Made by a program: the position numbers and the translations under genes
DNA from: Bryoerythrophyllum caledonicum
Lineage: Eukaryota; Streptophyta; Bryopsida; Pottiales; Pottiaceae
Assembly: GCA_963971425.1 (NCBI GenBank)
Contig: OZ020514.1
Location: 42,693,158-42,757,157 of the forward strand
Reading direction: 5' to 3'
Length of the DNA stretch: 64,000 nt
Notes under the pieces: model-generated
Told to the model about the DNA's origin: nothing
The model's database searches: none
What the model saw: only the letters and a program-made list of their open reading frames with translations
Shown: one piece after another, positions 1 to 64,000 of the stretch
Layout of the letters: each line of letters opens with the position of its first letter
How positions within the stretch are numbered: the first letter of the stretch is position 1

Positions 1-400
1 TCATACTAGCATTATTAATGTTTGAATCATGTGTATTATTCAAAAACATAGTCCTTGTGATGCCTAAGATTGCAATTCAAGTGTAATGGGCATCCATTGT
101 TTGCATAAAGGATCCGTGACATACAAGTACTTCCATTCAAACACTGATATGAAGTAGTCCAAATATGTCAACGCTAGCACATAGAAAACTGAATTTATGA
201 ACATCGTCCGTTGTTCTTTTGTGACACAGGTTTCCTAGGTGACAATCGGATGTAGTTCACTAGTTTCATGATACAGTTACTCACATTGAAACTGTACATC
301 ACCGCAATGGATACACAATATCCCCTGGAATATATACAAGCTAAACCTAAATTTTGCAACCATTACATTTTCATCAGGCTTGTCACCTTGGCCGTCCAAC
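1..400. other. No gene seen
   Basis: I see no convincing exon, RNA gene or repeat here. Short open frames lack coding character. It lies just past the 3' end of the Ulp1-like gene on the minus strand, so part of it may be that gene's 3' untranslated region. Confidence 0.4.
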
Positions 401-902
401 CTACAAAGCCTTTTGAGATGCACGAGTGCAGGGTTTCTTCGGAAGAGAAGGTGGTGCTCCATCTATCAACAATCCGTCGTCCTCAACTCGTGATGCATTA
501 GGAGTCCGAAGCTGACAAAAAGGGGCTCGGTATCTAACATCTCTTCGTTTCGGGTTTAACTCCTTTGCCAGAAGCACCAGTATTACTTTGTTCATCTCCT
601 TTGCAGTGTGGGATTTTAAATACTCCCCATACAGCTCGACTTCCTTTGTAGATGCTCTATTACCTCGAAACTGTAGTGTCCATCAGTGCAAGGTCAATAC
701 GTTGTAATAGCAAAAATCTAATGTCACAAGTCCAGCCAACCAAATTGAGATAATAAAATCAAATTACTAAACATAAACATATAGATTACCTTTAGGTATA
801 ACATGATGTTGCGAATGCATAGATGACCACACTCTTTGACTCCAAGTAGTTGAAACACCTCAATGGGCTGGACATTGTCCACTTGATACTCTTCTACTCC
901 TC

Positions 903-2096
903 TCAGACACTGCCAGGCGAGCATAGCCACCTAACGAGTTCTGTATGCCTTCCCTTGGGAAAATGCACTGCACCGGAGCAGGAGTCTAAGTGAAACACTC
1001 GTTGAGGCTGCAAGACCAACACGGACCAGTGTCCATCGCTAACCCAGGGAACAATCAACTCCTTCACTTGGTGAACCTGCACTCCTTGAGGGGGATGCAG
1101 CCAATCCTTCACAAATCTTTCTATAGGAATGCTCCCTAACATCAACGGCACTACGTATGTACATACTCGAGAACTAACAATATGAATTTCGTGTCGGCGC
1201 TCAATCGGATATGCCATGTACAACCGCGAGAGCACAAAGTCCATAATGTCATTCCCAAGCCGGAATCTAGGCTTTTTAAGGTCCCGAATGGCTCTGTGCT
1301 TCACTTCTATTTCCTTCTCGTTTTGGTTGAAGAAAACTGTGCTCAAATTACGGACTGTTCTCTCGCCCCTAGTGGGAACTTCACCTAGCAAAGTATCTAT
1401 CTGAAGCCAGTCATACACCTCACTCAAGATCATATTCTTGAAGTCCCCTGCATCACCAATGTTACACTCTTGAGATGCTTTCAGAAATGTAAAATCCAAA
1501 GAACAATTTCCAGGTTTGGTGGTTACTGGTTCTACACACACTAAGGATGAACCCCCTTCAACATTGTCAAAACACTGATGAGAGAGATCCACCAACTGTT
1601 TCACAGCCTCCATGTCCCGAATGTGGTCAAAGATCTTATCCAATTTTTTAGAACACGAGTCATTCCCGGGCACTATCGAAGGATCTACCTTGCTTTTTCC
1701 GTGTACCTGGATCACTCCTCGTGGAGGAGTCTTCGCCGTCAACGGAGTTGTAGTGTCCATCCATTGAGAGAGACTGCATTCGAATTCTGACCCTTGTTGA
1801 GGCATATCATCAACACCGCATGACCCTTTAAAAACCTGTGTGACGGTCACAAAGGACTCACCATCTTGAAGAACTTCAACATCCATCGCATGCACTATTT
1901 CTGGGAATATTGGTGCCGGCCCCTGCTCATTTCCTTGGGCGTCTCCTTCACCACTGCCTTGTTGACAAGCACGTGGTTCAAGCTCCTCCGATGTCATGGG
2001 AGGATTTTCATGAGGAGGCAAATCCCGAATGCAATTAGTGTATGGCACTCTATGAACCCCAGACTTCAGTGGACTCAAATCTCCGTAGGGAATCAC
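903..2096 (-). CDS. Protease exon of the Ulp1-like gene (C48 family)
   Basis: An open frame of 397 residues whose last 120 match the Ulp1/C48 fold. A segment reading LGNDIMDFVLSRLY resembles the start of the domain. The catalytic His lies in SDGHW (His codon 1029-1031) and the catalytic Asp in FHLDSC (Asp codon 984-986). The catalytic Cys comes in the next frame, in KECGHLC (Cys codon 829-831), at the spacing expected for the family. His, Asp and Cys are therefore all kept, although the frame changes between Asp and Cys near 915. The upstream 250 residues are acidic and low in recognisable motifs. The family cuts after Gly-Gly in ubiquitin-like proteins; the target here is unknown. The first ATG is not certain to be a start, since this is probably an internal exon. 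Confidence 0.65.
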   Translation of the reverse strand: MIPYGDLSPLKSGVHRVPYTNCIRDLPPHENPPMTSEELEPRACQQGSGEGDAQGNEQGPAPIFPEIVHAMDVEVLQDGESFVTVTQVFKGSCGVDDMPQQGSEFECSLSQWMDTTTPLTAKTPPRGVIQVHGKSKVDPSIVPGNDSCSKKLDKIFDHIRDMEAVKQLVDLSHQCFDNVEGGSSLVCVEPVTTKPGNCSLDFTFLKASQECNIGDAGDFKNMILSEVYDWLQIDTLLGEVPTRGERTVRNLSTVFFNQNEKEIEVKHRAIRDLKKPRFRLGNDIMDFVLSRLYMAYPIERRHEIHIVSSRVCTYVVPLMLGSIPIERFVKDWLHPPQGVQVHQVKELIVPWVSDGHWSVLVLQPQRVFHLDSCSGAVHFPKGRHTELVRWLCSPGSV

Positions 2097-4726
2097 CTCC
2101 TGAGCTTCTTTCCCCTCCTCAATTCCCCCATCATTTAATCTCGCGCCGATAGCTCCAACTTTTGTCGAATCTCTGACATTGATCGCATCCTCTTAGAATA
2201 CAACCACCTCGAGATTGTACATGACTAATGTTCACCAAAGAGAAGGTATGCACCGTTGGATTGAACTATACCTGGCACGTCGATGATCTCGCCCTGGCCC
2301 TTGCTCATTGAGACAACGTCCACTATGGTTTGTTCAAGTGCCGGAATCGTCGTACTCACATGCTGAACCTCAGTTACAACATCGGGAGATTTCTCAACTT
2401 CTAGCAAAATGTCCCTCCCCACGCAAGAATTCCAGCGGGCATCGTCCTCTTTCCTCAGCGCTGCAGCAATGCCACGCGCTGCGTTTTGAATACCATTGCG
2501 CAACAGTGCTACTCCAGGCCTCGTCAAAACACTGTGGGTGCTCCACTGCGTGGTCCTGAAGCGCGCGCATCTGTACAACCCGCACCCAATCCATGGCTCC
2601 CGCAATGAGATCATCTCCATTGCCCTCTCGAATCTGTGCAATCTCGAGGCCGACACGATGCTGAAGCACCTCTTGCGACTCCTCTCCAACTTCAGCAAAC
2701 AGAAATGGGCCATAAGCGCACAACACGGATAAAGCCTTTGTGATCTTTGTGTCCTCTATGCAGCTATCATGAATGATAGTAGAAGTCAATCCATACATTG
2801 GGCATGTTAATTGACGAAACATCCCATTCTCATGTAAAAATAGAACCCTGAGTACTAAAATTAAGGGGGGAGGTTTTGTCCATTGAACGCGGTGATGCAG
2901 TAGCCTTCCTCGAACAATTTGGGATTCACTGATTGCAACAAACACGGATTCCAGATGAGATCATTTGGTTATTATAGTCACAAATGTCGGATCGGTAAAT
3001 AACAAGCAAGTTGAAGGAACTCAATGTTACAGAATAAACAAATCATTACGCAAATTTAGGATAAAAGACAATTAACAAACGGACTTACCGTCGTGGCTCC
3101 ATGGTAGGGGGGGTAGCTTGGCAAAAACTCCCTCATTGGCTGATAAAACGTGCCAAAGTGGACACCAATCCCACAGGATTTTTTCTCGAAGCATCGCATT
3201 TTTTTCTCGAAACTCGATCCGAGCCCTCTGTACCATTGCTTTACTTTCATCCTTCTTTCTCTACATGTAGCCCTTGCTCTCTTCTTTGAACCGGGAATAA
3301 TCAACGGTCCATTGCAAATATGCACACAACTGATCGAGCTCAGGGTAAGGTTCATTTGCACATCTACTGGCCACAAGCTGGTCCATGGACGCCGAAATGT
3401 CTTCCCGAATTCCTTTAAGGTCGTTTGCCAAGTTCTTGTCAAACTGTGGAAGGTTGTCCAACACTTTGGTTAGCACATACTAATGTAAAATCCCCGTTTC
3501 CAACATAATGTTATACAAAAGTAGTTTAGAAACCCAAAATCCAAAACAAAGAAGCCGTTGTTCACCTTTTTTGATGTCCACCACCAAAGACATTCCATGA
3601 GCTTCTCTTGGAACTCTTGAGTTGGAAAAGACTCCTCCCAAGCACGACGGAATGCTTCACCACTACTGTGATCCCAAGACCATGGCAGTGTTACAGACCC
3701 TTGAAATGCCATCAAGTGAAAAAGTCCCGGCATCTTTGGCTTCTCCGGCATAGAGGGGGGTGATATAGCACTCATCATGTCATATGCCTTTCTCTGTGCT
3801 CGTGCTTCATGAATCCTCTCCTGGCGTTGCAATACTTCTTGTTGAGCATTAAATTGTCCTTCCATGTGAGGGTTAAACCTGAACGGCTTTGGAGACCCTT
3901 TGCCCTCTGCCCAATACTGTAGCAGCTGGACGTTAGCCTCCCGGTTCTTATCCCACACCGGCATCCGTGACATAGCCTCGTCTAAGCCACCCTCGTCATT
4001 ATCTACCGACTCAAAATCCATCACTGGCTCCATGTCAGCGTCGCTTTGATCACGTAGGGTCAGAGTAGTCTCATGGTCCGTAGTATTCAAGGGCTCCCTT
4101 GATCTGTTAGCCGTGGTTACAACAATAGCGGTTCCAGTAACTACAGTCGCCACTTGTTGATCCTATTGAGGTTGTACGGAGTCTAGAAGAGAGGTAGATG
4201 TTAGCCAAATCATTTACAACTCCTCTAACACCCATGTTGGACCCTCTCCATTTGGTAATTGCAAGTATCCTCTAATATCATCTAGTCAGACTACAAATTT
4301 GTTGTAGTAACTTATCGAGGAGTTCGTCTTTGAGGGAAGTTTGAGTTGTCTTCCCAATTTTGGCTCTGTTGACTCCATCCTCGAGATACAGAGTCTTTGT
4401 TGCACAACCCCTTTTGCATGACCCGCCTTTGGTACAGTCTCCAATTCAAGTCCAACCAGTGTTATAGGGACCGCCTCGAAAGGCATTGACACCAAAGATG
4501 CTGGTGCAGGCTGTGTCACACCATGCGTGGAAGCCGGCCCATGAGAATCCATAACGATCTTATCATGCCCCCGTTTTCTCTAACCATTTTGATTGACGTC
4601 GGAACTTGGATCAACATGTTGACCACCATCGTTGCACAATACTTGTCTTGCAGGCTGGTTCGGCTCCCTCCTTCGTCGCTCTTGTTGGTTTGTGCGAGGC
4701 ACCACTGCTGTAACCTTCATCGATGC

Positions 4727-5737
4727 TCATCCACTCTCACGCAGCTGCATCACCTTCTTTGTAGGTGAGTGCTCCTCTTCATGGTCCCGTTCGCCATCCA
4801 GCACGGTCGTAGAAGCGAGCGCCTTTTTACTCTTGATCCCTCTTGGAACCAACTTCTCTCCTTCTCCAGGTGCTGCCCCAAAGAAAAAATCAGAGGCGGG
4901 GTTGACCATCTGTACCAAATCGGATGCTTCACCCTCTACGACTTTGCTTCTCCGTTTCTTTGATGGAGGCGACCCAACAAAGTCAGCACCCCAGTCCTCT
5001 TCGTTGACGGTGGTTTGTGCTTCTCCTGCTCCGACGTTTTCAGTGTCGGATGTTGCCTTTTTCTTATCCTTCCTACTTCCACACTTCCCCATGCCCTCCA
5101 CCATCTTCCTTTGCCCAGGAAGAAAGTCAGGATAAGGAAGTATTAGGGCTTTGCTTCCATCCGGGTACTTCGCTTGGTCGCACCCTTTCTCAAATCTGTG
5201 TTGGTAAAGCATGAGTTTGTTGGAGAATGTAGACTTCCCACAATGAATGTAGATGAAAAATCTGCGTCCTCCTGTGGGCTTCAGGCGACCTTTGCATTGA
5301 GTGGCGAACTCCAGCATAAGATCCTTCATCCGTTGCTCGCTAGGATATGTAACATTGTAGATTCGATCATAAATCTTGACTAGCACTGTCACAGGTTCGG
5401 CGGCCATCATTTCAAGCGTGTAGGGGCAAGTTTGGGGATAGCAATCTGCACAACCAGCGTGATCGAATGAGATATTTCTGAACTTGTTCACCAATCCAAC
5501 CAAATTATTGCAGCCTTTGCCCTCGCAATACACAGGCTCGTAAAACCAGTGCTCCTCAGGAATGTCAACGTGGTCTCTGCACAATGTCAAGACATAAGCA
5601 TAGTTAGATTCATAATAGAAATCCGAAGTAATCAACCACAGCTTGCAGAGATAATCCTGAGAGTTTCCGAAATAGACAAGACATAGATGACCGTGAATTT
5701 TAGAGAGTTTCGGTGGATTAAGTTTGTGTAGGACCAA
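4727..5737 (-). CDS. N-terminal cysteine-rich exon of the Ulp1-like gene
   Basis: A 336-residue open frame without an ATG near its start, so it is read as an exon. The first 110 residues contain regularly spaced cysteines (CEGKGCNNL, HAGCADCYPQTC) that could bind zinc. Around residues 165-185 a C-x12-H-x5-C pattern (starting CGKSTFSNK) looks like a C2HC or BED-like finger. The last 110 residues are lysine-rich and acidic with a likely nuclear signal (KKRRSK). This suggests a nuclear DNA-binding protein. I do not recognise a named family for it. It lies upstream of, and in the same orientation as, the linker and protease exons, which is why I join them into one gene. Confidence 0.45.
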   Translation of the reverse strand: MVLHKLNPPKLSKIHGHLCLVYFGNSQDYLCKLWLITSDFYYESNYAYVLTLCRDHVDIPEEHWFYEPVYCEGKGCNNLVGLVNKFRNISFDHAGCADCYPQTCPYTLEMMAAEPVTVLVKIYDRIYNVTYPSEQRMKDLMLEFATQCKGRLKPTGGRRFFIYIHCGKSTFSNKLMLYQHRFEKGCDQAKYPDGSKALILPYPDFLPGQRKMVEGMGKCGSRKDKKKATSDTENVGAGEAQTTVNEEDWGADFVGSPPSKKRRSKVVEGEASDLVQMVNPASDFFFGAAPGEGEKLVPRGIKSKKALASTTVLDGERDHEEEHSPTKKVMQLRESG

Positions 5738-5739
5738 GT

Positions 5740-7890
5740 TAGTGTTTCAGCAGGGGCTACCTAAACAGTGAATTACAAATAGCAAGCCATGGAATAGAGA
5801 ACCCTGAAGTCAGTGAAGACTAAGTGCGACGCGTACACCCTGAAGTTCGAGAGCAATGGATACCCTAAACCGGTGCAAAAAACTCTTGTAACACTATGTG
5901 AAACCCTAAATGACGAAGCAAAAAAACTGTCACGATTCAATGACCTAAATTCTAGAAAGACCATATTCTCAGCTTCAGTTTTTGTGAACTCAGAAGCGCC
6001 CTAAAACTACATTTAGCGGAGTAGGACTTTACGATTGGCAAACCTCAGGATTGACCAATATGGAGACGGATCCTTTGAAGATTTAGTGAGCTGGTTTCGC
6101 GCGACCAAGACTGCATTGCACAACAATTCAACAGTAGACGCACGTTCTAATTCCTGCAGAGCCCGAGAAGCCCACGACATCGCAGCGAAAGAGAGAAAAC
6201 ATACCTGGTGGAAAATGGCGACCGTCGTGCTTGGTTCAAAACTCTCCTGTCCTCCTAGTACGAACTCCCCGCTGCAATATGCTCCTCCGCAGCAAGATGT
6301 CGCTTCGACGGAACGTGTATTGAATGCACTACATGTAATCATTGTGGCGAACGTAAACCCTAGTGGAGAAAACGAAGGAGCCACAAAACCCTGAACTTAC
6401 AAAAATCCTAAAAACCATGTCCAATCTCTGAGAACCAAGAACGATGTTTGAAGAGGACTAACATCACAGGAGCGGATTTCACCCTAATCCTGTCCTAAAC
6501 CGCCAAAACCCTAAGCGTGAAGTTGCTTCAAACTCCCTGGACATCGAAGTCGGCTACTGTAGTTGTGACACAGGCCCAATGATGACGCACCTCAAAGTTG
6601 TGGTGGGACCCACCAGTGTCCAATATAGGCATGGCCATGGCGTCCATGGCATGGTAGTGTTTTATTGGACGGTTTTGTAACATTGCAGGGTGGAACACTG
6701 GCCAGTGTTCCAGGGGGCAGGGTAAGTTACATCGTGAGTAATTACTCGGCGGCGGCGGCAGGGTGAAACGCGCGGCAGCGCCACGGCGGGGCCCACGTCG
6801 GGCGGAAGTGCCAGCTGGGCTTCACAACAGGGGATTTAGCCTTCTCCTCACCTAGGTATCATGCCATACAATACGGCCACATGTTACATTTTTCTCTTTT
6901 TCTTTTTACCTTTAATTTTAAAATTTTAGGTGAACTTCTCTAACTAACATTACCCGTTGGAGATAACCAGTCAGTCTACTGGTATATATATGTACTCCTC
7001 TACTATACATTATAAAAAATCAAGGCTAATAACCGGACCGATACCTAGTCATCCTAAAATGCGCCCCGTGGCAATACCTGGGGCACTTTTACTTTATACA
7101 CGTAGAAAATTCGGGTATCTAAGTAATGGGCATATGTTTACTTTATTGAGGATTATCATTGGCCCGTTGGGAACAACGGGAGGTCCACTAGTATTCAGTT
7201 AAAAGACTAGGAGTATCAACTGGGTATAACGCCATAGGACGTGGCAACATGTGGAATTTGCTTTTATTATTATTATTATTTGTAATTATTATTTTACAAT
7301 TTTAGTTACCTTGCCTGAACTTTCACTACCCGTTGGGAACAAGGGTCATTATACTAGTACAAAATAAAATAAACATACTCAAACTACGGATTATGTGGAA
7401 ATATGAACTATACAAAGATTTTATACTTTCCCTTTATACGTCTTATACTTTATCCATTTTACTTTTATTCAATTCAAACTGTAAAAGCAATGATTTTTTA
7501 TATCTGGACAGTACAAAGCCTCAAACGCGTGGTGACACATGGCGATACCCGTTAATTACTGGGATATCCAATATTTATTTAGTTATCAAATATTAGACTT
7601 TGATATCCGTTGTGGCATTCCAATATCACTTTGAATTTGACCACTGTGTATCAAAGGCGTAATTGTTAAAATATATATAAGAAAAAGTTGGTATGTCTTT
7701 ACTATGTATAATCATTAAAAGGATATTGTAACATCTATTTTCCCCTTTCTGTCTTGCATTATGCAACGTGTTTCCTATGTCATACCTTCTTTAATTTCTA
7801 TTACATTGAATACAACAAAACTTCACAAAAGGTAAACTTTACAAAATTGTAAATTCACGATTTTTTTTTTTGAGAATTTAATATGTTTTA
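5740..7890. other. AT-rich intergenic DNA, no firm gene
   Basis: 6010-6520 holds several AACCCTA-type motifs common in plant leaders, but no exon can be defended. 6740-6830 is a short GC-rich patch. A degenerate direct repeat of about 110 bases occurs at 6865-6960 and 7225-7340, each with a pyrimidine-rich stretch, a TTTTAGGTG- or TTTTAGTTA-like box and ACCCGTTGG. A small palindrome CCCGTTGGGAACAACGGG lies near 7160. Nothing coding is seen after 6520. Confidence 0.35.
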
Positions 7891-7892
7891 GA

Positions 7893-8345
7893 ATGATAAT
7901 CGAAATGGTCATCAAGAAGGTTTACACCACATATTGTTGTAGACAGTATAAAAAGTGAAAAATATGAAGATCTATAGGTCTTACATGTAGAAAAGATTAA
8001 GTTTTTTCCCTGCTTGCCTGAAATGTGTAAAATTGTTTGATTTTAGTTAAAATGTTTTTTACACTAAAGACAAGAAATTTTTTTTTACATCTTCGAAGAA
8101 GGTAATATTTTCTACCTCTATGGAATTCTCTATATAAATAGAAACTTCTAGCAATATTTTGGAACTGCCAGAGTTCCAATTTCTAACTTTGAATGGTACT
8201 AACTTTCAAACCATGAATCTTAAATAAAAATTTATCAAGGACAATCCAGTATAAGGGTTTAAGATTTTTTATTTTTTATTTTTTATTTTCTAGGAACTTG
8301 CCCAAAATCCAAAACGTACGCCCCACGTACATTTAGGATCTTAGG
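7893..8345 (+). repeat. Left copy of a roughly 450-bp inverted dispersed repeat
   Basis: Read on the plus strand, this segment matches the reverse complement of about 17860-18355. Shared blocks in the same order are ACCACATATTGTTG, GTAGAAAAGAT, TTTTACACTAAAGACAAG, ATAGAAACTT, GGTACTAACTTTCAAA (GGTACCAACTTTCAAA in the partner) and GGAACTTGCCCAAAATC. I judge identity by eye at about three quarters. The two copies flank the DUF7869 gene in opposite orientation. Confidence 0.7.
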
Positions 8346-9400
8346 GGTTAACTAGGTGAAATTGTTACACTCCTATTTAATTTATTTGCCAATTTACTTT
8401 GCAATATTATTCTTTTCACTTCTTTTTCATTGAATAGATTAAAATTCAATATATACATGTACATGTATTCATACAAATTCATATATGAACGTATATTTAT
8501 ACAAATTTATATATACACATAAGAATTACTACTTATTTGCTAAAGCATGTTAAGGTGTTTATCAGAATGTTTTTTGAAATTGTTACGATAGAACAACGAA
8601 CATTCCTCTTTGTTCCATATAAATTTGTATCAACAGCCATTGAAGGTAGTATACATGTTGTATAGAAAAGAATAGTTATACATTTTAATCAATTATAAAA
8701 TGTATAAAAACTAATAAAAAAAAAAAATCTATATGAAAATTTACTCAAATAAAATAACATCTACCTTCATGTATTTAAAGACTCTTAATTATCACGAACA
8801 ATATCACACTTCTAAATTTTTAAGGTTCCTCCATGTAGTGCTACGAGTAAGGAAACAAATTTAGCTAATATAATATAGTTGTAGCAAAATTAAGAGTGAT
8901 GCATATCTCGTATTCAATCTATACACAATGTATATGTGAATTTTTGTTATTTTCTTGGCACAATTTATCTACATCATTTTTAATGGCGTTAGATATTATG
9001 AAAGATATGCTTGATATTTTTGTGTAATTATTTAATATTACACATGAATGTTTTGTACAATGATATGCCATTTATTATGATTAACTTTCCTTCCTTGTGT
9101 GACATCACTTCTTTATTCCATCGATTCAATACATCATTTCGACTTTAATTTCAAGTACCAATTGCACGGTTTTCCAAATAGTGGAATGTTTCTTCAGATA
9201 ACACCATATTCATTATATTGGGAGATTGGGAGCCTCCCAAAATAATATGAAAAGCTTGAGCAAACCTAAATATGCAAATGTTAGTGATTTTCATAGTAAC
9301 CTTTGAATACTATCTTTCGAGTTTGGTGTCCACTAAAATGGGAGGTGCGAAATTATTTTCAATGTAAAAACAGGCTAGAAAGAAATTGAAGTACATTTTT
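8346..9400. other. AT-rich DNA without a gene
   Basis: Very AT-rich sequence with short A/T runs and ATATACAT-type simple repeats near 8445-8520. I see no exon, RNA gene or clear element. Confidence 0.4.
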
Positions 9401-9780
9401 AGCTCCAGTCAAGCTGAAAGCAAGCAACACTTACATTTCCAAATATCATTCAAAAACAAAAGATCAAATGTCAAGGTACGAAAATGCATTTCTCAAATCG
9501 AAACACACTATCAGCTCGAGTCGAGCTGAATGTGCCCCAACAATTCCTATGCGATAAAACATTCAAAATAGCAAATATCAAAGGGCAAATCATCAAGCCC
9601 AGAATTCACTTCTCTCCAAAAAGAAAGCCATACACATTCAGCTCGAGTTGAGCTGAATGTGCCCAAGCAATTCCTATGCGATAAACCATTCAGCATAGCA
9701 AATAATAAAATATCAAAACTCTGAAATGTATTAAACTCCACAAGAAATGGGTGTACACTTTCAGCTCGATTCGAGCTAAA
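9401..9780. repeat. Palindrome family, copies downstream of the DUF7869 gene
   Basis: Three clear copies and one degenerate copy of the palindromic repeat, with core TCAGCTCGA-N-TCGAGCTGA, lie at about 9401-9418 (degenerate), 9511-9536, 9633-9661 and 9757-9780. A flanking stretch (CAATTCCTATGCGATAAA) occurs at about 9540 and 9669, so repeat and flank were duplicated together. They sit just past the stop codon of the minus-strand gene, probably in its 3' untranslated region or a 3' intron. Confidence 0.85.
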
Positions 9781-9855
9781 ATCACGCCAACAAATTTTGA
9801 TCTTATGCACACATTCTTAGATACTAGTATAAGAGTAACATCTTTGTACTAAAAA

Positions 9856-12711
9856 TCATTGCAAAGAAGACGGCGCGGCATCCCTGATCAAACTATCTTG
9901 GATGATTTGAACTTGATTTCTAGGGATCTTCACAACAGGAAATTCACTCCTACTTCTAGACTTCCATGCAGTCAATAGAGATCCGGTGTCCTCCCATTGC
10001 GGATGTTGCTCGTCATCAATTGTCCATTGTAGACCGTTGGAAGAGGCCCATCCATCATAGCATCTTTGGACATTTGCATCGCGCGAAGTGGGGCGGAAGT
10101 ACTGTATTTTGATAGAGTTAGGCCTTTCCAGATCCGAATTAGGGTCCGAGAGCGCTTGTGCAATCCAAACAGGACGTTCATCTCCATCACACGGTCTTAA
10201 TGCAACAAAATAGCCTGAGTAAACGTCTCGATTAATCCGAAAAGAAGGGGCTGGCCTATCTCGACTCTGCCCAACAAAATGGTCATCGTCATCATGATCC
10301 TCACGAACAGCGCCCACACTAGTGAATTGGTCCTCGATTGTCTGACCAATACGACTAGAAGGCCAAAAACCATCCTGTAGAGAGGTGGGCAAGTCCATTG
10401 GTTGACTAAGTGACTCTCTAACTGCCCGCCAATAGTAGCTCAAAGGCTCATATCGCCTTCGATATTCACCTGTACGATCCTCACGTGCTTGATGCTCCCA
10501 ATATGAAATGAATCCAGAAAGACCTTTAATCACTTCAGGAAGATTGCGCATTGCATGTGGCTGCAATGAAGGTGGTTCTCCACGTGGCCACAAAGACCTC
10601 CCATTTGAATCCTCCTTCCACAATTTGATCCCACCCCCTTCTCTTGGAAGCCAATCATCTTGATGACAAAGAATCTTGTATTTCATCATGGGACATCCGT
10701 TGGAGTCAACAAAGAATTTGAATTGGTGAGCCTTTGTGTGGCCCTGCAATGCTTCGTCTCCACCTGCAATACCTTCACTAATAAAGGACTTGAAGTCCGG
10801 GACTTCTTCAATCAAGTGGGGGATTGTTGGCACACTTTCGTTCTCCATAAATGATCTCATAAGCAAAGGGATCGTGGGGAAACTCTCCTTCTTCAAAGCC
10901 ATACTCCATCGACCGAATAATGCATCAATGTCATCATGTGTGTGGCCAACAAGTATGAAATTAACATAAACCTCTCGGAAGATACCCTTTGCAACAAGAA
11001 GAGACCAAAAGCAAAACACATATCTATTTTTGTTGTCACTGACCGCATTGTCCATTTGCACATGCAAAATAGGCGGCAAAGGTTTTGCTGTAGCTAGAGA
11101 CTCAGGTGCGGCACGGAGGAATGGGACACAAGTATCTGAAGCTCCTTGCAAAACAGCTCGAAACAATGCAGTTCTCCCCGAATCCAAAAATAATTGTCGA
11201 GACGATGTCTTCGAAGGTTGTTCTAAGTCTCGCAACAATCTAGCAAAAGATCCCACTGTATAGTTGACATCATGTGGGTAAATGTCCAAGCCATAATGAG
11301 CATAACGAACATCACCATGACCATGTGCAAGCATTCCAGTAACAGAGATGGGCAACTTCATCAGACCATCTAAATGTTTCGTCTTGTGAGAGAGGACAGG
11401 AGATGCAGTCTTTGAGTGATCCATCTTGTCGTGCATAATCGTAACACATTCATCCGGAAACTCTTGAGAGCGGTAACGGTTGGAATAATACAACTCTCGA
11501 TGAGCCCATGCTGAATCCAAATGGAGATTCAACCTCTGCTGCCACATTAGCGCAGCTTCTGTTCCAGGTTGCTGCAACCTCCGATGGGAATGGTACTTAT
11601 CACACGTTGAACAACGTGCAAAGTTATCCCCAGGTCGTTTTGCATTGTAATCGGAAAAATGGACCCGTCTAATCTTACTCAGCCCTGAAGTGGAAATTTG
11701 GGAAAGCCCGCAACCAACTAAATGGGCATCAATTGCAGGAATTTGATCTTTCCACTTGAAATTTGCGGGAAGAACTTTGGCGACGGATGTCTCACCCGAA
11801 GGCAAGATGCGGGACTTGTGGGGCATGTGGTCAGCATTTCTATTAAGAATGACACGTAATGCTGCGGTAGCGACTACTGTGTGATTTCTAGGTTTCCGTT
11901 TCCCAGAATTACCATGGGCTTGCGCGACTACACCAGCCGCTGCATCCTTGGCATATTCATAGAACGAGGTTTCACTGACGCCCATGTTGTGCTGCCAAGC
12001 AGCTGCGCACACATCAACGCCCTCAATGGTCACCACATTTCTACCGTTATTGTCCACATGAAATTGTCCGTGAACATCTAGCTTCATATGCCTTCGAAAT
12101 TGAACGGAGGTTCCAAAATACATCCTCATCCGCAATACCTTAATCTTCAATCGTGGGAAGCGTTGAACACAACTCCTCAAGCAACAGCGTTTTCCAGCAA
12201 CAGAGTTGATAGATTCGTCAGAGAGGAGAATTGATGATTTTGTTGAAACTATGGTTGAAGGGATCCTAGATGAACTTTCGTAAGAGCGAGTCCTCTCTCC
12301 AAGAGACCGGCTTCTCATTGCCATTACAGAATTGTAAGTATCACGCTGCTGGTGATGCAAGAGACTGACACTATTATAGAAAACTTGACCAACAGGCCAA
12401 ATCTTAACACAATAACGCCATTCGTCCGGTGCTTCATCTTCAACTAATGTCCTGGAGACCTGAATGGCAACGTGCGTATCACCTAATGGAGCATCAGACC
12501 CAGAAATAGCCGTGGTGTGAAGGTTGCGAAGTATTCCAGTGGCAATTGTAACTCCGGACAGGTTTTTCATTTCGACTATCTTACCAACCCAAGAATGCCT
12601 TGGGAGAACTTCGAATTCCATCAAATCAGCATCTACTGGATCGTGGAAAGACGAGTTGTCACTTGACAAATCAAAATCATCATCGATTGAGGCACCGGTT
12701 GAAGTGTCCAT
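9856..12711 (-). CDS. DUF7869-type protein, possible RNase-H-fold transposase
   Basis: A single uninterrupted frame of 951 residues from ATG at 12711 to the stop at 9856. A pyrimidine-rich acceptor (TTTTGCAG) lies 7 bases before the ATG, which supports this start and implies a 5' untranslated intron. Residues 1-35 are acidic. A zinc-like CSTCDKYHSH segment lies near 367-376. The core has three acidic blocks: MHDKMDH (D428, D431), QMDN (D554) and GHTHDDID (H592, D593, D594). The last two are the signature of the DUF7869 family, which is repeated in bryophyte, oomycete and animal genomes. The spacing resembles the D-D-E/D triad of RNase-H-fold transposases; that function is my inference. About 340 residues follow the core, and the C-terminal part is acidic (DHDDDDH near 810). 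The frame is whole, unlike most neighbours, so the gene is either young or kept by selection. Palindrome repeats lie on both sides. Confidence 0.75.
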   Translation of the reverse strand: MDTSTGASIDDDFDLSSDNSSFHDPVDADLMEFEVLPRHSWVGKIVEMKNLSGVTIATGILRNLHTTAISGSDAPLGDTHVAIQVSRTLVEDEAPDEWRYCVKIWPVGQVFYNSVSLLHHQQRDTYNSVMAMRSRSLGERTRSYESSSRIPSTIVSTKSSILLSDESINSVAGKRCCLRSCVQRFPRLKIKVLRMRMYFGTSVQFRRHMKLDVHGQFHVDNNGRNVVTIEGVDVCAAAWQHNMGVSETSFYEYAKDAAAGVVAQAHGNSGKRKPRNHTVVATAALRVILNRNADHMPHKSRILPSGETSVAKVLPANFKWKDQIPAIDAHLVGCGLSQISTSGLSKIRRVHFSDYNAKRPGDNFARCSTCDKYHSHRRLQQPGTEAALMWQQRLNLHLDSAWAHRELYYSNRYRSQEFPDECVTIMHDKMDHSKTASPVLSHKTKHLDGLMKLPISVTGMLAHGHGDVRYAHYGLDIYPHDVNYTVGSFARLLRDLEQPSKTSSRQLFLDSGRTALFRAVLQGASDTCVPFLRAAPESLATAKPLPPILHVQMDNAVSDNKNRYVFCFWSLLVAKGIFREVYVNFILVGHTHDDIDALFGRWSMALKKESFPTIPLLMRSFMENESVPTIPHLIEEVPDFKSFISEGIAGGDEALQGHTKAHQFKFFVDSNGCPMMKYKILCHQDDWLPREGGGIKLWKEDSNGRSLWPRGEPPSLQPHAMRNLPEVIKGLSGFISYWEHQAREDRTGEYRRRYEPLSYYWRAVRESLSQPMDLPTSLQDGFWPSSRIGQTIEDQFTSVGAVREDHDDDDHFVGQSRDRPAPSFRINRDVYSGYFVALRPCDGDERPVWIAQALSDPNSDLERPNSIKIQYFRPTSRDANVQRCYDGWASSNGLQWTIDDEQHPQWEDTGSLLTAWKSRSRSEFPVVKIPRNQVQIIQDSLIRDAAPSSLQ

Positions 12712-12846
12712 CTCGGCACTGCAAAATTAAGGCAAAAGTGTAAATAGTTGTCGTAGTATAATAGTACTTCAAGGTCCATCCCACATCAATCAAAGTAAAC
12801 AAAATAATAGCACAATTGTTCATCTCCACGATTAGGTGAAAACAAA

Positions 12847-12945
12847 GCACATTCAGCTCGGGTCGAGCTGAATGTGCACTGCATATTCAGCTCGGGTCGA
12901 GCTGAATGTGCACTGCATATTCAGCTCGGGTCGAGCTAAATGTGC
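12847..12945. repeat. Three tandem palindrome copies upstream of the DUF7869 gene
   Basis: Three copies at 12847-12877, 12881-12911 and 12915-12945, spaced 34 bases apart. The first has arms GCACATTCAGCTCG and CGAGCTGAATGTGC; the outer bases differ from the common GCATAT version, but both arms changed together. They lie 140 bases before the start codon, probably inside the 5' untranslated intron of the minus-strand gene. Confidence 0.9.
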
Positions 12946-13021
12946 ACTGCTTCAAGCTAGAGTACTGAATCAAAACCCGAAGCATTCATACCAAGAAAAA
13001 CTACGCATTTTGACAATTGCA

Positions 13022-13930
13022 AGAACATATATGTCATACTGACGTACAAATAATAATACGAATTCCTAAACCAGTACTAAGGAGGCGATTATGTTGATGC
13101 CGAAGTATCACCTCCTTCCTACAACTTTTTCTTTACATTGAAAATGATAGTATGAAATGTGCAAACCAAATGCCAAGTAAATCACCATAAAGTTTAGACA
13201 AAAGTCACTTACAAATGGTCCAATTGCGTGCACCAAAACGTCTTGAATGAAGGAAGAGAAAACCCTACTCTTTGTCACGGCCGCAGCAACCATTCACGAC
13301 CACACATTCCGCATCTCTAGAAATTCCAAACACAACTAAGTTGACCTAGAATAATGTATCCACTTCTTGCTAGAGAACTGAATCAAAACCTGAAGCACTC
13401 ATATCAACATAAACTACGCATTTTGACAGTTGCAAGAACATATATGTCATACTAACGTACAAATAATAAAATGAATCCCTAAACCAGTACTAAGGAGGCG
13501 ATTGTGTTGACGCCAAAGTATCACCTCCTTCCTACAACTTTTTCATTATATTGAAAATGATAGTATCAAATGTGCAAACCAAAATAAAACGTATCAAATG
13601 TACAAATAAAAAAACGAATTCCTAAACCTGTACTCAGGAGGCGATTGTGTCGACGCCAAAGTATCACCTCCTTCCTACAACTTTTTCATTACATTAAAAA
13701 TGATAGTATCAAATGTGCGAACCAAATGCCAAGTAAATCACCATAAAGTTTAGACAAAAGTCACTTACAAATGGTCCGATTGCGTGCACCAAAACGTCTT
13801 GAATGAAGAAGGAAGAGAAAACCCTACTCTTTGTCACGGCCGCAGCAACCATTCACGACCACACACCTCCGCATCTCTAGAAATTCCAAACGCAACTAAG
13901 TTGACCTAGAATAATGTATCCACTTCTTGC
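13022..13930. repeat. Segmental tandem duplication of the DUF7869 leader region
   Basis: A block of about 300 bases at 13022-13375 is repeated almost identically at 13604-13930, with a partial third copy at 13432-13590. Each contains GGAGGCGAT and ATCACCTCC, which could pair as a hairpin. On the minus strand each full copy holds a small ATG frame of about 27 residues beginning MVAAAVTKSRVFSS that ends at a GTAAGT donor (near 13210 and 13764). These look like two copies of a first exon. That frame does not join in phase to the main ATG at 12711, so it would be an upstream open frame in the leader. Confidence 0.7.
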
Positions 13931-14029
13931 ACAGAAATTTGACTTTGAATGCAATAGGTCTTTCAAATGTCGAGGCATACTTCGAGACAGTATAGATTCA
14001 CGAAGGCTTGCCGAGTATTGAAAAGGTGC

Positions 14030-14033
<4 letters not shown>

Positions 14034-14108
<75 letters not shown>
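14034..14108. repeat. (GA)n microsatellite
   Basis: About 75 bases of uninterrupted GA dinucleotide repeat. Open frames across it are arginine/glutamate or leucine/serine repeats and are not genes. Confidence 0.98.
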
Positions 14109-14113
<5 letters not shown>

Positions 14114-14477
14114 TTGGGGTGTATTGACCACGTCGAACAAGTTGCCGTTAAGAAAAGAGCGGGAATGACATCACGTTTGGTGGGGAGGAGCTATTCTAAA
14201 TAAAGCATCTTTCAAACTTGACCAAAAAATTAACAAGCACATAAGTTTCTCCTCATATCTCGATGTAATGGAAGTTTCTATTTACATTATCAATTTCAGG
14301 TTATCAATTGGGGTTATGGGTATCAATTTAAATATGCAAGAATCAATTTAAATTTAAGGTATAGAATTATGTATCAATTTAAGGTTATCAATTGGGGTTA
14401 TGGATATTTGAATACGGTCATTTATTTCCATATTAAAGATATTGATTATGACTAGATTATAAAAGTAAAGATTTAGG

Positions 14478-14755
14478 TTTAGGGTTCAAATTACATTTTG
14501 ACATTTAGGGTTTAGGGTTTAAGGTTTAGGATTGCAAGTCCATGATATGAAGTGTAAATTATAGGGTTTAGGGTTTCGGACTAGACAATTCTAGAATTAG
14601 ATTTATGGATTTGGGTTTAGGGTTTAGGTTCAAGGGTTTAGTTTTTAGGGTTTAAGGTCTTATAGTTTATTGTTTAGGTTTAATGATTTAAATATTAGGG
14701 TTCAGGGTTTTAGAGTTTAGTGTTTGGGGTTTAGGATTAGGGTTTAGATTAGCAT
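14478..14755. repeat. Degenerate interstitial telomere-like array
   Basis: More than ten copies of the plant telomere unit TTTAGGG and close variants, all in one orientation, mixed with diverged spacers. No gene is seen. Confidence 0.8.
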
Positions 14756-14880
14756 CGAGATTACCACTGAATCAAAATGTCCTTTCTATAAGATTGTTTA
14801 TCGTATCAAAATTGAATTGTGCCTTGGTATTGATTTAAGAAAATTCATTACATATCACCTAAAGATAAGATTTAAGAAGT

Positions 14881-15803
14881 CACTACACAAAAAGTTTCAT
14901 TTACTGTAATTGCACGAATAGTGTACTTACTGTAGTACACTAATTGCAAACAAGTTGACAAATAGTGTACTAATTGCAAACAAGTGTACTTTCTCAAAAA
15001 GATTATTTGATCAATATTTACTTTATCAAAGATTACTTTATCGGAGTACACTTTATGGAAATATAATTTGTTTAAAACTTACTTTTTCAAGAGATTATTT
15101 TTTCAAGTTTTACTTCTTAAAAAGTTTACTTTTTTAGAATTGACTTTTTCAAACATTTACTTTTTCAAAAGTATACTTTTTCAAAATCTTAGTTTTTCAA
15201 AACCTTACTTTTTCAAAACCTCACTTTTTCAAAACTTTACTTTTTTCCAAGATTTCTTTTCAAAAGTTCACTTTTTCAAAAGTGAATTTTTTCAAATCTT
15301 TACTTTTTCAAATGTTTACATTTGGAAAAGCTTATTTTTACAAAAGTTTACCTTTGCAAAAGGTAAGTTGTCTTTTTTCCCCGAATTGATGTTTTTTCCT
15401 AGTTCTTGTTTTTTTCAAAAATGTTGTTTTTTCCTAATTGTTTTTTCCTAATTGTTGTTTTCGCAAAAATGTTGTTTTTTCCTATATGTTGTTTACCCAA
15501 ATTGTTGTTTTTTCCTAATTGCTCTTTTTTCCCAATTGTTGTTTTTTCCAATTTTTTCTTTGGGAGTTTTAGTTTTTCTCTTTTTCACCTTTTCGTACAC
15601 ATAATTCTCTTCTACTTTCAATACACTAAACGTGCACGAGTAAAAAAGTAAATATTCCAATCTTTACAAAAGTTCACAAATAGTGTAGTAGTTCACATTT
15701 AGTGTATTATTTTGTCACTACGCTAATTGCGTAGTTGACAATTAGTGTACGGGTTCGTATTTAGTGTCCACTACACTAAATGAAACTTTTAGTGTACTTC
15801 ATC
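14881..15803. mobile_element. Non-autonomous TIR element with internal tandem arrays
   Basis: The left end has CACTACAC followed by AAAAAGTTTCATTTACTGTA. The right end, on the opposite strand, reads GTACACTAAAAGTTTCATTTA, giving inverted ends that agree over about 20 bases. GAAGT precedes both ends read inward. TGTACTAATTGC and TAGTGTA motifs repeat beneath the ends, typical of subterminal repeats. No protein is encoded. Its ends resemble those of the element at 52588-53286 (ACACTAAA and TTTAGTGT), so they may be one family. CACTA-type is possible from the left terminus, but the right terminus does not match well. Confidence 0.6.
15060..15560. repeat. Two abutting degenerate tandem arrays
   Basis: 15060-15360 repeats a 14-16 base unit of the form TTACTTTTTCAAAA. 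15380-15560 repeats a unit of the form TTGTTGTTTTTTCCTAA. Open frames here are phenylalanine-rich repeat translations and not genes. The arrays lie inside the TIR element and probably grew by slippage. Confidence 0.85.
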
Positions 15804-17859
15804 TCATTTGTTATGAATCAATATTTACTCCTTTGAGTTGACTTTGCAAGATGATCTTGTCTCATGCGATATTGATTCACTTGCTATTATTAATTTATGT
15901 GTTTTATAATTCAAATCATCTTTGACCCTAAAGGCCCAAGAGTTCCCTTGAAGGATTCTAAGAATTTAAGGAAGTTCCTATAGAGTCAATTTATAAGTTT
16001 TTTGGTGTCGGCTCTAATAGCACATCCGTATCCTTTGATCGCAACATTATGCAATTGTCGCCATTATGGACATAAGTTTGAGTGCCTTCAAAAATTTATG
16101 ATTGCAATGTTTTTTAACGTCATTCAAACATATTGCAAGTTGATGTGTAACTTTGCGCACTTGCAAAAGTTTGGTTCCATCACTCTTCCCTTTATTGCAA
16201 ACGGTACTACCTTATATATGCATTCTTTCACACAAAATTCATGCGTTACATATTATACATAAGTATTTTCTACTATCCTTTCTCCCACATGAATAAGGGT
16301 CAAAGATCACATGCAAATGTAAAAACATTTGTTTAAAAAACTAAAGTTCATTATCTTGTACAACTATACTCGTATCAATATTTTCCATTGAAAACCACTA
16401 GTACTTTGGTTGAAAAACAATGGTAGTCTAGTATCCTCTAAGGCCTCCCCTGTTTCAACCGTAGAGTGTTACACATGTTTACAAAATTAATTTGAGTATT
16501 AGATTTGAGTATTGAATTTTCCTTGAATTTTATGGTATGATTTTTGGACTCCAGGGTCTGGTTTTGGGTGATTCCACGGAATGTGAGCAAGCTCCAAGGT
16601 TTGTTTTTTGTTCTGGACTCCAGTGCCTCATTTTCGTTTCTGACTCCAAGGAGGAAGCCCTCATCCTAGCACAATTTGAAGCAGTCGGGAGGACGGATAT
16701 GGGATCACCCTGGGCGGGATCGGGTGTGCGCCGAGTATACGGGTGTGTGCCTTGGCGGGTATATTGCCGAAGAGGAAGGCGCAACACACATTTGGCACGG
16801 TCGATGCCTTCGATGGCGGTTTCAACAGCAGGGACCTGTAGCAGTAGTCGGGTTGGCCAAGTCAGCCTTTCAAGGGATAAAGGTTGTCATGCCATCATCT
16901 TTGCAAATGATGAGTTGTAAACTTGGAGTAAAAAAGTTGTGAAGATGGAGTTGTGATCTTGGAGGTTGGCATACAAAGTTGGAGTTGCAAAATTGCATAT
17001 TCGAGTTGTGGAGATTGAAATTACAAGTTTTGAGATTGTAATTGCAAATTGAGTTTGTGGATGTGTGAAATTGAGATTGTAATTAAAAGTTGAGTTTGTG
17101 GGTGTGTGAAATTTGCATTTGTGTGTTGCAATTTGTGCTTATCCAAAATAAATTTGAAACTCTTGATTACAAATTTGATGTTCATAACATTTTTGAAATT
17201 CCATGTTAAAATGCAAAAAATCTAAAACCTAATTAATTTTTTTCTATTCTATTCTATTACATTATTAAAACTCGTGCATAGGTTTCAAAGATATATTTAT
17301 ATTTTATGTAGATTGTTGTTACTTTTTTTTTTAATATATTTTGTGATATAAAAACTACATTAAAATGGTTGAACTAATGCGTTGCAAAGCAAGCGCCAAC
17401 TGCTAGTATGTATTTGAAAATACAATCTCATTATTGAAGTTTTGTTTCACAACAGATTAGGATTCTCAATCCATGAAAGATATTTGATAGTTTTCAAAAT
17501 TAGATTTTTAATTTGAAGCCCCCTCATCCAATCACTAGATTCCAATCTACTTAGATATTTATTTAAACTCACTATTTTATCCATGATATTGCCATTAGGC
17601 CAAAATCTATGCATGTCTTTTAAATAGAATTAATTGTTTTGAACATATAAAAACTTTGGAATTGTATTTTTGGTTTTTATATATGTGCTATCACAAAAAG
17701 AAGAAGATTAAATATTGCAACTCAATTGTTTAATCATAAATCATCCAAAAACAAGAAATAAAAAAATATATATTGTATAATCCCAGTGTCTTTGATTTGC
17801 GTTCACTACAGGAAGTTTTTGAGTATGATATATACAAGCCTATAGAGTAGGTGCAAAAT
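15804..17859. other. Intergenic DNA, no supported gene
   Basis: 16537-16940 is less AT-rich and open in two plus frames, but there is no recognisable domain or splice support. 16920-17130 holds a diverged repeat of GAGTTGTGGAGATTGAAATT-like units. The rest is AT-rich with nothing seen. Confidence 0.35.
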
Positions 17860-18355
17860 GTATATAACACTAAAGGACCAGAGTCTCCTTCAGGGGGATT
17901 TATGATTTTGGGCAGGTTCCTAAAACTCGAAAAAAAATCTTTTTTCTCTAAATTTTTTATTCCGGATTGCCTCTGATAGGAGCTTCGTAGGCATATTTTT
18001 ATTTTATTTTTTGGATTTGTGTTTTGAAAGTTGGTACCACTTAAAGCCAAAAGTGGGAACACCGGGCACCTCCAATTTTTTTGACAAAAGTTTCTATTGA
18101 CATTGAGATTTTTCACACACATAAAGAATATTTCCTTTTCTGGAAATTTTCAATAAAAAATCTTGTCTTTAGTGTAAAAAGGCATTTTATTCCAAGTCAA
18201 ACATTTTCACACATTGTCGGGCAACGGGGGAAAAAAACTTCATCTTTTCTACATAAGACCTAGAGATCTTCAAATTTTTCACTTTTTATTTTTTCAACAA
18301 CAATATGTGGTGAAAACCTTCTTATTGACCGTTTTGATTATCATTTGAATACATA
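17860..18355 (-). repeat. Right copy of the inverted dispersed repeat
   Basis: The reverse complement matches 7893-8345 over its whole length. Open frames in it have no coding character. The pair lies about 10 kb apart in opposite orientation, with the DUF7869 gene and the TIR element between them. Confidence 0.7.
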
Positions 18356-20540
18356 CGTAGTACACAAAATAAAACGTGAAATGACAATCATTGAACCTCC
18401 ACTCCTTGCACACTTCTTTTGAATATGCTACACCCCTTTTCTACCTCTAAAAATTGGTGTGTTGGGAAATAACATCATGCTTAAGACAATGGTAAAAGAT
18501 TTAGACCTTGTACAATGCAAAAATTTGATAAAAAGTGAAGTCAAAGTCTGTTGATCTACTCAACGCAGGGAAGAAAATCAACCATTGTTTTGACTTTAAA
18601 CACTAAAATCTATCAATCTGTACGGTGGATTGCAACCAAAAGTTTAAGGCATGTTTATATGGAAGTTTTTTTAAGATCTTACGGTTGAAAATCCAAAATT
18701 CACTTTAAAATGTGATTTTCATGTCTCTTTTTGGCAGTGGCAGTTTTGGACTGGTTTTAGAGCGAAAGTGGTCGTGGTCCTTTAGGGGTTAATACATATA
18801 TTCATTTAAAACGTAGAGGTTGGAGACCCTCTCTATTGATACAGTTGAAAATCAATTAACTGATTGTTGTTTAGCTTTTCATGAGGTTCTACAAAGACTT
18901 GACTTGTAGTGGAAATGGGCATGAAAGAAAATTCTAAATGAATGAAATAAGTGGGCCCCACTTTTTCATTTGTAGACTATCCAGACTTGAAAAGCTATGG
19001 TTTTGGGTGCATGACGGGTTTAGGTGTCGACCACAGAAAGTCTACCAACTGGCTCATCTCTACAACATGGATGAAAATCATCCAGAACCCATGCAACGAT
19101 CAAACAGGAACCCGCGGATTAAATAAATAAAGCATCTTATACCTAAAACCGTTACTGGACTCGATGCCGTCACTAACCCCTATCTTGTAGATTTGATTCC
19201 ACCCGTTTCTACATTTTTACGGTTTTAGACGCTGAGGTGTTTGGTGTATAAGCTCCCCCAAACTCTCCCTTCTCCGTGTGAGCGCCCGCATCTCGCGGAA
19301 TGAAGCAATAGCAAGATAATTTCATTCATCCAAGTAACGAGAACCTGTCGATGAATTAAAAAATGAACTAACACCCAAAACCCAAAACCATTTTTCGTAG
19401 ACTCCCGGCCTCTCGATCTCTGTTCTAGGTACATGAAACATCCGTTTTTGAGGTCCCTGATGGGTTTGAGGCTTCGTCTTCACCGTGTAAGAGCAGACTT
19501 TTGGCTCGGAGTTTCCCAGCCTTCGCTCTGTTTTCGTGTCCCACACCGTTGCACTTGCTTATCATCGCACCGATCCTTCTTGTCTTCATCTTTTATCTAA
19601 AAAAGACATGTTACACTAGAAATTGAATTTAGATAAGTATGCCCCATATTTGCCACCATCACAAAAAGAAGGATCATCCAACTAATCATATGGTATGAAA
19701 TGCCATGGACGCACTTGCAAGGAGTGTAAATTTTCTACTCTTGAACAAGATACATTTGGTAGATTGAGGTGGATTTGTTGCAGTTCACGGGAAGATCAAA
19801 GAACCAAATCAAATGGACAAATTATGAATTGAAATGAGAAATTTTAGGCTAAAATCCAAATTTTAGCTGCTTTGGTCTTCCCAAGATGAGATTTGTGTAA
19901 AACCCATATATTACAGTTTTAACTTAGTTGCATTTTGGAAGATAATGGATAAGGTAACCCCTTGTATCCAATGAGAACTCATAATCAACACCAATAAAAT
20001 TAGGGTATATCCAACTGACTTCCATCCCATTACCACCTATTTAGCTCCAAGTGAAGGTTAGGGACTCAAAAGAATCCCGTACTTTTTGCCGGCACTATTG
20101 GGGGTACCTATTAGCGGTCACCGGCTAAAAAAGGCAACACACTTTGAAAATTCACAAAGAATTTACATTTCATCGAAAAAGTATGAAATCACTTGGATTC
20201 AAATTGTAATTATATTGGCTATCACCGAAAATTAAATTAGGTAGAATTATTTCCTCCCTCCATATATGCACATTGCTTAACCCTATAAGACCGATGAGCT
20301 TTTTTAGCCTCCAAGAATCTAGGAGTGTTCTAAATCATGCAGAATAACATCAATTCCACAAGGTACATAACATCAGAACCCCCACTTATGGAAATCATTG
20401 TCGCTGGTCTACGCTTGCACCGATATTTGCGGAGATTGTCTCAATAGAGCCCATCGTCCTCCACCTCTTTTTCATAGTTCAAGTCTTTAGCAGTTGCTAT
20501 TGAGATTATGGAAAGAGGACCCGAAATGGGCCATAACTTG
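18356..20540. other. Intergenic DNA, no supported gene
   Basis: Mixed AT-rich sequence. I found no exon chain, RNA gene or repeat boundary I could defend. Confidence 0.35.
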
Positions 20541-20544
20541 TTGG

Positions 20545-21172
20545 TTATGAACGGGTGAGGGAACGATGGGAATCATTAGAACAGAGAAGGGAGCGATGCG
20601 AACAGCGAAGCAGGAAAAGTCGGCTATGAACAGGTGAGGGAACGGTGGGAATCATGAGAACAAAGAAGGGAGCGATGCGAACAAAGAAGGGAGCGATGCG
20701 ATCAGCGAAGCAGGAAAAGGAAAGGAACAAATTTGGGAACAGGCGAGGGAACAGTGCGAACGGCGGAGGGCAAGAGGCCGGAGGGAGACGAAGGGCGTCT
20801 CTTTTCATCTTCTTGCGTGCCCCGAATCAGGCCCGGACCTGGACGCCGAGCTTGAAGGAGCGTGGCGCGCAGTGCGGTGCTCAGGCGGTAGCGCTGCGGA
20901 GATCAGGCAGTGAAAGTGGGTTCCGAGGGCGACGACTTCTTTCGAGAGCGCGGTCGTCGTCTGTGTGGTGAGTGAGGGAGCTGGGCCGCGAGTGTTTCCA
21001 GGAGAGAGGGCAGTGCGGGGCGAGAGACGGAAGAGCGTCTTGTGTTGTGTTGTTGCTGTGGGCGACGCCGAAGCGCAGGCGCACCACCGCGTAGCCTCAG
21101 ATCCAACGCCGAAGCGCAGGCGCACCACCGCATAGCCACAGATCCATCGCCGCACGCCATCATGAGGTAAGC
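20545..21172 (+). promoter_or_regulatory. GC-rich promoter or leader with short repeats and a candidate first exon
   Basis: 20570-20760 repeats purine-rich units such as GAAGGGAGCGATGCGAACA four or five times. 20780-21165 is strongly GC- and CpG-rich, unlike its surroundings, and repeats GCCGAAGCGCAGGCGCACCACCG-like blocks near 21065 and 21108. An ATG followed at once by AGGTAAGC near 21161 looks like a short first coding exon with a strong donor. TTTAGGGTT-type motifs follow at 21245-21350. This fits a plant promoter and leader. The gene it served is unclear; the proteasome-like pieces downstream are the best candidate. Confidence 0.4.
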
Positions 21173-22253
21173 CTACGCCGACAGGCCTGTGAGTTTGAAG
21201 TTTGAGGTATCGTGGGATCGCTGGTTTCGTGGTTTTGGTTGATCGCTGGCTTAGGGTTGATCGCTGGTTTAGGTTGATCGCTGGTTTAGGTTGATTGCGT
21301 TGTGGAGGTTGAGGTTTAGGGTTTCGGCTTCAGAGAAGTTTTTAGGGTTTGGGTGTCGTTGGTTGCAATTGGTGATGTTGGATTTGCCTGTAAGTTTTGA
21401 GAGTGTAGGTCATGAGCAATTCTGTGTTGAAGCCTTGGAACTTGTGGCGTTTTAAGCGTCGTTAATCAGTGTTGACGTGAATCAGTACACTGGAGTGGAG
21501 ATAGGTTTTCTTCGGAGTGGTGATGGAGTGGAGGTTTTGTTGAAGTGAGCCGGTGCAGGATGTTTGTGAAGTGGTCGGGTTGGAGAGGTTGTTAAAGTTA
21601 TTTGCGGCAGTGTTCGTTTCTGTATGGTTCCGCTGTGGGCATGGGCACGAGTTAAAAGCTGCTGAATTGGTTCCGTGTGGGATGAGCTGGGGTTGGTATG
21701 TGGTCTGAGGGTTCTGCAGAGGATATCTCTGTGGTGTGGTGAGGTGAGTGTGAAATTCGAGAGGTGAGGTTTGGAGGATGATCGGAATGCTTGGGTGCAT
21801 GGCGCCGCAAGTCCCAGAATTGGAAGAGTAGACTCCGGACCCCGCCATCGCCAAGACTAATTTTTGTCGGATTGTGCTACAGTTCATCGTCTGGTGCTAA
21901 TCGGAGAAGTGATCAGATCTCGGAATCCTAGTCCGATAAGCCCACAAGCAACAGCAGTTGGGAGGTTACTTACCTCTTACCTGAGTTGCTACAGTGCCGG
22001 AGAAGGACCGGACGTTAGTTCAGTCCTGCAGCGAGGTTTTTTGTTTTGGTGTGGCCTGGGAGGGTGGGTGAGTGTGAATTTCGAGGAGGTCTAGATGGGT
22101 GGTTAGGCCGATCGAGTGTTGTATGTGTACTGAGTGTTGGGCGGTTGGATTTTGTTGCAGGAGCTCGAGTGTGGGAGGATATGATGAGATGTTTGGTGGG
22201 AGCGTTGTCGGGAATCAGTGGAAGCGACGTGAATTATTTTGATTCTTTTGGAG

Positions 22254-23080
22254 GACTTCAAGCCCACCGAAATTGAGGTGTCCAGACTTCAAACCCGGCT
22301 GGACATTATTTTGGCTACAAGGTACGTGGACATTAGTTGCATGCCATGTCCAGATCCTCAGCTCTTAGAGTAGCCAATTGGAGGTCAACTGTACATTGCG
22401 ATCAGGTGGTCGATGTTAGTTCCGGACTCGTATGAAACATTACAGCACTATTTAATGAAGATAGATTGTAAATCTTGAGAGAGCTGGCTAGTCATGGTTG
22501 TAGTTACTTGTTTGCATGACTCGAATGCTCTTAATGCAGGCAACCAGCTCTAGTTCCAAGGACCAAGAGGCAGTGAATTTCGTCGAAAAGAAGATCAAGA
22601 ATAATCTGCAACTCTCATACGAGCAAACCGTTCAAGTGAGTCTCCGTGCTAGCTGCTTTGAATGTTCGAAATTGTTAATTTGCTGAGAACTTACTCGTGC
22701 TAGCTGCTTTGAATGTTCGAAATTGTTAATTTGCTGAGAACTTACTCGTGCTAGCTGCTTTGAATGTTCGAAATTGTTTGAAGGTTCAAAATTGTTTGGC
22801 CTCAATTTCAAAATTGTTTGAAATTGTTTGAAGGAGTCATCAGATAACCTGGATATGAACTGTTTGACCTCAATTTCGGTGGGCTTGAAGTCTGGACTCG
22901 TGCTAGCTGCTTTGAATGTTCGAAATTGTTTGAATGTTCGTAATTGTTTGAAGGTTCGAAATTGTTTGAAGGTTCGAAATTGTTTGACCTCAATTTCAAA
23001 ATTGTTTGAAATTGTTTGAAGGAGTCATCAGATAACCTGGATATGAACTGTTTGACCTCAATTTCGGTGGACTTGAAGTC
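22254..23080. pseudogene. Scrambled fragments of a proteasome alpha-subunit gene
   Basis: A spliceable exon at 22540-22635 (+), between a GCAG acceptor and a GTGAGT donor, encodes 32 residues including KDQEAVNFVEKKIKNN and SYEQTVQ. This matches the late helix of proteasome alpha subunits of the PAA/PSMA6 type. The segment that should follow it, DFKPTEIEV, instead lies upstream at 22254-22280 (+) and occurs twice more on the minus strand, near 22863-22895 and 23052-23078. Order and orientation are therefore wrong for a working gene. The upstream piece runs on as SRLQTRLDIILAT to a GTACG donor. I read this as captured and rearranged gene pieces, as in Pack-type DNA transposons, or as a shattered duplicate. 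Confidence 0.5.
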
Positions 23081-23085
23081 TGGAC
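22646..23085. repeat. Tandem and direct repeats around the proteasome-like fragments
   Basis: A unit of about 56 bases starting CGTGCTAGCTGCTTTGAATG is repeated three times at 22646-22775 and recurs near 22898. A motif AAATTGTTTGAAGGTTCG recurs many times. A block of about 100 bases at 22798-22900 is repeated directly at 22985-23085, including the minus-strand DFKPTEIEV piece. Confidence 0.85.
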
Positions 23086-23709
23086 AGGTGCAATAGTGGT
23101 GATTACGAGTAGCAGCCACCTGTTGGACGATTGTGTGTTGAAGGAGGCGCTCATCAGTGGCACTGTCGTTGGCGTTGCCTTGGATGGCATTGAAGGGCCC
23201 CAGTGGCTCGAAGCTTGGGTACATGATCTTGTGCATGACTTCTCTCGTCTTTCTGTACTCAACTTGATTTTATGTTGCCGTTCTCCTTCCACGGGTGAGA
23301 GAGATGCCGAACGTGCTGATCCTTCTGTGCAGTGCAGACTACAGTGAAGAGGTCTCAGCCGAGATACGGTCAAATGCTTGACTCCAGGAAGAAGTTGCAT
23401 TCAGAGTTATACGGGTTCACCTTGGGATGAAATCCTTGTGATGTTGTAATTTTTTGTAAGTTGGGAGTTGGTAGGTTTTTAAGTTGAAGAGTTTCGGCCA
23501 CTTATCTTAGTTTTGAGTTTCTAATAGTGATTGGATTACGATTCAAAGAGGGGACATTTTGTCACTGAAGCAGCTCCTTTGTGTGACATACCTCAAGCCA
23601 TTTGTTTGAAGATTCAAGAGGTTGCAAAAAAAATGGAAATGAGGTAGGTAGACTCCTATGGAACTTGCAATTTGAATGAATTTTGTAATTTTTCATTCAT
23701 ATAATTAGT
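23086..23709 (+). other. Possible leader exon region before the ParB-like gene
   Basis: 23096-23347 is open on the plus strand and moderately GC-rich, but I recognise no domain. Near 23643 the sequence GAAATGAG is followed by GTAGGT, a good donor. It could pair with the CAG acceptor at about 24501, just before the start codon at 24511, giving a 5' untranslated intron that holds the palindrome cluster. Confidence 0.35.
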
Positions 23710-24431
23710 GCATATTCAGCTCAAGTCGAGCTGAATATGCACAATTGGTTGATCACGAGGTGCATATTTAGCTTGGGTAGAGCTGAATGTGCACGTGCAA
23801 TTTTGAATGATGTGCATATTCAGCTCGACTCGAGCTGAATATGCACAATTGGTTGATCACGAGGTGCATATTTAGCTTGGGTAGAGCTGAATGTGCACGT
23901 GCAATTTTGAATGATGTGCATATTCAGCTCGACTCGAGCTGAATGTGCAGAGTATGATGAGCTTTGTGTGCACATTCAGCTCGACTCGAGCTGAATATGC
24001 ACTTCCGGCTCATTAGTATGAGCACAAATGATTGATCGTAATGTGTACATTCAGCTAGAGAGAAGCTGAATGTGCATCTTGATTTCAGCTATGAATGCAT
24101 ATTCAGCTCGACTCGAGCTGAATATGCACAGTCTAATGAGCTTTCTGTGTACATTCAACTTGACTCATAATGAATATACACGTTCAGTTCACTAGTTCAT
24201 GGGCGTTACATTAATATTTATCAGCACATTCAGCTTGACAAGAGCTTAATGTGCACGGTAAAACATTTGTGTGCACATTTAGCTCAAGTAAAGCTAAATG
24301 TGCAATAGAAATGATAAAAAACTTCAAACAATTGCAAGTGGTAATACAAGATTTGAAACTTCTTGATGGAACTACACCTGTGCAATTAAGTGTCGTATTG
24401 CATATTCAGCTCGACTCGAGCTAAATATGCA
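23710..24431. repeat. Main palindrome cluster, about 12 copies
   Basis: About twelve copies of the 31-base palindrome, at roughly 23710, 23761, 23816, 23867, 23922, 23970, 24046, 24097, 24147, 24224, 24271 and 24399. The best copies have 15-base arms GCATATTCAGCTCGA and their exact complement around one central base. Two units of about 106 bases (23730-23835 and 23836-23941) are a direct duplication. The copy near 24271 has ATTTAGCT in the left arm and AGCTAAAT in the right, a paired change that keeps the fold. Confidence 0.92.
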
Positions 24432-24510
24432 AAGTTAAGAAAAAATTGTAATACATTCAGTACGTATAATAAAATCTGAATTCACTTACGGACTCCATTG
24501 CAGAAATCCA

Positions 24511-27500
24511 ATGAACGACCAAGAAGTCCTGGATCAATACTATAAACCAATAAGTATTGCGATCGAGTCCGACGACGGAGAGGAGCACGAGTTACTCAAC
24601 TGCTACGAGCTTCGAGATCCAGAGAGGCATGAGGCGTGGGGGTTCGAACATATCGGTCACTCTAACAGCTTGGTGTTGACTCACAAATTTCGAGGCATGG
24701 ATATGTTCTTGCACGTTTCACCGAATGAGAAGATAATCGAGTTTGACCACCACAAGAAGTTCCTCGTGGTTAAAAGTGAGACGACAACTGAAAGTAGTCT
24801 TCAGTACACGGTTCTCATCGACTGCATGACTCAAGTCTTCAGCCTTGATCCCTTTCTCGACAGTATTGAGAACTCATTATTTGAGTCAATAAAGAAGGAC
24901 ATCCTCAAACAACAGGACGAAGATTACTGGAAGAGCAGCATTGGCGGGCCTCTTCGCGCTAAAGCTTTGTCGTCAAAGTTGACAAGTCTCCTTCATGCAA
25001 TGGCAATGAAGGTTCTTCAAAACTCGCAGACCTCATCCGAGATGACTCCGGTGAAGGTCTCTCGTAGGACCGAGAGTGGCAATGTCAGCCAAGGCGATAA
25101 CACTGGACAAAAAACTGCAGCGGCTCGAACTGGCAAGGTTAATCCGAGGAAGTCGTTGTCTACAAATCCAACGCCACCAAAGAGGCAGCGTCGATCACTT
25201 GCTCCGGAGGCTTCAACTCGAAGAGCACTAAAATCTAGTGCAAAAAACCAAGAAGTTGGTAAGCCAGACGTTGAGGCCAGCATCGTCTCTGCGATCACCG
25301 ATTTGCCCCACGAGTTGCATCCTGGAGAAGCCATTGACTACGGAAATGCATCCGAAGTGTACGAAAAGTTCTGGACAGATTGCCAGGACTGCTTCCTCTA
25401 CGACCCTGACATGAAGAAGGAGTTGGATGTGCGGCAGTTATCACCAGCACCAGAGGACTGGACAATTCGGGCCTTTGAGAAGAAGGGCATGGACGTGGTA
25501 ATGAATTACCTCATAAACATGCCCGATAAATCCATCAAGCAGACGCTTTGCGTGATGCCGATAACAAACGAGAAGCCTGATGGAAACTGGGAAGACATTC
25601 GAAAGGGGAAGTTCTACATCATAAATGGCCAACATAGCGTGGCGGCAAGCTTAGCGATGATGGCGGATGAATCTATTGACGAGACCACAGTGAGACACTT
25701 TCGCGTATGGAAGTGCTTTGTCGTATGGTCCGATGACAAAGAGAAGCTGCGTAAGATCTCGACATTCTACAACCGAGTCAATCACTTGTCCGTCTTCAAG
25801 CCAACGTGGTCGACCAACATCCTATCTGCACGGTCGACATGGACTAATCTAGGTCGCCCAACACCACCACAGAAGAAGAATACCCCGGGTGGCCGTGGAG
25901 CTCCAAGAGTCAACGACAAGGCGTATAAGGTTAGCAATCCTGATTACGATTGCATATTCAGCTCGACTCGAGCTGAATATGCAAACCTTGGCGAATGCAT
26001 ATTCAGCTCGACTCGAGCTGAATATGCACACCCATGTCAACAATTGTTCTGTATTACTAAGATTATTGTTATGCCTCCTGCAGGAGTTCATTGAGGCCAT
26101 TCAACGTCGGTTTGCCTGCATTGACGTTGCAAAGAACCAGCAGTATGCTAGTAAATCTAGTCAGGTTCCTCAGCTGACTCTCTCAAATGAGGTCAAGATT
26201 ATCACGTCGCCTGATTCTACTTTCAATCTCTGGCGAGATGTGATGGCCGCAAGCGCTCAAGGCGACTTGATTGAGGTTGACACCAACCCCTTGCGCAAAT
26301 TCAAAGACAACCTGAAGTCGACGCCAGCGAAGGATGGTGGTCTGAATCGAGAGTTCTTCAAGTGGCTCAATGGCCTCACTGATGCAGATCATGTGAAGTT
26401 GTTGAACCACATTTTGAACCGCAGCGGACCAAAACGGCGACTGCAGTATCCGAAGGTGGTCATCAAGACACCAACCAGTGTATTGGATAGTAATTACACG
26501 GCTTTGGAATGGATCGAGCGGCGCAAGAGGAAGAACGTCGTCCGTAGGGAGTTGCAGAAACTAAAGCCTAGTCTTGCATTTTTTGATGCAAACAAGAATT
26601 TTGTTCCTGGAAACTGGAAGCGTTTTAAGCGTGAATATCACGTCTCATCCGCAACCATGAGGGTGCTTGTCGATCAACCCGGTGAGGCATTTTTCACTGA
26701 GGCGCGACAGCTTCGGAGCAAGAACAAGTCTGCGGAGGAGCTATCGCCGTACGCAAAAGCTTGGTTTAAGTTGTTCTTAGACAAGCGCCAACATTTTGAA
26801 GAAGCGTCCGGGTCTGCATACATCCGAAAGTACAACATCATCAATGATACGTTGGGTGTGTGGCCCGAAAACACATGGGATCCCCGCGGCGAAAAGCCTC
26901 GGCTTGGATTGATCGATTTCAGATCAGCTCCCGGGCAAGATTTAAAGCCAACATCAACGGTGGCTAACCCATTCTTCAAGGACTTCATGGAGGCATTGCG
27001 GACTGGAGGCAGCCCTGGACTGACAGACCCAGATGTCTGGCTATGGATTTGTGGGACCAAGACAGAGGAGAGGCAAATCTTCTCCATAACCGAGAAATCC
27101 CCATTTGTGGACGAATACGTGACATATAGTTCCGCATACATTCCTGGTAAGTATGAGCGGCTCGATGATCTGTCGAAAGGCAACAAGTTGTCAAAAGATT
27201 CTGTGGAACTTCTTTGGCTAGTCCGTAAGCAGTTAGCTCGCTCTAACTTAGTTACAAAGGAGTATGTCTATCCGCTTCATGTTGCAAACACCAAGGTCCG
27301 CAAGTACAACGAGTTGGAGTATCGTGTAAACACTACTGAGTTCACGATGGAGTTCTACTTTCAAGTACTCAAAGAATGGTGCAAACCCGGGGACTTAGTC
27401 TTCTCTGCCTTTGGAGGCTCAAAGTTTCTTATTGCATCTATGGTAAGAATTTCTGCCGAGCTCTCCTGTTTGCATATTCAGCTTGACTCGAGCTGAATAT

Positions 27501-28716
27501 GCAAGTGCTTCTCGATCATTAGTTCTGAGTTGCATATTCAGCTCGAGTCGAGCTGAATATGCAAGTAGTGTAGTTTCATAGAATGCAATTATATGTCGCT
27601 TGAGTTAGTTTGATTGATTGCTAGTGTCTCTGGTGTGCCTTGCAGATCGAATCTCTAGAGTGTGCCTGCATCTGCGAGACTTCTGAGAGTGATCGGTACG
27701 AAAGCAAGGCCAAGTTGGCTTTGTCTCTATGCAAAGCGGATTTCGTTGCCGACGGTTATCCAGTTGACGAGACAAAGTACCCTATTAAGCCCCCTCGTGG
27801 TAAGGGTAAGGGAAAGAGACGAGTTGATGACGACGATGATAATGAGGAAGATGATGATGAGCAACCTACTGTGGATGTTACGAGCTCAGATGTTGCGGTA
27901 GCTGAACCATCAGACCCCGCTTCTGCTCGCGTTAATGAAGGCGCAGATATTGAAGCATATTGTGCGAATGATTATGAGGATCTTGCTCTTCGTCGGTCCA
28001 GTGTAATTGCAGGTGGTGCTGGTCCATCCAACAATCGGTCGCAGAGTAAGGCTGATTCCTCAGATGGAAATACTGACGATGACATTGAAGTGATGGCTTC
28101 TGCGCCAACGCCCCCCCACAAGCGCCAACGAACTCCTGTGACGGTTAACTCGCCCGCGCTATCGACGTCCCCTCCCACTGCACAAGCTGATATGTCATTG
28201 AAGGTCGAGATGCTCTTAAAGAAGGTCGAGGAGCAAGAGAGGCTCAACCAAGAGTTGTCAAGACGGCAGGAAGAGCGCCAAGATGAGCTCCTTGCAGCGC
28301 AGAGAGCCGAGATGGAGCGGAACACGCAAACGATGATCGCTTCTATGTTTGCAAGGTTCGAACAGATGTTGCCACCGCAGTCCAAGCCGGTAGAGCATAT
28401 TTTAGGTGCAACTCCTGAGGCGGCTGCAAGACCATCGTCTCAAGGCCCTACTGTTATAGAGACGGTCTCCTCGTTTAAAGAGGCGTATGTCCAACAGTCT
28501 TTGTTGACATCGGATCCGAAGACGTCTTCTCCTCTTTCACCGCCACAAGCAATAGCCTATGTTGGAGCCGAGCGCATGGTTTCCGCCGATCCCAGTGTTC
28601 AGCCAATCAATGTGATCCCGGTGAAAGAGACTGAAGTTGCTAATGAAGTCAACACACCGAGCAACACTCAAGCATCTCCAGGACACTCTTCAGGTGGAAT
28701 TCTCGATGAGAACTAG
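24511..28716 (+). CDS. ParB/Srx-like domain fused to a DNA-methyltransferase-like fold
   Basis: Exons 24511-25929, 26084-27442 and 27646-28693 (or to the stop at 28716) join at phase-0 GT-AG introns. ATG 24511 follows a CAG acceptor. Residues 300-385 resemble ParB/sulfiredoxin domains: RQLSPAPEDW, then VMPI, then FYIINGQHSVAAS (about 366-378), like the IDGQHR box. Residues 740-950 resemble a beta-class N6A/N4C DNA methyltransferase. PGDLVFSAFGGSKFLIAS (about 908-925) stands where DPFxGSGTT is usual, followed by CICETSESDRY where GIExxxxY is usual. RLGLIDFRSAPG (about 747) stands where DPPY is expected. Both key motifs are altered, so catalysis is doubtful. The exon 2/3 junction lies inside this fold and restores it, which supports the splice model. 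The last 350 residues have an acidic run (DDDDDNEEDDDE), basic patches and a coiled coil (about 1109-1168), suggesting a nuclear protein. ParB and methylase domains are fused in many phages and bacteria. Presence in a plant suggests transfer or a mobile element. The domain calls are from motifs only. Confidence 0.7.
25930..26083 (+). repeat. Intron 1 with two palindrome copies
   Basis: The 154-base intron (GTTAGC to CTGCAG) holds two perfect palindromes at about 25951-25981 and 25998-26028. They fill 40% of it. Because the intron happens to stay open in both flanking frames, its translation (repeated STRAEYA) can be mistaken for protein. Confidence 0.9.
27443..27645 (+). repeat. Intron 2 with two palindrome copies
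   Basis: The 203-base intron (GTAAGA to TTGCAG) holds two palindromes at about 27473-27503 and 27532-27562. One has CTTGACTCGAG at its centre, the other CTCGAGTCGAG, so the central base and its neighbours vary. Confidence 0.9.
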
Positions 28717-29267
28717 TATATCGAGTATTCTTGTTGTTGTTAATCATGTTTTCCTAATTATTTTCGTACATTAAGTTATGTTTGTAAATAATCTTGGATG
28801 TTTATTGTCCTTTTAAACCTTGGTTGAGTAAATTCGATGTTGTTTCCATTTCGAATCTCCTTAATCACTTCTCTTCGTTGTATGATGTTTTCGTCTTGAT
28901 CCATTTATTTTTTCTTTATAGACTACACTTAAGTTGAATTAAATGTACTGCAGATAAATAGTAGTATATCTCTCTCTGTTTTTTTCCGTTCAGTCCTTCT
29001 CCTTAAGTCATTGTTACTTCTATTGCATATTCAGCTCGACTCGAGCTGAATATGCATTACTTTCTGTATATCATGTTGTTCTCCCTCTGTGTACATCATA
29101 TTGAAATTCAAGTTGTCCTCTCCCTTGTGCATCCAATTGTTGAGTACTCATACACTGGCACAATCAGTTAGAGTCGAGCTGAATGTTAATCTTCTTTAGT
29201 ATCAAGTGGCGTTGCATTTTTGAGGCATGCTTGTTCATAACCTGTAATCAAATTTGCTGAATTTCAG
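28694..29267 (+). repeat. Probable intron 3 with one perfect and one decayed palindrome
   Basis: Between donor CAG/GTGGAA at 28694 and acceptor TTTCAG at 29267 lies a perfect palindrome at 29025-29055 and a decayed copy near 29160-29190. The donor leaves one base and the acceptor exon supplies two, so phase 1 is kept. The stop codon at 28716 would fall inside this intron. If the intron is not used, the upstream gene ends at 28716. Confidence 0.6.
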
Positions 29268-30322
29268 ATGCCCTAAGCCTCGAAGTCGATTTCATAAAAG
29301 ATGATGCTGGCTCTTCTCAGCATCCTCCTATGGTTGGTGCAAAGCCCATTGATGCTACTTTGGCCATCAACTCACAGGTATAACCTTAATCTCACCACTT
29401 CATGGCCAAAAAGATTGTGCTGTCTTTTGCAGTGCTTCCTTCTTCGTATAATATTATGTGCTCTATTGTTATATGATGTTTAATGTTTAGTAACATGTAC
29501 CTCCACTCTTTCCCATCTGAATTCCAGGTGGTCGAGCCTCTGGAGAGCGTTCATAGCGCTGTAGTCCGTGTTCCTTGTTCAACCCCTAGAGTGGTCAAAC
29601 CGTGGTTAAACATTGTGTTTGACTTGAACGGTATATTGTGTGTGTGCGAGGAATTCCGCTTGAGGTCTGCTACGCAAGCCTTCAATGCATGTTCTCTACC
29701 ACACTCGGTAAAAGTTCCAGCCAAGGTCGGCCCAAAGCTAGTGTATGTTCGTCCAGGCTGCAAGGCATTTTTGGACGCTGTTTCCAAGTTTGCATCGATA
29801 TCGGTCTGGAGTTCGATGAAATTGAACACCACTAGTAGCATCGTCAATTACCTCTTCCCAAAAGCGGCCTCACCAAAAGTCATATTTGGGCAAGAGCATT
29901 GTAGGAGAGTCGTAACTGCTGTGATCCATAATGTACCTCAATATCTGAAAGTTAAGAACTCAGATAAGGAGGTATTTCTGAAGACGTTGTCGAAAGTCCT
30001 ATTTACTGAAAAGGGTGTCTCCTTTACGAAGGAGAATACCATCATCATAGATGACAGTCCGTACAAGCACGTCCTTAATGATCCGGAGAATGTTCTTCTT
30101 GCGGATACCTGGTCCTACAAAGAGGATGGATGGAACGATAAGTTCCTTCTAAATGTCTTGCTTCCATGGCTCCAAAAGCTCCACAGTAGTGCAGAGTTAG
30201 GGCTGCAATCTTTTCGGCGTGGGAATCCCTTTGGTCGTCCAACAATTTGCTCGGATCCATATAGCTTAGAGTACATGGAATTAACGCACGCGATTATGAT
30301 ATCTGATGGGCTCTCAAATTAG
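29268..30322 (+). CDS. FCP1/NIF-like HAD-family phosphatase domain, probably spliced to the upstream gene
   Basis: Exons 29268-29377 and 29528-30322 join in phase 0 across a GTATAA-TTCCAG intron. The second exon encodes an FCP1/NLI-interacting-factor type HAD domain. Motif I reads NIVFDLNGIL, with the nucleophile Asp kept and the second Asp replaced by Asn, as in a known group of plant HAD proteins. YVRPGCKAFLDAVSKF and SVWSSM give the next blocks, and IIIDDSPYKH keeps the acidic pair of motif IV. FCP1-like enzymes remove phosphate from protein Ser/Thr, classically the RNA polymerase II tail; with Asn at the second position activity may be low or absent. No ATG opens the first exon. It fits in phase 1 to the donor at 28694, which would give one protein of about 1576 residues. 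A separate gene with an unseen first exon remains possible. Confidence 0.75.
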
Positions 30323-30618
30323 AAGTTCTCTGGTATCAATCATAAATGTGTTGATGTATTATACTATACATATCTTATAAGTCAAGTGGCAGTTGCCAGT
30401 TCTTTGATATTTGTTTGTAATTTTCCGTTTGTAAATTGTTGGATTTGTAAGTTTTTGTTTTCTCTTTGCTTCCATGTTTGAAAAAGAGCCATTAATCATT
30501 TTCTCATGTAAACTGTTGTATTGCCACCGTGGATTCTGTTTTGAAGTCAGAAGATTGTGGATATCGAATTCAACGTAAACATAATGATTTGTACTCCCGC
30601 GGAGCAGCTGATTATTCG
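30323..30618 (+). other. Spacer and possible 3' untranslated region
   Basis: T-rich sequence with TTTGTAA-type motifs follows the HAD stop codon. 30529-30618 is open in the frame of the next exon but has no ATG, so part of it may be coding through an upstream exon that I cannot place. Confidence 0.4.
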
Positions 30619-31574
30619 ATGGACTCTTCGATGGCTCCAGTTGAAGAAGATGAAGTCAACAGCCCCCCACCTAAAATTTGCATTCGAAAGGTTGCCTCCC
30701 GTTCTATTCTTCAACCTCGTCAAATTTTGGGGTCCCCCGGTGTTGATGGGATTTGTGGGAAAGGTGACCAAGTGCTTGTTCCCGGACGTGAGGAATCATT
30801 GTCTCTTCCCCCGCATAGCATGGTATTCCCCCCCTCCCCTTCTCTGTATTTGTCCTAGGTCTTTTTTGGCAATGTGCACATTCAGCTCGAATAGAGCTAA
30901 ATGTGCACAAGTTTCATTTTAACTCTCTTTGTCCCTACGTCGTAGGATCACGCACTTCAAACTCTTGCTGGTGTAATTCAACCACCTACGACGGTGCCAT
31001 CAGAGAAAATGCCCTCAATTCCTACTACGTGTTGGCCTGTTGCAACGGTCGGAAATGATGAGAACAAGCTCCAATCTCTAAGTGGGAAAACGCATTCTAA
31101 TATTGAGGTTGGTCTTATTTTTTGTTATTGTTTAGTATGTGTTGTATCTTCAGTTGAATACTCATCACTGTTTTGATTTTGCATGTTTCACGAACACCTA
31201 AATTGGACATAATTATTTGAATGGATTCCACATCATGGTGTTTGTGTTTTTTTGACATGTGTGGCTACATATTCAGCTTGGTTTAAGCTGATTTTTGTGG
31301 TCTCTTTTGCTAGGTGCTTCAACCGACTATTGAGCGTCAAAGTGCTTCCCCAAAGCATGGTTTAAACCAAAACTCAAAGCGTCACTCTCGCCGTCGCCAC
31401 TCACTTCCTGTGCCTATTGTTACTTGGAACCAACGAATGCAACGCCAACGACTGCAAGAACATATACGGGCTAGTCAAATGCCATATACCGGTTACAGCC
31501 GCAAAGATGAACTTCAGAGGGGTAGAGATGAGCTGAGGAAATCTAATTCTGGTGACGTGGAGAAGAACAAGTAG
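30619..31574 (+). CDS. Small basic protein of unknown function, three exons
   Basis: Exons 30619-30822, 30946-31107 and 31314-31574 join in phase 0 at good GT-AG sites (CATG/GTATTC, TCGTAG/GATC, TTGAG/GTTGG, TGCTAG/GTGC). From ATG 30619 this gives 208 residues. The open frame runs back to about 30496, so an upstream exon or a non-ATG start is possible. The last exon is strongly basic with KRHSRRRHS and QRMQRQRLQEHIR, a likely nuclear or nucleic-acid-binding tail. I recognise no family. Palindrome copies sit in its introns (30877-30908, and a decayed copy near 31266) and just past its stop (about 31598-31632). It therefore belongs to the same locus as the ParB-like gene and could be its C-terminal continuation or a partner. 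Confidence 0.5.
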
Positions 31575-31632
31575 ATTTATGATCTGAGTGGTACAAGTGC
31601 ACATTCAGCTTGGCTATACCAGAATGTGCATT
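30876..31632. repeat. Palindrome copies in the basic-protein gene
   Basis: One copy at 30876-30908 (TGCACATTCAGCTCGA on the left), one strongly decayed near 31266-31292, and one at 31598-31632 with the outer arms kept but the centre changed to TTGGCTATACC. These are the last copies of the family seen going right. Confidence 0.75.
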
Positions 31633-32748
31633 GACTAGGAATTAATGTGTATGTTTTTGGTCGTAGTAGAAGCCTTTTTTTGCATGGAAAGGATGATGCA
31701 TGTTTTGTATATGGATTACTTCTATCATATAATAAATATAGTGTGCAATTAAAGATATTATTTCATTTGATTCTCCAATTTGGGTACTGTTTGCCCATAC
31801 ATCTTCATATTATCTTACAAAAATGGTGTTGTACTTCTATTCTAATCATATTTTGCTTCATCACTACGGTAAAATATTTGGATTACTCAAGAGCGTGTAC
31901 CTCCTAAATCCCTGGAAATCTCCCAATATAATGAATATGGTGTTAGATGCATTCGCAACCAGTGGTATCCAATCGCACTTCTTGGTTGACCAGTGATAGA
32001 CCGTCACAGGCTACCGACCAGTGATAGACGGTCATTGGACCTACCATCAGCAGTAAACGGTTCTTCCAAGGTTTGGAGGTAATGGCGGGAAACCTGACCA
32101 GCCGGTTACATTTGACTAGCACCTTGTAGATGTTGGGGTGTCGTGGTATTCTAAAGATCCAGTTTTGTTTCAGAGGTGTGTGTTGGAGAGTTGTAGGAGA
32201 TTGTGAAGCCCAATGAAAGAGAGATATGAAGTGTTAGCTCAAGGACGATTTGGAAGCTAGAACTGTAGTAAACATTGACACGATCCGTCTTTCACTTTCA
32301 ATTTTGTTTTACTTGGCTTGAAGTCCGGTGTGTTCTAGTTTTGTGTGTTACAAACCCCAAATGGTTTTGAGCTAGAATGTCGCTTGAGAGAGCAATACTC
32401 ATAGTCCTTTTTGAATTAGTCCGAGCTAAAATCAATCCATGTTTAGTCTACCATTTTTGGAGTTTAGATTTAGGAGGTTTAGGGTCGATGTGGTGTCAAT
32501 CTCTTCAGTGGAACAAAACTCCACCAATGTTTTCTCTTTGTGAAGCTAAAATGTGTTTGTTTCGTGCATTCCGTTTTTGAACAACTCGTACAATTTGTAC
32601 AGTTTGAACAGCTCCTGCAGATGTAATAAATTGACGCAGACTTTGGGATGTTCACAAATTGATGTTGTAAGCTACCTTGTCCTGTTGCTATCTGATGTTG
32701 TTCTTGTTTTGTGGCTAAATGTAGTTTAGGCGTCGCGGAATGACGTAG
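31633..32748. other. Intergenic DNA between the two gene sets
   Basis: A short direct repeat (GACCAGTGATAGAC) occurs at about 31988 and 32018. 32575-32640 begins the TTGTAC-rich composition seen to the right. No gene is supported. Confidence 0.35.
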
Positions 32749-33710
32749 TTTCGAGGCCGTGGTGCTTGGCAACTACTGGACGGGCGTGTCAATTCTTCAC
32801 CGGGTAGACGGACAACACGTACAGGAAGGAGTGGAGCCTCCTCATCGGTGGGAAGGGGTGGACGAAATTCCACGACACTAGTCACTCCTCCAACTAAAAT
32901 GACGGAGGCATTTCTGATGGAGAATGAGGACGTGCCCAACAAAGGAGAGGAGAACAAAGGTGAAGAGGAGAAAGAAGATTCCTCAAAGGAAGAAGGTTTC
33001 AAAGAGGGAGAAGATACTGAAAAGAGAGAAGATTCTGAGGAGAAAGACACGTCCGAGGCTGCTGAGGAGGAAGAAGAACCGATGTTGGAGGAGGACGTTG
33101 ATGAACAGTTCCGAAAGCTACCGAAGCCACCTCCATTGCTGACGAGGGACTTCTTCACCAAGAAGTATGGTTGTGTAGATGACGGAGCATATCCGATAAA
33201 GCTGACGAAGAGGAATGGAGTTCCATTCGATGACAACAAGTCTGTGGCCATTTTTTGGTGAACCAGCTGGCAAAGATGGACGCAATGGATACTACTGGAA
33301 AGCTGTGAAGCACATGAAGATCCGCAGAAGACTAGAAGAACTCCTCCCGGCCTTGTATCAAAGGGATGTGGTGCCACACCTACTCCCTCACAAGATGGCA
33401 CGGGCAATTGTTTTCGAAGACGTAGGAGAAGCGGTGAATTGGGCAAAGTATGGGGAATCCACAAACAAAACCCAGTGTACCTCAAGCACCAGAAATCTTC
33501 TTCGGCTCAACATGTTGAAGCGGGCCTCCACTTCAGCGGCTCGAACAGATTGGAGGAAGATCCATGTGGATCCGAAGGAGCTCTATTCGGAGGTGTGCAA
33601 AGGTGGGGGGAGCTCCATAGCTGGACAAATTTTGGATGGGGAGGAGTGTCAGACCAGCTCAATTCTAAAACTTACTATGTATTTGATTGGCCATCATCTT
33701 TGTCTTAATT
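32749..33710 (+). pseudogene. Acidic-domain exon with a frame change, unknown family
   Basis: After an acceptor-like TGACGTAG at 32748 the frame is open. It encodes a Gly/Arg-rich start (FRGRGAWQLLDG), then a Glu/Lys-rich acidic stretch of about 65 residues, then LLTRDFFTKKYGCVDDGAYP. Near 33255 the frame ends in a run of T (GCCATTTTTTGG) and sense continues in the next frame as FFGEPAGKDGRNGYYWKAVK. This suggests a one-base length change in the T run, through decay or a sequencing error. The following 130 residues are basic and helical, ending near GGGSSIAGQILDGEEC. I do not recognise the family. It is the first part of a plus-strand gene set that continues with a RING-like exon. First ATG in frame is at 32899. 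Confidence 0.4.
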
Positions 33711-33779
33711 GTATTGTTCATGTCTTAATTGTACAAAATTGTGGCATATGTATAATTTTGTACAAAAGTGTACTCATAG

Positions 33780-34600
33780 GTATGTGGATGACCACATATA
33801 TGATTACATTGAGAGAGTTCTTCAGATGGGGAAATTGGAGTTAGAGGCTGCGATTCATATTTAGCAACAAGTTGCAAAGGCGAAGGAGGAATAGTGGACC
33901 AAATGTGAGTATGAAACTGGAGTTTTGACTAAGTTGAAGAGGTTGCAAGATGTATCAGTTCCCGATGAAGAGGTACCAGCAAGGAATAATGCTTTGAAGG
34001 ATTTGATGAAGATCTCAAGTGCTGAGGTGAGAAGGTTAATGGTAGCTGGTGTCAAGTCACAGAGGGACCTAGAACATCACAATGATCGAGTTGCGAGGAA
34101 GCGGTTGGAATTGGGAGCTCTTGAAGCTAAGCATGCCCAACTTGGGCGTGCTCTCGGTGGCCATCACATGAGGCCCATGCCCATGGTGTATACTTCCGTA
34201 ATGGGACCTTCTACCTCAGTGAGTTCTCTTGATATTTCAAATTGCGTGCTTTGCGCCTTTCCTTTCCCAAACCCAGAGATTGTGGTTTCTAGTTGTCGAC
34301 ATCTTTACCATCCATGGTGTGCCCTAGTGAATTTTTCCAACTCGGCCAAGGATTGTGCTCATGGTTGCTCCACGGTTCAACCCAAGGAGTGGACTGTAAG
34401 TTTTGATTGGAGGGGCGTGCCAGGTTGGAGGCAAGCTCGCAGTGGAGGCAAGGATTTTGTGACATTGATGGGTGAAATGGCTCCATTGGTCAGTACAATA
34501 GTAGCAGCTCGAAGTGAAGATGCTCGAGCTAAAGAGGCATATTCAACCGCACCAAGTGATTTCATTGTCCACGGTTTTTTATACAATTTGGACAATTTTT
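33780..34600 (+). pseudogene. Coiled-coil plus RING-like zinc-finger exon
   Basis: Following a CTCATAG acceptor at 33779, the frame encodes YVDDHIYDYIERVLQMGKLE and a long helical region. It is interrupted by two TAG codons before 33925, each where CAG would fit the coiled coil. It then runs open to about 34600. Residues of the open part include EVPARNNALKDLM and a helix to about residue 90. A RING-like finger follows: C-x2-C-x13-C-x-H-x2-H-x2-C-x11-C-x3-C (34243-34365, key residues CVLC, CRHLYHPWC, CAHGC). RING-type fingers act in ubiquitin ligases or in protein contacts; the C-x3-C end pair is unusual. It probably belongs with the exons before and after it. Stops indicate a decayed copy. 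Confidence 0.5.
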
Positions 34601-35316
34601 GTACCGTAGGAAGGTATTTTATTGTTCTAGTCCTTCATGTTTGTATATTTCTGTGTTGGTTAGAGTTTTGTGTTACAGTCTTGTATTTTGTTCAAAATTA
34701 TATATACTTCTATCCATATGGATTTGTATGTTTGTTATTTGGTTTGGACTTGTGGTATAGAGAGCTCTAATCGTTTGTATATCTATGTGCTAGTTTGTAT
34801 TTGTATGCTTTCAATTCCGAGTACCTCTTGGACTTACAATTTTAGGTGTACATTGTTTTCTTCTGTTTGTACTTGTATTCAAATGGATTTGTATGTTTTG
34901 TTATTTGGTTTGTACTTATGGTACTAAGAGCTCTAATCGTTTCTATATTTGTGTGCTGGTTTGTACTTCTTAACTTTCATAACCGAGTATCTCTAGGACT
35001 TACAAGTATAGTTGTACATTGGTTTATTTTGTTAGTACTTAAATTCAGATGGATTTCTATGTTTCTTATATGGTTTGGACTTATGGTACTGAGAGCTCAA
35101 ACTATTTGTGTTAGTTGGATTAGTTGTACTTAATTTGTTATTTATTTAAACTAATTTGTACCAATTTGGATGGTTTGTACTGATTTGTACTATCTTGCAA
35201 TCCGTATTATCAATTTTTGTATCAACTAGGTTTGGATTTGAATGTTATTGGTTTCCAATTATCATGCCCAGTGTTGTAACCTTGGTGTTCTTTATTGTCC
35301 TTGTGCCAATCTGTAG
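34601..35316 (+). other. TTGTAC-rich non-coding stretch, likely intron or spacer
   Basis: Rich in TTTGTAC and TTTGTATG motifs and containing three diverged repeats of about 190 bases (around 34690, 34855 and 35030) that share GGATTTGTATGTTTGTTATTTGG-like blocks. No exon is seen. Confidence 0.5.
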
Positions 35317-35744
35317 GAATCCGCATCTCTGAGTCGCATAAACATGTGGAAGAAGAGCTTGAAAGTGAGCCTGTAGCACTTGCGGATGCGGAGGCTCATT
35401 GTTTGGAGCTAGTGGAGCGGCTTGCGGATGTGGAGCCTCCGCGTGTATAGCTGATGGAGCCGGACGCAGATGTGGAGCATCCTTGTGTGGAGCTAGTGGA
35501 GCCTCCTACAGATGCAGAGCCTTTGCGTGTGGAGCCTCAATGTGGGCAGCTGGTGGTCGCGTTGGATCCTAACCCATATGATATTGAAGCGCCGGTGGAG
35601 CCGTTGGGGCAGAGGAGAAGTAAGAGACAAAGGTGTACATTGAACAAGGAAACGGACACAAGAGTAGAAGACCCAAAGAAGAAGCAGGGGGAATCTTCAA
35701 AGAAGAAAAAAGAATCCAAGCCACGGCCAAAAGTGAGAAAATGA
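35317..35744 (+). pseudogene. Acidic repeat exon with nuclear-signal tail
   Basis: After an acceptor (CTGTAG at 35316) the frame encodes a Glu/Pro/Val-rich stretch built from diverged repeats of about 17 residues (VELVEPPTDAEP-like). It has one TAG at about 35449 where the repeat would predict a sense codon. After that it is open from 35454 to 35744. It ends in basic nuclear-type clusters (GQRRSKRQRC, SSKKKKESKPRPKVRK). I infer it is the C-terminal exon of the coiled-coil/RING gene. No enzyme domain is seen. Confidence 0.45.
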
Positions 35745-36088
35745 GTCTTTTATCTATTCGGTTAGTATAATTTTCGGCAGCTACTTCAAGTTTGCAATGG
35801 CTCTCTATTTGGTCGGGGGAGTCATTCCAACCTTAGTATGAATTTGAATTCGCAACGTGAATTTGAATTCTTAGAATGACTATGGTGTATATCTCTTTGG
35901 TTAGACTCTAATATAAGAAGATTACGTGTTTTTGAGGTTGCATTTTTATTGCATTTCTGTCCATAGAAACAACCATGTTTTGATGCAACGGACTTATCCA
36001 ACGGACTCGAAGCTATTCTAGTGTCGGTGTGCCTCGATAGCACAAAGGTCCATGAGTTACAAGGATTTACTTACATTTGTCACTGCAG

Positions 36089-37197
36089 GATGTCTACCAT
36101 TGCAACCCAAGTACGTAACGTGAAAATGGAATCCCCAAATTCTTGCCCTGATTGCAATAGTAGGTGTGTTGGACGACATGGCTGCAGTAGTGGGATGAGA
36201 AATCTCAATCAAATACCATATACAAACCGAGGTCGACTCCGAAGTGTCCTTCTTGACCAACTTGTGAGTGTACAATTTTTCTTCCTAAGTACCTTGTTGT
36301 ATACTTTGTATTGAATTTACTGCTGTGTACAAGATTGGTACAACATATACATTTATTTATTGATTAAAGCCTTGGGCAGGATTTGATGGAGGAGATATTG
36401 TTTTGCGGTGACGGCTGTTCCGGGGAGCCGGACGAGGTTGCTTGTCCTGGCCACAGAAACAAGCTTTCTTTGCAGGAATGCACTAGTTCATGCACTTGTC
36501 CGCGTTCATGTGGAAATCGAGTGGTCCAAAATGGATCACTTATCGCAATACAAGTGTTTTGGTCTGGAGATAAGGGGTGGGGACTAAGATCTAAGAATTG
36601 TATTTCTAAGGGTAGTTTTGTGTTTGAGTATGGAGGGGATGTAGTGACAGATGCTGAGTTGATGCATCGGAGGGCCTCAAGAAGACTAGGGAAGTTAGAG
36701 GCATACAGTATGACGCTCAATGCCAAGTGGAAAAAGGAAGAGTATCCGGATAATGTTACATTTTGCATCGACGCCACAAAATTCTCCAATGCCACAAGGT
36801 TTTTGAATCATAGGTATTTCCTTCAAACCCCAAAATGTATATAGATGATTGTTTTGAAATTTTGTTGGAAAACTGTAATTTGTAGTTTGATTTTAGTTTT
36901 GAATTTGTGTGTGTCTATTTTTTCTAGAGATGTGAAGATGCAAACCTTATAGATGCCCCAGTTAATTTCAACAACAGTGACATGCGATTATACCACGTAG
37001 CCTTCGTCGCACGAGTCAATATTCCGGCTTGGGAGGAATTGACTTGGTATGACGGCTGTTGCTTTGATAGATCAGAGGTTGGCGAGGTAGATGTTGTATG
37101 TCCTTTTCATTGTAAGTGTGGTAGCACTCACTGCCGGGACACAGTAATTGACTATCCAGCCATTCAAGTCGCAGTTGACATTTCCAATTTTGAGTGA
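36089..37197 (+). CDS. SET-domain protein of the SUVR (H3K9 methyltransferase) type
   Basis: Exons 36089-36263, 36380-36813 and 36930-37197 join at GT-AG introns. The last junction splits a codon and restores RFLNHRCEDANLIDAPV, which matches the NHRCxDANL block of plant SUVR proteins. Pre-SET cysteines are visible: CPDCNSRCVGRHGC in exon 1, and SCTCPRSCGNRVVQNG in exon 2. The SET core has KGWGLRS, FVFEYGGDVVTDAEL and LYHVAFVARVNIPAWEELTW. The post-SET CxCGSxxCRD ends the protein. SUVR enzymes methylate histone H3 Lys9 and repress transposons. One oddity is that the usual ELTWDYG reads ELTWYDG, so the conserved Tyr is displaced and activity is uncertain. Exon 36089 begins in phase 2 with no start, so a 5' exon lies upstream; the protein may continue from the RING/acidic exons. 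The frame is otherwise whole. Confidence 0.75.
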
Positions 37198-37712
37198 AAT
37201 GATCCTACATGTTGTGATGGAAGATCAAATTCCATCACATGTAGCATCATTTCAACTGGACCAAATAAACAATTCCACAATTTCTATTTCATTAGACCTC
37301 AAAGAAAATTCAACATTTCCTATTTTATTTGACTTTCCCAAAAATTTGGGAATTCCATAGTTATGTAGTTTTTAGTATGTTGTGATGTTGTTTTAATTGA
37401 AATATGGATATTACATGTATGACATGTTGTACACATTGTACGAAATTGGTACTGACCCCATGAAAAAAACATAGAAAGGTAGGATATTTGTAAACTATAA
37501 AAAATACTTAAACGTCTAGGATTGTCTCATTGGCAAATTGGCAACTTAAATACATACATACTTTAATGCCAAGTGTTCAAACATGTAACTCAAAGTATCC
37601 ATAGTTACATTTGTACAGCTTTCTTCTACACAAAAGGATTAGTACTGCAAAGAATTAGATTATATTATAGAAAATAGCATTCCCTTCTTTGAATCAAGAT
37701 TGTCAAGCTCTT
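37198..37712. other. Convergent spacer after the SET gene
   Basis: A repeated ATTTCC/TTCAACATTTCC-like stretch at 37180-37340, then AT-rich DNA. Around here the composition switches from TTGTAC on the plus strand to GTACAA, matching the switch in gene orientation. No gene is seen. Confidence 0.4.
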
Positions 37713-39529
37713 CTATACCCATGTTACAAAAGAATCTTGCCATAACAGCGCAGCCTTGCGCATGCCTTCATCACATCCAGGATACTTCTGAACCATCCAT
37801 GTGTCATAACTTGTGTGGTGACTGCCCACTACAAGGCAAGGAAGAGAATAATCAGCAAACAAATATGTCCAGAAGATGTGCACACAATACCTAGTGATGA
37901 ATAAATGGAAGTTAGTACGCAAAAATGTGGAAGTTAATACTCCAAAAATTATAGTACTTTTCACGTAGGTACTAACCTAGCAACGATTAATCAATAGTTT
38001 CAATAGTGGCAACACCGGCTACAAGTGAACTATTTAGTACATAGCCAACCATTAAAACGCTTTCACTAAACCCAGTCCAATTGTAGAACAAAGTGTAACA
38101 TCATAGAAGAAGCAACAAGATCTATGTACAATCATTACGAACAAGTACAAACTAGTACGCACTAGTAAGAATTGGTACAAACTAGTATAATTTGTAGCAA
38201 ATCAATTACAAAAAGTCAAAATATCTGTCCAAGGTATAAATACAATACGCTATTTTTCTAAACACGTAGGAGCACAATACAAAATTACAAACCGGTACAA
38301 ACAAAATATAACTTCAAGTACGAAAAGTTGATCATCTGACATAGACAAGTACAACCACTGCAGATAAAACAAACGATTCAAAGAATAAAATTGACTTCCA
38401 GTACTAACCCTTAAACACTCCCAATTTATATGCATTCTACTTGGTTTCCACAGTACAATCATTAGAAACTGCAACAAACAATCCAAATAGTATAATCACT
38501 TCGATTACAAACATATCATCACCCTAGTTTGTATGCGTTCCACTTGTTTTCACCATATACAAACACTTCTAATCAATGTTATAAATGACATTTATACTTT
38601 CATATGTACAATCCTCTAGATACAAAAATACAAAGAAGATCAACTTACCACAAAACAATTTTCCAGATCATACAGTCTCAAAGTAATAGAATCTTCGATT
38701 GTACTCCTGCCATAATACACATAGTTCATACCCTATACACAAATGTACTCTTTGTACAAAATAGAGAGAACTAGCTGTAATCGATACAATTTTTTGTTAC
38801 AATTGTGTAGCTTTCTACAAAGATTCTAATAGTGTTTATCTCCAAGACAAGGAAGACGACAAGGAATCCACCAACGGAGAAATACAATACGAAATAGGAC
38901 TTACCCACTTTGCAATTTGCAAAATGCAAAGTTTCATTAGCGCTTTTCGTTTTGGACACTGCATTGAATTGAACTTGAAAGGCACTAAAGCTTCTTCCAT
39001 CTTGCAATTCCTATGTAAATTCCACTATAAGATAAAGCACAAACCAGCTACATGTTGATATTACAATGGAAATTACAAAATCCTACATATTGTACAACTT
39101 TTGTTCTAACCATAAAATTTTGCAATCTCTTTCTGAGAATGAAAATGAAATTTGAAAAATTGCAAAGATAAACCTTCACGTCGTGTGATTAGCCGTTTCA
39201 CATGTGGTGGTAGGAGATTCATGTAGAATTTCTGCATCTTCTATCACAACATGCCCAAACAATGCCTCACTACTCCTAATAGCTCAACTAGGAGAGCTGT
39301 CCACAGTGTTACAAAGTCCTAGATAGAAGGCAACGTTGCCAAGCTTTGATTCCGGGGTTTCAGAAACATACCCATCCGATGTCGTATCCACAAATACAGG
39401 ATGAGCGAAGCACAACGGGAAGTAAGCAGTGATGAGTTTTTGAACAAGTCTAGGGTTTTGGAATGGAAGGTTTGACATTGCCACATAACACAAACTTGAA
39501 TAAAAACACACTTTGCAAGAAAATAACAA
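37713..39529 (-). other. Possible minus-strand exons of an unrecognised gene
   Basis: Three stretches on the minus strand could be exons. 39479-39287 encodes MSNLPFQNPRLVQKLI and then FVDTTSDGYVSETPESKLG. About 39011-38904 encodes LQDGRSFSAFQVQFNAV, between an ACATAG acceptor and a GTAAGT donor. 37890-37713 encodes VGSHHTSYDTWMVQKYPGC. I recognise no domain and cannot prove they belong together. The DNA between them is rich in GTACAA and has no other gene. Confidence 0.25.
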
Positions 39530-39539
39530 GCTCAGTCTC

Positions 39540-41440
39540 TATGGAGCTCTTGGGGGTATCTCAATGAGAACCAAGGTCCAAAAGAATAGAAAGTGACGAG
39601 CAACAACTACTTTTGTGCGAAAAGTTGACAAAAAGGATTCATGTCAGATAAGCCTTTGTGATACCCCCCTGATACCATGTAACACTCCCGTGATATCCCA
39701 TAACATACTCGGGTTGTCATACCCCTAATATACACGGGAATTTCAATTCTCCATAATATACCCAGACCGTGATCTAACCCCAGAATATACTTGAGCCATG
39801 AATAACCTATGACATGTACCCGTGATTCTCTAGGTCACCTAGGTATATATTATATAAAGTAAAAGTATTCAAGTAAAAGTATATATCCTTCCAAAAACAT
39901 AGATTATATGCATGCTATAAATGTAAAATACTTAAATGTTTTCAATACCATAGAAACTTGTTGGTACATTATCAAAATAAACAATTATATTTTCACAAAG
40001 TAGATAAAATAAAAGTTTACAGTAAAAGTTTGAAAATGTTTTTATTTCCTTATTTTATATGATGCTTTTACTTTTAATAGATACTTTGAAATAAAGTATC
40101 GAACTAATGTAAAAGAATAGCGTTAATAAGAGTATCAAACCAACGGAATAGAAAACTATGAAAGTGGTAAAGGAGAAAGCATAAAAGAAAAGCCTCAAAG
40201 TGAAAGCATGAGATCTTCCTAAATTGTAACTATGTTTGACAATTGGGACGTACGCATGGACGGAAACGAATTCTACTATAAATATAGATAATAGATAACT
40301 ATGCCGTATGTTATCTACCAATATATCATGAAAAAGGAAGAAGGGACAGATGGCATTTACATTTTGATTTATTTTTTTTAAGTTTTTGTAAACTTACGTA
40401 AGATTATATTATCCATTGAGGACAACGGTCGATTTACTATTATGAAATATGTTATAAATGTGTTCACCATGAATGAGTATATTTCATTTTTGGTAAGTTA
40501 TCTCGTCTACCATCCAAAAGGGGAAATACTTCTATACTAGTAATACTTTGGCTTGTAGGCATTAACATAGTGGTGGAACAAATATTCATTTTGTTCATGC
40601 CGGCCTCCTTAAGGGACCGGAGTTGTTGTTCTTGCGACCCAAAACAATGGGAAACAAAATGAGAAAATATTGCAAAGTTTTAAAATAAAATAGAATGGGT
40701 GAAATATTATTTATGGCCTTATCAAAAAATTTACAAACATGGACATAATAGAAAATACTGAAATGTATTTTCTTTTGCAATAAATGGGCCCATAACAATA
40801 AAAATGAAAAAGACAAGAAAGATATATTATATGTTACAAAGATAACTTGAAAAAAGGCAATATGGGGAATCACATTGGTTATGGACTATGAAATATATAT
40901 CTTAAAATATTTCTCTACATTTCAAATAATGTAATGTAACTTAGTGTATCTAAAAAACTCACACTTCAAAAAAATATAGAATATTCCAAAATATTGGAGG
41001 ATGAAATAAAAAGAAAACATGAATGCTATTCAAAGGTGTGAAGAAGAGACAATGGCCACGTCATCGCACGGTCAAGAAAACAAGCACCGTAATGGCTACT
41101 AGTTTTTGGAGGAAAGTTGAGAGTCTGGCACAAGCGCCATGGAGGCTGCCACCGCAACAATCAAATCCAACTTGAATCGACGTAGTAATTCAAAAGTTTC
41201 ATATACCGTCCACTGTTGTATAATAGCCCATCGCCTGACTGGCATTTGTTATGGGATAATGGCTGAGGGCCAGGCAGTGTCTTTTATTAAACTTCCAATT
41301 TTGTACCAAGCGTACAATTTGTACTAGGGGGACAAATTGTTCTAAGTGATGCGGTAACATACAATATAGCCGATACAAGCAGTACATCTGGGCTCAACAT
41401 TGAAGTATATAGAAACTTGATGAATCATAAAGCACTTTCT
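39540..41440. other. AT-rich intergenic DNA
   Basis: 39650-39850 has diverged repeats of about 40 bases built around ACTCGGG/ACACGGG and AATATAC. 39840-40560 is AT-rich. 41060-41150 is a short GC-richer patch. No gene is supported. Confidence 0.35.
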
Positions 41441-41444
41441 CATC

Positions 41445-44216
41445 TTAATCCTCATCTTTATCATCATCTTCTCTTAACCAGTCTAATCCAACCCGAATGG
41501 TGGCTAGACTATCTTGACTCAAACTGTAAGTAACCTCTCCACCTTTGCACCAACCTACTTTTGGAATCATAACAAATTTACAATGCACAAGAAGATGGGC
41601 ATGAATATAAGCAAGTTGGGAGCTGCCAAGAAACACATAGCCATCGTTATACTTTTGGTAGTAAGTACCTCTTACAACAAGATCTCCAACTTCATAATTT
41701 GGACCTCAAGAGCATGTGAATGCTATGGTCACTTGGTGCTTTGCCTGGAAGCACTGCAAAATGTAGAGTTCTACTCCCTCGGTGTTGCCTTCCATGGTAG
41801 GCACAACGTAATTATCACCTGGTCGAATGAGGTCAACAAGTCCGTCACAGTCCAAAACCTCTTTCAAATCATCTGGAAAATGTTCTTCGATGCATTCTTT
41901 ACAATCAAGCATGTGCTCTTGTACGTTAATAAGGTTGGATGGTTTTAATTTCACCAATTCGCAACCCTCAACATGAGATTTATTGACACAATTAGTGCAA
42001 TCAACGTCAAAGCAATGCGCACAAAAGCATGTCAACAACTTTCGAACAAATAGTAGGGTTGGATCAGCTACAGAGAACGAGTATATTGAATGAAGAGCTT
42101 GAGAACCTTTTATCCGTCTCGCAATCAAAACTGCGTTCTCTCATGCAATCTTTTGGAATTTCCCAAAAATACCTTCAAGCTTCCTTGATGCTTATCTTCT
42201 TAAAATTTGTATCCACTAGCCCAACCATTGTCTCATTTAGAAAAGATATTGCGTCATGTGCGTTTTGCATCCTTCTTCACGTGTCATGTAGTTGAGATTG
42301 CCGCAAAGCACGTTTGACAACAACACCTGCACCATCCCATTCCCCCTTTTTGTGCTACGTACCAAAAAAATTCCAACTCATGGTGCAACCATTGGTTAGG
42401 CCAGGATACCTTGCAATGAAGTAAAAGGCTCGAGCACCCTTGAACTCGCCTGCACATCCGTCAAACCACACGACATGGTGTTTTGGGCAAATACCTGCGT
42501 AGACAAAATTTACAAATAGGCATTGGTAATTTTAAATCCTCGTCCAACTAAGTATTCGGTACATATTGTATTCTTTTGTACACAACGTATTCTTTAGTAC
42601 ATAGTGTATAAAAGCACTTAGTTTGTATAATACATACATAGATGTTTTTTGAACAACATAAGAAAAAATGCAGTAACATACCTTGAGATTGCAGCCATTG
42701 TTAGTGTTGGATTAAACAATGTTGTGCAAAGAGGGAATCATGCTTTCCATCATCTGATATATAGAAATGAGAATCCTTCATGGTATCTCCGTTTCCATTG
42801 ATCATGTACGTAATGTGTACAAGGATGCTAATTTATGTTGAGCACCAATACAAGCTTTGTATTTGGTCTTGAATCTCAAAAGTGTAGTTCTCCGCATAGT
42901 CAATATCGTACAAAATCATGTCTTCAGCCGAGCATTTCAACGACAACTTGCAATGCTCATTCTGCCACCGTGCAATGAAATTGTACTAGACAAACTGGGG
43001 CAATTTCGACTTCAAGTATTCAAAAAAAACTTGGGTGGAGGTCTCCTTGTATGCCTCTACAATCCTCTTCTTTGCTTTTCCTTCCGGAGTGAGTCCAATT
43101 ACTTCATTTTCAAAACACTTCCATGTAACGATTGTCGATGCTGAAGATTCTAGGGGGCAAATTGGCAGCATCCAAATACCACAAGCCTTGCACGTACCCA
43201 TGACATATGACAATGCATGCCACTCCGCTTTGGAGCAAACAATCTCTTGTGAAAGTGTTGTTGTTCTGACATATACGTTCAAATGGGCTTCACAATTTAC
43301 TTCATCAATTTGAGATTGACAAATGGCACACTTGCACTTGCAGTCTTAAAGGAAGTGGATTCCTTTTCTTGCATCTCGAATGCGGTTTAATCCTTCTCTA
43401 AGCATATCAATTTTGACGTGGTAGCGACAACAACACACGTTCCTCTCATTGCAAGCTCTTACAAAATATAGCTTCAATTTTTCAAAAGTCCTAAGTTTAA
43501 TTGCAACCTCAGGATGTGCTTCCACAAACCTATTGTAAAAGGCAGTCTGCATAAAAGTTCAAAAAATGTAAGAAAAAACATGAGAATAAGTGAGTTTGAT
43601 CCAGCTTATAACCACATAAGTTGGAGCAGAATTTTGTGTAAACGAAACAAACTCTCTAATGATACTGCCGACAGTTGTTAAGTAAGTGGGATTTATTTCT
43701 AGTACAAAGTGTACAGTTATAGTACAAATGTATTAGAATAAAGGTCACAAAAATATGTACATGAATTTCAAGCAAATAGTGGGTGAAGTGTGTCTCGTAC
43801 GTCTTTGGACTTATCCACTTCTATACGGTCTCCTTCCTGTTGGGGCTTATACGAGTCTCTTTAGTCCGCCACTTGACAACAAGGTCCTTCATTTCTTTAG
43901 ACATACCTAGCCTCTTCTTTCTTTTTGCCAATGCAAAAGGAGTTCTATCCAGACGCACAATCTTACGTCGCAATGCTAAACTTAAGTTTGCAAGATTCAC
44001 CTTCAACATCCTGGACAATGCTTTTATGTTAGTTGCATTCCTAGATACAACTACACCTAGAAGTACAGCCTTCCTAGCAAGCTTGTCCGTAGATTGAACA
44101 CCCTTGACGGCCTCCAACTCCTGTTGATAATTCTGCAAAAATTCAAACTGAGCGTGTGCATCTTGTTTGCAAGGATAATACTCATGAAGGAATGGCTTGA
44201 TGCACTCATCTTCCAA
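41445..44216 (-). pseudogene. Decayed transposase-like gene (DGCAGxFK / DYAENYTF family)
   Basis: Minus-strand exons run from ATG 44216 to about 41445. Exon 1 (44216 to about 43774) ends THFTHYLLEIH. Exon 2 (43541 to about 42838) carries AFYNRFVEAHPEVAIKL, CCCRYHV, KCKCAIC, CKACGIWMLPICP, then YNFIARWQ and DYAENYTFEIQDQIQSLYW. A piece around 42800-42682 has SHFYISDDGKHDS. Exon 4 (from 42494) has HVVWFDGCAGEFKGARAFYF, then TMSWNFFGT and KGEWDGAG. C-terminal Cys/His motifs (CFCAHC, CTNCVNKSHVEGC) end it. The family is multi-copy in bryophytes, lycophytes and invertebrates and looks like an RNase-H-type transposase with Asp in DYAENY and in FDGCAG; that role is inferred. At least six stops interrupt it (43805, 43348, 42987, 42380 regions among them), most explicable by C-to-T change, so it is an old pseudogene. 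It converges on the SET gene. Confidence 0.7.
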
Positions 44217-44819
44217 AAATCACTCCATAATCTTCAGCCTTGAAGATGCTATTGAACAAGCTTGCATCTTACACATGAAAAAATTCAAGATCTCGGATAC
44301 CACACGGCTAGTTCGCGTGAAGACACCGTACTACCTTCCTGTCCATTGTCGGAGGTACTGACAAACAATCTTGAGTCTTCTTTCATCTCCCCCTACAACT
44401 GCCAACGTTATCTTTTTTGCGCTGCCGCCCATTCTCTTAGACTTTGTAGAGATTCAATGTATTCAGCAGCCCTTGCAGGAGGACCCTTCCTCTTTGTTTC
44501 CACATGCCTATTCTCGGATAGATTGTGTCAGACATGCGACAAAACACAACATGCACAATAGCCACGATCTGCACTAAATCAACAAAGCCGCTGGCATATT
44601 GGGGATTCCAAATTTTGCACAGTTTGTACCGTTTGTACTCGTTCGTACTTGTTATACACAAATCTCAAGTTCGGTCAGAGGGTCGACCGTAGTGTGCGAC
44701 GACCTTCCAAGTCCATTTGTAGGTGGATTTAGGATTTGAGTGCCACAAAACACATGACACCACATCGGACGGCATTTCATATGTATGAGGTAGTTCCATC
44801 ACGCAACGTGCATTAAGGT

Positions 44820-47800
44820 AATGATAGTATTAAGGATGCCATTGGAGTTGGTGTCATTGATGTCAAAGTGCTCGTAATAGGGCGTTTGAAGAGGATGACA
44901 ATCAAAGATGTTCACCATGTGTCCAAGTTGGAAGCAAACTTGCTCTCAATAAACAAGCTTGTGTCAAGCGGTATGAAGGTGCAATTCAATGTCGACGGAT
45001 GCTTAATGAAGGTACTAAATGTAGATGTAGTGGCGCTGGCACCTCGTGAAGAAAACTTATATCAAGTGGCCTTTACCAAGGTCTGTAAGGTGGATGCGGT
45101 CAATTTCGCACAATCATCAAGCAAGAATGGCACTATGGAGCTTTGGCATCGTCAACTTGGTCATTTGAACATGAGAAGTGTGCATTTACTTCAAAGCATG
45201 GTAAGTGGCATGACCTTTGGCAAAGATGAGTCATTTGTGCCATTTTGTGAAGGGTGTGTGCAAGGGAAGCAACATAGGGCACCATTTCCAAAGGATGAAG
45301 GGACTTGTGCGACAAAGCCTTTGGAGATTGTACATTTGGATGTATGCGACCTCAAAAATAGCACCTAATTGTTATCAAGTACAACCAAAGTAAATTGCTC
45401 CGGTGTCGTTCTCACAGAGACCTATTGTTCCTTCCCTAAATGATATACAAAACCAAACTACCAAACACTACTCCACAAGTTAGCTATCCTACTCATTATT
45501 TTGCTCAAGATCCGGATCCTTTTGGATTCCGGAGTTCTTACAATAGCTTCCGAAACTAATTTCCGGATAGCTGATAAGAGGTTTGATTTATCTCTATTCC
45601 TCCTCAGAGAGTCTTCCGGACGGTTTAAACGAGTGACCGGAAGGCCACTGATCATGTTTTGCGTAAGTGGTCAGATTCCCCACTGCCTTGTGACTTAAAG
45701 TGGCTAGACACCAACACTTCCTACTCCGCTAACCGGTGGACGATTATTGTTGCCGGACCCACACCCACACAACATCCGAATGGCCATTCGGATGCGGTCA
45801 TGTAGAGGTAAATCTGGACTTCAACGACATTCCGATTAGTAGTTCAGTGGTTCTACTGAGTGAGCTTTACAATTTGCAAGTGAATCTCTTTCTAGACATA
45901 CACATCGGGCTTTTTCCCTAAGGTAGGAGGAGATTCCAACCTCAACCAAAATCCGGGTTCACACGAATAATCCGTGCCTTAGAGACTACGAGGCACACCT
46001 CTGCAATACGTCTCTTCCCCTCCTGGCTACTTCCGGACCGTGAAGAATGTTATGGCTCTCCCTAACCTCTTCTACAACTCTTCCGAGCAATCTCCCAATG
46101 CAAGTTCCAACCGGTTACTCCAAATACAAACACTTTAACACTCAACACACAAAAACTAAATCACCATAGTCCAACCACAATGGATCTGTTCTTCACAAGA
46201 AAACACTCAATCATCACAGTTTAAGATAACAAAAGAGTGGTAGATAGAAAACGTTCTCAGCAAAAGAAACAAGATGATGAGTTTTCTAAAACTCATCTAT
46301 TAAGTACTTACTAAATTCCCTAAACTAGAATCTGTTTTATCCGCAAGAAATTCGGAATATCCTATCCTATTGGCAATGAAAGAAAATAAAGTCTTATCCC
46401 TAAAAATCCAGAAATCCGATCTCAGATCCAAAAACTTTGGATCTCAGATCCGGATTTTCCGCTCCTAATTGGTAAGGTAGTTAATGGAATTATTTAGCCT
46501 AGGGTTTGGCATGTAGGTGCAATCTTGAGCCCGATCGTTTAATCGCTACCAAACCTAAGCAACTAAAAATTCCTAACTTCAAACCTAATTCTAGGCTAGG
46601 GAGTCTTCTGAGCACCCTTATTTCGACTACCCTTGCGCCTAGGGGATTCCTCTACAACGCCCTGCGCCTTATCTGTCTTCTCCGGAGTTGGTTTTGGTGC
46701 CTGACTCTTGCTTTCGGAAGCTGGGGTCGTCGGCTCCCGGTCGTCAATGGTTGGCACTACGTGCGACGCCTTCTCTGTGGTGTCGGCCGAGGTTTCCACT
46801 ACATCCTTGGCGCTGGAAGTCTTGTCCGGAAGACCCCTAGACAATGGAGAAGTCGTCTTCCGGAGGGTGGAGGAGAGAGAGAAGGAAGGAAGCTGGAAAG
46901 TTGAGGGAGTTCCTAGGAAAAGTGTTGCCGGAAGCGTGTCCTTCCAAGACTTGAGGGTGTCCGTGCTAGGCAAATGAACTTTATTCCAGCTCATTGGTGA
47001 TGAAGCATCGGGTGTACTAAGAATCTTTTCCTCTTGCCGCTTACGCTTACCCTCTCCGAAAGCCCTCGGTGCTCTATTCGACGGTCCGACTTCATCCGGT
47101 GATGAGTCGAGGTCGTTAAGTGAGTTCGGCACCCCTAGTTCCTCCCGGACAACGATGTTGGCCGCGTTGTTGGCCAAAAGCTGCCACTGCCCCCATGTCT
47201 TCTCTATCTTATGTCCGTGATCCATGAGAAACCGGATGATCTACTCGCGGTCACCTTTCCTTCCTTCTCCAAGCGTTTATTGAAGAAGAGGCTCCAGTCG
47301 ACCGTGTCAATCGGAAATCCTAGCGCCTCCCGGACTTCTACGTGCACTTGAGCCGCTGCGGTGGCCCTGTCCTCCGCTTCCTTCCGGGCTGCTCGTGCCT
47401 CCGTTATTGCTATTTTTGACATCGCCAACTCTTGTTGCAACTTTGCACGTGATTGGACCAAAAGAGCCTGCTCCTCCTCCAACAAGGTCAGCCAGGCTTT
47501 TACGTGACGGACGTCCCTCAACCAGGGAAGGATCTCTGATAACTCATCCACCTTGAGCTCGGCCAAGATCTTGAACATCAGCTTTGAGCTATCCGCGATG
47601 AATTGGTTGAGCAACGAGGTCCGCCACGCCACGTGCTGAAGCAACTCCATAATATCCTCCGCCAGTTTTCAGCAGAGTTTCGGGGGCTCTACATAAGGCA
47701 CAATTGGCAGTCGTCTAGATGGACTTGCCAACGCCGGATCCAGGGAGATTGTTTGGATCTTGGTTGGTGGCGATACCGCTAGTTCCGCCTTGGGCTGCAC

Positions 47801-50800
47801 CGACCGACTTCACTTCCGAGTTAGAGGGGTTTTGACCGAAGGCGGCTCCACTGCTTTGGGCTCGTCTTCGGAGTCGATTTCTCGTCCGCCATACTTTTGA
47901 ATGTTCAGAAGTTCTTCATATCCGTCTTGCTCCACCAGTAACAGCAACTCGTGCTTCACGTAAAGGTGGGTCAGGTAAGATAGGAGCGGCGATCCAATTT
48001 TCCTTGTCTAGTGGAGGCCCTTGACAACCTTCCTACGAGGTCGTGCATCAACGATGCCCAGTCGACGGTGATCATCCCGCGCATGGCACCTAAGAAGATG
48101 CTCGCTAATTTGGACACCAACCACTTAGGCTTCTCTGTATGGAATATTGGATTTAGAAACCCTATGACGATGCGCGCATGGGATCAATGAGGTCGTTCAT
48201 CGTGAAGCCGTCCTTTGAAATAGCGTGAGGGTGGAATTCCCCGTCAACATACTCGTCGTTCTTCTCCAGCACCTTCACTTCTCCGTATCGGAAAACATAG
48301 GTACGTTTCTACTCGGCTACTGTCCACCTCTCAGGATGAGCTCGGAGACTATTGTCGTATTGGTTGTCAGGTGCTCCAATCAATTCCGTCACCAAACCTT
48401 CTTCATTTGTGCCCCACGCCACTTACATGAGTACGGCACACCCCATCTCGTCAAGGTAGTGGTACAAGGTCAACACGTCCTTGTCTTCTATTGGATACTC
48501 CAGAGTCACCCTTATGATCGGTGGTCCTCCGGCGGTCCTTCCGAAAATATTTTGTATCATGAGTGTTTTTCTCAGGACGTAGTCTCCCTAGAAGGAGCAA
48601 AAAACAAGAGAGAGAGAGAGAGAAAGAGCAGAAAACGACAATTTATGAAGAGTTCTTGTTTCAGACCCCTTTTATAAAAGGCACGACGTACAGTCACCAA
48701 TAATGGTTTTGGTGCGCTTCCAAAACCTCATAATGATGTTTCTGACTTCCGGCTATCCGGGACATCTGATTACCGGAAAGTTGCTGAAGATAACGTCGTT
48801 TAACAATTCCATTTCAGCACATAATTCTTATTTTTTATTTCTACCTAGTTGCACTAATCAACACCGTTTTATTCACTAATTTTTATTTTTTTCTTTATTC
48901 ACCGGATTTATAAGGTAACATCCGGAACCTTGTGGGAATGGATTTCCACAGTACACATTGAAGACAAAGGAAGAGTGCCTTGAGAAATTCAAGGAGTATA
49001 AGGCGCTTGCGGAGAAGCAATCTCAAGACAAAATTAAAGTGTTTTGGTCCGACAATGGTGGAGAGTTCATCTCCAAGGCATTTCGAGGCTACTTGTAGCA
49101 TCCAGCATCAAAAGGCAACCTTCAACATCGTACACGCTTGAGCAAAACAAAGTGGCCGAGCAAGCTAACCGCACCATTGTGGAAATGGCAAGGAGTATGA
49201 TCCATGCTCAATGGCTCAAACTTGCTCTTTGAGCGGAACCGGTGACCAATGCAGTGTACATCAGCAATTGCTCCCCAACAAGGACGCTTGTCACCATCAC
49301 ACCACAAGAGGCTTGGAGCGGCCGCAAGCCATGCATTGCAAACATGCAAGTGTTTGAATGCATTGCATACGCAATTGTGTCGGATGCAAAGACGGGTAAA
49401 TTCGATGCGAAAGGCACAAAGTGTTTTTTTCTTGTCTATTGTAAGGGCACCAAGGCATATCGTCTCATGTGTCTTGAGACGAAGAAGATCATTTGGGGTG
49501 GTGATGTGGTGTTTGTTGAAGATTGCTCAAGTATTGGTCATGGTTTGGAGATGAGCCCAAGTGGGAGTAGTGAGACGCCTTCATTGGTTTTGGTGGACTG
49601 ATCTTCCAAACCAAGTACCACGGATGATAGTGATCCCAAGAAGGAGAAGACAGTGAATGGTGAAGAAGAAGGTGCAACCGTGGGCCCTTCAACAATACCT
49701 ACATCAACACCAAGTGGAGATGGAAATAATGAGCGCACTCAAGAGCCACAATATCCAAGAAGGGAGTGGCAGCCGTTTGAAGAGTAGTGGATGATTCACA
49801 CTTTGCGGCAACATGAAGTCGAGCGGGCCAATGTGGCCACTTTCGAGGATCCATCGAACGTATGTAAAGCAATGCAATCCAAGCATGCAAATAAATAAGA
49901 GGCGGCCATGCAAGATCGGTATGAATTACTCATGGCAAATGAAACTTAGGAGTTCGCTCCCCTTCTAAAGGGTCGCAAGAGCGTTAGATGCAAGTGGGTG
50001 TTTCGCACAAAGAAAGATGCTTCGAGTGAAGTTGTGCGCCACAAGGTGTAGTAGGTGGCAAAGAGATACTGTGAAGTTGAAGGAATGGACTTCCTTGAGA
50101 CCTTTGCTCTCGTTGCAAAGTTCAACACGATTAAATGCATCCTTGCACTTGAAGCCTCGTTAGATTTGGAGATCTATCCAATCAATATGACAATGGCATT
50201 TTTGAATGGCGATTTCAAAGAGGACACCTACATGACCAAAGCACAAGGTTTTGAGAAGGACTCTGAGCATCTTGTGTGCAAGCTCAAGAAGTTGTTGTAT
50301 GGACTCAAGCAATCACCAAGGGCTTGGTACCAACGGATCAACTCATTTTTTATCAAAGAGGGTTTTAGAAGAAGTGAAGTGGATCACTCATTGTACATAA
50401 AGCAAACGGATGAAAACTTGTTGATAGTGCTCATCTATGTGGATGGCTTGATCATCTTGGCTACCATTTTGGCCGAGTTGACATGGGTCAAAGGCAAGCT
50501 CAATGCGGAGTTTAACATGACCGATCTTGGCGAGTTGAAGCATTGTCTTGGTGTGGAATTTGTGAGGGATCGCAAAGCACGTATCATCTTCATGAGCCAA
50601 AAGAAGTACATTGAAGAGATGCTCAAGCGCTTCAACATGGAAGAGTGGGGGAAATGAGAAGAGGTGAAAGAAACTTAAGAGGTACTTGTATGGCACAAGG
50701 TCAAAGAAGTAGGACCAATCCACATGTCTTGCATGCGATAAGCTTGGACAAGTAGGTGGCCATGAGTTGGCATAGAAGGACTTGCAAGTTGCTTGAGAAG

Positions 50801-50880
50801 CTAGTTGCAAGATGCATGAGACGCCAATAGGTGGTAGTATAAGTAAAGGCCTTTTAAAGAAGGCAACATCTCACTCCAAG
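44820..50880 (+). mobile_element. Fossil Ty1/Copia retrotransposon, broken and split
   Basis: Parts in Copia order on the plus strand are the protease-linker end and GAG-pre-integrase zinc segment (44868-45360), the integrase core and C-terminal part (about 48950-49600) and the reverse transcriptase (about 50055-50657). The order integrase before reverse transcriptase identifies Copia. I could not find matching long terminal repeats or a whole RNase H part, so both ends appear truncated. It is interrupted by another insertion at about 45361-48945. It is broken, with on the order of ten breaks besides the insertion, and looks old. Confidence 0.85.
45361..48945 (-). mobile_element. Insertion nested in the Copia fossil, probably a retroelement remnant
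   Basis: This block separates the two halves of the Copia integrase region. It differs in composition from its host, with many CCGGA/TCCGG motifs like the 58-63 kb region. Minus-strand frames at 46596-47225 and 47204-47650 encode a Ser/Pro/Lys-rich protein and a helical coiled-coil protein, which resemble a gag-like region. The family is not certain. Terminal repeats were not identified, and it looks broken. It is younger than the Copia element it sits in. Confidence 0.4.
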
Positions 50881-51338
50881 CATTGTTTGTACTACCTTGT
50901 GGGTCTTTCACTTGCTTGTGCAACCATCTTTTTACTTCTTTTAATATCAATAGTTTGAAGAAGGGACATCACTAGGCTTAGGACTTGTATTTATCATGGA
51001 TAGTTGTGGACTACTAATTTAACAAACAAGCGTCCTTGGCGTCCTTTTGTACTTACTTTTTAGTTCTTTGTACGGCATCCAGTTTTACCAAAGGCCATTT
51101 TAGCAAATACTACACTTTGTTCACTTAAATGGATAATCCATATACTTGGGCTCAAGAATGTGAGCAGTGGACGGGGTTGTACAAATGGGTGATGCCTATG
51201 GCACTGGAAAATCTTTCCATTGTACAACATCACGATTTGTTGCGGTATGCTACAATACGGGGAGGAGGCTACCGACCGCAAGCGTGACGTTTTACTCTTA
51301 TTGACTATGTGTATTTGCAGCAAGCATAACCCACCACC
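50881..51338. other. No gene seen
   Basis: Spacer between the Copia fossil and the PHD remnant, with a TTTTGTACTTACTTTTTAG-like stretch similar in style to the 33-44 kb set. Nothing coding is supported. Confidence 0.35.
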
Positions 51339-51671
51339 TTGGATGTGACAGCAAGACAGGTGATCTTACGAGTTTGTGAGGTTAAAAATTTAGGAGTGTT
51401 ACTATTGGAGGGTCGTGATGGTAAAATATGGAAGGATCACATGTGCAATTGGACACCTTGCCATTTGCCACACATTGATGGCACAATACAGCTTGGTCTT
51501 TTTCACATCTTTGCAGGATTGCAATGTTGGTTGTGTGGTAGTGCCAAACGGGGTGCTACGATGGTCATTTGTAACTTGTGTTCTCCGGGGTGGCATCTAG
51601 AATGTCTAATCCTACCTCTTTTAAAGGTTTTAGTGGGTCAATGGTTGTGTCCACAACTTTTACCACATTGA
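51339..51671 (+). pseudogene. PHD-finger gene remnant
   Basis: An open frame of 110 residues. Its last third is a PHD finger: CWLCGSAKRGATMVICNLC, then GWHLECL, and GQWLCP at the end. This gives C-x2-C-x8-C-x2-C-x4-H-x2-C and the closing W-x-C, with the final Cys of the motif missing (LCPQLLPH). PHD fingers read histone H3 tails. The protein breaks off soon after and no start or flanking exon is clear, so it is a fragment. It could have belonged with the SET and RING pieces at 33-37 kb before the Copia insertion, but that is only a guess from proximity. Confidence 0.55.
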
Positions 51672-52389
51672 AAGTTTGCGTAGACAAGGTCATACCATCA
51701 AAAAGTGTTGGAGGTGATTAACGATGAGGCTCATAGTGCTCCTGGCCTATACATTTCTATACGGACTTTTAGTGTCCTTGTAGATTTACTTGATTTCTCT
51801 GGACTTGAGAGGTTTTCATGATCGATCATTCCTCTAGTTTACGTTAATTGTATGGTTTGCTGGTGTGAAAGGGACTTCAGTAGGGGCAAATGGGGCAAGT
51901 AAAGAGGTCCTTGTAGACCAATTATTAAAAGTTGTGGTCTGGATATTTATTTATTTTTTCGTAGCCTGGGTTGCCGAGTGGTTGATAGTTTCTATGGTAA
52001 ACTATTGTTTTTGTTGTTTACGGAAGTAATAGTGATGGTTTAGTCACCATTGCTCTCGTTTTGTCTCTAATTGTGTGCTCTCACCTGTTGGCACAATGTT
52101 ATTTTTGCAAGATGTATTTGTATACGACACTTGTTACATAAAAAAAGTGTATTAAAACTTAGCAAGATATACACCTTTGAATACAAGATTCTTCAACTAA
52201 CATCTTTCATTTCGAGGTCAGTTTAAATATGAACTTTATCATGCTCAAATATAACATGATAGATATAGAAATATATGACCATTTTGCAACTTCTCAAGCA
52301 TGTAGCAGGTGTAATAATGATCTAATTTTGAAATGCCATGTGTCATTGGATTAGGCTCAATACAAATACAAACTTTTGTAACTGCCGTA
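51672..52389. other. No gene seen
   Basis: AT-rich, T-rich sequence without a convincing frame, RNA or repeat. Confidence 0.35.
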
Positions 52390-52391
52390 TA

Positions 52392-53459
52392 CCGTAGGTG
52401 AACCTCTAGTTCGGCACCTCTATGCCGAATTATTAATTAAAGTCAGTAAAGGCCTTTCGGCATCCAAAATAAAGATTAAATTAATTTTGGCAAGCAATCA
52501 CATATTACTATGTTAAGCACTTTTGACGACCACGGGGTTTGAATTCAAGACCTTGAGGTGCGAATTCAAAGCCTCCATGCATGCACTACACTAAAGATGA
52601 TATTTAGTGTTCACAACACTAATTACGAACTTGAACGCTAAATGTCAATTACCCTACTAATGTAACAACATTAAATGTCAATTTAAACACTAATTGTCAA
52701 TTTCAGTAACTTTTGCCCTTATTACATTTTAACATATTGACATTTAGTGTTGGTTATGTAACAATGTCATATGCCACATTTCATTGCAAGTCACCCAAAT
52801 CTCGCCACATGTCAAAAGCAAACCTTCCATGTTGGGCTGATTTTTTTAAGGTTGGATTTTCAAATGATGATTTTGGGGGCAGTTTTTGTCCAATTTGAGA
52901 GTTTCTGGTGCCTATCTAAACTGATTTGAAAAGACGCTTCCAATGGCATCTTACCCATCTCCAAATTCGTCTTAAATAAAAAGTTATAGTGAATATTTTT
53001 GGGCAGATTTCTTGAGTTTTGGTTGAAAGTTTGAGGAGGCATATCTTTATCAATTTCGCACCAATTCTATCAAGTGAGGTGACCAGCTTATGTGTTTTTT
53101 CAAGGAGATTCCATCGGTATATGATACATCTTCTAATTCGTCGTAATGCAAAAGTTATGAACAATTTTGTTAGACTGATTTTTTGACATCAAACACTAAG
53201 TGTAAACAAATTGACATTTAGTGAAAGTCAGGTCATAGGGGTAGTTACACTATTGGTCCCTAAACACTAAATATCATCTTTAGTGTACCTAGAAGGCAGG
53301 CTTTTTCAAGCCCCACTCTCCTTTGATGTCTTCCAATGGGACAAATTCCATAAATATATTTAGTTTCTTTAGTATCAACAATTTCATTAAACATTTTCCC
53401 ACTTAATTCGGCAAGCATTTTTCAAATCAGTAAAAGCCGAACTAGAGGTTCACTAACGG
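52392..53459. mobile_element. TIR DNA transposon remnant flanked by TA, host of a nested element
   Basis: The left end CCGTAGGTGAACCTCTAG and the right end (opposite strand) CCGTTAGTGAACCTCTAG match at all but two bases, and both run on with TTCGGC. TA lies on both sides (52390-52391 and 53460-53461), as expected for a TA target duplication of the Tc1/mariner type or a related group. GCCGAA-type repeats lie inside both ends. No transposase is encoded, so it is non-autonomous. Removing the inner element at 52588-53286 leaves about 370 bases, a MITE-like size. Confidence 0.75.
52588..53286. mobile_element. Second TIR element nested inside the first
   Basis: Both ends carry TACACTAAAGATGATATTTA (left 52587-52606; right on the opposite strand), continuing as GTGTT, so the inverted ends are perfect over about 25 bases. 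Inside lie many TTTAGTGT/ACACTAAA motifs. No protein is encoded. The end sequence resembles the element at 14881-15803. The left flank adds CACT, hinting at CACTA-type, but the right flank does not. Confidence 0.75.
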
Positions 53460-53747
53460 TACTTCTTCAACTCTTACACCTCGTATGTGAAATGCACATA
53501 AAACATCGTAATGTGGCTTCTCAGACTTTAAGGGTTAAGGGTTAAACCCCGCGCACATCGTCGTCTCTCCCAAAACAATAACCTATACACACACAGACTA
53601 AATGAGTCAAACAAACACACCCATACCCTCCTCAAGCTTCCAAAGAGAGAGACGCACGCATTTTGAGGCCCCTTGCCATCACCATCGCCGGAGCCAGAGG
53701 AAGAGAGAGGGAGAGAGAGGCAGGGGAGAGGCAGGGGCTTGATCAAG
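53460..53747 (+). promoter_or_regulatory. Promoter and leader of the epsilon-COP gene
   Basis: Contains TTAAGGGTTAAGGGTTAAAC telo-box-like motifs at 53528-53548 and a purine-rich GA leader (about 53695-53735) directly before the ATG, common in plant housekeeping genes. No TATA box is obvious. Confidence 0.45.
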
Positions 53748-56700
53748 ATGAGCGGGCCGGATGTGCTGTTTCCGCTGCGGAACAACTTCTACCTGGGCGC
53801 ATATCAGGCCGCCATCAACGAGAGCAACGTCCGCATCTTGAGCGACGGCGATGCGACGGACAAGGACAGCTTCGTCTACCGCTCCTACATTGCGCTCGGA
53901 CAGCACCAGGTACAAATCGCACTCTCTCTCTTAGTTAGGGACTACAGGCTGGGGTTTGGAGAGATCTGGAGCTGGAATTTATGTTAGCGCTTCAGATTTG
54001 GACGCATTTGTTCGGCTTCGGTGAGAGTAGTTGCGGACCGGAGTAGGTTATGAGTCAAGGATCTGTGTTTCCTGTCGTTTAGGTTTTTTTCTTGAGGTGT
54101 GCGCTTCTTGGATGGTGGGAAGTGGAGATCGTGTTTCCTGTGGGCTTGGTTTTTCTCGAGTGGTGCGCTTCTTGACGGGAGGAGAGAAGTGGAGATCGGA
54201 TGGTGTTGTTTTATGATATTTGTGCCGCGATGAGCTTATTTCGGAACTTTAAGTGCTTTTGAAAGAAGCTTGCGATTGTTTATCAGGTTACGGATGAAAC
54301 ACCGGCATTTAAATGTTGGTTTCTTTTTATGGACCTTACGGTGATGCGTAGAATGTCAGGAGTTTGTTAGAATCACCGCGGTTCTTGCATTTAAGCCACG
54401 AGTTTCTCATGTTTTTTTAATTTTCAACACTCTTATTTACGCTGTTGCCGTCGTGATGAACTTATTTCTGAACTTTTAACGCTTTGACTAGGTTGTTCAG
54501 TAGGTCATGGAAGAATTTTTGGCATTTACCTGCCACTTGCGATGCTTAGAATGTCAGGAGTTTGCTGGAAGTGTTGGTGTTCTTGCTCTAAGCTATGAGC
54601 TTATTTCTGAGCTTTTAATGTTTTACCAAGAAGCCAGCGATCGTTTATTAGGTCATGGAAGAAATATTGGCATTTTACTTCTGTTCGGCTTATGTTGATG
54701 CGTAGAATGTCAGGAATTTTTTCTTCTTTTTTTGCATGTAAGGTATGATTTTCCTCTTGTGTATGAGTACTTGGGTTAGCAGAAGGTTATAATTTATTTC
54801 TTCGGTTTGTTCAGAGATATACTCGAGGGCATAACCTAGGATTTCTCAAGTGGCCAATTTAGCCTGCTAACATAAGAGATATTGTCTGATATTCCAGCTG
54901 GTTATTGATGAAATCAACGATTCTGCTCCAACTGCGCTTCAAGCCGTGAAGCTCCTCGCATTGTACCTGTCTGGCGGAGCTCAGAAGGTAAGCTCAATTT
55001 GATCGTATTCAGTCACTTTGAGGAATGCATGTTGTAGTTTATTATGTCATGTATCTCCTGTGCCGGTCATGTCGGTGTCTGGGGGAAAGAATTAGAAAGT
55101 GATGTACTATCAGCCTTCTGCTGCTCATTAATTTCCATTTCCAGGGCAAGGCTTTGTCTGGCTTGTCGGAGTGGTTATCTGATCCGGCTGTCTCCAGCAA
55201 CCCTACGCTGTTGCTCATTGCCGGCATGATCTACACACACGAACAAAACTATAACGAAGCTCTTAAGCACACACACGTTGGTGGCACTCTTGATTTGTAA
55301 GTGACCTAGTCATCCGTACCTTGATATGATAATGAGTTGCGCTATGCACCGACACAATCTAGGTGCTGCTATCAATCTTTACCACAACAGCTGACCTGTT
55401 CCATATCTATCTAAATTTTATAAATTAGATTCTGCTTATGTTAATGGTCTGTCCTGTAGTTCATATCCTGGACCCTCCATGTAGCTATCTGGTGTCTTCC
55501 ATTTCCAGTATTCAATCTTTTGGCAAGAGGAGATCAGGCTATGAGAACGTCGTCAATGAATGACGAAGTTCTAAAGATTTTACAGTCCAATAAATAGTTC
55601 AGTGCTGCCCTTTTGGATCAGCATGAGAATCACCGTTACTTGAACTTATTCCAGATTTTCCTGTTCCCTTGCAGGTGCGCGCTGAATGTCCAGATTTATT
55701 TGAAGATGCACCAAAGTGAATATTCAGAGAAGCAACTGAAAGTTATGCAACAAATCGATGAAGATCATACTCTTACACAGTTAGCAAATGCTTGGGTCAA
55801 CCTCTCATTGGTGAGACTCTTTAGTTGTCATATGATTTTTCTTTCCAAAGATACCTTTCTTGCTTGAGTACGTTTACCGTGGAGTCTATCCCCAGAGATC
55901 TGTCCTAGATCTTCGGCCATATCTTATGTCTTGTATTTTTGGGAATTACACGTACATGTATCAATCTTTTCTTATGTTCACTAGCACTTCGCCAAGAATT
56001 CACTTGCTCTCCTCATTGCATAGGGTGGCGCCAAGGTTCAAGAGGCACTCTACATCTTTCAAGAATTGTGCGAGAAATACACGTGGACGGTTATGCTGAT
56101 GAATGGAAGCGCAGTTTGTCAAATGCACATGGGCCAATTCGAAGAGGCAGAGTCCCGCCTCTTGGAGGCCCTGAATAAGGTAGTCATACTGGTTGTATCA
56201 TCAATATTTATATACTTGGATGTTGCAATCTTCTTGGCAATCCGAGCCTTTCACCATTTAGGAGATAATATCTCATTTATGTAGGATACCATCTTTGCTT
56301 TCATTTACATTTTCCTCGTATTACACTGGTACGCTTATACTTTGTCGAAGCAAGCGGTAGCTTATTCCATCTTTTGAATGGGTATTTTGATGCCCTGGAA
56401 CACTCATTCAAGTTCAGAACTTTTGGTTTTGTATTATAACATTCTGAACTCTGTTGGCTTTCCAATGTAGGATCCAAAGGATGCCAACACGCTTGCTAAT
56501 CTGATCGTGTGCAGTCTGCACTTGAGCAAGCCAACTGGAAGATACTTGAGGTGAACATATGTCTGCATATCCATTTAATTTACTTCAAAAAAATTTAGAT
56601 TTTTATCTTACATCAGCAGTTCATTTGTTTATTAGATCAGACCTTTTACAGAGAAAATGGTGTAGTGCTCATTGTCATTGAATTTTGCTTGTGTTACCAG

Positions 56701-56794
56701 TCAATTGAAGATATCGCACCCGACCCACGTACTTGTGGAGCGTGCTGCTTCTGGAGAAGCTGCCTTTGAAAGGGCTGTGCAAAGTGTCGCTTGA
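53748..56794 (+). CDS. COPE: Coatomer subunit epsilon (epsilon-COP)
   Basis: Seven exons, 53748-53909, 54898-54987, 55145-55296, 55675-55810, 56024-56179, 56471-56550 and 56701-56794, join at GT-AG introns with matching phases. They give 870 nt: 289 residues plus stop, the usual plant length. The ATG begins MSGPDVLFPLRNNFYLGAYQ. Clear family blocks are KVMQQIDEDHTLTQLANAW in exon 4, LCEKYTWTVMLMNGSAVCQM in exon 5, LLEALNKDPKDANTLANL across exons 5 and 6 and the C-terminus FERAVQSVA. The protein is an alpha-helical TPR-like solenoid that joins alpha-COP in the COPI coat, which carries vesicles from Golgi to endoplasmic reticulum. All frames are intact and codon use is ordinary, so this is a working host gene. 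An exon-like stretch after 56919 (acceptor TTTGCAG) may be a spliced 3' untranslated part. Confidence 0.97.
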
Positions 56795-58870
56795 CATGTA
56801 TTTTACTACTCTCATACCTTCATCTTTATTTTACTATGCTTTCTAGGCAGAAATGACTGGCAGTGTATGCCTTGAATTCTTCCGTTTTTAACAGATACTG
56901 CTCTTGATGTATTTGCAGGATGCTCTGGTGGTTAAAACCGACCAGCTTTTCTGTTTTCTCCGAAGAAAATTAGTTGGCAGTACGCACTCTTTGAGTACAA
57001 AGAGAATTGGAAACTTCTACTCCAGTCTGTGCCTTGTCTGCCGCTTTCATTTTCATCGTGAGTTCTACCAGTTCAAATTTGTGCTCTTGCGTCATTGACT
57101 TCTTACATTGATTTGGTACTCAGTTTCTGAAATCTGTCCAAGTCAAACCTCAAGTAAAATTATTAAATGAAGCCCTAAAATTTCTTCACAATTTCTCACT
57201 GAAAGCACTTCAAAGTTGCTCATTGTGGTGCAAAGGATAAAGAAAAAGCAAAAGTCTTTTCCATCTATTACCCTAAGATCTTTTAATCTCTGCTTAATTA
57301 TCCACACGCCCACAAGTTGTTTAATTTTGGCCACACAGAATAAAAGATTCGAGTATTCAAAAGATAGGTTTTCTTCTTCAATGCATATTAACCCTTTACC
57401 GCCAGGGATGTTTCTGGAAAAACCAAGATTTCTGCTGAATTTCCTCCTTTGTACTGGATTTGATGGAAATACAATGACTAATATTAATACTTAACCTTAC
57501 AAATTTGAATTTAACCCATGACTTGAACTTTGGGGAAATTTTGCACAACATCCAACGGTTGATGAAATAGATTACAGTGTTTAAAGTTACCGTATATTGG
57601 CAATGAAACTGTGTAATTTGGAGGGTGTACTACTTTAACCATCAATAGATTTTTGCAAGAATTTTTTACTTTGAATTAGAGCGGTTCACATGTGCACTAG
57701 GTTGATAGCTTCGCATTGACATATTATATGTGAAGAAAATTTTGATATACAATTATTGGTGATTTTTTTGTTTTTTTCTACTTAATTGTATACAAAAATG
57801 TTCCAACCTTACATGAATCAAAACAGAAGTTTGTTTTGTGGGGAGTGAGATCAACAATCACAAAACTATGAAGAATGTCTTAAATTTAAGACCAAAATCA
57901 ATGTGCATGTGTGAAATACAACATAGTGTGTGGCATAGTATTCACTGTATTTTAGTGTATTTGGTGTATTTTGTGTTATATTCCTAGCTTTTCCAAGAGT
58001 TCTATAAATCCAAATCATGATATGATTGTTGGAGAGTGTTTGTGTAATGAGTGCAAATCTGAACCTCGTATCTTAAAGCCTAGTTCCTCATGGATTTCAT
58101 GTAAATTGAGTTTTAGCACCTCCGGAGTCCCATTTCGGGCTTCCTAGGTGCTAAAGGGTTAACCCCTAAGGCATCTTGAGAACGTAGAGCATAAAGTAGG
58201 GAAACATGCATTCTGTGGTACCCGCTTTGTACGCGGATTTTTAGGGAAGGCATTCTTGGTTCGATAAGCAACCTCATTTTTTGTAAGAACGTTTATCGTG
58301 TGACGTTTCTTCGTGAAAAATTACACTTTTTTTGGAAGATGCTTAGATATTTTTTGGGAACTCATGAACTTCAAGAAGTTCAATCTGTGGCGTATGGATG
58401 TGTGTAATGCTACGTGTTTCGTTGTCCTATAAAGGCGTGTGCAACGCTGTACCAAAAATCGGTACAAAAGTGGACTGCTTGCCAATGGAGCAGGTAAGAA
58501 GGCAACCGGCTCGGTAGGTGACGATTGTTTTATATCATAGAAAAACCTTTCCCGTGTCTCTCTCGTGCGGTGAATGCGAGGCTTGTTGTACGCTGGCCTC
58601 CGAGCTCATATGTGGTCCGCCCATGACTGTGTTAACCTCCAATTTGTTTGGCCGTAGTACGAGCCGGATTATACGCGGTTATGGGAGTCTAAAACTCCCA
58701 CTTGGTCGCCCCTACCAAAAAAATTAGTTGAAATAGGGTTTTTAGTATTAGTTAATTAGAAAAGTAGTTAGTATTGTGTGGAATTAGATTAGATAGCGGA
58801 TAGGGAAAATAGGGAAATGCTTAAGTAGTTAATTAGGTTTATAGTGGTGATAAAACCAGGTCTTAAAATC
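56795..58870. other. 3' region of epsilon-COP and intergenic DNA
   Basis: 56795-57150 probably holds the 3' untranslated region. The rest has no supported gene. 57940-57975 repeats TGTATTTTAGTGTATTTGG-like units. 58440-58735 is GC-richer with one short frame of no recognisable family. Confidence 0.4.
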
Positions 58871-58876
58871 ACTAAT

Positions 58877-59225
58877 TTAAGTCCCGGGAAACAATTTTAA
58901 AAGAGTCCCGGAAACAATTTTAAAAGAGTCCCAGGAGAGATCCCGGGATGTAAGTCTAAAATCACCACTTAATCTAAATTAACTAGTTTAGTTTAGGAGG
59001 AAATTAAAAGTAGTTGAGATGCTAATTCTTGTTTCAATTAGTAGTAATGGTAGAAAAAAAAAAGACAATAAAAAAGACAAGAAAAAATAAAAATATATAT
59101 ATATATATAAAAATACATATATGGGTATCAACCCGGGTATGAACTAGCTCGGGTACCAACCCGGATATGAACTAGTCCGGGTACCAACCCGGGTATGGGT
59201 TCATATCCGGGTACCATGGTATCAC
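58877..59225. repeat. Short tandem repeats with CCCGGG cores
   Basis: 58877-58948 has two and a half copies of AGTCCCGGGAAACAATTTTAAA-like units. 59090-59120 is an AT-rich simple repeat. 59123-59225 has four copies of a unit of about 25 bases built from GGGTACCAACCCGGGTATG and GAACTAG. Confidence 0.8.
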
Positions 59226-60218
59226 CCGGGCAACAACCCAGGTAGCTCCAGCCGTCTTGGCCCCCCTCTCCCCAAAATTTTCCCCTTCTGTCCAGAACTC
59301 TTCTTCTCCCTCCTCCAGAATGCTTCTGTCTCCCCCTCCTTCTCTAAAACCTTGCCCCCCCATCAAATTTTCTCCTCTATCTCCCTCTTTAGTTCTCTCT
59401 CTCATAAGTTCTCCCTCTCTCTCTATTTAGTCTTTGTTTGGAGTTGGGGTTTGAAGAAGTAGTCAAAGAGGTGGTGCAACAAGGAGGAAGAAGTGGAAGA
59501 TGAGGCTTTTCAAGTGTCTTGGAGATGCGTGCGAGCTAAGGTTTGAAGAGGTGATAGCGCAAGCTAGGGTTTGGAGGAAGAGGTGCGCATTTTCTAGGTT
59601 TGGAAAAGGTGGTAGAGAATTTTAGGGTTTATGGAAAAAGAGGAGATTAGTAGCCAAAGCGAGAAGATAAAAGTGACAAATGAAGGAGGTTGCGGATGTA
59701 ACAACAAAGGTGACTCTTGCCCGTGTTGGGTTTCTTTTGTTTGTGCAAATTTCTTGTTTGTGAATCTTTTCCTCTCTTTTCTATCGGGGTGACTCCCTGG
59801 TAACATCCTCCCGGGTCTAGAGAAAAAGTTCCCCGGGGGACTTCATCTAGACTTTATTGTGTTGTTTACATGTCTAGTTGTTGTTGATTGTCCTAGCCTT
59901 ATAGCAAGTTGTTATTTTAAGTTGTCTCCATCCTCTTATCATTTTAGATCTTGCCCACAATTCCTATCTTTTTCCCGGTCTTCCCGGTCAACCGGGAAGA
60001 ACCTCTTTCTAAGTCCTTGTCTCCAAAGTCCTCTCCTAGTTACGATTATATGTGACCTTGTGTCGTTAGTATGTTGCTAGATGTGTGAGACACCTATATC
60101 CACATATTCTAGCAAAGAGTTCCAGAGTTGTTTACCGGTTGACCGGTAGACTTGTGTTTCCGGGCCGGACCGGAATTTGTGACAAATTAATAGGGAGATT
60201 GGTGGAAGTACATGCACT
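59226..60218. other. No gene seen
   Basis: Pyrimidine-rich stretch at 59260-59430 (TCTCCCTC-type), then GGTTTGAAGAGGTG-like repeats at 59450-59640. No exon is supported. Confidence 0.35.
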
Positions 60219-60245
60219 TTGAGGATTTTGTATACCCCGGACAAC

Positions 60246-60998
60246 ATGGCTCTACCGGTGAGTCAGGTGGATTCTCCATCCTCCAAGGAATGGGGCGTGA
60301 AGGTCTACGAAAGAAAAAGAAACCTCCCGGTAACATCAACCGGAAAGGAACCGGTAGACCTCCCGTCCTCAACCCCGGAGTCTTTGGTGGAGTCCTCTTA
60401 TGCCATACTAATTGAGCTCAAAGAGACTCCGCGTGTATCTATGGATACACCCAACCTTCCGGTGGATACCGCCACTCCACCGGTAGACCTCCCGGTGGAT
60501 ATTCCCAATCCACCGGTAGACCTCCCGTCCTCAACCCCGGAGACTTTGGTGGAGTCCTCTTATGCCATACTAATTGAGCTCAAAGAGACTCCGCGTGTAT
60601 CTATGGATACACCCAACCTTCCGGTGGATACCGCCACTCTACCGGTAGACCTCCCGGTGGATATTCCCAATCCACCGGTAGACCTCCCGTCCTCAACCCC
60701 GGAGACTTTGGTGGAGTCCTCTTATGCCATACTAATTGAGCTCAAAGAGACTCCGCGTGTATCTATGGATACACCCAACCTTCCGGTGGATACCGCCACT
60801 CCACCGGTAGACCTCCCGGTGGATATTCCCAATCCACCGGTAGACCTCCCAGTTGAGACATCTAACCTCCCGGGGGATTCACTTGACCATGTTGGTACTT
60901 CCAGACGTAGTGACAATCTCTATATGTCTCAATCGGAAGAGTCTTCCGGTTGGGTCTTCGTTATATGTTATGTGTTGATTTACCTCACCGGTTGGTGA
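60246..60998 (+). CDS. Proline/valine-rich tandem-repeat protein, unknown
   Basis: An open frame of about 250 residues from ATG 60246. Three repeats of exactly 162 bases (54 residues) start at 60365, 60527 and 60689 and are nearly identical. Each contains STPETLVESSYAILIELKET and runs of PVDLP/PVDIPNPPVDLP. A period divisible by three keeps one frame open through all repeats. Nothing resembles a known enzyme or structural domain, and there is no signal peptide or membrane segment until a hydrophobic end near YVLIYLTGW. The surrounding CCGG-rich DNA suggests repeat origin, so the frame may be an accident of a tandem array. I would not assign a function. Confidence 0.3.
   Translation: MALPVSQVDSPSSKEWGVKVYERKRNLPVTSTGKEPVDLPSSTPESLVESSYAILIELKETPRVSMDTPNLPVDTATPPVDLPVDIPNPPVDLPSSTPETLVESSYAILIELKETPRVSMDTPNLPVDTATLPVDLPVDIPNPPVDLPSSTPETLVESSYAILIELKETPRVSMDTPNLPVDTATPPVDLPVDIPNPPVDLPVETSNLPGDSLDHVGTSRRSDNLYMSQSEESSGWVFVICYVLIYLTGW
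60365..60850. repeat. 162-bp tandem array, three copies
   Basis: Units begin with CGTCCTCAACCCCGGAG-like sequence at 60365, 60527 and 60689, differing at only a few bases. Inside each unit a smaller ACCGGTAGACCTCCCG motif recurs. The high identity means recent expansion. Confidence 0.95.
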
Positions 60999-61197
60999 GA
61001 TGTTTTAAGTTGCTAGAATTACACACTAGTGATGTCGATGGGGCCCCATTGCGCACCTGGTCACTACCACTTGAGTGGTTTCTCCAGCTACTTACTTTTA
61101 TTAGGGATAGGTTCACCGGTCTCGGGACCAGGAGTCTTCCGGTTTACCGGTCTACCGGTAATCCGCCGGTGACTAGGCTACCTTTGATTTTAGGATG

Positions 61198-61380
61198 TAG
61201 ATGCCGTTTTGTCCTGTAGTGGATTTACTTTTGGAGGGTAGTCATTGACTTTAGTGCACTCCCTAGATGCCGTTTTGTCATTTTCGGATCTAGTTTTGGA
61301 GCGTAGCTATTGACTTTAGTGCACTCTTTAGATGCCATTTCCACCTTTTGAAGATCTAGTTTTGGAAGGTAGCTAGTGGC
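61198..61380. repeat. Tandem repeat of about 66 bp, three copies
   Basis: Units start TAGATGCCGTTTTGTC at 61198 and 61264 and TAGATGCCATTT at 61329. Each includes TTTTGGAGxGTAGxxATTGA and TTTAGTGCACTC. They are more diverged than the 162-bp array. Confidence 0.9.
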
Positions 61381-62984
61381 CTGTGTGTATTTAAAGGTCT
61401 TGGGCCCTTGTGTCAAGTACTCTTCTTTTTGTTGATGTGCTCGTGTCTTGCCTTCATTGCTTGTGTTTAGAGTCTTTGTTGAGCTTGTGTGAGTAGACCG
61501 GCAGAGGGTTGAGTCCTCCTAGTATGTCTTTGCTAGGTGTGCAAGGTTGTGAGTTGTTGTGTGTTAAGTGATTGAGTGTGAGTAGAGACATCCCGAGGGG
61601 CTAGGATATCCGGGTTAGATAGGTAGAGGGAGGTCCGGGACTTATGCTCTAGACTTTTCACTGGTGGGACCGGGAAGAGTTGCTTTACCGGATGGGATCC
61701 GGAACGCCTACGGCTATTTATGATAGCCTCCCTTAAGTGGGAAGTGTTCGGATTGGTGGGGAGTAGGGGGTGACATCCGCCTTCTCTCGGTACACCGGGA
61801 GACATCCCGACTAAGCTTGAGTCCGGAGAATTCCGGGATTATTACCTTTGCAGTGAATGAGTTCCGACGATCCCTATGGAAGGTGTTTTGCTCATATGAT
61901 TTGTTTAGTACTAACTTGCTGTGAGCTTTGTATCTTCTTGCTTTGATTCATTGGGTGTGGTTGTAGTTGGAACCCAGGCTTGCGTGATTGTTTTACTGGG
62001 AGAAGTTCCCGGTAGATTGTGAAGACCGGTGAACCGGCTGCGACCTTTTTAACTCTTTCTAGGTGTAGGGTTAGATTGTAGATATTGTGGCCTCTGGACT
62101 GCGAGAACGGAGGGCAGTGACTTTCCGGGCACTGTAAAAACTTACCGGAAATCTACTCTGATGCTCAATAGAGTTTAACTGAAACACATGTGGTTACTTG
62201 TTACTGGTGACTAATGTACCGGGGAAGCCATCCTCCGGGATGTGCCGAGGTATTGTGTGTGAATTTTTGTTAAGATTTAAAGAGTTTGATGCACGATAAA
62301 AATCCCTGGAAACGATCTGGTAAGGTGGGCTTGCTTAAGATTAATTTCGGTTAATTTTGAGAATAACGAACCACTAGACTACGACAGCGGTTGCTGGAAT
62401 TGACTCCCCACATCTCCTAGACCTCCTCCTCCCTAGTCACCATCCATGTTGAGTGAATTGTCTTCTACTTCCGGTGACTGACTTTCGGTGTTGGCCTGGT
62501 CGAGCTGTCTTGCCAACTACTTTAGTATCCTGGGTGCCCGGGTAGTGATCGGGGATCTCCTTTGTCCTCCGTCCCTCCTGTGGTCCTCCCTTTCTAGGTG
62601 CCAATATACCGCCCTGGTCATGCAATCCCGCCAACCATCCACTGTCTTTCTTCTTTTCCGGTTAGTAGTGCATTCCTCTAGGTGCTAGGTGCTGCCTACT
62701 GAGTAGTGTCCACATATTGTAGCTGGAATTTTCCTTTGCAATTTTTTTCCTACTAAACATAACATCAAAATTTTCCAATTTCTTTTTCTTTTTTCTTTTT
62801 AATTTTTAACTTGAAAGATGTGTTTCCAGAAACTTACCTGGTCCGGGTGCACCATCCCCCTCCTAGAGTAGAACAGTCCCCTGGTCCGGGTTATACGTCG
62901 GTGTTGACTGCAGTTGGAAGACTGTTGGGTCTCGAGTGTTCATTGAATGTATTCGGGTTGCCGGTCTAGAACCTCTGGGTTGAG
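61381..62984. other. CCGG-rich repeat-derived DNA, no supported gene
   Basis: Many ACCGG/CCGGA motifs, as in the insertion at 45.4-48.9 kb. 62290-62390 resembles the edge of a plant LTR-type element (AATCCCTGGAAACGATCTGG near 62302), but I could not find terminal repeats. No protein domain is seen. Confidence 0.35.
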
Positions 62985-63285
62985 TTGGAGCTGGAAGGCC
63001 TCCGGGTCTCCGGGTGTCACTGGAAGTGGTCCGATGTCCAGGTTGAGACTTCGGGTTGTTCTTCAGCTGGAAGGCCTCCAAGTCTCCAGGTGTCGCCAGA
63101 AATGATCGGATGTCCGGGTAGGGACTCCGAGTTGGCTGCAGCCAAAACTACCTCGAAAACTACCTGTAACACTGTCTCTAAAAGTACCTCTAAAACGGCT
63201 TCTAAAACTGCCTCCAAAAGTACCTTCATAATGGCCGGGAAAACTGCCGCTAAAACTTCTTCTAAAACTGCCCCAAAACTTCTAG
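62985..63285. repeat. Tandem duplication followed by a short-unit array
   Basis: A 76-base unit beginning CTGGAAGGCCTCC is present at 62991 and 63067. From about 63145 to 63285 a 9-15 base unit of the form CTAAAACTGCCT repeats about a dozen times. The plus-strand frame reads as Lys/Thr/Ser repeats and is not taken as a gene. Confidence 0.85.
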
Positions 63286-64000
63286 AAAAGTGCGCTAAAC
63301 GTCAAGAAAGGTTCGCTAAACGTCAATACAAACTACAAAGGTGTGACCGGGAGCAAAAATTTTTGAAATCAAAATTTTGAAATGGGAAGGGAAAAACTTT
63401 CCTGGAGATGTGTTGTTTGCCGTCGACCCTGGCCGGCTCCTGATGAGCTGCTGCCCGGCTTGCTCCAAGTCCTGGTGACCGCCGCCCCCTACTCCTGGGC
63501 ACCATGGGCGGGCTGTACTACTGCCGGGACTAGTCCGAGACTGTTGGCTGCCAGCTCCAAGACGTCCAAAAACCCTAATTTTGCATTTTCTTGTAAAAAT
63601 ACAAGTGTTAGTGTTTTTTTTTAAAAACCCACAAAACCTAGTAGTGCATTGTATAGAGAAGCACTCTAAACCTTGGATGGAACTCAAAAACCTTCAACAA
63701 CTTCAAAAATCCTAGATCTAGATCTCAAAGTTTCAAACCCTAGTTGCCTCCTTGGAGCAAGAGCCACATGATTCGAACTTGTACATGGTCGCCAATGTTA
63801 AAGGGAGATTGACCTCCAAACTCACTTTCACATAAACCCTAGAAACCTTCATGAAACCCTCATTTGCTCAAAACTCCACATAAAACCTCAAATCACGTCG
63901 GATTTTATTGGCTAGGTCATAGTTTTTACATGGCTAATCTTTCCAATTCAATATGACCTTTAAAACTCTACAAAACCCTTCAAACCCTAATGTGTCTAAG
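63286..64000. other. No supported gene at the right edge
   Basis: From 63560 on, AAACCCTA/AAACCTTCA motifs recur, as in plant leaders or element starts. No frame with a recognisable domain is present. A feature may continue beyond the window. Confidence 0.35.

Follow-up and report, generated by a model that had tools for sequence, protein, structure and literature searches.

The question raised by this moss locus is whether a gene that seems to join ParB-like, methyltransferase-like and HAD parts is a nuclear regulator or a component of mobile DNA. A sequence-only reading had offered both, and the mobile side of that guess stands. Within the window, the 64-kb stretch of DNA analysed, the gene (gene B) is part of a 22.7 kb cut-and-paste DNA transposon with terminal inverted repeats (TIRs), which has been recently active and carries three genes: A, encoding a DUF7869 protein, the three-part gene B, and C, a third spliced frame (Table 1). 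The 28-bp TIR is exact at both ends in 13/13 copies checked, and a 4-bp target site duplication accompanies 12 of the 13, the copy at C15:430412 being without one. In the 437 Mb genome, at least 20 copies have closely matching, paired left and right ends, the pairs enclosing 22,327-23,018 bp in 19 cases and 33,820 bp in the remaining one; these copy counts are lower bounds, taken from 30 of 4108, 40 of 510 and 40 of 711 candidates scored. The intact reading frame would fit a ParB-methyltransferase-HAD plant regulator outside mobile DNA, but all 13 copies with ends read, the one in the window included, sit in a TIR transposon, making such a regulator scarcely credible; at the window locus itself, the element boundaries rule out a single, stand-alone nuclear gene.

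The element resembles Sola2, by description, in its TIRs, 4-bp target duplications and long putative transposase (888 aa in one Sola2 case described in PMC3627910), whereas the target duplications here are not AT-restricted (e.g., TGGC and AGAG). Gene A is likely to encode a DDE/D-type transposase, with the Asp-bearing stretches HDKMD, QxDN and GHTHxDxD conserved in 30 aligned sequences; it has 97 homologues at E<=0.001, Ceratodon and Physcomitrium included, and a PDB search with its protein gave no credible relative (best E 0.2). No RNA family was found at gathering score, and a literature search by titles and abstract starts gave no paper naming the element or the fused protein among the matches listed.

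Table 1. Features of the transposon and its surroundings in the window.
Feature	Position	Strand	Remarks
Target duplication AGAT, left	9196..9199	.	
Whole DNA transposon, 22,745 bp	9200..31944	.	Boundaries common to copies on C15 and C3
Left TIR AACACCATATTCATTATATTGGGAGATT, 28 bp	9200..9227	+	
3 palindromes downstream of gene A	9504..9786	.	
Gene A, DUF7869 protein, 951 aa	9856..12711	-	PF25273, E 1e-42
3 tandem palindromes directly upstream of gene A	12846..12946	.	
Internal repeat-rich stretch without palindromes	12950..23408	.	AT-rich at 14-20 kb
12 palindromes upstream of gene B	23709..24431	.	
Gene B exon 1, N-terminus and GQHS region resembling ParB/DndB	24511..25929	+	
2 perfect palindromes, gene B intron 1	25951..26028	.	
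Gene B exon 2, conserved central portion and start of disputed methyltransferase-like region	26084..27442	+	
2 palindromes, gene B intron 2	27471..27563	.	
Gene B exon 3, remainder of motif-I-like region, with a charged linker	27646..28693	+	Alternative: reading on to stop 28716
2 palindromes, gene B intron 3	29024..29189	.	Second degenerate
Gene B exon 4	29268..29377	+	In phase
Gene B exon 5, FCP1/NIF-type HAD domain	29528..30322	+	
Gene C, predicted, 208 aa	30619..31574	+	Three exons, 30619-30822, 30946-31107, 31314-31574
3 palindromes within gene C (introns 1 and 2) and downstream of it	30875..31630	.	Last two degenerate
Right TIR, perfect complement of left, 28 bp	31917..31944	-	
Target duplication AGAT, right	31945..31948	.	

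That gene B is one gene with a three-part layout, as first read, is borne out by HAD labels in its homologues and by its exons, which fit in phase as claimed: five exons (24511-30322, plus strand) with GT/AG borders encode 1576 aa, and the splice sites are retained in three copies of ~95% identity. Exons 1-3 alone terminate at a TAG (28714-28716), and a short form without the HAD domain is possible on the sequence.

Gene B is not unique: 18 homologues match it, namely, 16 Ceratodon and two Physcomitrium predictions, annotated as FCP1-domain or hypothetical proteins. Two separate genes, one for a ParB-like protein up to the stop at 28716 and one for a HAD protein from about 29.3 kb, would agree with the stretch holding that stop being unchanged in L039-L041, and also with the distribution of the PF03031 database label, which is found on 10 of the 18 homologues, all ten from Ceratodon, and is absent from both Physcomitrium and several Ceratodon predictions. 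However, the donor at 28694 and the exon 4 splice borders are kept in 3/3 divergent copies that hold exon 4, and the later HAD motif I[IF]IDD stands in the same protein in 15/18 homologues (automatic predictions), so that a division into two genes appears rather unlikely.

Gene B is under purifying selection, with dN/dS of 0.28, 0.27 and 0.28 in comparisons with the three ~95% copies, and of 0.38 for a copy of ~90% identity. The same comparisons give 0.13, 0.09, 0.17 and 0.29 for the ParB region, and 0.26, 0.24 and 0.35 for the HAD domain, which is absent in the ~90% copy. Exon 1 is open in 16/17 young copies. Stops interrupt gene B in all four older copies examined and 207 bp of exon 1 are missing in L040, so that the gene in its entirety is seen to be open in the window copy only.

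The HAD domain of protein B, recognised from the start, is securely matched by the Pfam NIF family (Pfam ID PF03031), with an E of 6.6e-19 and 68.6 bits against a cut-off of 21.8. As in the FCP1/SCP phosphatases of this family, the IIDDSP motif is retained; unlike them, the window HAD has DLNGIL in place of DxDx(T/V), the second catalytic Asp being Asn, and is fused behind a long transposon protein, and a PDB single-sequence search with the region gave nothing at E<=0.01. DLNGIL likewise occurs in 8/8 homologues showing the stretch. Profile matches of gene B to Perilipin_2 (E 0.00091-0.003, below its cut-off), DUF7240, DUF2239, TPR and TetR, PDB matches to SMYD2 and others, and weak PHROGs matches were judged to be chance.

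The ParB-like setting, said to hold a GQHS box near residue 366, can be kept in part: an INGQHS box is present, with its GQH at residue 373, and a ParB-like nature is plausible only through a weak profile match to DndB (Pfam ID PF14072; E 0.0096, in one of five ParB-region rows), the only relevant family match of the region. The profile search gave no match to ParB_N (Pfam ID PF02195) in the genome, the NCBIfam search of the region gave none either, and in the PDB nothing was better than E 0.27. NGQH is present in 19/19 sequences, and Ser replaces the Arg of GxHR in the window and 17/18 homologues. Searches of plasmids, phages and viral contigs for a distant copy found no relative, either with 125 aa of Ceratodon P0001 or with two peptide patterns, and such a copy was rejected. 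DndB, of the ParB superfamily, regulates bacterial genes for DNA phosphorothioation and has the GQH[RS] motif in common with gene B; in Salmonella, it is described to bind TACGN10CGTA palindromes in its own promoter, where one protected region measures 33 nt on the coding strand (PMC4507180). Gene B, in contrast, belongs to a eukaryotic transposon.

The claim of a DNA-methyltransferase-like fold, on the other hand, is unsupported. Profile searches with E limits of 1, 5 and 10 listed no family of methyltransferases, HMMER filters dropping most matches above 0.1. In the motif-I-like stretch, Lys replaces the second Gly (xGxK for xGxG) in 19/19 sequences, and a motif IV of the form (D/N/S)PP(Y/W/F) occurs in none of the 19, P0002 having DPPV. 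An active methyltransferase is thus rejected.

These signatures also bear on the idea of gene B as cargo that was captured from the host or from bacteria and has an enzymatic function, as an FCP1-like phosphatase or a nucleotide-modifying ParB/methyltransferase, unrelated to the repeats described below. The clear HAD domain speaks for it, as does the description of enzymes among ParB superfamily members (PMC10853773). Yet the catalytic signatures are missing in all three parts, including GQHS for GQHR and the lack of a DPPY-type motif, and SCP4 carrying D293E together with D295N is reported to be phosphatase-dead, a result for the double change only (PMC5936716). We consider a captured enzyme quite improbable.

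The repeats are a 33-bp palindrome with 27 copies in the window, 27/27 of them inside the element and none in coding sequence (about 8,230 coding bases), compared with 0 in three random sequences. Genome-wide, about 1750 close matches were counted versus 0 for a reversed control pattern. The palindrome holds symmetric CG and CHG sites, and its number differs among copies of the element. That the palindrome is a genome-wide repeat unconnected with the element was rejected, as 10/10 isolated sites sampled, chosen by eye and not at random from the listed C1 sites, lie in element-like DNA. Older, ~81% copies hold many palindrome sites with the same consensus, an agreement that is partly circular because the sites were found by their likeness to it.

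The three-domain gene B is real, yet one of three genes on a mobile element, and its protein may recognise the palindromes. We give about even chances to the whole reading in which gene B encodes a DNA-binding accessory or anti-silencing protein of the element, aimed at these repeats and acting in the manner of VANC and of bacterial DndB. Gene A would supply the transposase, whereas the ParB/DndB-like part of protein B would bind the palindromes, which lie around genes A, B and C and in most introns. The remainder of protein B, including a HAD domain short of one catalytic Asp, would act chiefly in binding or recruitment. By binding throughout the element, protein B could keep up transcription against host silencing and/or set its own expression, as in the VANC system.

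Subterminal repeat arrays in En/Spm and Ac are bound by transposition proteins, and the DUF7869 transposase could, by analogy, be what binds the palindromes (or these could act in replication or transcription), with gene B as a second, unrelated accessory gene. Palindromes also adjoin gene A and lie toward both ends of the element (9504-9786 and 31598-31630), at ~300-590 bp from the left for 3/27 and ~310-350 bp from the right for 1/27, and it may be gene A or a host factor, in place of protein B, that the palindromes serve. Against this, 20/27 are found at 23.7-31.3 kb, around or within genes B and C and away from the ends, and transposase sites seem an unlikely, if not negligible, explanation for the array.

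Recognition of the palindromes by protein B would place the element beside the VANDAL/VANC system of Arabidopsis. To our knowledge, the escape of plant transposons from silencing by their own proteins has been worked out mainly for VANC. VANDAL elements have a transposase of the MULE type, in place of which a DUF7869 protein is found here, together with a 4-bp target duplication. Both are plant DNA transposons with accessory genes and a family-specific short motif, and the VANC motif arrays are described to lie in VANDAL non-coding DNA and introns, varying in number by tandem repetition (PMC5735166). Such enrichment of an element-specific motif in non-coding DNA is present here, and would be a likeness of function and not of membership, but the motif is a 33-bp palindrome instead of the 9-base VANC motif, and protein B combines a HAD domain with a ParB/DndB-like region. 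A tentative and somewhat doubtful extension is that moss transposons evolved anti-silencing independently of VANDAL/VANC, with catalytically worn ParB/DndB-, methyltransferase- and FCP1-like modules reading the palindrome. If true, this young multi-copy moss element, which has its own array of palindromes and encodes a conserved accessory protein, would be a second, apparently unrelated case of anti-silencing, and one directly testable. KDZ and other fungal transposons are described to carry TET/JBP genes acting on the DNA methylation mark (PMC12730594), whereas gene B has no TET/JBP match and gene A matches DUF7869. The locus also illustrates that domain names read off one gene can mislead. 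The multi-copy transposon context had escaped the earlier reading.

Gene C was also considered as the C-terminal part of P0003, for which tblastn gave a weak match at 30511-30876 (E 1.5e-4), but this was not confirmed, the spliced protein having no blastp match to P0003 or others at E<=1. The gene C frame is open, with splice borders retained, in 3/4 older copies. The stretch from 12950 to 23408 is probably variable cargo, since the older loci L019-L027 lose the match at 23408 in 7/9 cases. U- or V-chromosome locus tags are carried by 12 of the 16 Ceratodon homologues of gene B, and these homologues may well be transposon genes too.

Gene B, read from sequence alone as a plant locus joining ParB-like, methyltransferase-like and HAD parts, possibly of a mobile element, is carried by a DNA transposon; inverted repeats, target duplications and paired copies bear out the mobile-element option. 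The window lies at C1:42693158-42757157 of the 437 Mb assembly. In the copies on C15 and C3 compared with it, the shared sequence spans about 9200 to 31944, and past these ends no match over 200 bp was found but one, a 421-bp match of locus L038 to 57.4-57.8 kb. The termini are AACACCATATTCATTATATTGGGAGATT and its complement, with 4-bp target duplications in 12 of the 13 copies whose flanks were read; no duplication was found in the flanks of the other, C15:430412. Such a duplication fits Sola2 (PMC3627910), among others. Left and right end matches pair into at least 20 copies, spanning 22,327-23,018 bp in 19 and 33,820 bp in one (G000:C1:2441102-2474921, perhaps stretched by a nested insertion). 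Both ends are 99-100% identical in 19 pairs, the C7 copy having a left end at 98%, and the C35 left end has no partner among the matches listed. The protein search of the genome, with the best 30 of 4108 first-look candidates scored, gave at least 73 matches, many at 97-99% identity, and in the young loci (L001-L018) long DNA matches share 99.5% identity or more with the window.

Features of the window and palindromes around the genes
Feature	Position	Strand	Description	Palindromes
Open frame	903-2192	-	429 aa	
Gene A	9856-12711	-	DUF7869, E = 1e-42	3 upstream, 3 downstream
Repeats within element	14491-14751		Degenerate TTTAGGG	
Open frames underlying gene B	24439-26094, 25853-27496, 27625-28716, 29477-30322			
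Gene B exons	24511-25929, 26084-27442, 27646-28693, 29268-29377, 29528-30322	+	GT/AG introns, in phase	12 upstream; 2 each in introns 1-3; none in intron 4
Gene C	30619-31574		Three predicted exons, 208 aa	1 in intron 1, 1 in intron 2, 1 downstream
Open frames right of element	33895-36844		RING-like (weak, under cut-off) and SET-domain	
Copia-type retrotransposon pieces	44817-50657		GAG-pre-integrase, RVT_2	

The five exons of gene B splice into one frame of 1576 aa, and the claim that the HAD exons join in phase held, the final exon matching NIF (E = 6.6e-19), the sole family over the cut-off in the Pfam scan. An alternative product, with exon 3 run through to its own TAG, has 1282 aa and lacks the HAD. 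The three-part layout stands as a single frame with NIF, but its methyltransferase-like part has no profile match over the Pfam cut-off and is unsupported: Lys replaces the second Gly of motif I, and the DPPY-type motif is absent, in all 19 sequences (the window protein and 18 homologues), P0002 having DPPV. Of the 18 homologues, 17 share the GQHS box that the window protein has at its ParB-like motif. The only pertinent family match of the ParB-like part is DndB (E = 0.0096, in one of five rows). The HAD reads DLNGIL where DxDx(T/V) is usual.

The protein searches, scored among the 7999 candidates sharing most words, gave 18 relatives (16 Ceratodon, two Physcomitrium), matching the window at 38-47% identity in the core; a single Ceratodon cluster at 90% contains 139 sequences. 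Ten of the 18 carry the PF03031 label, and I[IF]IDD, a later motif of the HAD, is retained in 15. The absence of the DLNG stretch from eight of the 16 Ceratodon predictions is probably a prediction difference. The Ceratodon homologues (P0001, P0003-P0017), 12 of which we place on U or V from their locus tags, carry FCP1-domain or hypothetical-protein annotations and may be transposon genes.

Against the roughly 95% identical copies L039, L040 and L041, the dN/dS of the whole gene is 0.28, 0.27 and 0.28 (0.38 against L042, more diverged and truncated), being 0.13, 0.09 and 0.17 in the ParB region (L042 0.29), 0.26, 0.24 and 0.35 in the HAD, 0.60, 0.60 and 0.52 in the methyltransferase-like part (L042 0.80) and 0.60, 0.60 and 0.37 in the linker. 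These four older copies are decaying, since stops interrupt gene B in all of them and 207 bp of exon 1 are missing from L040; splice borders are intact wherever the exon end exists. Among the 17 young copies L002-L018, 16 have an open exon 1.

Gene A has at least 97 relatives among the matches listed, six representing clusters of more than 100 sequences. HDKMD, QxDN and GHTHxDxD stretches, conserved in an alignment of 30 sequences, point to a putative DDE/D-type transposase; the best PDB match has E = 0.2. Of four older copies, three keep the gene C frame open. The end of P0003 weakly matches DNA near this gene (E = 1.5e-4), a match not borne out using the spliced protein. The element interior (about 13.0-23.4 kb) is rich in repeats, AT-rich at 14-20 kb, and the palindrome search across the window found none there; matching ends at 23408 in seven of nine older loci (L019-L027). 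TTTAGGG is the plant telomere-type repeat. Outside the element, the 429-aa frame, which by eye we take to resemble Ulp1 proteases, has no Pfam match.

The ParB-like, methyltransferase-like and HAD modules all lack the usual catalytic residues, which would favour a binding or recruiting role for protein B. In the sections cited, the SCP4 double change D293E, D295N is phosphatase-dead (PMC5936716), the ParB superfamily includes DndB (PMC10853773), and Salmonella DndB binds TACGN10CGTA palindromes of its own promoter, one protected region covering 33 nt of the coding strand (PMC4507180). VANC proteins of VANDAL transposons are described there as binding motifs densely placed in the introns and non-coding stretches of the family to which they belong, motifs that vary through tandem repeats, and as causing methylation loss (PMC5735166). 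The present element closely parallels this anatomy of motifs in non-coding DNA, and by analogy protein B might bind and counter silencing as VANC does.

The 33-bp palindrome TGCATATTCAGCTCGA(C/G)TCGAGCTGAATATGCA and its relatives (up to 11 of 33 mismatches) occur 27 times in the window, all within the element, and in none of three random sequences with similar dinucleotide make-up. None of the 27 falls in coding sequence across about 8,230 coding bases, a set with two gene C borders off by one base. Genome-wide, 1750 places per strand were found with at most three mismatches and none with the reversed control; ten isolated places on C1, chosen by eye, are all element-derived (75-96% identical). 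The arms are mostly paired across 91 distinct sites, non-independent and located by reference to the consensus, and pair 5/29 is T-A in 29, C-G in 29 and mixed in 28. Because the motif, as read, contains symmetric CG and CHG sites, it could report methylation. Palindrome number differs between copies, with additional ones in intron 1 of L041, and within 4.5 kb of sequence from three old loci there are 30 sites. Four of the ten sampled loci (L045, L047, L048 and L050) share a junction of element positions 28998 and 11324, an inverted gene A part adjoining the HAD end; this is a rearranged derivative that was apparently amplified.
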